Shown here: positions 1 to 37,316 of the stretch, one piece after another
Layout of the letters: each line of letters opens with the position of its first letter
How positions within the stretch are numbered: the stretch's first letter is position 1
Virus record (IMG/VR): IMGVR_UViG_3300042197_000311
Span: 1 to 37,316 of that record
From: a virus
Length of the DNA stretch: 37,316 nt
Strand: one strand, 5' to 3'
The notes under the pieces: generated by a model
What the model was told of the DNA's origin: nothing
Database searches by the model: none
The model's input: the letters and a program-made list of their open reading frames with translations, nothing else
Translations under genes and position numbers: made by a program

Positions 1-240
1 CCTGCTGCACCATTTGTGACTCGATGCGCTCGCTACCGGGGTCAAACGGAGGCACAGGGCCAAACGTGACTTCTCCAAGGCGGCGGTAAGGAACCCTGCG
101 CCCCGGCCCCCAGTCTGACGGCGGACGGCCTGCTGGGTGCATGATTGGAGGTAGGGTCGCCAAAGATGCACGGTCAATTCGGCTATCACGCTCGGTCTTG
201 ATCTGCATCTGCGGCCCACGGAGGATGTCGGAGAACGTCA
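1..240. repeat. Left copy of the contig-end repeat (circle closure)
   Basis: These 240 bases match 37077-37316 with five substitutions, at 5, 14, 17, 23 and 113. Both copies lie inside the portal coding sequence in the same frame, and joining them restores one intact reading frame. It is therefore best read as an assembly overlap of a circular or circularly permuted genome, not as a physical terminal repeat. All five differences fall on third codon positions and are synonymous. Confidence 0.93.
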
Positions 241-1375
241 TGGTCTCATACATCCGCTTCTGGTCATTGGATAGGCGTGTCACCACGAATGGGTAATCGT
301 CGTATCCATTAAGCAGTTCGTGCTTGGCATAACCCTCGGTCGTAGGATGGAACACTGTGCAGTAAATGCCTTCGCTGCCATCCTCTTCGTCAATGAGACG
401 CTGGTAGGCATACACAACCATTACGAGATCGTTGTCGTCGGTGATTGGCAGCCGGTCGATTGTCTTTTGCTTCTCCCCATCAACGTAGAATGAATCCTTA
501 CCTCGCAGTGTAGAGATGGCGTTGTCAACCCACTTCCTGTCCCATCCTTCGTTCTCCACCTTTTTCTCAAGTTCCTGCGAGGTAAGGAAGGTTCTCCAGA
601 ATACATATGGCGCACGCTGTGGATCAGAAACATACGGAGGGAAAATAACTTCACCGTCTGGAGCGCAGGCATAAACTACTGGGCAGTCCACGCTATTGCG
701 TGGCATCGGGATCTCCGAAATACCAGTCTTACGCAGTTCCTTGATGGCCTTCTTCGCACGCTTATCAGAAATCGCAGGGAAAGCCTGCTGAAGTGTTGCA
801 AGTACCATCTCGTCATTGTTGCCCAAGGCAATCATTTCAGCCAAGTCTGGGGCAATCTGGGCGATTTGCTCTAGCGTCACCGCCTGCTTGTAGGTGCGCT
901 TTTCGCGAGTCCATCCAACGTAAGAAACCATAATCCCCTTTTCCAACAAGTAGTTGGCTCCAAGTTCCATTTGGTTCTTGAAGTCAGGGATGTAGGTCTT
1001 ACGCATCCACTTCAAGAATGCAGATACGATCTGCGCCCTTGGGATACTAGCCATACTGGTCGGGAACGCTTTGATATGGCTTCGCTCTAGGGCTTGGTCG
1101 AGGATTGAAACGTAGGCATCAATCCGCTCGCCAATGACGTTCACCTCCATGTCGGAAGCACCCTGCCAAGGGAAAGCGTTCGGCCCTTGCTTCCGCAGGT
1201 CATCAGACTTGCCGTCCCAAACATTGCGCCGCTCCTCGTAGGATCGCAGGCAAGCCTCAAAATACTCCTCCAGATCAAGAAGGCAGGTATCGAATGCGTT
1301 CTGCAAAGCAGTCACATTCGGCTCGTTGTCCAAGTAAATCATGGACATTTCTTGATCTTCAGTCGGATCGCTCAT
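1..1375 (-). CDS. Portal protein, N-terminal part (gene split by contig ends)
   Basis: This is the dodecameric portal at the capsid vertex through which DNA is packaged and ejected. The frame opens with ATG at 1375 and stays open to base 1 (about 458 codons). It continues at 37316-36385, giving 688 residues when rejoined. The N-terminus is acidic and includes MSDPTEDQEM. A middle region reads ISEIPMPRNSVDCPVVY, and TTEGYAKHELLNGYDDYPF follows later, the style of large podovirus portals (P22 portal is 725 aa). The ATG overlaps the stop of the 89-aa gene as ATGA, which fixes the start. The call rests on length, position near terminase and head genes, and sequence style; I could not run a profile search. 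Confidence 0.85.
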   Translation of the reverse strand, partial: MSDPTEDQEMSMIYLDNEPNVTALQNAFDTCLLDLEEYFEACLRSYEERRNVWDGKSDDLRKQGPNAFPWQGASDMEVNVIGERIDAYVSILDQALERSHIKAFPTSMASIPRAQIVSAFLKWMRKTYIPDFKNQMELGANYLLEKGIMVSYVGWTREKRTYKQAVTLEQIAQIAPDLAEMIALGNNDEMVLATLQQAFPAISDKRAKKAIKELRKTGISEIPMPRNSVDCPVVYACAPDGEVIFPPYVSDPQRAPYVFWRTFLTSQELEKKVENEGWDRKWVDNAISTLRGKDSFYVDGEKQKTIDRLPITDDNDLVMVVYAYQRLIDEEDGSEGIYCTVFHPTTEGYAKHELLNGYDDYPFVVTRLSNDQKRMYETMTFSDILRGPQMQIKTERDSRIDRASLATLPPIMHPAGRPPSDWGPGRRVPYRRLGEVTFGPVPPFDPGSERIESQMVQQ

Positions 1376-1641
1376 GGAATGTGTTCAAATTGTTCTATTA
1401 AGTCCCGTTGGATTCTACCAACTTTTATGGTTCTGCCAACTAATTTATTAGTGAACTTTGGGGAAATGGCAATTTTGATAAGTTCACCATTTAGGTCGCC
1501 AGCCACCCATCTAGGGTTAGGCATTTGACGGATTACCCTAATTTCAAATGTTTCGTTGGTTTTTACTTGTTCTGGCTCGGCTTGTGGTTCCAATTCGGTT
1601 TCCACAACCTTCCTCGGTCTTCCTCGTTTTTTTGTACTCAT
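1372..1641 (-). CDS. Small basic protein with an AT-hook-like N-terminus
   Basis: An 89-aa protein of unknown function. Residues 3-10 read KKRGRPRK, the core of an AT-hook that binds the minor groove of AT-rich DNA. An acidic, proline-containing linker follows, then about 55 residues without a motif I recognise. It ends in an ATGA overlap with the portal start and lies 2 bases after the 155-aa gene. Its bases are visibly more AT-rich than the flanking terminase and portal genes, which suggests an accessory gene acquired between two core packaging genes. DNA binding is inferred only from the short motif. Confidence 0.7.
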   Translation of the reverse strand: MSTKKRGRPRKVVETELEPQAEPEQVKTNETFEIRVIRQMPNPRWVAGDLNGELIKIAISPKFTNKLVGRTIKVGRIQRDLIEQFEHIP

Positions 1642-1643
1642 AA

Positions 1644-2111
1644 TTATTCTAATTCCTTAAATTGATCACCCCAACCATTGGGAAACTCAATGCCGTTATT
1701 TAACCTCAAGTACTTAATTGTTCTTATTGTCATATCTAAATACCCACCCCAGCATTTCTTTAGGTTTCCAAGCAACTCTTCTGTTGACTTAAACTCCCAC
1801 CCCCAAAAAATATCTGGCGAGCCGGGTGGCCTTGAATAACTACCATCTAATGTAAATTCATTGAAGTTGTTGTAAAACGGATTTATGCAAAAAATATGAC
1901 CAAAGTGGTTCATTGCTTTAACTTGAGCATCGTACCACTCAAATGGGCACTCTCCTTGCTGGAATGTCCATCGTGAATCTGGGTTGTAATCGTCTAGCGT
2001 TGTGCTGTTTGAGGATTCCAATATGGATTTGTATCGTTCCTCACTTGGTAACTGGTAAAGTTTACGATACCTTTGTTCATGTTCTTCTTCAAGTTCTTTG
2101 ATTGTTTTCAT
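1644..2111 (-). CDS. Hypothetical protein, AT-rich accessory gene between TerL and portal
   Basis: A 155-aa protein I do not recognise. It starts with a charged helix (MKTIKELEEEHEQRYRKLY) and continues with a region rich in aromatic residues and glycine (W, Y, F, GSYSRPPGSPDIFWGWEF). No signal peptide or membrane segment is visible. The leader CCAATAAACGAAAA between the TerL stop and the ATG has no Shine-Dalgarno sequence. Codons are strongly AT-biased: 18 of 60 bases are G or C in 1681-1740. It may be a moron-type gene or a minor structural protein. Confidence 0.72.
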   Translation of the reverse strand: MKTIKELEEEHEQRYRKLYQLPSEERYKSILESSNSTTLDDYNPDSRWTFQQGECPFEWYDAQVKAMNHFGHIFCINPFYNNFNEFTLDGSYSRPPGSPDIFWGWEFKSTEELLGNLKKCWGGYLDMTIRTIKYLRLNNGIEFPNGWGDQFKELE

Positions 2112-2125
2112 TTTTCGTTTATTGG

Positions 2126-3724
2126 TTAGTATCCTCCGCCACCTTGTCTGGTTACCAAAGTTCTCTTGGAATCAACATGGTCGATGTCGGCAATGGATGC
2201 GTAGCGTAGCACGTCAATCGGATCTTTCCATGCTTCTTTTAGCCCTGCTTCTCCTGTGTATTCTGACAATGCTTGAATAATGTTCTCGCATTCATCAGTG
2301 ACATAAAAGTGTGGGCGGTTAATGGAGTCCATGGGCTTGGTGGTGTCCCAAGACATCTTACCTATTAGGGCTTGGAGGCCATCGTCGATGTCCAGTCCCG
2401 GAGCAGGAATACACACCATTCCTTGATCGTTCAAGTCCTCAATGATGCTGGATGCCCCGTCTGACGATTGGTATTTGGCAGCACCAAGGCGGGGATCAAT
2501 AAGTCGCTCAAAAATCTCCTCGTCTCCCTCTAGCTCCTTGATAAGGTCAATGTAGTCCTTGATACCAAACCCTTGTCCCTTTGCGCCCGGCCCAGGCTGC
2601 CACTTCCCAGCCTTCCACTCGGCCCAGTCGCCAACATCCACTCCTGGCCACTCTCGGTAGACGTAGAATGTACCAGAACCATCCACGGCAATCCAGCACA
2701 TGAACCAGTTTTTTGCACCAGCAGGGTCGATAACGTGGTATCTTGTGATTCCTGTTTTGGGAACTTGATCTGCCTTGATGACGTTTACCGCCTTATTGAA
2801 TTTGGGGAACTTGGTGGCATGGGACTTGACTGGCACTCCGTAAGCACGGATTAGGATTTCTTCCCTCGGCCTACCGATTAGGGTCTCACGGATTCGCTCA
2901 TAGCCTCCGAACGGGTTATCCTTACTGTGGAAGTAATGTATCGAGGCGTTGCGCTTTTTGCTCTTCTGGACATAAGGAACCATCTCGTTGTTGAGAAGCT
3001 CGGCCTCGCGCACCTCAATGTTTTCAGCCCCGTCTAGGTATTCCTTGATTACCTCTGTGTATCCGTCAATAGGAGTAAAGGTCAGAAGTAATTTAGAGTC
3101 ACGGGTGGCCAATCGGAAGCGCAACGTATTGATCAGCTCTGGCCCTAATAAATATTCGTCGGCCCAAGCTCCAATGTTGTGCCATACTGGGGCGCGGCTG
3201 CCAAGTTCAGCACCTTCTAGAATTGTAGGGTTGTTCTGGTATTGGCTGTATGTCTTGAAAATAATTTGTGATCCATTCGGTAGGATTAACGAGTTGTCAG
3301 TAAACCCATTTTTCTGGGTGTAGCTGATGTAGGCATTAGCAGATGTCTGCTTCACCCTGTATTCTGCTGGCAACCACCCCCACACAGCTTTCTGCTGCTG
3401 CCGGATGCTGACCTCTGTGGTCTGCGCGAAACACATGATCTCGGACTGCGGGTTATCAATCGCAGCACGAACAACGCAAAAGGCTCCCCATTGTGTTTTG
3501 CCGCTCCTGTTGCCCCCTAGGGCCACCACCTCGCTTACGCTCTGTAGCTGTTCCTCGGCCCTGCTCCAATGTGGCAGTCTAAACCCATACCGATACGGGT
3601 CTTTGTCAGCATTCTCAATTGCCTCATGGTAGACCTTATGCAGGGCAACCAGTTCTTCCGGCTCCATTACCGCTATCTCGTCATCAGATGGCGGGGCAAG
3701 AATTGGATGTTTCCTCCAAATCAT
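2126..3724 (-). CDS. terL: Terminase large subunit (ATPase-nuclease packaging motor)
   Basis: This is the packaging motor that docks on the portal, pumps DNA with ATP and cuts the concatemer. In its 532 residues I see Walker A at 70-77 (GGNRSGKT), a Walker B-type segment ending D189-E190 (IGAWADE), the coupling motif TFTP around 214-217, and an RNase H-like nuclease region. The acidic nuclease candidates are D333 (HVIDPAG), D410 (RLIDPRLG) and D504 (DPIDVLRY). The length is normal for TerL. The ATG overlaps the small-subunit stop by 4 bases (ATGA), as expected for a coupled terS-terL pair. Confidence 0.96.
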   Translation of the reverse strand: MIWRKHPILAPPSDDEIAVMEPEELVALHKVYHEAIENADKDPYRYGFRLPHWSRAEEQLQSVSEVVALGGNRSGKTQWGAFCVVRAAIDNPQSEIMCFAQTTEVSIRQQQKAVWGWLPAEYRVKQTSANAYISYTQKNGFTDNSLILPNGSQIIFKTYSQYQNNPTILEGAELGSRAPVWHNIGAWADEYLLGPELINTLRFRLATRDSKLLLTFTPIDGYTEVIKEYLDGAENIEVREAELLNNEMVPYVQKSKKRNASIHYFHSKDNPFGGYERIRETLIGRPREEILIRAYGVPVKSHATKFPKFNKAVNVIKADQVPKTGITRYHVIDPAGAKNWFMCWIAVDGSGTFYVYREWPGVDVGDWAEWKAGKWQPGPGAKGQGFGIKDYIDLIKELEGDEEIFERLIDPRLGAAKYQSSDGASSIIEDLNDQGMVCIPAPGLDIDDGLQALIGKMSWDTTKPMDSINRPHFYVTDECENIIQALSEYTGEAGLKEAWKDPIDVLRYASIADIDHVDSKRTLVTRQGGGGY

Positions 3725-4272
3725 TCGATCACTTCGGCTTCGACTGTGACTTCCTTGGCTTTATTGGCAACCCTCATGCGTGCTTCCTCAATCATCTTGG
3801 CAGCGTCATCAATGGATGCCCCGCGCCGATGCTCAATTACTGTGGTAGCCATGCCAGATAGCTGTGATGCCTTGTCCGTCATAATGCCCACTGTAAGGGC
3901 AAGTCTGTCTGGCGAGATCATCTTGAGCTGATCTGGGTCGTTTGCTAGTTGCTCGGACTTCTGGAACAGCAAGTCTGTGTACTCCGCAGCCGCCATAGCG
4001 TAGCGGATCGAGAATTGCTTCCTGCGGGTCTCTAGCGTGTCCGTGTGCTCCCACTCTAGCCTACGAATGGTCTCATGCCCTAACCCCGTTATGCGGCTAA
4101 TCTCGGCTATCCTAGCCCCTTGTGCCAGCATCCATAGTGCCTTGGCAGCAACATGGGGTTTGCAATTCTCAACGCATCCCCTCGGAAGGTGCTTCGCCCT
4201 CTCGCGGATCTCCTCCATGAACTCCCGCATGGCTTGCGGAGAATCCACTTTGGTCAGTGTTTCTTCGGACAT
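3721..4272 (-). CDS. terS: Probable terminase small subunit (DNA recognition)
   Basis: A 183-aa protein directly upstream of terL with a 4-base overlap. Residues about 42-78 form a helix-turn-helix (AKALWMLAQGARIAEISRITG, then LGHETIRRLEW), the usual DNA-recognition unit of TerS. A helical middle could form the oligomerisation core, and the tail is acidic (VTVEAEVIE), possibly for TerL contact. Small terminases diverge quickly, so position and the HTH carry the call. A transcription regulator is the main alternative. Confidence 0.8.
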   Translation of the reverse strand: MSEETLTKVDSPQAMREFMEEIRERAKHLPRGCVENCKPHVAAKALWMLAQGARIAEISRITGLGHETIRRLEWEHTDTLETRRKQFSIRYAMAAAEYTDLLFQKSEQLANDPDQLKMISPDRLALTVGIMTDKASQLSGMATTVIEHRRGASIDDAAKMIEEARMRVANKAKEVTVEAEVIE

Positions 4273-4274
4273 GG

Positions 4275-4415
4275 TTATTTGGTCTTCACCGACCTTCTTA
4301 CCTTGGCCTTACCAGAATGCAACTCTTTTTTGAACTTGTCCTTTTGTTTGGTAGACAACGGAGATACGCTGCTCAATAGGTAACGCACCTGCTTTTTAGT
4401 AGGATTCTTGGGCAT
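4275..4415 (-). CDS. Small basic protein (46 aa)
   Basis: The frame runs from ATG at 4415 to TAA at 4275. It is strongly basic, with MPKNPTKKQVRYLL at the start and SGKAKVRRSVKTK at the end. It sits 1 base after the stop of the 1001-aa gene and 2 bases before terS, so it fills a gap in an otherwise tightly packed operon. The size, charge and spacing make a real gene likely. A DNA-binding or packaging accessory role is a guess. Confidence 0.65.
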   Translation of the reverse strand: MPKNPTKKQVRYLLSSVSPLSTKQKDKFKKELHSGKAKVRRSVKTK

Positions 4416-4416
4416 G

Positions 4417-7400
4417 TTATTCGGATTTCATTTGTTTTAGCATCTCCTCATCGGATTTCATTCCTTGATTGAGTTCCGAAAGGTATTGAGCAAACTCCTC
4501 ATCTTCCGCTGCTTGAGTGTAAAGAGACGTAAGCCCACTCCTTGTGGTGAACAAGTTTTTCATCATATTCTTGTATGCTTGTTCGGTGGCCTCTACGCCA
4601 GAATCTTTTGCAATAAACCGAATAATTCCAGACTTCTCCATAGCCCCGCTACTCAAGGCCCCAGCCATTAGCCAATTCCTAACCGGTTTGGTTAGCCCTT
4701 GAGCCATATAAACGCTAACACCACCTAGACCCATAGTTGCCCTTATGGCTTCATTGTCTTTTTTGGGGATTGGAGTTGTTGACTCCAAAACTCTTGCAAA
4801 TGACTCTATGTAATCCGCTTGTTCCTTTCCAAGAACAACTTCTAGTTTATTCCTTAAATCAGATGGTATTCTGTCGCCAAAGTCATCCAGCCCATTTACA
4901 TCTTTTAGAAACCTTTCAGAATCAAAAAATCTGATGTAAGGTTTATTGGATGTAAACCCTGCTGATGGGTATTTATTTAACAATGCTCTTGTGAAATCTG
5001 CTTTGTAAAGATTTTTGTCTTCTGCATTTAGCGATTTCCACACATCCCTTGTTTGTGTAATTGTCGTGTTTGGACTCAAGATAAATTGAGAAAGAGAATC
5101 TGGATCTACCTTTTCAAAACCAGACTCTTTTGCCAACTTGTAGATTTGGCTGTTAGTTAACTTTTCAATGCCTTGCTCATAAGTTTTCCTAGCAATAATT
5201 GATTGGGTAACGCTGTTTATTGAATCCTGATCCAATGCTCCATAAAGCTGATTTACATCATCCATTGTTAGATTGGTATCCAACTTAGACTTTGCTAGAG
5301 CATTATTTACTCCGCTCAATGATTTAACCATCCTATCTCCAGAATCACCCCACAAAGAACGGACAACCCCAACATCAAAATTAACCCTAGATGGCAGGTA
5401 ACCAGTTCCAAGTGTTTTTTCGATGTATGCTTGTTGAAGCCCAAATATGGCCTTGTCGATTGCTTGTTTTTGCTCGGGAGTAGTAGCGTACTGCTTCAAT
5501 GAACTAACAACACGATTAATTGTGGTTGGTTCCTTTAGGACAAGATCAACTACATTGTATGGAGTTTTAACCTGCTCTCCAAGAACTTCTTTTAGTATTT
5601 GCCCCGGCGTGCCGCGCTCAAATGACATTCTAGCATCATAATTTGCAATTGCTTTTTTGCGTAAATCTGAAAGGCCAGCATTATCATAAAGATTATCCCT
5701 CCATTCTGATAGTTTATTTGAAACTTCAGAAGCAACCTCCGCTTGGGTTCCAGCACCAGCAACTTGCCCGGGAGCAGGAGCGGCATCTTTAATGATTCTT
5801 ATGTAGGTATCCAATTCATTTGCACTAATTGGCCCAGTTGTCTGCATCAATTCTTCATATGCAGATTTTTGACTCGGGGATAGTTGCCCTCCTTCATCAA
5901 TAATTTTCTGCAATTGTGACAGCTTTTTCTCTCCAAGTATTCTTTGAGTTAGTGCGGATTCAACCTTTTTAACTGCTGGATTTTCTTTTGGATACGACTC
6001 GGTTCTGAACTGCCTAATCAACGATCGCAATGCACTTGGATCTGTGGATAAACCAGCAGAATCAGCGGCCTTATACAATTCATCATATGACTCATTTTTT
6101 ATGCTAACAGCTTTCTGCTCAAACTCACCAATAAGCGATGTTAACCCATTCCCCAGTTCAGTTTTGTTAAATTCTGACTTTTTTAACCGGGAAATCTTGT
6201 CGTCCAAGTAACCCTCAATAACTTTTTTGGGTTGTCTTGTTTCAAATGAAAGCAAATCTACCAAATCAGACCTTTGCTTCAAAACATCAGAAGCTGTTTG
6301 AGTAAGTGCAGTTGGTTCACCCGGAACTTCACCCAAAAACCTTTCCCACTCTCCAGCTAGTGCCTCCTGCGTTCTACGCATCTTCCTTGAGAATCCTTTC
6401 TCTGGAGACATGCCAGCAAGAATTCTTTCCCCTGCCACGGCGCGAGGGCCAAACTCAATTGTTTTTGGTAAGGATACTTTTGCGGCTTCAGACGCGGACA
6501 TCCTTGACATCAACACATCCTTTGCTCTGGTAAGTTCATTAGCGTATCTATTGAACATATCCCCGCCAATCCTTCTTGACAAAAACTTAGATGTGCCTGC
6601 TGTAGCAAGGTCAATTGGGTACGTTAATAACGTTTCAGTTAACCTTTGTCCAGCAACTCTTTTTGGAGTTACCTCAACACCAGCAAGGTATTGCATCAGC
6701 ATGTCTTGAGTTGCTCCGACACCAGCATAAGCACCACTAGCAGCAAGTGGGCTGCCTGTTTTACCTATGGTTATTGCACCAGCAATTGTTGGAGCAACCT
6801 CGGTTCCAAGTGAAAGTGTATCAGTAGGTTCCACATCTCCCTTGCCTGACAGTAAGAATGACCCATCACTCCTACGCACCACAAACCTATCTTTCCCATC
6901 AAGATTTATGTCGAAAAGGTTTTCTCCTCCATACTTCTTAACGAGATACTCAAGTTTTGATTCTGGTTGGTTTAATGCAGCCAACTTGATCTTGTCTTCA
7001 GCAGGTAAACCAGAAGTATCAACTTTTTGTGGGTCAACACCAAGATAAACTCCAATGTCGCGTTTTAAGTTTTTCTCCTGTTTTTGTTTTGAAGCAACAC
7101 TCTTTGATGGCATTGCGGGTGCGTACCTTGATGGTGCAAAGTAGCTTTTTTCTTTATAATCGCCACGAGCAAGTGATTCCGCAGCATTTGTTGTTTGTGA
7201 CAACTCTTTCTCAGCAACTTGATCTTGTTGTGTATCGAGCCTTACTTGGATTCTTTCTGCTTCAGCAAGAAGTTGTTCCCTTTTATTTAGATATTCTCTA
7301 GCTAGATCATTTTGCCCAATTTCAACTGCCGTCTGCGTAAAAACAGAATATTCACCAAGAAGATCGTTGATTTCTTGAAGTTCTTCTTGCGGAGTCTTTT

Positions 7401-7422
7401 TCTTTGCGGATGTAGCGTCCAC
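4417..7422 (-). CDS. Large internal virion / DNA-ejection protein (putative)
   Basis: A 1001-aa mostly helical protein, the largest in the genome. The first 80 residues are charged and coiled-coil-like. A Gly/Ala-rich hydrophobic stretch around 210-240 (VAPTIAGAITIGKTGSPL) could insert into membranes. The rest is long helices with many Lys, Glu and Gln, and the end is acidic. It is the last of four consecutive genes (326, 152, 324, 1001 aa) placed after the tail fibres, the arrangement of ejection proteins in P22- and T7-like phages. No lytic transglycosylase motif is obvious. The gene is AT-richer than terL or portal. The function is inferred from size, order and composition. Confidence 0.7.
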   Translation of the reverse strand: MDATSAKKKTPQEELQEINDLLGEYSVFTQTAVEIGQNDLAREYLNKREQLLAEAERIQVRLDTQQDQVAEKELSQTTNAAESLARGDYKEKSYFAPSRYAPAMPSKSVASKQKQEKNLKRDIGVYLGVDPQKVDTSGLPAEDKIKLAALNQPESKLEYLVKKYGGENLFDINLDGKDRFVVRRSDGSFLLSGKGDVEPTDTLSLGTEVAPTIAGAITIGKTGSPLAASGAYAGVGATQDMLMQYLAGVEVTPKRVAGQRLTETLLTYPIDLATAGTSKFLSRRIGGDMFNRYANELTRAKDVLMSRMSASEAAKVSLPKTIEFGPRAVAGERILAGMSPEKGFSRKMRRTQEALAGEWERFLGEVPGEPTALTQTASDVLKQRSDLVDLLSFETRQPKKVIEGYLDDKISRLKKSEFNKTELGNGLTSLIGEFEQKAVSIKNESYDELYKAADSAGLSTDPSALRSLIRQFRTESYPKENPAVKKVESALTQRILGEKKLSQLQKIIDEGGQLSPSQKSAYEELMQTTGPISANELDTYIRIIKDAAPAPGQVAGAGTQAEVASEVSNKLSEWRDNLYDNAGLSDLRKKAIANYDARMSFERGTPGQILKEVLGEQVKTPYNVVDLVLKEPTTINRVVSSLKQYATTPEQKQAIDKAIFGLQQAYIEKTLGTGYLPSRVNFDVGVVRSLWGDSGDRMVKSLSGVNNALAKSKLDTNLTMDDVNQLYGALDQDSINSVTQSIIARKTYEQGIEKLTNSQIYKLAKESGFEKVDPDSLSQFILSPNTTITQTRDVWKSLNAEDKNLYKADFTRALLNKYPSAGFTSNKPYIRFFDSERFLKDVNGLDDFGDRIPSDLRNKLEVVLGKEQADYIESFARVLESTTPIPKKDNEAIRATMGLGGVSVYMAQGLTKPVRNWLMAGALSSGAMEKSGIIRFIAKDSGVEATEQAYKNMMKNLFTTRSGLTSLYTQAAEDEEFAQYLSELNQGMKSDEEMLKQMKSE

Positions 7423-7430
7423 TTTAATTT

Positions 7431-8405
7431 TTACTTGCTTTTAAGTTTTGCTCTATCGGCCTCAAGTTGCTTTCTAGCTTCATCTAGATTGAAAGATGGC
7501 CGCGTCTCTTCTGCAACTTGGCCATCTTCTGAGACACCAAATGCTTTAAGAATTGAATTATCATTCTTGATTGCTCGAATTCTTCTTTGGATTTGATATG
7601 GATTTTCCCCCTTCTCTTGTCCTTCAAGGATTGCGTCAGCAATTTTATCTTCTTTCTTTGCAGCCTCGCGCAAAAACATTACAAGTTGCCTGTTTGTTTT
7701 TTCATCAAGGCCAATGCCCGGTGAAATTCTATTAGTAAAGAATTCCATTTCTGCATTTGAGATCGCACCTTTTGTTTTTTGGACATATCCAAGTGCAACA
7801 TTACCACTCAATGCTCTAAATTCTTCTTGAGTTGCAACATCTGGTGCTTGGAATCCAAGATCAGCAGCAAATTGTTTTATTGGCAAAACCAATGACTCAA
7901 ACCTTCCTGTCTTTAGGTTTTGATCCAAAAGATTCCCCATTCTATTTACTTGTGGCAACAAGTCGGAAGCAGATTCTGCTTGTGCTCTCCTTTCATTCAG
8001 AATCGTGTATTGTGCCTCAAGTTCTTTTTGTTTTGCGTTTTCTTCTGGTGATGCGTATGTTCTAGGTGATACTTCTTTTAATTCTCCTGAAGAACTTATT
8101 TGGAAAACACTTGGGCTTGGCCGACCATCCAACATGGCAGCTTCTTCTTCTTCAGTTAGAGTCTTGAAGGTAGCTCCTTTGCTTGGTGATGATTTGCTTG
8201 CTTGTGAAAATAACATTCCTACATCATTTGAAAGTGCTACAAATGTTGTTGGATCTTGGTTTTTGATGGCATTAGCCAAATTTTCCCTGTAAATCTTTGC
8301 ATCATCACCGAAGCCACGACTTTCAAGCAATGAAAGCCTTGACTCAATCTTGCTTACCTCAGATCGAATGTTGCTGTTTGGGGAAAGTAAATCTACCAAT
8401 TTCAT
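7431..8405 (-). CDS. Putative internal virion / ejection protein (324 aa)
   Basis: A 324-aa, largely helical and charged protein. The N-terminus has heptad-like spacing (SEVSKIESRLSLLESRG). The middle segment FRALSGNVALGYVQKTKGAI followed by SNAEMEFF resembles a region I associate with internal virion proteins of short-tailed phages, but I cannot verify this by search. The C-terminus is rich in Lys, Glu and Arg. It lies 8 bases before the 1001-aa gene in the same AT-rich codon style, so the two were probably acquired or evolve together. Confidence 0.62.
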   Translation of the reverse strand: MKLVDLLSPNSNIRSEVSKIESRLSLLESRGFGDDAKIYRENLANAIKNQDPTTFVALSNDVGMLFSQASKSSPSKGATFKTLTEEEEAAMLDGRPSPSVFQISSSGELKEVSPRTYASPEENAKQKELEAQYTILNERRAQAESASDLLPQVNRMGNLLDQNLKTGRFESLVLPIKQFAADLGFQAPDVATQEEFRALSGNVALGYVQKTKGAISNAEMEFFTNRISPGIGLDEKTNRQLVMFLREAAKKEDKIADAILEGQEKGENPYQIQRRIRAIKNDNSILKAFGVSEDGQVAEETRPSFNLDEARKQLEADRAKLKSK

Positions 8406-8407
8406 TA

Positions 8408-8866
8408 TTAGAAAATAATTTGTTGTCCAGCATTTGGAGTAGCAACTGGCGCCGTACTTCCACCACCCATTGATGCACTCCTTGCGCGGGCTGCTTCCAA
8501 TTGCTCACGATCAACCATCATGTTGAAAGAACTCCTAATTAATCCTTCAGCATTTTGTGCAATGCTAGCTTGTTCAAACAATGACAAACTTGGGTCATTG
8601 ATTTTCGTTAGAACGGCTTGTGCTTGCTCTTTGAATCCCGGCATGGAGTCTCCAACCAAGTTAATCGCGCTCTGAATCTGCATTTCTGCTGACTTCTTGG
8701 TAGCATTTAGTGCTTGGTTTTCTTTTTTCTTTTGCTGGAATTGATCAATTGCTCCAGAAATAGCTTGATATGGCGAGGCTCCAACCGCTCCACCTGCGGC
8801 TGCTGCTCCAGAATAGTCTGGTATTTTATATCCAGATGTTTGTACTTGTCCTGCTACTAGTGCCAT
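8408..8866 (-). CDS. Putative small ejection / internal virion protein (152 aa)
   Basis: A 152-aa protein with a small-residue-rich N-terminus (SGAAAAGGAVGASPYQAI), a Gln/Lys-rich helix (QFQQKKKENQALNATKK) and a Gly/Ala-rich tail. It is squeezed between two other ejection-type genes, with 4 bases upstream and 2 downstream. Its size and low-complexity helical character fit a minor internal protein such as the smallest of a three- or four-protein ejection set. No catalytic motif is visible. Confidence 0.6.
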   Translation of the reverse strand: MALVAGQVQTSGYKIPDYSGAAAAGGAVGASPYQAISGAIDQFQQKKKENQALNATKKSAEMQIQSAINLVGDSMPGFKEQAQAVLTKINDPSLSLFEQASIAQNAEGLIRSSFNMMVDREQLEAARARSASMGGGSTAPVATPNAGQQIIF

Positions 8867-8870
8867 AATT

Positions 8871-9851
8871 TTAAACGTATCTATAGTTAACCATTCCTGC
8901 TGGTGACATCCCCGACATCATGCCAGAACCTCCGCCACCACCAATCATGCTACCCAATCCTGACAATCCAAGCGATAGTCCACCAGTAAATGGTGCTGCT
9001 GCAATACCAATTAGGTTCCCAATCATTCCTGCTCTTGCTTGTTTTGCTTGCATGTCGGCTTGGTATTGAGCCAAATTCCGCGCATCAAGCGCACCAGCAC
9101 GCTCACGGGCTAGGTTGAGTGGCAGGTTGTAGTCTAGTTGCGGCCCAAGCGATTGACCAAGTTCAAGACCAGTCAATCCAAGCCTCGTTCCTGCCTCATA
9201 TGACGCTGGGGTGGCTCCAAGCATACGGAGTCCCGGTTGCGTGTAGAAAGAAGATGCAGCCTCAAATGAACGTCCTCTTGCTCCTGCTGCTTCTGCGCGC
9301 TTGGCTGCCAAAACATTTTCTCGATTCAAAACCTCTGTTGCCACAGATCCAGTAGACCCAAGCATACCCCTTGCACCGAATGACTCACGGGCGCGTTGCT
9401 CGGCTCCTCGTTGTTCTTCTGGAGTAAGCCCACGTGCTGCTTGTGTTGCCCTTTCAGCCTCGGCGGCTTCCATTTCCACAATTCTTTGTTGTTCTGGAGA
9501 TAACGCACCAGCAAGCGTCCTAAACAACCCAGTCTGGCCAGTCATCGTGCCAAGTTCCTGCGCTCGCAGATCGGCCATTTGTTGCGCGGCCTCAGTCCCG
9601 GCCTCACGTTGAAGCCCGAATAGCCCAGTCAACGCCTGACCTCCAAAGTCAAAGCCTTGCTGCATGAACTGAGGCGTGTACTGACCTTGAAGTCCAAGGA
9701 ACATTGGCAATGCTTGCCCATAATAACCCTCAACTCCGGTTAGTTGTTGCTGAGATACACTCGGTGCACCCCTTCTCCCTTGTGCAAAGATGTCAGTTGG
9801 AGCTGGAATCTTAGGAGCCTTTCCTCCAAACAGTCCTGATAAAAATCCCAT
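8871..9851 (-). CDS. Putative ejection / tail-associated protein with Gly-rich C-terminus (326 aa)
   Basis: A 326-aa protein starting MGFLSGLFGGKAPKIP, a short amphipathic Gly/Phe segment typical of membrane-active phage internal proteins. Long Gln/Ala/Glu-rich helices follow around 90-200 (EAERATQAARGLTPEEQRGA). A hydrophobic glycine-rich C-terminal segment (about 275-318) could be membrane-inserting (GNLIGIAAAPFTGGLSLGLS). It heads the ejection cluster directly after the second tail fibre. The start is preceded by an AT-rich leader without SD. The function is inferred from order and composition. Confidence 0.62.
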   Translation of the reverse strand: MGFLSGLFGGKAPKIPAPTDIFAQGRRGAPSVSQQQLTGVEGYYGQALPMFLGLQGQYTPQFMQQGFDFGGQALTGLFGLQREAGTEAAQQMADLRAQELGTMTGQTGLFRTLAGALSPEQQRIVEMEAAEAERATQAARGLTPEEQRGAEQRARESFGARGMLGSTGSVATEVLNRENVLAAKRAEAAGARGRSFEAASSFYTQPGLRMLGATPASYEAGTRLGLTGLELGQSLGPQLDYNLPLNLARERAGALDARNLAQYQADMQAKQARAGMIGNLIGIAAAPFTGGLSLGLSGLGSMIGGGGGSGMMSGMSPAGMVNYRYV

Positions 9852-9860
9852 AGTTTTATT

Positions 9861-9932
9861 TTATTTGTTAAATGACACAAGAAACACAATTGTATTTCCT
9901 GTATTCATGGTGAATGTTTGCTGTGTAGTCAT
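9861..9932 (-). CDS. Possible 23-codon mini-ORF between fibre and ejection genes
   Basis: The 105-base gap between the second fibre and the 326-aa gene holds an ATG at 9932 and TAA at 9861. They encode MTTQQTFTMN followed by a hydrophobic end (TIVFLVSFNK). It ends 9 bases before the next ATG. It could be a leader peptide for coupling, or chance. Only position supports it. Confidence 0.25.
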   Translation of the reverse strand: MTTQQTFTMNTGNTIVFLVSFNK

Positions 9933-9956
9933 GGTAAGCCTTGGCTATGTGCTGAT

Positions 9957-10925
9957 TCATCCTACAATTATTACGCTACAAAATCTGTTATCATATTGTT
10001 GGTAAAAATACGCTTGATTTACTGTGTTTAGTTGAGTTGTCCCAAGCGAATCTTCTCCAAATTGCCCGGGCCCCCAAGCACCGGGATAATGATGACCAAA
10101 ACCAGCAGAAGCATAATCATCATTTGGCATTGGAACATTAAAATTAACAACGAATCTACTGTCGCCTGAATCATACCATGTTGCTGTTGAAATGTTACCA
10201 CTGGCTTGAATTTGAATAAATTGCGCTTCGACATTTCCACTTGTTGCTGTTCCACTATGTGCAACAACAAATGAAGATGTGGAGATCACACTTGTAACCG
10301 TGTAAAGCCCATTAGTTCCAGAACCACTTGTAAAATTTAATCTGATAACATCATTTTGTTTAAGTCCATGATTTGTCATCCCAGAAACTGTTGTTTCTGT
10401 CGCAGTCCTTGAATAGGTTCCTGTTTTGTATGCACCAGTTCTTGATGATCCAACCTTAGTGTTCAGCTTTGCCCATGCCCTTATGCCGTAAACCGGGGCA
10501 GATCCTGTTTGCGCTCCATCCAATTTCGGAGCAGTAATAGCAGCATCAACGATTTCCGCTGTGTCTACAGAGTCATCTGCCATCTTTGCGTTTGTAACAG
10601 CGTTGTCAGCAATTTTCGACTCAGTAACAGCACCAGTTGCGATTTTCGCTGTGGTTATGCCATCGGAAGCACCAGTGGAATCCTTTATCTTGGCAGTGGT
10701 TACAGAATCTGTGGCAAGTTTGGATTCGGTTATCGCTGCGGCAGCAATGTTTCCCGTTTGTATTGTTTTAACTGAAAGCTGATTTCCGACCACCTGTAGG
10801 GTTGCATCATCTGTCGTTCCAGACGAGCCGGCTACAAATGTTGCGTTGTCTACCAAGTTGTTCAGCTTGGTGCTTGTGACTTGATCTCCGTCAGCAAACG
10901 TAGTTCCTTTAGCGAGGATAGCCAT
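9957..10925 (-). CDS. Tail fibre / receptor-binding protein with SKLA-TTAKI repeats
   Basis: A 322-aa fibre-type protein. Residues about 55-140 are tandem fibre repeats (ITESKLATDSVTTAKI, VTESKIADNAVTNAKM, VDTAEIVDAAITAPKL), a pattern of trimeric beta-helical shafts. Around 170-230 lies an HGL-type beta module (TNHGLKQNDVIRLNF) that also occurs in the neighbouring 819-aa protein. The C-terminal domain (FVVNFNVPMPNDDYA onward, rich in Tyr, Gly and Asn) is the likely receptor-binding head. It lies 2 bases after the 819-aa gene, so a tail location is supported. Confidence 0.8.
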   Translation of the reverse strand: MAILAKGTTFADGDQVTSTKLNNLVDNATFVAGSSGTTDDATLQVVGNQLSVKTIQTGNIAAAAITESKLATDSVTTAKIKDSTGASDGITTAKIATGAVTESKIADNAVTNAKMADDSVDTAEIVDAAITAPKLDGAQTGSAPVYGIRAWAKLNTKVGSSRTGAYKTGTYSRTATETTVSGMTNHGLKQNDVIRLNFTSGSGTNGLYTVTSVISTSSFVVAHSGTATSGNVEAQFIQIQASGNISTATWYDSGDSRFVVNFNVPMPNDDYASAGFGHHYPGAWGPGQFGEDSLGTTQLNTVNQAYFYQQYDNRFCSVIIVG

Positions 10926-10927
10926 AA

Positions 10928-13387
10928 TTAGAATTGTGAGATTGTTTGTCTATTCGTGACTGTGGCATCAACAGAAATTGAGTTAATTTTTGGTCGTCCA
11001 ACCCCCTGCGATCCTGACAGATTTGGTAAAATTGTCAATTGGCCATAGAATCCACGGGCATTTCCTATACGCATCCGCAAACTAGCAGTCTCATTAGGTG
11101 GTAAATCTTGACCGATTAGCGTGTTGATTTGGCCAATCTGATACTTTTCTGCGTCTGGATCTTCAGTCGAAAACTGGAATACAGCATCCGTGTTTTGATC
11201 GTTTGCCTGACATTGAACTTGAGCCACGGAGAACCTTTTGCGGTCATATGTTCTAAGGGTATACCCCCTAGTCTGAAGCTCATACAAAACATTGTATGTT
11301 GTAGAACCGCCAAGTGTGTCTAAAGACGCGCTGTCTATGGGCGCATCACTAGCATTTGCCTCATGAATACCACCTTGGTCGTTAATGTAAAATAATGTAT
11401 TTCTTGCCCCAACCTTGCCGTAGTGCACATTTAGAATGTTAAACTCACCATTTGCAAAGGTGTCTACTGATTCCCATGATTTATTTAGGGTATTGTAGAT
11501 CAGAATCGTATTGTTGCCCGTAGCGTCATTTGCCCCAGCAACACTATCCAATGGGACAGCAATGTAGTAACGATTGTCGTAGAATATCCCAACAGATTTA
11601 TCTGCCAGCGACTTATTGATTCTGTCAATAAAGGGCTGTATGTTCTTTGATAGTGGCTCACTCGCGCCACGCAAGTTGTATTGATCTAGGAACTCGATGG
11701 CATAGACACCGTTATCCGATAGGAAGAATACCACATTGGCAAATCCAACAATAGACTTTCTAGCAAGGCATCCAACTTCGCTTGTTAGCTCGGTTACTAT
11801 AGTATCCTCGAGGCTTCCCTGTGTTCCTCTAACACGATGGATACTATTCCGATTGAACACGATAAGATTGTCGTCGTAGAACGAATGGAATCCAACAGTA
11901 AAGTCGGCAATACCAGCCGTAATTCGGAACTGGCTAAAGATTTGATCGTAGGTGTCACCATCGAGAATGTCTGACGCTAGAATCTGATCCCGCTCATTTC
12001 TGTCCGTATAATCTGGAGATAATGCGGTATCACTAACATCATACCAGAACGGAACCCACAAACGACGCTGGAAGTAACTACCCCACGGAGGTGCTGGCAT
12101 ATGGGTAAATCCACCACCAATGGAGAATCTACCACCAAATTCAAAAGAGTCAGACCCTCCAGCAGTAATATCCCCAGCAGGAACATAAAACTTTATTTCA
12201 GTGGAACTAGCACTTACTACTTGATACTGGTTGCCTTGTAGTTGAGAGAGTTGCGGAATTTCTGTGTAGTGAATGGTAACAAAATCACCAACTTGAATTG
12301 TCGTGTTCCCGGTTACTGTAGCGGTCAAGAGACCATCCGAAACAGCAACGGCACTACTATTGATTGTAAATGCTTGTTGTGCTGTGTATGCCCCTCCCAA
12401 AACCTTTGTAAAACCAGATGCAACCATTTTTGCATTGGTAACGCCATAGGTCTCGTTAGCTGATGTCAAAGAAAAAGTAAAGGTATCAGCAGTAGCTACA
12501 GTTACTGTTCTCAACCCATTTGGGTTTGTTCCAGTGTAGGTAAGGTCAGATAATGTTACTTGATCCCCGGTATCAAGTCCGTGGGCCTTAACTGTTACTG
12601 TGACAACGTTTGAAGAAAGTGCCGCAGCAGTGATCACTCGGCCTTGTGGAAGCCACTCAAAAGATTGATTACCTCCATCTCGAAACAAGTAAACCCTGTC
12701 GAATGCTTGGATCATGTTGACCTCACCAGACAAAACCGCACTACCCGGGTAAGGTATATTTGTGACCGCGTAAGTTGTAAGGTTTACCTTCTTGGCATTC
12801 AATCCTGTAGCAAGAATAATGCTTTCGTCATTATTGCTTGTCGGATCGCTAAACAAACAAGATCCCAAAATGGATGTTACAGCATCATCATCAATCTGTG
12901 AATTGATGTACCCATAAGTCCCGTTGACTGTTAGGGTAGGGTTGTCAGCAATTGTATAAGAAAATGTAAGTGTTGTGGCTGATGCAACAGTCATCTGGTA
13001 AGAACCAGCTTTAATTCCTGTAATTGGTTCCGTAGTGACCTGAACATTACCAAGCGTTGCGTATGCTGTACCAGTGAGGCCGTGTGCTGAACCAAATGTT
13101 AGTGTAACGACATTACTTGAACTTGATGCGCTTGAAATCGCCTTGTTTGAGTTAATCAAGAAGAACGGCAATCTCAATGGTGAACCGCTGGATGCCAACG
13201 CACCACTACGCAGGGCAATCCCTTTTCGTGGCTGCCAGTATCCATCCATGCGACCATTCTTGGACAGCACCACCTCTCCAGCCTGTAACTGGTTCGGCTG
13301 CAACCTCTGGTTCATACCAACAAAACTGGGATCACCATCCGTTAGGATGTTGTCGTCAAGTCCTCCAAATGAACGATATGCTGGCAT
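10928..13387 (-). CDS. Tail nozzle / tail hub-like protein with inserted beta modules (819 aa)
   Basis: An 819-aa beta-rich protein. Blade-like segments recur (FDRVYLFRDGG, DNLIVFNRNSIHRVRG, NVVFFLSDNGVYAIEF), as in beta-propeller tail nozzle proteins of short-tailed phages (T7 gp12- or P22 gp10-like roles). Three inserted modules sit at about 88-150, 257-318 and 345-405; the first two begin SSNVVTxT and contain HGL. The C-terminus (TYDRKRFSVAQVQCQA, RPKINSISVDA) looks like the end of such proteins. The ATG overlaps the stop of the upstream fibre by one base. The nozzle role is inferred; a baseplate or fibre-adaptor protein is the alternative. Confidence 0.65.
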   Translation of the reverse strand: MPAYRSFGGLDDNILTDGDPSFVGMNQRLQPNQLQAGEVVLSKNGRMDGYWQPRKGIALRSGALASSGSPLRLPFFLINSNKAISSASSSSNVVTLTFGSAHGLTGTAYATLGNVQVTTEPITGIKAGSYQMTVASATTLTFSYTIADNPTLTVNGTYGYINSQIDDDAVTSILGSCLFSDPTSNNDESIILATGLNAKKVNLTTYAVTNIPYPGSAVLSGEVNMIQAFDRVYLFRDGGNQSFEWLPQGRVITAAALSSNVVTVTVKAHGLDTGDQVTLSDLTYTGTNPNGLRTVTVATADTFTFSLTSANETYGVTNAKMVASGFTKVLGGAYTAQQAFTINSSAVAVSDGLLTATVTGNTTIQVGDFVTIHYTEIPQLSQLQGNQYQVVSASSTEIKFYVPAGDITAGGSDSFEFGGRFSIGGGFTHMPAPPWGSYFQRRLWVPFWYDVSDTALSPDYTDRNERDQILASDILDGDTYDQIFSQFRITAGIADFTVGFHSFYDDNLIVFNRNSIHRVRGTQGSLEDTIVTELTSEVGCLARKSIVGFANVVFFLSDNGVYAIEFLDQYNLRGASEPLSKNIQPFIDRINKSLADKSVGIFYDNRYYIAVPLDSVAGANDATGNNTILIYNTLNKSWESVDTFANGEFNILNVHYGKVGARNTLFYINDQGGIHEANASDAPIDSASLDTLGGSTTYNVLYELQTRGYTLRTYDRKRFSVAQVQCQANDQNTDAVFQFSTEDPDAEKYQIGQINTLIGQDLPPNETASLRMRIGNARGFYGQLTILPNLSGSQGVGRPKINSISVDATVTNRQTISQF

Positions 13388-15468
13388 TAACTTAAACAGG
13401 TCGCTTGCATTTTCATTCTCACCACTGTTACCGTTGGAGTTCCACTGGTGGAAGCCAAGAATAACTCAACATAGTCGTTGGGTGCAATATCAATAATCCA
13501 CATTATGTGGAGCTTCCCGATTCCATTATGGGGAACAGTTGCGTTGCATTGAGTCGCATCTATTAAAGTTCCTCCCTTATTTAATTTTGCTGAAACCTCA
13601 ATTGAAGAACCAGTAGTATTTTGGACATCACAAGTGGCAATTATGTTGAAAACCCTGCTATAGTCGCCAGTATGTCTTAACCTGCAATTTGCTGGACTGC
13701 TAAAATTAATGCTTGTACTGGTATCTAGCGTACTAGAGTGGCTAATTTTAGCGTACGTTGTCGACAATGACATCGTGGACGAATTGCCTTGGAAGTAAAG
13801 TTGCCCCCGAGGAAGATCTTTTAATGCAATAACACCAGACTGGTCAGGCAATTGCCATGTTCTGCTGTCCGTTTGGGTTGCTGGTTTTAGTAGACCATTT
13901 AATGCTGATCCCTCCTTAAACCACTCAATCCCAAAATTAGACTTACTAATTCTGATTAGGTCATCAACCCCATTTACGCCAAACCACGCATGATGGTTAC
14001 CACCGCCATAAATTTCAGCCCCCACGCCTGTGCTTGTATTGCCGGCCACAAGTGCTGCACTGCTTGCGTTTGAGTTGAATTGACAACCACCAGTCGAGCT
14101 TCTCTTTGCAAAAGTGTTTGGTGTGCCGATATTGGTTGCCGTAACCCATTCAACATCTGAAGCACTTGAGTTTAATGCAAGTGCCTTACTGGCATTGCTA
14201 CTGTACGATGGCAACAGGTTGACCCTAGCATTTGCAACAGTTGTAGCCCCAGTTCCCCCATTGGCAACCGGAAGAGTTCCTCCGGTTCCACCATTGGAAA
14301 CCCCAAGCGTCCCACTTACGGCAGTCGTATCTCCAAGTGGAACCTTCTGGAAAGAAACGTTTGTCCCGTCAGTCCTCAAAAACTCACCAACACTTGCTGA
14401 TTGGCTTGGCAAAAGATTGTTCCTTGCGGCACTAGCTGTAGAAGCCCCAGTTCCACCATCAGAAATCGCCAAATCCGTTATGCCTGAAACACTTCCACCA
14501 GTAATAACTACTGAATCAATTGTGCCGCCACTAATGGTAACAGTCCCAGCGTTTTGCGTGGCCATGCTGCCAAGTCCAAGGGTAGATCTCTGTGCTGTAG
14601 CATCAGCATCATCCAATAAATTCCTACCAGCTTGAGTAATGCTGGCTTCAGCCCAAGTATCTACTCCGGTGGTGTACGCGAGCTTGTCAGCGGCAGTGCC
14701 TAGGGCTGACAACGATTGCAGGGTTGCATCGTATGCTTGAACGTTGGTTCCGATAACCAAGCCAAGTGTTGACCTTTGGTCATACACAGTAGCGTCATCC
14801 AACAGTGCTCTCCCAGCAGCCGTGCAAGTAATTTCCTCAACGTCACCAGAGCCAGAACTAGATCTTCCAAGAATCTTGTCTGTGCCAGATACATCTTGCA
14901 TCTTTGCATACGTTACGGAGTCTGATGCAATTGTCGTCGCCCCACTACCAGCGGATGCCGTTACATCACCAGTCAGCGCACCTCTTCGTGTGCCACCAGA
15001 TCCAGTAAACTCCAAACCACCACCAACAGTTAACTGCTCAACATCTCCAGAACCACTGCTGTCCCTCCCCAGAAGTCTGTCAGAAGTGATGTTCTGTATC
15101 TTGCCTAAAGTCACCGCATCATTGTCAATAGTCCAGACAGTTCCAGAACTACTTACAGTAATGTCGCCATAGTCCCCATCACCGGGGACACCTCCGCTTG
15201 CACCTGTTGATGCAATCGTAATACCGCCAGACGTATTAGTTATAGTAACATTAGCTCCAGCCGTGATCGTTGATTTGCTGAACCCCGAGCCATTACCGAT
15301 AAGCAACTGGCCATTGGAGGCCGACTCTAGCTTGTCCGCACTAATCTGACCATCCTCAATGTTGTCACCCTTTACCTTGGTTTTTTCTAAACCACGAATG
15401 CGCTGAATCCCAAGCCTATCTTTAAGCCAGTCTATGCTTTTATCACCAATGGATGTCTTGACGAACAT
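13387..15468 (-). CDS. Long tail fibre with internal repeats (693 aa)
   Basis: A 693-aa fibre. An N-terminal adaptor-like region (about 1-45) is followed by repetitive beta structure. LLGRDSSGSGDVEQ recurs as ILGRSSSGSGDVEE. ALLDDATVYDQRSTLGL recurs as NLLDDADATAQRSTLGL. SDGGTGAST, SNGGTGG and ANGGTGATT are spaced copies of a GGTG turn. The last 140 residues (after GVIALKDLPRGQLYF) look like a compact jelly-roll receptor-binding head. It starts in a one-base overlap with the preceding small gene, which supports the chosen ATG. Confidence 0.87.
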   Translation of the reverse strand: MFVKTSIGDKSIDWLKDRLGIQRIRGLEKTKVKGDNIEDGQISADKLESASNGQLLIGNGSGFSKSTITAGANVTITNTSGGITIASTGASGGVPGDGDYGDITVSSSGTVWTIDNDAVTLGKIQNITSDRLLGRDSSGSGDVEQLTVGGGLEFTGSGGTRRGALTGDVTASAGSGATTIASDSVTYAKMQDVSGTDKILGRSSSGSGDVEEITCTAAGRALLDDATVYDQRSTLGLVIGTNVQAYDATLQSLSALGTAADKLAYTTGVDTWAEASITQAGRNLLDDADATAQRSTLGLGSMATQNAGTVTISGGTIDSVVITGGSVSGITDLAISDGGTGASTASAARNNLLPSQSASVGEFLRTDGTNVSFQKVPLGDTTAVSGTLGVSNGGTGGTLPVANGGTGATTVANARVNLLPSYSSNASKALALNSSASDVEWVTATNIGTPNTFAKRSSTGGCQFNSNASSAALVAGNTSTGVGAEIYGGGNHHAWFGVNGVDDLIRISKSNFGIEWFKEGSALNGLLKPATQTDSRTWQLPDQSGVIALKDLPRGQLYFQGNSSTMSLSTTYAKISHSSTLDTSTSINFSSPANCRLRHTGDYSRVFNIIATCDVQNTTGSSIEVSAKLNKGGTLIDATQCNATVPHNGIGKLHIMWIIDIAPNDYVELFLASTSGTPTVTVVRMKMQATCLS

Positions 15469-15749
15469 CAGTCGTAGTAAGCAATCCCAGAACCAGCAGT
15501 AAGTGTCACTTCAGTAAACTGGCACTCGATCACCTGACCAGCAGGAACCGTCACAACGAGGTACGAACCACCAAGTCCGTCTAACGGATCTCCATTTGGC
15601 TTCCTAGCATCGGAGAACGTGCAATCAGCATCCTCAATCGCAAGGAATGAACGATAGCCCTCCAACCTTATGGCAGTATCAGCATTGGCAGAATCAAGAA
15701 CATCCCCGCCTTGCTGACCCTGTAAAAAATATGACCTACCACGCCCCAT
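15468..15749 (-). CDS. Small virion-associated protein, paralogue 2 (93 aa)
   Basis: A 93-aa beta-rich protein. It shares with its upstream neighbour the opening RGxSYxLQGQQGG, a central AIED, a late VPAGQVIECQFTEV-type segment and the ending IAYY. The two are clearly tandem paralogues. Their position at the head of the tail-fibre operon suggests a fibre tip, adaptor or decoration protein. No enzyme motif is visible. The paralogy is seen in the sequence; the function is inferred. Confidence 0.8.
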   Translation of the reverse strand: MGRGRSYFLQGQQGGDVLDSANADTAIRLEGYRSFLAIEDADCTFSDARKPNGDPLDGLGGSYLVVTVPAGQVIECQFTEVTLTAGSGIAYYD

Positions 15750-15751
15750 AA

Positions 15752-16012
15752 TCAGGCATAATACGCAATCACCGTACCACTACTAATCTGAACCTTCGTG
15801 AAGATCCCACCAATACCAATACCAGCAGGCAACGTCTTGTTGTCCAAGTTGGCAATGTCAGTAAGATTCCCAGCAGTCTCCCCAGTGTCCGACAACAGCA
15901 CACTGTCCTCGATCGCTTGAACCCAACGAAATGTCCCAGTCGCACTGTCAGCACCAGTCAACACAATGCCTCCCTGCTGCCCTTGAAGTTGATACGAATC
16001 TCCTCTAGCCAT
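15752..16012 (-). CDS. Small virion-associated protein, paralogue 1 (86 aa), first late gene
   Basis: An 86-aa protein starting MARGDSYQLQGQQGG, with AIED in the middle and LPAGIGIGGIFTKV then VIAYYA at the end. It pairs with the 93-aa paralogue 2 bases downstream. It is the first gene of the leftward late block; upstream lies the divergent regulatory region with a G-rich repeated leader. No Shine-Dalgarno sequence precedes the ATG (AGAGAATT). Confidence 0.8.
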   Translation of the reverse strand: MARGDSYQLQGQQGGIVLTGADSATGTFRWVQAIEDSVLLSDTGETAGNLTDIANLDNKTLPAGIGIGGIFTKVQISSGTVIAYYA

Positions 16013-16077
16013 AATTCTCTATGTAACACGCCAAGGCTCACGCTCCCCAGCAACAACCCATCCCTACACCACAACAA

Positions 16078-16112
16078 CCCACCAAGTCAACCCCCAAGTC
16101 GCCCACCAAGTC
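16078..16112 (-). repeat. Three-copy 12-bp tandem repeat, G-rich on the late transcript
   Basis: CCCACCAAGTC occurs at 16078 and 16102, with ACCCCCAAGTC between at 16090, an exact 12-base period. On the minus strand this reads GACTTGGTGGG, placing several G-runs 66-100 bases upstream of the first late ATG. The G-runs continue towards the gene (GTAGGGATGGG), so the leader could form a G-quadruplex or bind a protein. Confidence 0.75.
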
Positions 16113-16189
16113 CCCTTTGCCCATTTTTTGAAGGGCTGGTTTATGGATAGAAATTTCCAGCGTCATACAAATCGCGATCCCCGCCCCCC

Positions 16190-16400
16190 TATGTGTGCTG
16201 CGCTATGCCGTGCGTCATGCTTGCTGTGTCGCCGGGTATGCCATGCTGGTGCGTGATGATGATCGTGCTGGCAATGCCTAGCGTGCACTTGCTTGTGCTG
16301 TGATGCGTGCTGCGTGATGCTGCGAGTGAATGCCGGCCCTTGCGTGATAGCTTATGCGATGCACCTTGTCGCGTGGGCACGACTCGCCTTAACAGGCTCG
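16190..16400. repeat. Iteron-like stretch with GTGCTG and TGCGTGAT words
   Basis: GTGCTG occurs at 16195, 16265, 16295 and 16307. TGCGTGAT occurs at 16250, 16311 and 16341. Related words such as TGCGTCATG and ATGCGTGC fill the space between. The plus strand here is poor in A and has no credible gene. It may be a replication origin or a regulator array; spacing is irregular, so this is inference. Confidence 0.45.
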
Positions 16401-16713
16401 AATGCACGCAGGACTAGTGAGTACCAATCGAGGCGGAGCCTAAAGGCCAAGGTGAATCACAAGCGGTCAGTTTTTCTCTAAAGAGAACGAATGGATATTC
16501 CCACGTATCACCGTATCACTGGGGTATCGCTGGCAACTCTCCGGGATGCTCTTCCGAACCTATCTCCGAACCCAATCAAAAGAAAGAAAGAATATCTCCG
16601 CAGTCTATTGGCTTGGGTGAATCCGATAGCTGGTGAAGGTTGCGACTAACGTTTCATCCTTGCCGCAGGCGCATTGTACCGAGAGCCGAAATTCTGTCAA
16701 TACCTAAATGAAA

Positions 16714-16727
16714 TTAGCCTAGGCTAA
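16714..16727. promoter_or_regulatory. Perfect 14-bp palindrome, operator candidate
   Basis: TTAGCCTAGGCTAA is a perfect two-fold symmetric site without a spacer. It is followed by AGACT-N6-AGTCT (16735-16750). Together they lie 80-100 bases upstream of the first early ORFs, where a dimeric regulator of the early promoter would bind. Confidence 0.5.
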
Positions 16728-16754
16728 GTTTCTTAGACTGGGATGAGTCTGGAT

Positions 16755-16784
16755 TTGCAATGGCACGATCCGAGAAAATATTTT
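16755..16784 (+). promoter_or_regulatory. Weak sigma-70-like early promoter candidate
   Basis: TTGCAA at 16755-16760 and TATTTT at 16779-16784 are 18 bases apart; each hexamer matches the consensus at 4 of 6 bases. It lies just downstream of the palindrome and upstream of the first early gene, the right place for the early promoter. The host's promoter rules are unknown. Confidence 0.3.
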
Positions 16785-16807
16785 CCTAGTATTTACAAGG
16801 GAAATCC

Positions 16808-16918
16808 ATGAAAGTGAGAAAAAAGCGAAAAAATCTCTTGCGTATCCCGTGGCATTGGATACGTTGCCCCTGTCGCTCGTGCGACACAACACCAAATCAA
16901 ACCAAACCAATCCAATGA
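16808..16918 (+). CDS. Possible 36-aa basic Cys-rich peptide at the head of the early operon
   Basis: ATG at 16808 opens a 36-codon frame encoding MKVRKKRKNLLRIPWHWIRC, then PCRSC and a tail made by the A/C-rich leader. Its TGA overlaps the next ATG as ATGA, as in many genes here. The CxCxxC cluster and basic start are suggestive. However, two hairpins occupy the same bases, so an RNA leader is equally likely. Confidence 0.35.
   Translation: MKVRKKRKNLLRIPWHWIRCPCRSCDTTPNQTKPIQ
16841..16886 (+). promoter_or_regulatory. Two tandem hairpins in the early leader
   Basis: CGTATCC (16841-16847) pairs with GGATACG (16857-16863) across a 9-base loop. TGTCGC (16871-16876) pairs with GCGACA (16881-16886) across the loop TCGT. 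Both stems are perfect. They sit 29-74 bases before the ATG at 16915. No T-run follows, so they do not look like an intrinsic terminator; mRNA stabilisation or a protein-binding leader is possible. Confidence 0.55.
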
Positions 16919-17058
16919 CCAAAAACCAATTCGTAAGCATCTGCGCGATGCTGTATGTGCACCCGGAGGTAGCTCTTGAAAACCAAGAGGTTGTCGCAGC
17001 GCTCCGCAGTGGGGCCAGCGTTGACGAGATCGAGCAGATACTTAGTGCACTATTCTGA
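16915..17058 (+). CDS. Small early protein (47 aa)
   Basis: MTKNQFVSICAMLYVHP opens a 47-aa helical protein ending VDEIEQILSALF. The upstream in-frame ATG at 16849 lies inside the hairpins and gives unlikely sequence, so I start at 16915, preceded by AACCAATCCA. The pattern of HPEVALENQEVVAALRSG resembles short phage or prophage proteins of unknown role. It is the first firm gene of the early block. Confidence 0.72.
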   Translation: MTKNQFVSICAMLYVHPEVALENQEVVAALRSGASVDEIEQILSALF

Positions 17059-17102
17059 CCTAACCCACGCCGGTCCGATCCCGGCACAACCTAACCAAAC
17101 CA

Positions 17103-17465
17103 ATGAGCACGAAAACGCTATTCCCGCAATCCCTCGAAGAATTGATTCACCATGAGGACTTCATGCCATTTGGCAGCAATTCCGACGACTGGCTATCAGA
17201 TCCTGAAAGGATGGCCCGCATTACTGATGCAGCAGAACAGGGTTCTGATGGCTCAACTCATTACGAGGTAATCACCGACTGGCGGGAGTTTTTGAGCCTC
17301 GCCGCTGGTAATGAGGCGAGATTAATTTGGGACAAATTTGATGGCGATGAGCTCGAACAGGCCGAGCGGGAGCTTGAAGCGATTGTTGATTCGATCTCGC
17401 GTGAGATTGACGATTGCGAGGCATGGCACGACAAAAACGGATCATTACATGAGCAAATAGGATAA
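17103..17465 (+). CDS. Hypothetical acidic early protein (120 aa)
   Basis: A 120-aa acidic protein (DDWLSDPERMARITDAAEQG, then WDKFDGDELEQAERELE) with a predicted helical C-terminal half. I do not recognise the family. The leader is CCTAACCAAACCA directly before ATG, with no SD. Its charge would suit a DNA-mimic or host-takeover protein, but nothing specific supports this. Confidence 0.72.
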   Translation: MSTKTLFPQSLEELIHHEDFMPFGSNSDDWLSDPERMARITDAAEQGSDGSTHYEVITDWREFLSLAAGNEARLIWDKFDGDELEQAERELEAIVDSISREIDDCEAWHDKNGSLHEQIG

Positions 17466-17471
17466 AAAAAT

Positions 17472-17496
17472 CCAAACCAAACCAAACCAAACCAAA
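17472..17496 (+). repeat. (CCAAA)5 short tandem repeat in a gene leader
   Basis: Five perfect CCAAA units lie between the stop of the 120-aa gene (17465) and the next ATG (17517). A/C-only sequence continues to the start. Similar CAAACC runs precede 16915 and 17103. It forms an unstructured leader; changes in copy number could tune translation. Confidence 0.85.
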
Positions 17497-17516
17497 CCAG
17501 TAGAAAACCAAAAACC

Positions 17517-17678
17517 ATGAAAACCACGCTGACAACCGCGCAAGCCGCGCACCTATTAATTGACGACGAGAACGCAAATTGGAGCCGTGCCGGGGCGATT
17601 GCCTTTAGTAGGGCGCGGGCGGTTCAGTTTCGAGACCGGGGAAAGCGTCAATCGGCTTGTGGGATTCCAACTAATTAA
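17517..17678 (+). CDS. Small early protein (53 aa), possibly truncated family member
   Basis: ATG at 17517 after AAAACCAAAAACC, stop at 17676-17678. The first 28 residues (MKTTLTTAQAAHLLIDDENA then NWSRAGAIA) resemble the conserved start of a longer phage/bacterial family of unknown function as I remember it. The rest (FSRARAVQFRDRGKRQSAC) is basic and unlike that family, as if a frameshift replaced the C-terminus. The truncation is inference. Confidence 0.6.
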   Translation: MKTTLTTAQAAHLLIDDENANWSRAGAIAFSRARAVQFRDRGKRQSACGIPTN

Positions 17679-17696
17679 CGTGGAAAAGGGGAAACC

Positions 17697-17894
17697 ATGA
17701 ACCCGGCAATCGTCTCGATCCTGCAAACTTGCAGGGACATGCTGTTCCTCGGAGCGTTCGCTCTGCCAGTATTCGTCGCGATGTTCCGATGGGTGTGGCT
17801 GGCATCGTGGCCGCTATCGGTCGCCGGGGCGTGCGCGGTCTGGGTGACGGCTCCGGCTTTGTGGCTGGTGGGCATCCTATGGGCCGCACTCTAA
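17697..17894 (+). CDS. Small membrane protein with two hydrophobic segments (65 aa)
   Basis: A 65-aa protein with hydrophobic stretches at about 15-35 (MLFLGAFALPVFVAMFRWV) and 38-62 (PLSVAGACAVWVTAPALWLV) and a short connecting loop, so probably a two-helix inner-membrane protein. It starts at ATG 17697 after GGGGAAACC. Its place among early genes suggests a host-membrane or superinfection role rather than lysis, but this is a guess. Confidence 0.7.
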   Translation: MNPAIVSILQTCRDMLFLGAFALPVFVAMFRWVWLASWPLSVAGACAVWVTAPALWLVGILWAAL

Positions 17895-17904
17895 AAAAGG
17901 CGAA

Positions 17905-17920
17905 ACCGGGGCAACCCGGT
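17905..17920 (+). promoter_or_regulatory. Perfect GNRA-type hairpin between early genes
   Basis: ACCGGG and CCCGGT pair perfectly around the loop GCAA, 11 bases after the stop of the membrane-protein gene. The stem is GC-rich and the tetraloop is of the stable GNRA class. No T-tract follows, so a role in mRNA processing or stability, or a partial terminator, is more likely than full termination. Confidence 0.55.
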
Positions 17921-17956
17921 CTCCGGCGTGGCAAACCGGACTGATGAGCCTGCCAC

Positions 17957-17966
17957 CTAAAAACCG
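17957..17966 (+). repeat. CTAAAAACCG leader motif, copy 1 of 3
   Basis: CTAAAAACCG also occurs at 18193-18202 and 18996-19005. Each copy lies shortly before an ATG (17981, 18203, 19027). It appears to be a recurring A/C-rich translation leader of this phage. Confidence 0.55.
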
Positions 17967-17980
17967 AACCGACTAAAAAA

Positions 17981-18181
17981 ATGAGAACACAAAAGCAAAT
18001 CCGCGCGGCCTTCTGGGATGCGCACCCTGATCTTGAAGCACACGCGAGAAAGTTGGGCATTAAAACTGCGCCACACAACCGGCACAATGCTGATACCAGA
18101 GTAGCATTCGTGGAATTCGTGGAAAATCTCGCAAGAAACGGTGAGGTGTCCGACAAACTAGCTTTCCGCGCCACACTGTAA
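17981..18181 (+). CDS. Conserved-type small phage protein (66 aa)
   Basis: A 66-aa protein MRTQKQIRAAFWDAHP…, ending VSDKLAFRATL. The pattern 'WxxHP … DTRxAFVxFVExLxRxGxxSxKLAxRATL' is one I associate with a widespread small phage/prophage family of unknown function. The leader GACTAAAAAA precedes the ATG without SD. It is an orphan here, with no hint of role beyond its early position. Confidence 0.78.
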   Translation: MRTQKQIRAAFWDAHPDLEAHARKLGIKTAPHNRHNADTRVAFVEFVENLARNGEVSDKLAFRATL

Positions 18182-18202
18182 ACCAAAACCCGCTAAAAAC
18201 CG

Positions 18203-18547
18203 ATGAAATCCAAATCATTTACAATCGACAATCCCAAGGGAACCGACCATCCCGACAGCCTGCGGCTTTGCATCCCGACCGAAAACGGGGACAGCACCGG
18301 ACTGCGGGTGGCGACGATCCCGCCTGACCGCTACCAGACCGCCGGAGGCTACGTCGAAACCAGACCGTGGCAAGATATGGCAAGATTGCTGGCGTCCGCG
18401 CCGGTGCTTCTCGACGCCTGCCAGACTGCCTTGGCTTTCCTAAAAACGCATTTCCCTGCTGAGCATGGGAACCCAGCCTTGGGCATGGCATGGGGCCGTC
18501 TGGAGGATGCAATCCAAGTCGCGACCGGCGAGGAGGTGGAGTCATGA
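18203..18547 (+). CDS. Hypothetical early protein with ARLLASAPVLL motif (114 aa)
   Basis: A 114-aa protein. The first half is a small polar beta-like region. The second half has the helix WQDMARLLASAPVLLDACQT, a sequence style common in phage early proteins of unknown function. The stop overlaps the next start as ATGA (18544-18547), so both are translated together. The start follows CTAAAAACCG directly. Confidence 0.75.
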   Translation: MKSKSFTIDNPKGTDHPDSLRLCIPTENGDSTGLRVATIPPDRYQTAGGYVETRPWQDMARLLASAPVLLDACQTALAFLKTHFPAEHGNPALGMAWGRLEDAIQVATGEEVES

Positions 18548-18834
18548 ACCCGAAGTGGCAAAACGTTGACGAAATCGCTATCATGCTGGCAGATTCTGGT
18601 ATGGCGGCGTATGACGCATGGGACGAGGCGTGCTGGGTATTCGACATGGCCTGCATGGTCATGCAAAGGCCGATTGCCCTTAGTATGGCGCGGGAGACCA
18701 TTAAAAAGGAAATACCCGACTGGTCGGCGGATACGTTCGGCCGACTTATGGATTTGGCGGCATCTTACGCTGAACACGTCGAACCCGAACCCGAGCCGAG
18801 GAACCCGTGGAGTCTCGACCCTCGGGCGGACTAA
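18544..18834 (+). CDS. Hypothetical early protein (96 aa)
   Basis: A 96-aa protein starting MNPKWQNVDEIAIMLADSG, with aromatic and Met-rich helices in the middle (CWVFDMACMVMQRPI) and an acidic proline-rich tail (EPEPEPRNPWSLDPRAD). A start at 18490 is possible in frame but would overlap the previous gene by 58 bases; 18544 gives the ATGA coupling typical here. The function is unknown. Confidence 0.68.
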   Translation: MNPKWQNVDEIAIMLADSGMAAYDAWDEACWVFDMACMVMQRPIALSMARETIKKEIPDWSADTFGRLMDLAASYAEHVEPEPEPRNPWSLDPRAD

Positions 18835-18896
18835 ATACCCGCCAAAAAATCCGCATCCGTGACGTGGATTAAAACGAACCGAACCCGAGCCGAACA

Positions 18897-19052
18897 ATGG
18901 AAGCAATCTTGTTTAATCTTGCCCATGATCTTGCAGCCATGACTGGCATATGGATTATCCTGTGGGTCATAGGTGCGCTACTCACTCATGCCCTGCTAAA
19001 AACCGAAACCGAACCAACTAAAAACGATGAACCTGCGAGAAGTGACGATTAA
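18897..19052 (+). CDS. Small single-pass membrane protein (51 aa)
   Basis: ATG at 18897 (leader CCGAGCCGAACA) to TAA at 19050. The hydrophobic helix lies at about 12-36 (TGIWIILWVIGALLTHALL) and is followed by a charged tail (KTETEPTKNDEPARSDD). The tail is encoded by the A/C-rich spacer and overlaps the next gene by 26 bases. The helix makes this credible; the overlap lowers confidence. Confidence 0.55.
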   Translation: MEAILFNLAHDLAAMTGIWIILWVIGALLTHALLKTETEPTKNDEPARSDD

Positions 19053-19287
19053 AAGAAGTAAACCCGACGAATACGACATACGAACGTACACGCTCACCGA
19101 GGCGCGTATGCCTTGGCTTGAGCCGAAAAAGACCGTGGTGCTGATGCCAGTAAAAAGGTGGTATCACAAGCCGAAACCGTCCATTTTCGTGGGATGGAAC
19201 ATGGTGAACCTTGAGCGAGCCGAGTTTGCCAAGCTCCTCAAAAAGATCCGAGCCGAGAATCGCGAGAAAACGGAGGTGGCAGCATGA
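19027..19287 (+). CDS. Hypothetical basic protein (86 aa)
   Basis: An 86-aa basic protein (MNLREVTIKRSKPDEYDIRT…) with a hydrophobic patch (KKTVVLMPVKRWYHKP) and a Lys/Arg/Glu helix at the end. I do not recognise it. It ends in an ATGA overlap with the DnaA-like gene and so may work with it. Its start follows CTAAAAACGA. Confidence 0.7.
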   Translation: MNLREVTIKRSKPDEYDIRTYTLTEARMPWLEPKKTVVLMPVKRWYHKPKPSIFVGWNMVNLERAEFAKLLKKIRAENREKTEVAA

Positions 19288-19652
19288 TAACCGACTTAAA
19301 AATGACCGACCCGAGAACAGCCGAGTTTGACGCGCTGGTGGCAGTGGTCTGTGATGAATACCGACTCGACCCGGAAAGGGTGGTTTCTAAAAGGCGAACC
19401 CATGATGTGACGACCGCTAAAAACATCATCGGCGCGATCTGGAGCGAGCATAATAAATACGAGGACACGGCTCGGAGGCTCCATTGGGACAGTCCTGCGG
19501 CTATCTACGCTGCTCGCAAAAGGGTGGCACAGTTGCTCGACGACCCGAGGCACGCCGCGAGGATTGCGAGGATCTTCCAAAGGCTGGCGGAGGCATCTCC
19601 GTGGCTTATGGTGGAGCCCGAGCCAGCTAAAACCCAGCAAATACAAGACTAA
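19284..19652 (+). CDS. DnaA domain-IV-like DNA-binding protein (122 aa)
   Basis: A 122-aa protein. Residues about 27-85 resemble the C-terminal DNA-binding domain of DnaA. A basic segment RVVSKRRTHDVTTAKNIIGA stands where DnaA has its R…E.T..S...IG stretch, followed by a recognition region ending AAIYAARKRVAQLL (DnaA: HTTVLHA-kki). There is no AAA+ domain, so it is a stand-alone DNA binder. It could mark the phage origin or recruit the host replisome, and it sits in the replication cluster with the helicase loader far downstream. The similarity is by eye. Confidence 0.65.
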   Translation: MITDLKMTDPRTAEFDALVAVVCDEYRLDPERVVSKRRTHDVTTAKNIIGAIWSEHNKYEDTARRLHWDSPAAIYAARKRVAQLLDDPRHAARIARIFQRLAEASPWLMVEPEPAKTQQIQD

Positions 19653-19653
19653 A

Positions 19654-19854
19654 ATGATTCGACTCCTCTCCATCGACGAACTGGCGGAACACCTAAAAAT
19701 TCCAGAAAAAGTGCTTGCATTGCTCGTCGTGGAGGGGAGAATCCCTCATCGAATGGTGGCTGGGTGGCCATTGTTCGACCCAACAAACCTCGGCCCAGTA
19801 GTGGCTGAACTAACCAGAAGACTAAAATGGGAAGAAAAAGAAAACCAAACTTGA
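19654..19854 (+). CDS. Excisionase/MerR-like small HTH protein (66 aa)
   Basis: ATG at 19654 lies 1 base after the previous stop. The N-terminal segment MIRLLSIDELAEHLKIPEK is a helix-turn-helix of the excisionase/MerR type, and VVEGRIPHRMVAGWPLFDP matches its wing. No integrase accompanies it, so a transcription or origin-binding role is more likely than excision. An upstream in-frame ATG at 19564 would bury it in the previous gene. Confidence 0.7.
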   Translation: MIRLLSIDELAEHLKIPEKVLALLVVEGRIPHRMVAGWPLFDPTNLGPVVAELTRRLKWEEKENQT

Positions 19855-20042
19855 TTGAGATCACCGTAAAAGAAAAACACGGCCCTCATCTGTTGAATAA
19901 ATTAAGATTAAGCAGCGATATGCTTGTGGATGAATCATTCGAGACATTCCGCGATCAGGTCATTGCAATCATTTACAGAAAAACACAAACACCGAACACC
20001 GATGGAAACACCGACACAAACACAGGAAACACCGAAGGCTGA
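19827..20042 (+). CDS. Hypothetical basic early protein (71 aa) with Asn/Thr tail
   Basis: A 71-aa protein. MGRKRKPNLIEITVKEKHGP is basic, the middle is helical, and the tail is a low-complexity NTDGNTDTNTGNTEG. It overlaps the HTH gene by 28 bases and the RecT-like gene by 41. The tail is encoded by an ACCGA/ACACA-rich stretch that doubles as the RecT leader. The body looks coding; the tail may be a by-product. Confidence 0.58.
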   Translation: MGRKRKPNLIEITVKEKHGPHLLNKLRLSSDMLVDESFETFRDQVIAIIYRKTQTPNTDGNTDTNTGNTEG

Positions 20043-20760
20043 GATCAGCCTCGACGTTCAGCAATCAATGGCCCTTGCCACAGTGCAGGCCGAAACACAA
20101 GCGTTTGAGCTTGCCCAGCGGCAGGCAAAGATGCTTGCCAGCAGTAGCCTAGTCCCAAAGGACTTCCAAGGAAATGTGGCGAACTGTGGAATCGCGATCA
20201 ACGTGGCTAAAAGGACGCGCCTCGACCCGCTTATGGTTTGCCAAAACCTAGCGATCATCCACGGGCGACCAAGCTGGAGTGCAACTGCGCTCATCGGCAT
20301 GATCAACTCATGCGGGCGATACACGCCGCTGCGATTCGTCTTTGATAACGAGGACGAGCCGACATCGTGCTACGCTGTGGCGACCGATAAAGAGTCCGGC
20401 CAAGAACTCAAGGGTGAGAAGATCACCTTGGAGATGGCGAAGAAGGAAGGATGGTCAACAAAGAACGGATCGAAGTGGCTGACAATGCCGGGACAAATGC
20501 TGCGCTATCGTGCTGCCTCATTCTGGAGCCGTGCCTATGCCTCCGACTTGTCTCTTGGTTTCTACACCCAAGACGAGGTTCGCGACTTTGCTGCTCCTCA
20601 TCGAAACGTCACACCGAATCCGTTCGTAAAAGAGGAACCCGTGGTGACTGAACCAGAAGTGGTGGAGGCTGAAGTGGTACAGCCCGAGCCAGAACCAGAG
20701 ATTAAGAACCGCAAACTAGCTGCCAAGCTGGATGCAATCATCGAGGACATGGTGTCATGA
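20002..20760 (+). CDS. recT: RecT-like single-strand annealing protein
   Basis: A 252-aa recombinase that anneals complementary single strands, acting with the exonuclease downstream. The core begins near residue 17 (ISLDVQQSMALATVQAETQA). NCGIAINVAKRTRLDPLMVC is the usual RecT 'C..A..l.LDP' region, and KWLTMPGQMLRYRAASFWSR followed by DLSLGFYTQDEV matches its C-terminal signature. The last 60 residues are an acidic PEP/VV-rich linker and a basic tip. I start at METPTQ (20002); an upstream ATG at 19924 gives 26 extra unlikely residues. Confidence 0.86.
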   Translation: METPTQTQETPKAEISLDVQQSMALATVQAETQAFELAQRQAKMLASSSLVPKDFQGNVANCGIAINVAKRTRLDPLMVCQNLAIIHGRPSWSATALIGMINSCGRYTPLRFVFDNEDEPTSCYAVATDKESGQELKGEKITLEMAKKEGWSTKNGSKWLTMPGQMLRYRAASFWSRAYASDLSLGFYTQDEVRDFAAPHRNVTPNPFVKEEPVVTEPEVVEAEVVQPEPEPEIKNRKLAAKLDAIIEDMVS

Positions 20761-20782
20761 ATATATTACCAAATAGAAAACT

Positions 20783-21187
20783 ATGAATATGGAAGCATCA
20801 GAGGAATGGAAGAATAGAAGCCGAGTTTATCCAGTAGACATCACCATTGGGTTTATTGATGGAGCTTCAGAAGATCTAATAAATTATGACCATTTCTATG
20901 AAATGATATGGTTTAGGAGATGCTGGAAAGTTGATTCCATACATAAAGTTTATGATGCACAAGAATGGTGCTTATCAATGCTAAACAAGGACATGGATTT
21001 TTTTAAGGAAAAAAACAATACTGAATTTCCAGATATGGTAATCGGATGCGTTATAGGAGAACCGACCATGACAAAAGAGAACATATTCACGTGGCATCGT
21101 GGTTGGATTTTCGCCAAACCAACCCAAAATGCGTACAAGAAATTTTTGGCAACCGGAAGGGAGCTTGGTGACCATGAAAACGACTAA
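20783..21187 (+). CDS. Hypothetical AT-rich accessory protein (134 aa)
   Basis: A 134-aa protein rich in Trp, Tyr, Phe and Met (YEMIWFRRCWKVDSIHKVY, IFTWHRGWIFAKPTQNAY) with acidic patches. I recognise no family. The bases are much AT-richer than in the RecT-like gene before it, as in the zinc-ribbon gene at 22456 and the pair at 1372-2111, suggesting recent acquisition. It lies between the annealase and exonuclease genes, which are usually adjacent. Confidence 0.68.
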   Translation: MNMEASEEWKNRSRVYPVDITIGFIDGASEDLINYDHFYEMIWFRRCWKVDSIHKVYDAQEWCLSMLNKDMDFFKEKNNTEFPDMVIGCVIGEPTMTKENIFTWHRGWIFAKPTQNAYKKFLATGRELGDHEND

Positions 21188-21338
21188 AAAAACGGCGGCA
21201 GTCAACAAATACCTTGCAGAAAAGTTAGTGCGTGATCGTCCTTTTTTACGGGATAAGAGCGCAAGAAGTAAGGACATGGCGCAACTTTCCTATTGCATTG
21301 ACCATGCGCTGCTTTACTTAAAGAACAGACAAGCATGA
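21174..21338 (+). CDS. Small basic protein (54 aa)
   Basis: MKTTKKTAAVNKYLAEKLVR opens a 54-aa basic helical protein ending LLYLKNRQA. The ATG at 21174 overlaps the previous gene by 14 bases, and the stop overlaps the next start as ATGA. An upstream in-frame ATG at 21099 is less likely because it would overlap by 89 bases. No function is evident. Confidence 0.6.
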   Translation: MKTTKKTAAVNKYLAEKLVRDRPFLRDKSARSKDMAQLSYCIDHALLYLKNRQA

Positions 21339-21619
21339 ACTCAACTGGTAAAAAGCACACTTCTGGATGGCATGGTGTAAAGACGATGGCATCACAAGGA
21401 GTGGGTGGATTCCGAACAATCGGAGAGATCCGCCGATACGAGCAAGCAAGGAAACTCGAAAAACGCGAGGAGTACTTGCGAATGCTTGAAGAAATGGAGC
21501 AGGAAGAGTTGAAGAAAAAACAACGACCCAAGATAGTAACCTATGAAATTACAGAAACCAATGAAACTGACTGGTATGAAGTCCTCGGACTACCACTCGG
21601 AAACCGCATCACCGACTAA
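21335..21619 (+). CDS. Hypothetical basic protein with coiled coil (94 aa)
   Basis: A 94-aa protein. A Gly/His-rich start (MNSTGKKHTSGWHGVKTM) is followed by a long charged helix (RRYEQARKLEKREEYLRMLE), probably a coiled coil. The C-terminal 20 residues overlap the exonuclease gene in another frame. The ATGA overlap with the 54-aa gene supports translation. Confidence 0.62.
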   Translation: MNSTGKKHTSGWHGVKTMASQGVGGFRTIGEIRRYEQARKLEKREEYLRMLEEMEQEELKKKQRPKIVTYEITETNETDWYEVLGLPLGNRITD

Positions 21620-22358
21620 CCTTGGTGGTTCTGTCAGTAAGTCGATGCTGTGGGCATTCAACCAGTCTCCATTCAAGTGGAGATTCGGAAAGAAGTCTGC
21701 TCCATCACCGGCGATGCAACTCGGCAGCCTAGTCCACTTACTCTGCTTCCAGAAAAATGATTTCGAGGAAACCTACGCTATCTCACCATTTGACTCGTTC
21801 CGAACCAAGGAAAGCAAGGAGTGGCGTGAGGACACGGAGAACCAAGGTAAAGTGGTTATCACGGAGGATACCTACGCACATGCTTCGGACATGGCAGACT
21901 GCATCATGAACACAGATCTACTCTTCCACTTGGGTGAGTGCGAGTATGAGGTTGCGGTCAGATCCGACTTCCACGGCATCCCAGTGCAGGGGATGATCGA
22001 CATGGCCCCTAGACATGGGCAGATCCTTGCTGACCTCAAGACGACCAGTAGTATTACCGATGTTGCTGGACTCCAGAGGGCGATCCTCCAGCGGGGCTAC
22101 CACGTTCAAGCAGCAATGTATCTGGATCTATGGAATGCAGCCACAGGGGAATCCCGCGACCAGTTCCAGTTCCTATTCGTCGAAACGGAACCCCCATACG
22201 AACACGCTTGGGTGGAAATTTCTCCGAATTTGCTTGCCAAAGGCCGAGAAGAATACATGAATGCCCTCATGCGATGGATCGACTGCTCGTCTAAAAACAA
22301 GTGGCCGAAGTCCATCGAAGGAATGCAAACCATAGACCTGCCTGCTTGGTATCAATGA
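21543..22358 (+). CDS. PD-(D/E)XK exonuclease (RecE / exonuclease VIII-like)
   Basis: A 5'-3' double-strand exonuclease candidate that would supply single strands to the RecT-like annealase. In 271 residues: LGGSVSKSMLWAFNQSPFKW near 27-46, GSLVH at 61-65, GMIDMAPRHG with D153, the catalytic DLK at 164-166 (ILADLKTT), and the helix RGYHVQAAMYLDLW with Y186 and Q189. These match the DUF3799/RecE nuclease fold. The start is uncertain: ATG 21561 follows ACAGAAACCA, closer to this phage's leaders, and 21576 is also possible. The gene overlaps the previous one by up to 77 bases. Confidence 0.85.
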   Translation: MKLQKPMKLTGMKSSDYHSETASPTNLGGSVSKSMLWAFNQSPFKWRFGKKSAPSPAMQLGSLVHLLCFQKNDFEETYAISPFDSFRTKESKEWREDTENQGKVVITEDTYAHASDMADCIMNTDLLFHLGECEYEVAVRSDFHGIPVQGMIDMAPRHGQILADLKTTSSITDVAGLQRAILQRGYHVQAAMYLDLWNAATGESRDQFQFLFVETEPPYEHAWVEISPNLLAKGREEYMNALMRWIDCSSKNKWPKSIEGMQTIDLPAWYQ

Positions 22359-22455
22359 AAACTTTTCCCGGTGTGGTGGCGAGATGCTTAACGTGTGTTA
22401 GGTGTTTCATGGTTGCATTGCCACCACATCGGGAATCAATCCACAAACCAATAAA

Positions 22456-22809
22456 ATGCCATACAACGAAACAGTTATTACTGGAATACCCAAAGGTTAT
22501 TTGGAATGGTATGTGCCAACCTTTTATTTCCCAAACTATCACGATTTTAAGCCGACATTCCCGAAATGGTGGGAAAACAAAAAAGCTATTTGCTGGAGTG
22601 ATGATTGCAGAAATGAATTTAACTTGTCTGATGTTGATGTCGAAGACCCGCATTGTGATAGAAGTGATTTTTGGGGAACGGAATGTTACATCAAATTTAG
22701 ATGTCCTAAATGTAATTACAAAATGGTATATACAGCAATGACGTTGGAGGTAATTGGTGTTCAAATAATTGAGCATTTTAGAAAACACAAACAAACAAAC
22801 AAACAATGA
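22456..22809 (+). CDS. Hypothetical zinc-ribbon-like protein (117 aa)
   Basis: A 117-aa protein with cysteines C46 and C51 (AICWSDDCRNEF), C67, C77 and C83-C86 (RCPKCNYKM), a pattern able to bind zinc. The N-terminus is aromatic (YLEWYVPTFYFPNYHDF). I start at 22456 after CAAACCAATAAA; an in-frame ATG at 22402 is possible. The gene is AT-rich, like other accessory genes here. Its last residues (HKQTNKQ) come from the CAAA repeat that also forms the SSB leader. Confidence 0.68.
   Translation: MPYNETVITGIPKGYLEWYVPTFYFPNYHDFKPTFPKWWENKKAICWSDDCRNEFNLSDVDVEDPHCDRSDFWGTECYIKFRCPKCNYKMVYTAMTLEVIGVQIIEHFRKHKQTNKQ
22788..22805 (+). repeat. (CAAA)4 tandem repeat before the SSB start
   Basis: Four CAAA units plus CA precede ATG 22806. 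The repeat lies inside the 3' end of the zinc-ribbon gene, so it is both coding and leader. A unit gained or lost would shift that protein's end and change the SSB leader length. Confidence 0.8.
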
Positions 22810-23108
22810 TTACTACATCAATAAACGTGACGAAGATAGATAAGAGTGCCATCAAGGATCATAAGAGCGGAGGGAAATACCTTGCTCTTACGCTGATGGA
22901 AAACAAAAACGGCCCAGACCAGTATGGCAACGATGGATACGTTGTGCAGGACATCGGTAAGGTACGCCGGGAAGCTGGCGAGCGAGGCCCGATCATTGGA
23001 AACTGGAAGAATGTTGGGGGATTCACGAAACGTCCTACTGTTCCGCAACAACCAGCACCAGCAGCAAAAAGCAGTTGGGATGATGAGGTAGACGAAATTC
23101 CATTTTGA
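22806..23108 (+). CDS. ssb: Short single-stranded DNA-binding protein (100 aa)
   Basis: A 100-aa protein. The body has short beta-like segments (ITTSINVTKIDKSAIKDHKS, GKYLALTLMEN, GYVVQDIGKVRREAG). A Pro/Gln/Ala linker follows, and the tip DEVDEIPF matches the acidic SSB C-terminal tail that docks replication and repair proteins. It is shorter than bacterial SSB (about 170 aa) and its OB fold is not obvious by eye, so the tail and the gene order (between exonuclease and RuvC) carry the call. Confidence 0.78.
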   Translation: MITTSINVTKIDKSAIKDHKSGGKYLALTLMENKNGPDQYGNDGYVVQDIGKVRREAGERGPIIGNWKNVGGFTKRPTVPQQPAPAAKSSWDDEVDEIPF

Positions 23109-23111
23109 TCC

Positions 23112-23420
23112 ATGACACTTCCCTACCTAGTAAAAGAGGTGGCCCAAAAGGCTGGATATGTATCCATGACAACTCCGTATGACATCCTTCCAAGAACTCC
23201 GAAGGACATTAGGGAGCGCAACCAATGGATGCTGGATCGTGTCATTGCGGATATGCAGGGATGCGATGCTGTCCTAGTGGAAACAGCCAAGGGGCCGGAA
23301 GTCTGGCGGCACGTTTCGGAACTAGACATAGACGAAAACGGAATCCGCCGTGGATCATCTGGAAAGCAGCACCATGTACCAAGTTTGAGACGTGGAAAGA
23401 AGGTAAAGGATGAAAAGTGA
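23112..23420 (+). CDS. Hypothetical early protein (102 aa)
   Basis: A 102-aa protein with a helical N-terminus (LPYLVKEVAQKAGYVSM), a middle with RERNQWMLDRVIADMQGCDA, and a basic end (HHVPSLRRGKKVKDEK). I do not recognise it. It lies 3 bases after ssb and overlaps the next gene by 11 bases, so it belongs to the recombination operon. Confidence 0.68.
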   Translation: MTLPYLVKEVAQKAGYVSMTTPYDILPRTPKDIRERNQWMLDRVIADMQGCDAVLVETAKGPEVWRHVSELDIDENGIRRGSSGKQHHVPSLRRGKKVKDEK

Positions 23421-23712
23421 CATAGACAGGCTTTGCCCGACACCGCCAGCGGACAAACCTTGGGTGAGTGAAACATCAGTTCTTGTGAAGGCACTACGCA
23501 TCCTTGCCGAGGACATCCAATCAGATGATGGCGTGGCAAACGCTTGCATCTACGAGGCTGCGGAACGTATCCAGCAATTATCCGACCAACTTGCCAAGTG
23601 GAAGCAATGCGCTCACGATCTTGCTATCTACGGCATGAGCAACTCTTGGCAATCACTAGACTGGCAGGAGGCCATGACGCGATACGTCAAGCTGCGGGAG
23701 GGAGAACAATGA
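23410..23712 (+). CDS. Helical early protein, paralogue of the gene at 25514 (100 aa)
   Basis: A 100-aa helical protein. Its C-terminal part QLAKWKQCAHDLAIYGMSNS followed by WQEAMTRYVKLREG aligns with ELERWRNCARQLAALGMSKD and WNKAMEFYRKLQSG in the protein at 25514-25960. This LxxWxxCAxxLA pattern is one I associate with small phage proteins that often begin MSDTPRTD. The function is unknown. It ends in an ATGA overlap with the RuvC-like gene. Confidence 0.7.
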   Translation: MKSDIDRLCPTPPADKPWVSETSVLVKALRILAEDIQSDDGVANACIYEAAERIQQLSDQLAKWKQCAHDLAIYGMSNSWQSLDWQEAMTRYVKLREGEQ

Positions 23713-24137
23713 CAACCTACCTTGGCATAGATCCGGGCTGCAACGGTGGCATCGCGTGGATCACGGACTGCAAGGCGTGTGCTGAAAAGATGCCTGACAC
23801 GCTGAAAGATCTGTGGGAGCTGGTTCTTGACATCAAGATGACCGGCGACTGCACTGCGGTACTTGAGTCGGTTTCCAGCAGTCCGCAGATGGGCGTTGTT
23901 TCCAGTTTCAGTTTTGGCCGAGGCTACGGCAACTTGGAGATGGCACTCACCGCAGCATCAATCCCATTTGAGCGAGTCCGTCCGCAAGTCTGGCAGAAAG
24001 CACTTGCCTGCATGACGAAAGGCGATAAGAACGTGAGCAAGCGTAGAGCGCAGGAGTTGTTCCCAAGCATAAAAATTACTCACGCAATCGCGGATTCCTT
24101 GCTCATCGCGGAATACAATAGGAGGACAAACCAATGA
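23709..24137 (+). CDS. RuvC-like Holliday junction resolvase
   Basis: A 142-aa RNase H-fold nuclease. D8 lies in TYLGIDPGCNGGIAW, E53 in TAVLESVSS, and D129 in THAIADSLLIAEYNRR. These are the three carboxylates expected for RuvC-family resolvases, which cut four-way junctions and branched DNA before packaging. The length is typical of the family. The start at 23709 forms an ATGA overlap with the previous gene; a longer frame from 23544 adds an unlikely N-terminus. Confidence 0.87.
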   Translation: MTTYLGIDPGCNGGIAWITDCKACAEKMPDTLKDLWELVLDIKMTGDCTAVLESVSSSPQMGVVSSFSFGRGYGNLEMALTAASIPFERVRPQVWQKALACMTKGDKNVSKRRAQELFPSIKITHAIADSLLIAEYNRRTNQ

Positions 24138-24889
24138 GCAAACGTGTGATCTCATGGTTTTCATGCGGTGCTGCCTCTGCCGTAGCAACGAAGTTAGCAA
24201 TTGAAAAATATGTGGAAGTAGACATCTACTATACAGATACTGGAAGCGAGCATGACGACAATCCGCGATTCATTTCTGACTGTGAGAAATGGTTTGGACG
24301 TAAGGTCACGATCTTGAAAAACGATAAATACGCAGATGCGATGGAGGTATGTGAAAAGTCACGATATTTATCATCACCACAAGGTGCGCCATGCACTGGT
24401 GCGATGAAGAAAGAGCCAGCCAATGGAATCTGGAAAATAGGTGATGTGGAAATTTTTGGGTACACTGCTGAAGAAAGGCATCGTCTTGCTCGCTGGAAGA
24501 AGGACAATCCAGAAAGGATTATTGAGTGTCCACTAATTGACAGACACCTAGATAAAAACGACTGCCTTGGGATGCTGGAACGTGTAGGGATTGAGATCCC
24601 GATGATGTACAAACTTGGCTTTAGGAATAACAACTGCATTGGTTGTGTAAAGGCGCGTGATTCAATAGATTACTGGAAGCGGGTTAGAAAGCATTTCCCA
24701 GCGCAATTTGAGCGAGTTGCAAAACTTGAAAAAGAACTCGGATATGCAATCAATCGGGTGACTAGAAATGGAGTAAAAATTGATGTGCCGCTTTATGATA
24801 TTCCTCCCGGCGATCCAACTGGGGCTGACCCAAAAATATCTTGCGGATTATTCTGCATGGCTGAATCAGATTCATTTTCAAAACCATGA
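24134..24889 (+). CDS. PAPS-reductase-family PP-loop protein (251 aa)
   Basis: The N-terminus RVISWFSCGAASAVATKLA is a PP-loop, the ATP-pyrophosphatase/PAPS-reductase nucleotide site, in the phage-type variant SCGAAS. YYTDTGSEHDDN follows as the second family motif. Cysteines at 87, 168 and 171 (CIGC) and 237 and 241 (CGLFC) could hold a metal or iron-sulfur cluster. Proteins of this family occur in many phages without a known substrate; sulfur metabolism, tRNA or DNA thiolation are options. The gene overlaps both neighbours by 4 bases. Confidence 0.82.
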   Translation: MSKRVISWFSCGAASAVATKLAIEKYVEVDIYYTDTGSEHDDNPRFISDCEKWFGRKVTILKNDKYADAMEVCEKSRYLSSPQGAPCTGAMKKEPANGIWKIGDVEIFGYTAEERHRLARWKKDNPERIIECPLIDRHLDKNDCLGMLERVGIEIPMMYKLGFRNNNCIGCVKARDSIDYWKRVRKHFPAQFERVAKLEKELGYAINRVTRNGVKIDVPLYDIPPGDPTGADPKISCGLFCMAESDSFSKP

Positions 24890-25389
24890 CACTCCCAACC
24901 TACGCAATTAAAATCTACCTTTCAGGCCCGATTGAAGTGGCCAAGCAGGTAATTCGTGAACACATTTTGGAAAAACCGTTATGCGTAACCATTGATCCAA
25001 CCACTTTTATTTACGTTGGTGGTGAGGAAGCTGGGTATGTTGTTGGGTTATTGAATTACCCGCGATTCCCGATGTCACCAAATGAGTTGAACGTAAGAGC
25101 AGATATTTTGGCTGAATTGTTAATCAAAAAGACATTTCAACGATCTGCTTTAGTTGTTAAACCAGAAGCGACCAAATGGATAACTTTGGAGTCAATTGCA
25201 AAAAATGACAAACCAATGAAACAAGAGTACATCACAGATGGTTTTGGCAACGAGTGGGCCAAATGCGGCCCAGACTGCGACATGGAAGTTGTGCGTCCCG
25301 GCAAGGTACAATGTTCGTGCATTGAATTTGAGTCGCAGGTAGAGACTGATTTGACCAACGAAACACAATCCAAACAAAATCATGAGTGA
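24886..25389 (+). CDS. Conserved-type phage protein of unknown function (167 aa)
   Basis: A 167-aa protein. The first 100 residues (AIKIYLSGPIEVAKQVIREH, FIYVGGEEAGYVVGLLNYPR) look like a family I recall from several phages, a small alpha/beta domain with no assigned role. The C-terminal 60 residues hold cysteines (CGPDCDMEVV, VQCSCIEFES) that could bind a metal. It is coupled to the PP-loop gene by ATGA, so the two may act together. Confidence 0.7.
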   Translation: MTLPTYAIKIYLSGPIEVAKQVIREHILEKPLCVTIDPTTFIYVGGEEAGYVVGLLNYPRFPMSPNELNVRADILAELLIKKTFQRSALVVKPEATKWITLESIAKNDKPMKQEYITDGFGNEWAKCGPDCDMEVVRPGKVQCSCIEFESQVETDLTNETQSKQNHE

Positions 25390-25438
25390 TACGCCAAGAA
25401 CTAACGACCTTGCCGGATGTTGGATAAATCAGACATAA
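25382..25438 (+). pseudogene. 18-codon fragment MSDTPRTND (possible gene remnant)
   Basis: ATG 25382 to TAA 25436 encodes MSDTPRTNDLAGCWINQT. The opening MSDTPRT is, from memory, the usual N-terminus of a small phage protein family whose C-terminus carries LxxWxxCAxxLA. That C-terminal pattern appears 0.3 kb downstream in the gene at 25514. This may be the detached front of that gene. The evidence is only the short motif. Confidence 0.35.
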
Positions 25439-25513
25439 ATGCGATTAACGACTAGTTTATCGTACACTGTGGCCAAACGCCGACAAACAAAATATGAACC
25501 CGAACGCCGACAA

Positions 25514-25960
25514 ATGAACGCTGTGATGAGAACGACAAAAACGGACGAAAAGTGTCTAGATTTGCTTAATCAAGCACTGCGCACCAAGGAAGCAGTTGCT
25601 CGCTGGATGCAGGGCAAAGTCAACTGGGCAGAAGAAATGGCAAAGCTGGAGCTTGAGATTTACGAGATAAAAAACCAACTTCAATGCGCCATGTGGTGCT
25701 TAAATAAGGCGAAAGGACACGAGTGCTACCTTCGCGGAGAACTCGAACGTTGGCGCAACTGCGCTCGGCAACTGGCTGCACTTGGTATGAGTAAAGATTT
25801 TCAGAACAGCGCAGAATGGAATAAAGCAATGGAGTTTTATCGGAAATTGCAATCTGGATGCGATCAAGTTCAGAATAAACAAGATTCATTTGAATCACCA
25901 GACCACGACAACGACGATTACACCTATGCAGAAACATACAACCCACAACAAACAAGATGA
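25514..25960 (+). CDS. Coiled-coil early protein, paralogue of the gene at 23410 (148 aa)
   Basis: A 148-aa helical protein. KLELEIYEIKNQLQCAMWCL is a coiled coil, and ELERWRNCARQLAALGMSKD matches the 100-aa protein at 23410. The tail is acidic (ESPDHDNDDYTYAETYNPQQ). Start choices are 25439, 25514 and 25526. ACGCCGACAAA occurs at 25477 and 25504, each just before an ATG, so the leader looks duplicated; I prefer 25514. The stop overlaps the next start as ATGA. Confidence 0.66.
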   Translation: MNAVMRTTKTDEKCLDLLNQALRTKEAVARWMQGKVNWAEEMAKLELEIYEIKNQLQCAMWCLNKAKGHECYLRGELERWRNCARQLAALGMSKDFQNSAEWNKAMEFYRKLQSGCDQVQNKQDSFESPDHDNDDYTYAETYNPQQTR

Positions 25961-26139
25961 AACCCAGAACTTATAAAATCATGAATGACTGCGTCGGTAA
26001 CGGCATCGAATATGGCTGGAATCGAGCACATAAGCATACCGACCATCCGACACCAGAAGTCATCAAAGATTGTATTGGGGAAGCCATCATGCTGGAAATA
26101 TCCGAAGATTTTTCTTTTGAAGATGATGAATTAAATTAA
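25957..26139 (+). CDS. Conserved-type small phage protein (60 aa)
   Basis: A 60-aa acidic protein. The pattern NDCVGNGIEYGWNRAHKHTD followed by 'P…IKDCIGEAIMLEI' is one I recall from small phage proteins of unknown function. No membrane segment or catalytic motif is seen. It overlaps the previous gene by 4 bases. Confidence 0.75.
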   Translation: MKPRTYKIMNDCVGNGIEYGWNRAHKHTDHPTPEVIKDCIGEAIMLEISEDFSFEDDELN

Positions 26140-26176
26140 AACTAATCTACAATAAGTTGCAAAAAAACGAAACCAA

Positions 26177-26506
26177 ATGAACAGCCAAGAACTAATAGAC
26201 AATGTACGTCAGTGGGGGATAGATCGAGGAATCACCGGCCCACAAGGGCAAGGGACTCTCATCTCCCAGCTAGACAAAGCCTACGAGGAATACGTTGAGA
26301 CACTCACAGCGGCACACAACAAGGATCGCTACGAGACCATTGACGGCATCGGAGACATGACGGTGTGTCTCATCCTCGCAGCGGAACTTGCAGGAACAAC
26401 TTTCGAGGAATGCCTTGAAGCGGCATGGATGCAAATCCGTGATCGCAAGGGCAAGATGGTAGACGGGAAGTTTGTGAAAGAAAAACCAACCAATACAGAA
26501 CAATGA
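26177..26506 (+). CDS. MazG-like nucleotide pyrophosphohydrolase
   Basis: A 109-aa all-helical protein with the MazG-type metal site. E37, E38 and E41 lie in LDKAYEEYVE, and D56 and D60 in ETIDGIGDMTV. MazG-like enzymes hydrolyse nucleoside triphosphates or (p)ppGpp-like alarmones, and phage versions may adjust the host nucleotide pool during replication. The helix EECLEAAWMQIRDRKGKMVD is also typical. The ATG follows AAAACGAAACCAA without SD. Confidence 0.82.
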   Translation: MNSQELIDNVRQWGIDRGITGPQGQGTLISQLDKAYEEYVETLTAAHNKDRYETIDGIGDMTVCLILAAELAGTTFEECLEAAWMQIRDRKGKMVDGKFVKEKPTNTEQ

Positions 26507-26703
26507 ATACACAAAGCGCAAATAAGAAACTCCGCCAATGGGTGTTGAGCGGCAAGGCAATCACTCCAATCCAAGCCCTTGAGAAGTGGGGTATTTTCCG
26601 ACTTGGGGCAAGAATCCTTGAACTGCGTCAGGAAGGTCACAATATCGTGACAACCATGATGGAGAAGAATGGCAAGCGATTTGCCAAATACCAACTAGCA
26701 TGA
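26503..26703 (+). CDS. Small winged-HTH-like protein (66 aa)
   Basis: A 66-aa basic protein. KKLRQWVLSGKAITPIQALE and FRLGARILELRQEGHNIVTT form a compact helix-turn-helix, and NGKRFAKYQL a terminal wing. This pattern is common in small phage proteins annotated as helix-turn-helix domain. A regulatory or DNA-organising role is inferred. It overlaps both neighbours in ATGA junctions. Confidence 0.77.
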   Translation: MNTQSANKKLRQWVLSGKAITPIQALEKWGIFRLGARILELRQEGHNIVTTMMEKNGKRFAKYQLA

Positions 26704-26903
26704 AGCCACGAAGGGACAACTGGTGCGGCGACAACCTTGCCGAGGAAGCCGAGGATGACGATGATGAAACCCAGCACTTCAACTGGAAGAACAATCCTAT
26801 CCGAGCCTTATTCGACAACCCGTCCCAACGCTCGCACCAGTCGTCCCTAGACTACGATAACGAATTGGACTATTATCTACCCCGCTATGGAAAAGAGATT
26901 TAA
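26700..26903 (+). CDS. Hypothetical acidic protein (67 aa)
   Basis: A 67-aa polar, acidic protein (LAEEAEDDDDETQHFNW, LDYDNELDYYLPRYGKEI) without recognisable family or membrane segment. It overlaps the HTH gene by 4 bases and the next gene by 17, consistent with a coupled operon. It may be disordered. Confidence 0.65.
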   Translation: MKPRRDNWCGDNLAEEAEDDDDETQHFNWKNNPIRALFDNPSQRSHQSSLDYDNELDYYLPRYGKEI

Positions 26904-27132
26904 GAAAGTAGTAGTCAACCCAAAGACGGGCAGGAAGAACACTATCCGCTATGGGCAAGCAGGCCCAGCCAAAGACGGCGGGGATCGCATTAGACCCGGT
27001 ACGGCCAAAGGTAATTCCTATTGCGCTCGCTCTGCCAAGATCAAGGGTGACTGGAAGGATAACCCCAACAGCCCCAACGCACTTTCCCGCAAAAAATGGA
27101 AGTGCCGTGGGAGCAAATCAATGAAGTCATGA
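26887..27132 (+). CDS. Small basic Cys-containing phage protein (NSPNALSRKKWKC type)
   Basis: An 81-aa basic protein. GNSYCARSAKIKGDW, then NPNSPNALSRKKWKCRGSKS, is a signature I recall from many short proteins of environmental tailed phages; their role is not known. The two cysteines (CARS and WKC) could bind a metal. Unlike in many relatives as I remember them, the gene here sits in the early block rather than with structural genes. Confidence 0.75.
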   Translation: MEKRFKKVVVNPKTGRKNTIRYGQAGPAKDGGDRIRPGTAKGNSYCARSAKIKGDWKDNPNSPNALSRKKWKCRGSKSMKS

Positions 27133-27326
27133 GTGCCGGCAAGGGGGACACACCGAGGCCCGTAGATATGAAAGTCTATGGGGACAACTATGACCGAATC
27201 TTCAGAAAAACCAATAGATCCCAAAACATACCGATTCCGCTGGAGGAAGAAAGCCAAACCGGAGGAGCAGCAGACAGTCAAGAGGACTGTCAGTCTGACA
27301 CCGGAAACCCACCAGAGGATTCTTAA
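27129..27326 (+). CDS. Small phage protein of the GKGDTPRPVD type (65 aa), overlapping the next gene
   Basis: The start at 27129 forms an ATGA overlap with the previous stop. MSAGKGDTPRPVDMKVYGDN followed by YDRIF is a pattern I recall in small phage proteins. The remaining 40 residues are acidic and polar (EEESQTGGAADSQEDCQSD). They run in a different frame through the first 149 bases of the following gene. The conserved-looking front supports this frame; the tail may exist mainly because of the overlap. Confidence 0.66.
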   Translation: MSAGKGDTPRPVDMKVYGDNYDRIFRKTNRSQNIPIPLEEESQTGGAADSQEDCQSDTGNPPEDS

Positions 27327-27516
27327 CTACGCTCGCCGCTCCAAAATCGGGTTCTCCAAGGCAGTAGAGAAACTGCTGGACACCGAGGAATCCCGCGCTA
27401 TGGAACCGCTAGTCACCATTGACTGGGACAAGGTGCGCCGGATGAAACTTGGCAACCACTACATGAGTATTGACCTGTTCCGTAGTGGGAACCGCAGAAG
27501 ATATAAACGAAAATAA
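27178..27516 (+). CDS. Ribbon-helix-helix-like regulator (112 aa)
   Basis: A 112-aa basic protein. KRTVSLTPETHQRILNYARR then GFSKAVEKLLDTEES fits a ribbon-helix-helix DNA-binding domain (beta strand, two helices) at residues about 34-75. The basic end (GNRRRYKRK) may add DNA contact. Starts at 27178 and 27190 are both plausible. RHH proteins are common phage repressors, so control of the early operon is a reasonable guess. Confidence 0.72.
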   Translation: MGTTMTESSEKPIDPKTYRFRWRKKAKPEEQQTVKRTVSLTPETHQRILNYARRSKIGFSKAVEKLLDTEESRAMEPLVTIDWDKVRRMKLGNHYMSIDLFRSGNRRRYKRK

Positions 27517-27526
27517 ATCACCGAAA

Positions 27527-28078
27527 ATGAGAGGATTCCCTTCACGCTACAAGAATGCCCCAGAATGTGTCGGAGAGGGTTGGTGGGGACACTACAAGGC
27601 TGCACTCCCTATCGTCGATTCTGGGGGCATTGTGGTGCTTTACGGCGGACATGGTACAGGCAAGACCCGCATGGCCCAGAAGCTAGCCTCCGAAGCCAAG
27701 CCGCCGAACCGCTCCTACAAGGTTTTTGGGGTCTCCAAGGAAGTCCATCCAGTCTACACCACGGCAGTCAATCTGTTCATGCAGATTCGTGACACATACC
27801 GAAGAGATTCCGAGGTGTCCGAGAAGCAACTTTTGGACTCCTACTGCGAAGCCTCGGTGCTGGTCATTGACGAGATCCAAGAGCGTGGCGAGACACAGTT
27901 TGAAGACAGGAAGTTGACCCAGATCGTGGATGCCAGATACCAGCATGAGAAGCCAACCATCTTGATCTCCAACTACAATCGGGAGCAGTTTGCCAAGGCA
28001 CTCTCCCCGGCGATTCTCGACCGCATTCGGGAGAACGGCATAGGGCTGCACTTTGACTGGCCCTCCTACCGAAGGTAA
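27527..28078 (+). CDS. DnaC/IstB-type P-loop ATPase, putative helicase loader
   Basis: A 183-aa AAA+ ATPase. Walker A is at 40-47 (GGHGTGKT), Walker B ends D115-E116 (SVLVIDE), sensor-1 N149 lies in TILISNYN, and an arginine-finger candidate is R166 (AILDRIRE). This is the order of DnaC/IstB loaders, which place the replicative helicase on DNA. No phage helicase is present, so it would recruit the host helicase. I start at 27527 after ATCACCGAAA; 27470 would overlap the RHH gene. Confidence 0.85.
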   Translation: MRGFPSRYKNAPECVGEGWWGHYKAALPIVDSGGIVVLYGGHGTGKTRMAQKLASEAKPPNRSYKVFGVSKEVHPVYTTAVNLFMQIRDTYRRDSEVSEKQLLDSYCEASVLVIDEIQERGETQFEDRKLTQIVDARYQHEKPTILISNYNREQFAKALSPAILDRIRENGIGLHFDWPSYRR

Positions 28079-28090
28079 AGAAAACGCCAA

Positions 28091-28146
28091 AAGGTTACCA
28101 GATAGCGCAGGAAGGTTACCAGATAAGGTGAAAATGTTTACAGGTG
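28091..28146. repeat. 14-bp direct repeats with 21-bp period in the convergent gap
   Basis: AAGGTTACCAGATA occurs exactly at 28091-28104 and 28112-28125. A 9-of-14 match (AATGTTTACAGGTG) follows at 28133, keeping the 21-base spacing. An inverted repeat AGGTG-A-CACCT lies at 28142-28152. The array fills the gap after the helicase-loader gene and faces the late block's end. Two helical turns per unit suggest a protein-binding array; 21 bases is also seven codons, so a short repeat peptide cannot be excluded. Confidence 0.7.
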
Positions 28147-28158
28147 ACACCTCCGCAA

Positions 28159-28172
28159 TTCCCGTTTGGGAA
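28159..28172. terminator. Weak hairpin at the convergence of the two blocks
   Basis: TTCCC and GGGAA pair around GTTT between the convergent ends of the early and late blocks (28078 and 28210). No T-run follows on either strand, so it is at most a weak or factor-assisted terminator. Confidence 0.3.
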
Positions 28173-28209
28173 CTGACAATTCCCGCCTATGGCAAACAAG
28201 CGGAATGGG

Positions 28210-28368
28210 TTAGTCCGACCTAGCTGCGAGAATCAGCCCCACGTTAGCCAAGGCATAGGCCGTCCAAGTCAATGCCCAAGGGAAATCCCCTTTGACGGCA
28301 TAGGATAGACCTACCCATGCGTAGAGGACTGTCACGATCCCCACAATGTGTGACTCATTTAGACTCAC
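28210..28368 (-). CDS. Small two-helix membrane protein, last late gene (52 aa, GTG start)
   Basis: GTG at 28368, inside the amidase gene's last codons, opens 52 codons to TAA at 28210. The product has two hydrophobic stretches: IVGIVTVLYAWVGLSYAV, and WALTWTAYALANVGLILAA. An ATG at 28358 (ATGA with the amidase stop) leads into another frame that ends after 8 codons, so the GTG is chosen. Similar short membrane proteins occur in phages without known role. Its place after the endolysin suggests lysis or membrane function. Confidence 0.65.
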   Translation of the reverse strand: MSLNESHIVGIVTVLYAWVGLSYAVKGDFPWALTWTAYALANVGLILAARSD

Positions 28369-29020
28369 TTTCAGTTGGGATTTGGACTAACTTGGAATAC
28401 CACCAATCAGAGATGCCTTGGGCGATAGCGTCTGCAATCTCTAAACTCTGCGTCTTGGCGGCAACCCAGTCCTTCTTATTTGTACCAAAGAATGGTTCAG
28501 CAATGACGGCTGGACACGGCATTTTGCGAAGGAATGTGCCACCACGCTCGGATGACTTGATTGGCTTGATGCCGCGCCGCTTGATGGAGGGAACCTTCCC
28601 AAGGAATCGCTCCTCAATCTTGCAGGCTAGTGCCATACCATCTTTGCTGGTGTGCCAATAAAGCCACTCATGCCCATTGGCTGTTGCTCCAGCAGCATTA
28701 AAGTGCAGTTCCACGGCTGCATCTGCCTTCCATGTCTTGAGTAATCCAGCAAGCCAAGCCATAGCGGTAGCATATCCACCACCATCGTAAGTCTTAATCA
28801 CCTTGGCATTGAAGTTCTTCGCCTCCAAATGTTCAGCAATCATGTCCGCCAGCACGTTATTGTAATACCACTCATTCGTCCCATCCACGGACAAGGCTCC
28901 CCCTTCGTGGCGGTTCTTCACTAACCTGCTGTGGCCAACGCAAATAGCAATGTTTCCACGTTTAGTGGGTGCAGTCGCGAATTGTAGATACGATGATATT
29001 TTCTTGATTATGTTCTTCAT
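28355..29020 (-). CDS. N-acetylmuramoyl-L-alanine amidase (endolysin)
   Basis: A 221-aa zinc amidase of the Amidase_3 type that would cleave the bond between MurNAc and the stem peptide. Zinc and catalytic residues visible are H30 (IAICVGHSR), E50 (DGTNEWYY), H106 (AAVELHFNAAG) and E175 (AVIAEPFFG). There is no clear cleavable signal peptide and no separate cell-wall binding domain. The leader ACCAATACTAAC precedes the ATG without SD. Confidence 0.9.
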   Translation of the reverse strand: MKNIIKKISSYLQFATAPTKRGNIAICVGHSRLVKNRHEGGALSVDGTNEWYYNNVLADMIAEHLEAKNFNAKVIKTYDGGGYATAMAWLAGLLKTWKADAAVELHFNAAGATANGHEWLYWHTSKDGMALACKIEERFLGKVPSIKRRGIKPIKSSERGGTFLRKMPCPAVIAEPFFGTNKKDWVAAKTQSLEIADAIAQGISDWWYSKLVQIPTESESK

Positions 29021-29032
29021 GTTAGTATTGGT

Positions 29033-29272
29033 TTATGGCTTACTGTAAACATTGGATATTTTCCCATTGAGACAAATTTTTCGGCTCCTCAGTTCACCCA
29101 ATTCAATTAGTCTCCTCAAATGTGAAGCTGCCGTGTTCTCCGGCAGTTTACGTCCATCCTTAGATGCTTCTTGGATAAACTGTTTAAGCGTAAACTCATC
29201 CTCACGCTGCACGTTATCGTTAAGCGACTCAAGCGCGGTAAGAAGTGCCGATTTGTTTCCGATTTTTTTCAT
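29033..29272 (-). CDS. Small winged-helix-like protein (79 aa)
   Basis: A 79-aa protein. ALLTALESLNDNVQREDEFT then LKQFIQEA, and NTAASHLRRLIELGELRSRK, form a winged-helix pattern with a terminal wing (ICLNGKISNVY). It lies between the phosphoesterase and the amidase. A regulator of late or lysis gene expression is possible, but only the fold is suggested. The leader is CTAACCAACAAAAACACC. Confidence 0.7.
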   Translation of the reverse strand: MKKIGNKSALLTALESLNDNVQREDEFTLKQFIQEASKDGRKLPENTAASHLRRLIELGELRSRKICLNGKISNVYSKP

Positions 29273-29290
29273 GGTGTTTTTGTTGGTTAG

Positions 29291-30085
29291 TTAGTCTGCG
29301 GTGTAAACTCTGCGATGCACAAGCGGAAGTTCCCCCTTCTCAACCTGCCTCATATCGAGGATGACAACCGATGGTTGAGGAACCGCGTCTGGTACTACCC
29401 GGTGGCCGTAGCGGGTGAGACCTTGCCATGCGCCGGTAATTACGCTGATCTGGTTCCCATCATCCCAAATTCCGTGACGATGCCTGTGAGCGCGGCACAT
29501 GACTTTCGGGACTGCCTTACCTGCTCTCGCACGGCTGTGGGTGAGGTTGCCAAGCATGATTGAATGGGCGGATGCCTCTAGGTAGCTGCGAGCCGTTGCC
29601 GATATGTGGTGCGCAAAATTCATCAATGTTCCGTTGACCTCAAGATCAAGATTGTCCCATGCGTTCTGCCCTGTGTGTGGATTGCGTGATGCACCCAAAG
29701 CACGACCAATGCGGATCTCGTCGTTGCGGCTATGAGCTTCCGTCCCCTTGATGATGTGAAGTTTGTGGCAGGTTTCTGACAAAAAGCCCAGCACTTGTCT
29801 CACAGCGTCTGTCTGGTCGCCGGGATCTGGAGTCATGACCTGCAACGTTTTATGGTGGATACCATCCACAAGATCGCCATTGACGACCAGATCAAAAGCG
29901 TCCTTTCCAATAACCTTCTGCGCCCAGATGAGCATATCCTCCCAGCATTCCCACAACCACTTCTGGAACTCGTTCTGCCCGATGGGATTTCCTTCGTTGG
30001 ACACGAAGTCTTTTGGCCATAGCCCGACAGTGCTGCCAACATGGAGGTCGCTCATCAGCATGACGAGCTTTGATGTAGTTTTCAT
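29291..30085 (-). CDS. Calcineurin-like metallophosphoesterase
   Basis: A 264-aa protein with the metallophosphoesterase motifs in order: D13-x-H15 (SDLHVGS), G70-D71 (VVNGDLVDG), the variant G-T-E-A-H at 114-118 in place of GNHE/D, and H200, H202 and H204 (RAHRHRHG) in place of GHxH. Such enzymes hydrolyse phosphodiesters or monoesters with two metals. The substrate is unknown; DNA, cyclic nucleotides or envelope components are options. It is unusual that it lies within the lysis region, overlapping the HExxH gene by 4 bases. Confidence 0.85.
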   Translation of the reverse strand: MKTTSKLVMLMSDLHVGSTVGLWPKDFVSNEGNPIGQNEFQKWLWECWEDMLIWAQKVIGKDAFDLVVNGDLVDGIHHKTLQVMTPDPGDQTDAVRQVLGFLSETCHKLHIIKGTEAHSRNDEIRIGRALGASRNPHTGQNAWDNLDLEVNGTLMNFAHHISATARSYLEASAHSIMLGNLTHSRARAGKAVPKVMCRAHRHRHGIWDDGNQISVITGAWQGLTRYGHRVVPDAVPQPSVVILDMRQVEKGELPLVHRRVYTAD

Positions 30086-30387
30086 GGATTTAGTTTGTTT
30101 TCAAGTTTCTCCCACGCTGGGAAGAAAATATTGTCGATAGCACGGACGATGCTTTCCTCGTCAAAACGATCAGCGAATGAACAACCGCTGACAGCAAGAG
30201 CAGCATGAATAACCTCATGCCTCAATGTATCTTTGAGAATCTTAGGATTGGCAAGGCATTTTTTTGACAACAGGATTTGCCTGTCATCGAACAGCATTTG
30301 CCCCCAATCATCGTTCTCCAGATCCCGAAACAGGATCTTGAACCTCTGGCCTCCTATGCTGACAGATCTCGGTGTTTTCTGCCTCAT
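30082..30387 (-). CDS. HExxH zinc metallopeptidase-like protein (101 aa)
   Basis: A 101-aa protein with the zincin helix TLRHEVIHAAL (H57, E58, H61) and an acidic pair E77-E78 (FDEESI) that could give the third ligand. The size and pattern resemble small SprT- or ImmA/IrrE-like phage peptidases. A Cys follows the helix (SGCSF). It is coupled to the o-spanin gene and to the phosphoesterase by ATGA overlaps. The substrate is unknown. Confidence 0.78.
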   Translation of the reverse strand: MRQKTPRSVSIGGQRFKILFRDLENDDWGQMLFDDRQILLSKKCLANPKILKDTLRHEVIHAALAVSGCSFADRFDEESIVRAIDNIFFPAWEKLENKLNP

Positions 30388-30650
30388 TGATCTCCTATGA
30401 TGATAGCTCGTCGATAGGCGTAATGGGAGAAGAACTTTTGACCATCCCCATCCACATACCCTTCCTTGAAATGGTAACGAACGCTAGGCAGGAGGGTCAC
30501 TGTCACCGGGTCGCGTAGTGCTGCCATGTTTTCTTTTGAGACGCTTCGCCAGTCGCTCCAGCCGCAACTGGGCAATAGGACTGCCATCAGCAGCAAGGCG
30601 GTCAATCTCGTCCTCAAGGTGGTCGAGTTCTTTTTCACGCTGCCAATCAA
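30384..30650 (-). CDS. Outer-membrane spanin lipoprotein (Rz1-like o-spanin)
   Basis: An 88-aa protein with an N-terminal signal (TLRTRLTALLLMAVLL) and a lipobox LPSC at 26-29, so a lipoprotein acylated at C29. It overlaps the 3' part of the 72-aa membrane gene in another frame, the typical Rz/Rz1 layout. Together they would span the periplasm and fuse inner and outer membranes at lysis. This implies a diderm host. The mature part is not proline-rich as in lambda Rz1. Confidence 0.8.
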   Translation of the reverse strand: MIGSVKKNSTTLRTRLTALLLMAVLLPSCGWSDWRSVSKENMAALRDPVTVTLLPSVRYHFKEGYVDGDGQKFFSHYAYRRAIIIGDQ

Positions 30651-30702
30651 CCCATTTCACATAGGCTTGGCAAGCAGAAATTATCGCTAGGACAAAGTTC
30701 AC
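30484..30702 (-). CDS. Inner-membrane spanin (Rz-like i-spanin, GTG start)
   Basis: A 72-aa protein beginning at GTG 30702 in a GTGA overlap with the preceding membrane gene. A short hydrophobic N-terminus (NFVLAIISACQAYVKWV) is followed by a charged coiled coil (WQREKELDHLEDEIDRLAAD, LRLERLAKRLKRKHG), as expected for an i-spanin, though it is shorter than lambda Rz. The o-spanin gene starts inside it in another frame. Confidence 0.72.
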   Translation of the reverse strand: MNFVLAIISACQAYVKWVDWQREKELDHLEDEIDRLAADGSPIAQLRLERLAKRLKRKHGSTTRPGDSDPPA

Positions 30703-30851
30703 TGGGCATCAGCAGCCTTGAGGAGGCCAATGCCGGCAGTAATGGCCGCAATCGTGGCCCCAAAATCCACACTTTGTCCATTCAGTAGTGCAACTGCGGA
30801 GTTCACAACTGCCGCGACAATAGTCAAAATTCCCAAAATAGTGGTTTTCAT
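30699..30851 (-). CDS. Small holin-like membrane protein (50 aa)
   Basis: ATG at 30851 to TGA at 30699. MKTTILGILTIVAAVVNSAV then ALLNG is a first hydrophobic segment; GATIAAITAGIGLLKAADAQ is a second. Size, two helices and position before the spanins suit a holin or antiholin. It is tied to the i-spanin by a GTGA overlap. The competing candidate is the 66-aa gene just upstream. Confidence 0.66.
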   Translation of the reverse strand: MKTTILGILTIVAAVVNSAVALLNGQSVDFGATIAAITAGIGLLKAADAQ

Positions 30852-30876
30852 ATCTTTTGATGTGGATTTATTTTTA

Positions 30877-31077
30877 TTATTTGTCTTTTTTATTCCTAGA
30901 TTTTACCAGATTTCTCAAAGAAATCAAGGCAACAAGAAGAAGAACAACCGCCGTAGATAACCGAACCCACGCCTCAAGTGCCTCCACAAACGTAACCATA
31001 AACCCAGTTGCAGATGCTAACACACCAGTAGCTCCGTTGGCAATAGTATGGCTCTGGCTATCTAAAATACCTCTCAT
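30877..31077 (-). CDS. Holin-like membrane protein (66 aa)
   Basis: A 66-aa protein. A weakly hydrophobic segment (about 16-36) is followed by a clear transmembrane helix STAVVLLLVALISLRNLV at about 41-58, and a basic tail KSRNKKDK. The charged C-terminus and place at the head of the lysis genes fit a holin. The ATG overlaps the stop of the 101-aa gene (ATGA). Confidence 0.66.
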   Translation of the reverse strand: MRGILDSQSHTIANGATGVLASATGFMVTFVEALEAWVRLSTAVVLLLVALISLRNLVKSRNKKDK

Positions 31078-31379
31078 GGCGTGTCAGGATCAATAATATC
31101 TTGTGGATCAACGTCAACCCTAGCATCCAATCCGCCAAGGGCATCAATGATTTGGAAAAACTCTGGGAAATCAACCGGCCTCGATGGAGGATTGCCAATT
31201 AGCGGGGTATTCATAATGTCATCATCACATGGAACAAAGGTGAGCCCAGCATGGTATCCAGTAAAGATGTGGTAATCCCCCGGCAACCAGAAAACAGGAA
31301 GCCCCCGCGATACTTGCGCCAAGGCCACCGCATCATTTGCAGACTGCGCTTGTTCTTTGTTTACAGCAAATCCAATCAT
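31074..31379 (-). CDS. Hypothetical late protein (101 aa)
   Basis: MIGFAVNKEQAQSANDAVAL opens a 101-aa protein ending in an acidic tail (VDVDPQDIIDPDTP). I start at 31379, where the ATG overlaps the previous stop as ATGA; the longer frame from 31409 is less likely. A middle segment FWLPGDYHIFTGYHAGL is hydrophobic and aromatic. The function is unknown; the position suggests a minor tail or lysis-associated protein. Confidence 0.65.
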   Translation of the reverse strand: MIGFAVNKEQAQSANDAVALAQVSRGLPVFWLPGDYHIFTGYHAGLTFVPCDDDIMNTPLIGNPPSRPVDFPEFFQIIDALGGLDARVDVDPQDIIDPDTP

Positions 31380-32200
31380 GGCAGTGTGAGTCCAGAACAC
31401 GCTTCCCACATGGTCTTGAGTGCTAGGGTGAATGCGTCAGCTTGAACCGTTGTCATGGCTAGACCGATATGAGCAGCACCGATCTGCGATGTGCTATAAC
31501 TGGCCAAACTGCCCCCATTGTTCGCCGCCATGATATTTGCTACGACTGTTGGATAAGGATCTGTTGACGATGATGTGCTTGTTCCGAGGGATGTGACAGC
31601 AGCGGTCTTTCTTTTACGGAAGAACCTTGAATTCGATGCAGTCTCTGACATTATGTAAATACCTAGACCATCTTGAGCTGTTGAGTTTATATCTGCACCA
31701 GCACTACCACCAACAGTCATAGGCGATGATGAGTAAAGTATACTAATTCGTAATGACTTCTTCGTGCTTTGCGTCACGCCAACCGGAACATTGAAAGCAC
31801 CAGATGATTGTGGCGAGTAGATCAAGCAAGAAATTGATGCGTCACCGCTAGTGATGCCCAGGGTCGCTGGGCTTTCATCCATTGCAAATCTGCCAGTTGT
31901 ACCATTCCCTTGAATGTACCCAGTCGCATGAGTAACTGTACCGCTAAATGTTCCACTGTTTGTGGTGATTAGATCAATTGCATTTGCAGCAGCCACCCCC
32001 CAAACAGGCAGGTAAAGCCTCTTCAGTTGATCGTACCAGCCTTCGTCCTTCCCAGTTTCATAGAAGGTACTAATTGATTCCTTTTGCGCTCCGCTCACGG
32101 TAGCACCAGCAGCTACAATATCGTCGATGTACGCCTGTGCGTCAGGGTCTAATGCAGTCGGCATAAACCCACCAATTCGATTTGCTAGTGCGTAAAACAT
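31376..32200 (-). CDS. Putative tail or receptor-associated protein (274 aa)
   Basis: A 274-aa protein. A helical start (DPDAQAYIDDIVAAGATVSG) is followed by a beta-rich, Ser/Thr/Gly-rich body (NSGTFSGTVTHATGYIQGNG, TSGDASISCLIYSPQSSGA) and a helical end (QADAFTLALKTMWEACSG). The body resembles lectin-like beta-sandwich domains of phage structural proteins. The ATG at 32200 shares a base with the stop of the connector gene. A virion role is inferred. Confidence 0.66.
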   Translation of the reverse strand: MFYALANRIGGFMPTALDPDAQAYIDDIVAAGATVSGAQKESISTFYETGKDEGWYDQLKRLYLPVWGVAAANAIDLITTNSGTFSGTVTHATGYIQGNGTTGRFAMDESPATLGITSGDASISCLIYSPQSSGAFNVPVGVTQSTKKSLRISILYSSSPMTVGGSAGADINSTAQDGLGIYIMSETASNSRFFRKRKTAAVTSLGTSTSSSTDPYPTVVANIMAANNGGSLASYSTSQIGAAHIGLAMTTVQADAFTLALKTMWEACSGLTLP

Positions 32201-32820
32201 CAGTAGCGAAGTTGCATATTAGAGTTTGTCATAATCCGCTGCGACACAATTGTTTGTGTGTGCTGCTCGTCCAACTTCATTAGCTCATCTTGCAGAATTG
32301 AGTCAGCCTCCTGCTCGGCAAGTGCTGCCTTCTCTTGCTGACCTTCAGCCCGAAGGTAGTCTGCGTATGTTCCATGAGCAAGATACTCAAACCATTCATC
32401 TGGAACTGTGGTCGTAGAACCGCTCGTCCCATCCCCATAGGTGTCGGAGAACTGCTTCTTGTATGTCACCCAAGCAGCCGTGGGAGCGAGGGTTCCTGCA
32501 ATAATGGTTGCCCCTGCACCAGTCACCATGAAGTCAAACTCCTGCACTGAGGCAGTTTGATACGGCTGTTGCTTGTGGATACGCAGAAATGTGTCGATTG
32601 AGTCTTTGCCAGACTCGGTGAATCCAATCACGTTTGATGATACGGTGCGCTCCTCACCAACTTTAAGAAATCTTGTCCAATAGTTGGACGCTCGATAAGC
32701 CCGTTTGGCCCGACGATTTACCATCGCCTTGATGCGTGGTAATTCAATGGATGCAAACTCGACACCACAAAGTGCCTTAATAAGTGGCAAAAGATCAGTG
32801 GTGTAATTCTTGGTCTGCAT
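32200..32820 (-). CDS. Putative head-tail connector / adaptor protein (206 aa)
   Basis: A 206-aa protein. A helical N-terminus (LPLIKALCGVEFASIELPRI then KAMVNRRAKRAYRASNYW) and a helical C-terminus (VPDEWFEYLAHGTYADYLRA, EEADSILQDELMKL-like) bracket a beta domain. This helix-beta-helix layout and the position after capsid genes fit the ring adaptor between portal and tail. The function is inferred from order and pattern. Confidence 0.68.
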   Translation of the reverse strand: MQTKNYTTDLLPLIKALCGVEFASIELPRIKAMVNRRAKRAYRASNYWTRFLKVGEERTVSSNVIGFTESGKDSIDTFLRIHKQQPYQTASVQEFDFMVTGAGATIIAGTLAPTAAWVTYKKQFSDTYGDGTSGSTTTVPDEWFEYLAHGTYADYLRAEGQQEKAALAEQEADSILQDELMKLDEQHTQTIVSQRIMTNSNMQLRY

Positions 32821-32823
32821 AGA

Positions 32824-33114
32824 TCACATTTTGTGGACGGCCATTGTAGGCTCTAATCGCTGAAAGTCACGAACAAATTCCCTATCCTCCCAGCATTCAT
32901 GCCCATACTTATGAACCATCTGAAGGTACTCCCGCTGCGGTATTTCCGCAAGGTGTCTCCAGTTCTTCTTGGGAGCGTATTTCCGCGCCTCTTTAGCGAT
33001 AGAAGCAGCATCCGCCTCGCGGTATTGCTGGAGAGAATCAAGAAACTGCCGTCCCGTGCATAGTTCACGGATGACAGCAGCAGTCATCGCCTCTTCTGAA
33101 GGCTTAAGCAACAT
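32824..33114 (-). CDS. Hypothetical head-cluster protein (96 aa)
   Basis: A 96-aa basic helical protein (EEAMTAAVIRELCTGRQFLD, READAASIAKEARKYAPKKN) ending RDFQRLEPTMAVHKM. I do not recognise it. It lies 3 bases before the connector gene. It may be a completion or minor head protein. Confidence 0.65.
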   Translation of the reverse strand: MLLKPSEEAMTAAVIRELCTGRQFLDSLQQYREADAASIAKEARKYAPKKNWRHLAEIPQREYLQMVHKYGHECWEDREFVRDFQRLEPTMAVHKM

Positions 33115-33170
33115 GGTGTTTATGCAAATATGGGCAGGGGAGGTTAGAACTCCCCTACCCGATATTAGGA

Positions 33171-33620
33171 TTAGGCGTATTGCGACAGGTTAACGATACC
33201 AATACCAAACACAACTTCACCAGCAGTAATGTTGGCGATGTTAGCGTCGGTAACAGTAAGGTTAATCGCGGTAGCAGTACTGACGGCACGCGCAGGAAGA
33301 AGACCAGCTTCAAACGTGGTGGTTCCAGCAGCTTGGGTGAAGTCCACACCAGTATTGCTGGTTGGAACTCCAACAGTCATTGCGTCCACATCAAGGTCTT
33401 TGATGAATGCTTCGGCTTCAGCCGCAACACCAACGTCAAACACCAGCGTGGTTGTGCCAGCAATGTCAACCGTGTTGGTCACGGAAACAATTGACACAGC
33501 ACCACCAGCAGGAATGGTGGCCAATTTCTTGGTTCCACCGTTACCAATTGTCTTGAGATCCTCCCAAGTAAGTTTCACAAAGTCGGTGTAAACACCGCGT
33601 TCGTTATTAGACAGTTTCAT
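33171..33620 (-). CDS. Putative capsid decoration / minor head protein (149 aa)
   Basis: A 149-aa beta-rich, Ala/Thr/Val-rich protein without cysteine (ATIPAGGAVSIVSVTNTVDI, then TTFEAGLLPARAVSTATAIN). It directly follows the major capsid gene, the usual place of decoration or fibre proteins of the head. No enzyme motif. The ATG is preceded by AAATAGAATAAATA. Confidence 0.7.
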   Translation of the reverse strand: MKLSNNERGVYTDFVKLTWEDLKTIGNGGTKKLATIPAGGAVSIVSVTNTVDIAGTTTLVFDVGVAAEAEAFIKDLDVDAMTVGVPTSNTGVDFTQAAGTTTFEAGLLPARAVSTATAINLTVTDANIANITAGEVVFGIGIVNLSQYA

Positions 33621-33647
33621 TATTTATTCTATTTCTACTTGTTAGGA

Positions 33648-34640
33648 TTAGTATGCAATCTTGCCGTGTGCTTGCGGAGTGCGGCAGACAAGCGTGCCAG
33701 CCATATCCACATAACCACGCTCACCACCACCTTGGTTCTCAAGGCGAGTGGAACCCAGCGGGATAAGTGTCGCGAAACCAAGATACTTGGGATCTAGTAC
33801 ATAACCCACGTTCGTCGTAGCAGTTGGCATACAGGCAGGGTTGCCGTTCACGATGCGAACCAGACCGAAGTCACTGTCGAAGAGGCTCACCGAAAGGGTG
33901 ATCTTCTTGGATGTGGCATCTTGGTTCACATTGTAGATGTTTTCATTGCTTGCTCCACCATCATTCCGGGTGAAGTTGGCAACAACCTTGCGAAGCGCAA
34001 CGTTGGCAACAAGCGTAAGATTGCCGATCTCGCCGGTCTGGGCGAAAATGGAACCAAGAACATCGTTGAAGCCAGATTCCGTGAGCGTTGCGGTAACGAT
34101 TGAGCCTGATGGCGTACGGAAGGCAGCCGGAACATCCGACGGGCCAGCGGAGTCGAGCCAGTCACCAAGTCCGCGAAGGGCGTACGGAGTGCCAGCACCG
34201 TCTTCAACCGAGCGGTCGTTGTTGGAGCAGATAGCAGCTTCCGCGTCACGCTTGATTTCGCGCATACACTTGGCTTCAGCTTGAGCCACGTTTGCAGGGC
34301 CAACACTGGTCACAGCGTTCTGGAGGTTCGACACCAGATAGTCACGGCGGAAGATCTGGGTATAGTTTCCAAGGCGCGCACGGCCAGAGAACTTGTCGTC
34401 AAACGAGGTGATGTCCGAACCTTCTGCGATACCAGAAGTACTGGGGGACGCAAGGCTATCCACAACCCACTCATGGAAGGTCGAGGTGGCTTTACCCTTG
34501 GCGCAGAGCGAAAGGATTGGGGTTTCTTCAGGAGCGAGAATCGTCAAGACATCGCTAAGATCCTCCCGGTTGCCGATGGCTGGGCCAACCCCAGTCTTCG
34601 CGGCGGGAGCCGACGGTTGATATGTAGTGCTAATAGGCAT
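33648..34640 (-). CDS. Major capsid protein (HK97-fold, SU10/DUF5309-like)
   Basis: A 330-aa protein. The N-terminal region has LSDVLTILAPEETPILSLCA, and a later segment reads FSGRARLGNYTQIFRRDYLV followed by SNLQNAVTSVG. These are the two landmarks I associate with the SU10-type (DUF5309) capsid family. The C-terminus has LDPKYLGFATLIPLGSTRLE and GYVDMAGTLVCRTPQAHGKI. The order scaffold, capsid, decoration supports the call. No N-terminal protease domain is present; the delta region would be short. Confidence 0.9.
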   Translation of the reverse strand: MPISTTYQPSAPAAKTGVGPAIGNREDLSDVLTILAPEETPILSLCAKGKATSTFHEWVVDSLASPSTSGIAEGSDITSFDDKFSGRARLGNYTQIFRRDYLVSNLQNAVTSVGPANVAQAEAKCMREIKRDAEAAICSNNDRSVEDGAGTPYALRGLGDWLDSAGPSDVPAAFRTPSGSIVTATLTESGFNDVLGSIFAQTGEIGNLTLVANVALRKVVANFTRNDGGASNENIYNVNQDATSKKITLSVSLFDSDFGLVRIVNGNPACMPTATTNVGYVLDPKYLGFATLIPLGSTRLENQGGGERGYVDMAGTLVCRTPQAHGKIAY

Positions 34641-34660
34641 TGTTTTATCTTTCTATGTTG

Positions 34661-35695
34661 TTATTTGAATTGTGCAATTCGGGCGGCAACAAAATCTTCC
34701 ACACTACCTGTTTGTTCAAAACGAGAGTAGGCTTCTTTAGCCTTAACCTTGACATTCTTCCCAGATCTTGCAGCACCAGCCCCATTGGGTGAAGAGGGCG
34801 GACTCGCCTTCAACTTCGATCCCATGCCAGTCTCAAGTTTGGATTTTCTGCCAAAGATAGACTTTGCAGCGTGAGCAAGGATATACTCAATCTGCATCCC
34901 AAGCTCGGGGATTTCTTTTCTCAGCCTACCAACCAACGGATCAGACAACATATTCTGGAAGTTCTTTCCAACATCGGATTCTGCATCCTCGATCTCTGGA
35001 ACCTCCTTGCGAGCCGCTGTATTGTATTGTTCCGTCAGACTTGCGATCTGTTGGCTCTTTACAATCTCTTGATGCTGGGCTGGCAAGAACTTCGTAATTG
35101 CATCCCTTGCATTGCGATTCGCTTTGCGAACTTGTCTCTTGGTGAACTCGGAGTTTCCAACCACGATGATGTCATCTAGGCCATAATCTTCGTGTTCCTC
35201 AAGAATGCGATCCGTTGTTTCAAGCGTCTCCTCAAGTTCCTTGTACTTGGCTTGCAACCCCTCAACGGAGTCGATTTCACCAAATGGATTGGATTCCTTG
35301 GGGATCTCCCGAACTGTCTTCTCGGCAATCGTGCTAACCTTCTCTTCAAGGGCTTTGTTCTTCGCGGTCAGTTCCCCGATCCGCTCAAGAAGTCGGCTCT
35401 TGCCTTTCTTGGCTAACTCTTTGATTTGCTCTGGAGACAGACTCAACAGATCTATGTCTGATTGAGACTCTTCATAACCTTCCTCTTCAGACTCCTCGTC
35501 AACTTCTTCGGCAGTCTCTTCTTCGGATTCAACCTCCTCAGCTTCCTCTACCTCTTCAGTCTCCTCGGCCTCTTCTGGCTCTGGTTCTGGTTGTCCCTGT
35601 GATGCTTGGATTCGTTGAGACATAAGCTCCTCGAAACTCAAGTTTTCCCCACTGGTTTTAACGTCTCCAGCGTCCGACGGATTTTGTGCTGTCAT
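34661..35695 (-). CDS. Capsid scaffolding protein (344 aa)
   Basis: A 344-aa protein. Residues about 35-80 are very acidic (EEAEETEEVEEAEEVESEEE). Coiled coils follow (LLERIGELTAKNKALEEKVS, AKYKELEETLETTDRILEEH), and the C-terminus is basic (AARSGKNVKVKAKEAYSRFE). This charge layout, with a positive C-terminal capsid-binding end, is typical of phage scaffolds. It lies 20 bases before the capsid gene and is the first gene after a regulatory gap. Confidence 0.86.
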   Translation of the reverse strand: MTAQNPSDAGDVKTSGENLSFEELMSQRIQASQGQPEPEPEEAEETEEVEEAEEVESEEETAEEVDEESEEEGYEESQSDIDLLSLSPEQIKELAKKGKSRLLERIGELTAKNKALEEKVSTIAEKTVREIPKESNPFGEIDSVEGLQAKYKELEETLETTDRILEEHEDYGLDDIIVVGNSEFTKRQVRKANRNARDAITKFLPAQHQEIVKSQQIASLTEQYNTAARKEVPEIEDAESDVGKNFQNMLSDPLVGRLRKEIPELGMQIEYILAHAAKSIFGRKSKLETGMGSKLKASPPSSPNGAGAARSGKNVKVKAKEAYSRFEQTGSVEDFVAARIAQFK

Positions 35696-35889
35696 GTCTA
35701 TTTACACCAGTTAACGCCCGGCGGTGGCGAGTTCGTGGTGAGACAAACATAAAACTAATAATATGTCAACACCCCCAGAAATGAGCAGGGCCGGGAGTTA
35801 TTAAACCCCCGACCCGCCCAACTAACCAATGAGGCGGGAACACCGAAAAAACCCGCCGAGCCGATATGAAACTCAAATTATCAAAATTG
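35696..35889 (-). promoter_or_regulatory. Regulatory gap before the head genes
   Basis: A 194-base gap inside the otherwise compact late block. On the minus strand, TTGACA occurs at 35893-35888 and again at 35769-35764. TATGTTTG (35751-35744), which fits the Bacteroidota -7 pattern TAnnTTTG, lies downstream of the second TTGACA, but the spacing (15) is not standard. Between them are GC-rich inverted repeats. It likely holds a promoter for scaffold and capsid genes plus a terminator or attenuator. Confidence 0.45.
35788..35857 (-). repeat. Alternating GC-rich inverted repeats (mutually exclusive hairpins)
   Basis: CCCGCC (35813-35818), GGCGGG (35833-35838) and CCCGCC (35852-35857) mean the central element can pair with either side but not both. 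A third imperfect hairpin (35788-35795 with 35808-35815) shares bases with the first. One loop contains T6 on the minus strand. This is the layout of an attenuator or RNA switch, or a bidirectional terminator. Confidence 0.6.
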
Positions 35890-36093
35890 TCAAGATAGTA
35901 ATTGCAGCATCTCATCCAGAGTAGCAATACTTCCCGCTACCTTCATGACCTCCTGCTCACTACTACATTGCCGCAGATCACCAAAGAATCGCTCGCGCTC
36001 ATCCCGAAGGAATTGCAGGATTGCCTTGTATTCGTCCCTATCACGCAGCCCTTCGACTGCTTGTTGGATTGTTGGTTTTGGTATCGGTGTCAC
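35890..36093 (-). CDS. Hypothetical helical late protein (67 aa)
   Basis: A 67-aa charged helical protein (LRDRDEYKAILQFLRDERER, EQEVMKVAGSIATLDEMLQL). The pattern resembles short proteins near the portal and scaffold of podoviruses, of unknown role. It is the last of three small genes between portal and scaffold, 9 bases after the preceding stop. Confidence 0.72.
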   Translation of the reverse strand: MTPIPKPTIQQAVEGLRDRDEYKAILQFLRDERERFFGDLRQCSSEQEVMKVAGSIATLDEMLQLLS

Positions 36094-36102
36094 GGTATTT
36101 AG

Positions 36103-36264
36103 TTAAATTTTGTTCTTTTCCATAGCGCGGATCTTGCGCTCTTGTCGTAGCATCTCCTTGGTCGGCTTGCGTCCAGACCCTTTGTTGGCTCGGATATTAT
36201 CCCATAGTCCGCGCTCGGAGTATGAGCCATCCTTGCGTTTAATCATGTTTTTCCCTTTTTTCAT
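36103..36264 (-). CDS. Small basic phage protein (53 aa) with GLWDNIRANKGSG motif
   Basis: ATG at 36264 (alternative 36246, 47 aa) to TAA at 36103. DGSYSERGLWDNIRANKGSG then KPTKEMLRQERKIRAMEK is basic and matches a short motif (GLWxNIxAxR) I recall in many environmental phage genomes, usually near structural genes. The function is unknown. It starts 1 base after the preceding stop, so it is translationally coupled. Confidence 0.72.
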   Translation of the reverse strand: MKKGKNMIKRKDGSYSERGLWDNIRANKGSGRKPTKEMLRQERKIRAMEKNKI

Positions 36265-36265
36265 G

Positions 36266-36388
36266 TCACTTCAGTTTTGATGAAATCCTTCGCACTTTAG
36301 ATACCTTAGGAACTTTGCCCTCCTTACGCTTTTTGTTCTCCTCGCGCATCTTGCGCTTAAACCTTTCGTGGGGTAGCTCGCCTGTCAT
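36266..36388 (-). CDS. Very small basic protein (40 aa) after the portal
   Basis: ATG at 36388 overlaps the portal stop as ATGA; TGA at 36266. The product (MTGELPHERFKRKMREENKK, ending SKVRRISSKLK) is strongly basic. The tight coupling on both sides is the main evidence for translation. It may bind DNA or the scaffold; unknown. Confidence 0.6.
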   Translation of the reverse strand: MTGELPHERFKRKMREENKKRKEGKVPKVSKVRRISSKLK

Positions 36389-37316
36389 TGCTGCATTCCT
36401 TGTGTGGTTGCCCCACCCATCTGTGCGGGCCGGGTTCCGATTTTTCCGATTTCAGAATTTTGCATCTGCTGAAGCATGAACTGGTATTGCCCTGCGTACT
36501 TCTGAAGACGCTCACCAAACGCCTGATCCTGCTGCGCCCTAGCCGCGACATCAGGCTGCTGAAGGTAGGCTTGGACAAGCTGTAGGGCAACTTGTGCGCC
36601 ATTGGGACGGGCTGGGACTTCGATGCCAGAGTAGATCTTGGCAAGGTCGTCGGTCACATCCTTCATCAGCTTCTCTTGAGCTTCTTCCGCAGGCTGCATC
36701 ACATAATCTGCAAAGATCGGGTTAATGCTCGCAGCCGTAAACTCCAGCAGCTTATTGATGTCAATGCGACCATTGCGGTCAAACTGGATCAACGAGATCA
36801 TGTTCTTCAACTGGGTTTCCGCAGTCTCTGGGTCTGTTTCCTTGGTATCAAACGATACAACAATGCTGTAATCGTCATCCGCGCTACCCTTGGTCATGAT
36901 CTGCGGATTAGGGTTTCCGGTCACTTGGAAGAATACTTCATCCGGCCCCATGCGTTGATACAGCTTCCAAGCCAACGTCAAAACGTCCCGAACGTGGTCA
37001 AGGAACTTGTTTACGATAAACTGCTGGCGGATAGCCGAGAATGGAGAACTTGGATCAAGACCAACTGCCCTATCCGCCTGTTGCACCATCTGCGACTCAA
37101 TGCGCTCGCTACCGGGGTCAAACGGAGGCACAGGGCCAAACGTGACTTCTCCAAGGCGGCGGTAAGGAACCCTGCGCCCCGGCCCCCAATCTGACGGCGG
37201 ACGGCCTGCTGGGTGCATGATTGGAGGTAGGGTCGCCAAAGATGCACGGTCAATTCGGCTATCACGCTCGGTCTTGATCTGCATCTGCGGCCCACGGAGG
37301 ATGTCGGAGAACGTCA
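36385..37316 (-). CDS. Portal protein, C-terminal part (continues the gene at 1-1375)
   Basis: The frame is open at 37316 and ends with TGA at 36385. It continues the portal N-terminal part in frame: base 37284 corresponds to base 208. It covers residues about 380-688 of the rejoined protein. GPGRRVPYRRLGEVTFGPVP is followed by helical regions (VRDVLTLAWKLYQRMGPDEV, QVALQLVQAYLQQPDVAARA) and a Gln-rich barrel-like end (QFMLQQMQNSEIGKIG), as in large podovirus portals. Confidence 0.86.
   Translation of the reverse strand, partial: TFSDILRGPQMQIKTERDSRIDRASLATLPPIMHPAGRPPSDWGPGRRVPYRRLGEVTFGPVPPFDPGSERIESQMVQQADRAVGLDPSSPFSAIRQQFIVNKFLDHVRDVLTLAWKLYQRMGPDEVFFQVTGNPNPQIMTKGSADDDYSIVVSFDTKETDPETAETQLKNMISLIQFDRNGRIDINKLLEFTAASINPIFADYVMQPAEEAQEKLMKDVTDDLAKIYSGIEVPARPNGAQVALQLVQAYLQQPDVAARAQQDQAFGERLQKYAGQYQFMLQQMQNSEIGKIGTRPAQMGGATTQGMQQ
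37077..37316. repeat. Right copy of the contig-end repeat
   Basis: This matches bases 1-240 at 235 of 240 positions. The differing bases are 37081, 37090, 37093, 37099 and 37189. It lies within the portal gene and closes the contig into a circle. Confidence 0.93.

What the first reader, a model, noticed from the sequence alone, without database searches (positions are those of the whole stretch)
16887..27530. Genome-wide absence of Shine-Dalgarno sites; A/C-rich leaders instead
On both strands, starts follow leaders such as AACCAATCCA (16915), CCTAACCAAACCA (17103), AAAACGAAACCAA (26177), ACTAACCAACAAAAACACC (29272), CCAATAAACGAAAA (2111) and ACCAATACTAAC (29020). G is almost absent from these leaders. 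Coupled genes use ATGA overlaps. CTAAAAACCG recurs before three early genes. This suggests initiation on unstructured, possibly S1-bound leaders and is a strong clue to the host lineage.
Basis: partly seen in the sequence, partly recalled or inferred. Interest (0 to 1): 0.6.

Follow-up and report, generated by a model that had tools for sequence, protein, structure and literature searches.

The report
Phage genes start without Shine-Dalgarno sites
This freshwater virus of bacteria marks most of its gene starts with A-rich, G-poor leaders instead of the usual Shine-Dalgarno ribosome-binding sequence, as viruses of SD-poor hosts such as Bacteroidota and Verrucomicrobiota do; the trait is shared by its own branch of relatives and fits a known kind of translation start.

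Summary
Across 62 hand-listed starts, anti-SD pairing is weaker than at internal ATGs of the same genes (mean -1.10 vs -2.77 kcal/mol; <=-4: 13% vs 29%). Leaders are A-rich and G-poor (A .43, C .23, G .15, T .19 vs .29/.22/.26/.23). C is not enriched, and G is halved, not absent. SDs are not wholly absent: 5 of 16 ATGA-coupled starts carry strong ones, against 1 of 46 other starts. The window is a near-complete 37-kb podovirus-like genome. SD avoidance marks its whole capsid-protein clade; the sister clade (Phage C75C1) shows none, and a more distant lineage uses SDs. Leader profile, A at -3, a tail-fibre C-terminal domain and a PAPS-reductase gene point most closely to Verrucomicrobia phage P8625, so a Verrucomicrobiota host is favoured over Bacteroidota or cyanobacteria, but no host was identified. 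Best mechanism: SD-independent start selection by low structure and A-rich (Kozak-like) context in an SD-poor host, with SDs kept at a minority of coupled starts. S1 binding is untested. This is a known kind of initiation; the ATGA/SD two-tier pattern is a modest new detail.

The parts
16895..16914 (+). leader of first early gene (ATG 16915), ends aaaccaaaccaatcca
17083..17102 (+). A/C-rich leader of gene 17103-17465
17472..17499 (+). (CCAAA)5.6 tandem repeat upstream of ATG 17517
   Evidence: TRF
17957..17966 (+). CTAAAAACCG copy 1, 14 nt before ATG 17981
18193..18202 (+). CTAAAAACCG copy 2, abutting ATG 18203
18996..19005 (+). CTAAAAACCG copy 3, 21 nt before ATG 19027
26157..26176 (+). leader of MazG-like gene 26177-26506, no SD
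   Evidence: non-SD leaders in relatives too
2112..2131 (-). leader of gene 1644-2111 (actaaccaataaacgaaaa)
29021..29040 (-). leader of endolysin gene 28355-29020 (ataaaccaatactaac)
29273..29292 (-). leader of gene 29033-29272 (ctaaccaacaaaaacacc)
34641..34664 (-). leader of major capsid gene 33648-34640, no SD; no SD in MCP leaders of the window clade
18530..18543 (+). exception: strong SD (gaggaggtgg) at ATGA-coupled start 18544
   Evidence: -13.1 kcal/mol
19272..19283 (+). exception: strong SD (ggaggtgg) at ATGA-coupled start 19284
   Evidence: -10.8
23697..23708 (+). exception: strong SD (ggaggg) at ATGA-coupled start of RuvC-like resolvase (23709)
   Evidence: -10.8; family
24120..24133 (+). 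exception: strong SD (aggagg) at ATGA-coupled start of PAPS-reductase-like gene 24134
   Evidence: -10.2; family
30388..30400 (-). exception: SD (aggaga) at ATGA-coupled start of SprT-like gene 30082-30387
   Evidence: -7.3; SprT-like match is below Pfam cut-off
13387..13836 (-). tail-fibre C-terminal domain shared only with Verrucomicrobia phage P8625 and Synechococcus phage S-LBS1 among 50,697 phage records

Best explanation
The window is a near-complete podovirus-like phage genome whose genes are matched to a host that makes little use of Shine-Dalgarno pairing, most likely a freshwater Verrucomicrobiota bacterium. Most starts are chosen without SD pairing: an AUG in a G-poor, A-rich, weakly folded leader with A at -3, -4 and -6 (Kozak-like context, as in Flavobacterium). 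Internal operon genes are reached partly by coupling through ATGA overlaps, and about a third of these coupled starts carry a strong SD embedded in the upstream gene's codons. Shown: SD depletion, base profile, low folding, clade-level conservation and the SD subset at ATGA starts. Inferred: SD-poor ribosomes, the host phylum, and the role of A-3 and of coupling.
For: 62 starts vs 634 internal ATGs: mean -1.10 vs -2.77, p=3e-7; G .15 vs .26; A at -3 .55, -4 .60, -6 .58 vs about .28. Same caller on controls: T7 88%, Bruynoghevirus 80%, SAR11 phage 68%, Venkman 67% SD; window 4%, Flavobacterium phages 3-4%, P8625 16% with 23% in its mocks. Clade: free leaders of 111 related contigs 7.9% vs 25% in mocks, p=1e-13; MCP leaders without SD throughout the window clade; clade monophyletic 100/99; AUC .67 vs .51 in the C75C1 clade, p=8e-13. 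Host hint: tail-fibre C-terminal domain and PAPS reductase (43%) shared with P8625. SD-scarce organisms include Bacteroidota and some Verrucomicrobiota, e.g. Akkermansia and IMCC26134; Spartobacteria 10%, Methylacidiphilae 15% SD (PMC10783764). A at -3, -6, -12, -13 as positive determinants: PMC6847099. bS21 is not encoded in 12 records.
Against: No host found: the TerL profile gave only two distant hits (24-25%) in 84,980 species genomes and none in plasmids. No CRISPR-spacer test was possible. The leader profile alone does not separate Verrucomicrobiota from Bacteroidota, and Pseudanabaena phage Pan5 is similar. PAPS-reductase relatives occur in phages of many hosts and the tail-fibre domain is also in a cyanophage. 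Five strong SDs show SD pairing may not be useless in this host. No Verrucomicrobiota genome could be fetched to measure its own leaders.
Confidence: 0.6

Rival explanations
1. Same non-SD mechanism, but the host is a Bacteroidota bacterium whose anti-SD is hidden by bS21/bS18/bS6.
For: Bacteroidota are the main SD-scarce phylum and common in lakes (general knowledge); Flavobacterium phages show the same SD depletion, G depletion and A-3.
Against: GC 41-57% in the clade and unreduced C in the window's leaders resemble P8625 more than the three Bacteroidota phages tested (C log2 -0.01 and -0.08 vs -0.30 to -0.81), though GC content confounds this; no protein match to Flavobacterium phage 11b or crAss001.
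Confidence: 0.2
2. Same non-SD mechanism, but the host is a freshwater cyanobacterium; some cyanobacteria are SD-poor.
For: Tail-fibre domain shared with lake Synechococcus phage S-LBS1; Pseudanabaena phage Pan5 is SD-depleted.
Against: S-LBS1, S-SRP01 and P-SSP7 are not SD-depleted against their own mocks and have A-3 of only .08-.44; no photosynthesis gene was among the annotated proteins.
Confidence: 0.1
3. The leaders are not initiation signals but by-products: composition skew of the coding strand, wrong start calls, or transcription-control repeats (CCAAA, CTAAAAACCG).
For: CCAAA and CTAAAAACCG are local repeats in a region for which almost no relatives were found; some starts are uncertain (19930, 21129, 21543).
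Against: The contrast is with internal ATGs on the same strand in the same genes, and the same caller finds SDs in T7 and others; leaders are also less SD-like than their own dinucleotide shuffles (-1.10 vs -1.72, sd .27); MCP starts are conserved across the clade.
Confidence: 0.08

Closest known systems
SD-independent initiation of Bacteroidota (Flavobacterium johnsoniae; PMC6847099, PMC9976891)
   Same: SD scarcity, G-poor A-rich leaders, A enrichment at -3/-6/-12/-13, low structure, rare strong SD exceptions (rpsU there)
   Different: Leader C is not reduced here; host and ribosome unknown; SD exceptions sit at ATGA-coupled phage genes rather than rpsU
Verrucomicrobia phage P8625 (NC_029047)
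   Same: Nearly the same leader profile (log2 A +.62, G -.96 vs A +.47, G -.77), A-3, GC 51%, PAPS reductase, RecT, tail-fibre C-terminal domain
   Different: Long-tailed phage; terminase and capsid show no match to the window; its paper text has no mention of Shine-Dalgarno
Phage C75C1 (OQ984151) clade
   Same: Homologous TerL (44%), MCP (54%), portal (53%)
   Different: No SD avoidance: 34% vs 21% of mocks, 17% strong SDs

Membership tests
Bacteroidota-type SD-independent initiation | SD scarcity relative to background | tested here: met
Bacteroidota-type SD-independent initiation | A enrichment at -3, -6, -12/-13 | tested here: met
   window A: -3 .55, -6 .58, -12 .50, -13 .42 vs about .28
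Bacteroidota-type SD-independent initiation | anti-SD sequestered by bS21/bS18/bS6 in the ribosome used | not testable with these tools
   host unknown; bS21 not phage-encoded
S1-dependent initiation on unstructured leaders | leader less folded than internal sites | tested here: met
   -5.6 vs -9.2 kcal/mol, but equally so in SD-using T7
S1-dependent initiation on unstructured leaders | S1 binding needed | not testable with these tools
   needs biochemistry
Leaderless initiation | 5' end at the AUG | not testable with these tools
   no transcript data; operon-internal starts cannot be leaderless
P8625-like Verrucomicrobia phages | homologous terminase and capsid | tested here: not met
   only PAPS reductase, RecT and tail-fibre domain match
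C75C1-type podoviruses | homologous TerL, portal, MCP | tested here: met
   sister clade in the MCP tree

The most novel reading that the evidence does not exclude
In this phage clade SD pairing has been withdrawn from ordinary leaders and kept for coupled, overlapping starts: strong SDs occur at 5 of 16 ATGA starts vs 1 of 46 others in the window (p=.003), and in the clade, weighted by gene family.122 of overlapping vs .021 of free starts (mocks .029). SD would then be a coupling or regulatory element in an otherwise non-SD host, most likely a Verrucomicrobiota bacterium.
Probability: 0.25. Interest if true: 0.5.

Novelty: new member of a known kind. Interest (0 to 1): 0.35.

Why it matters
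It extends host-matched non-SD initiation to a widespread, host-unknown phage clade (475 TerL relatives in IMG/VR). It shows the trait differing between sister clades of one phage family, so leader profile can narrow host phylum where spacers are lacking. It also offers a testable question: whether SDs survive as coupling signals in SD-poor hosts.

Tried and rejected
Host by TerL profile in 84,980 genomes: only 24-25% hits. Plasmid searches with TerL and tail-fibre domain: none. Phage-encoded bS21 or S1: none. Relatives of early genes 18203 and 19284 in viral contigs, to test whether CTAAAAACCG recurs: one partial hit and none. Conservation of the AGGAGG before the PAPS-reductase gene: a strong SD before a possible start in L235, absent in L236, L237 and others, so not generally conserved. 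A leader motif pairing elsewhere in 16S (AACC/CCAA): AACCA is mildly enriched over dinucleotide shuffles in clade leaders (48 vs 26.7, z 4.3) but AACC is weak in the window (23 vs 18.3, z 1.5); not pursued as a mechanism. Strong SD before the gene after TerL in relatives comes partly from TerL's Gly-rich C-terminus; the excess at overlapping starts remains after removing it (.101 vs .029).

Full report
What the window is. It is an IMG/VR virus record whose first and last 240 bases repeat at 97.9%, so the genome is probably near complete (about 37.1 kb). PHROGs give TerL, major head protein, tail fibre, RecT, exonuclease, Holliday-junction resolvase, PAPS reductase, MazG, DnaC-like loader and endolysin. 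The nearest named phage is C75C1 (TerL 44%, MCP 54%, portal 53%). There are 475 TerL relatives in IMG/VR.

Check of the observation. All quoted leaders precede ATG starts and CTAAAAACCG occurs three times against 0.07 expected. For 62 hand-listed starts I computed pairing of the 17 bases from -20 to -4 with ACCUCCUUA and compared it with 634 internal ATGs of the same genes. Mean energy is -1.10 vs -2.77, and 13% vs 29% reach -4 kcal/mol (MWU p=3e-7, Fisher p=0.005); dinucleotide shuffles of the leaders give -1.72 (sd .27), so leaders are less SD-like than even their own composition predicts. Composition is A .43, C .23, G .15, T .19 against .29.22.26.23. So the leaders are A-rich and G-poor; C is at background, and only the early + leaders look A/C because T is low. 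Several start calls are uncertain, which should dilute rather than create the signal.

Controls. The same simple gene caller finds SDs at 88% of T7 starts, 80% in a Bruynoghevirus, 68% in a SAR11 phage and 67% in Venkman, and 3-4% in two Flavobacterium phages; the window has 4% of its 27 auto-called starts. Low folding around starts is seen in all of these phages, so it does not single out this one.

Exceptions. With the resolvase start corrected to 23709, strong SDs (<=-7) occur at 5 of 16 ATGA-coupled starts, 0 of 19 other close starts and 1 of 27 free starts; ATGA vs rest p=.003, vs mocks p=.004. This was found after looking at the data. In 111 related contigs, free leaders are SD-depleted (.079 vs .25) while overlapping starts are not, and keep strong SDs in excess. 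Removing the TerL C-terminal case leaves .101 vs .029, and weighting by protein family gives .122 overlapping vs .021 free.

Relatives. MCP leaders lack SDs throughout the window clade; the distant L133-L135 lineage has AAAGGAACATCTATC before its MCP. In an MCP tree the window clade (29 rows, 100/99) and the C75C1 clade (26 rows, 99/98) separate, and SD avoidance differs between them (AUC medians .67 and .51, p=8e-13; related contigs are not independent, so the p-value is indicative). SD use therefore varies between clades of one phage family, as expected if hosts differ.

Host. TerL found no close genome hit and no spacer search was available. Verrucomicrobia phage P8625 has nearly the same leader profile and A-3, and shares a PAPS reductase (43%), weak RecT and a tail-fibre C-terminal domain; that last domain is found in only P8625 and Synechococcus phage S-LBS1 among 50,697 records. 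S-LBS1 lacks the SD depletion and A-3. SD scarcity is reported for Bacteroidota and for some Verrucomicrobiota (PMC10783764). I therefore favour Verrucomicrobiota, with Bacteroidota second; this is inference.

Mechanism. The profile fits SD-independent initiation with A at -3 and -6 as positive determinants and low structure (PMC6847099). S1 is only one proposed helper and was not tested. The P8625 paper text holds no mention of Shine-Dalgarno.

Verdict. A real, well-supported feature of a known kind, with an overstated description; the two-tier use of SDs at ATGA overlaps is the part most worth testing.

Noticed in passing
19284-19652 (+): 122-aa early protein with a sub-threshold DnaA C-terminal helix-turn-helix match (PF08299, E 4e-5, below cut-off); possible replication-origin binder.
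   Followed up: no
1-240 and 37077-37316: Ends repeat at 97.9% identity inside the portal gene, suggesting a near-complete circularly assembled genome with a few mismatches (strain mix or assembly).
   Followed up: partly
17472-17499 and 22787-22806: Perfect short tandem repeats (CCAAA)5.6 and (ACAA)5 directly upstream of gene starts.
   Followed up: partly
16013-16850: Long stretch between the divergent gene blocks with CAACCCACCAAGT repeats and a TGC/GTG-rich segment; no gene assigned.
   Followed up: no
L133, L135: Distant relatives (MCP about 50%, GC 56-57%) use ordinary SDs, unlike the window clade.
   Followed up: partly
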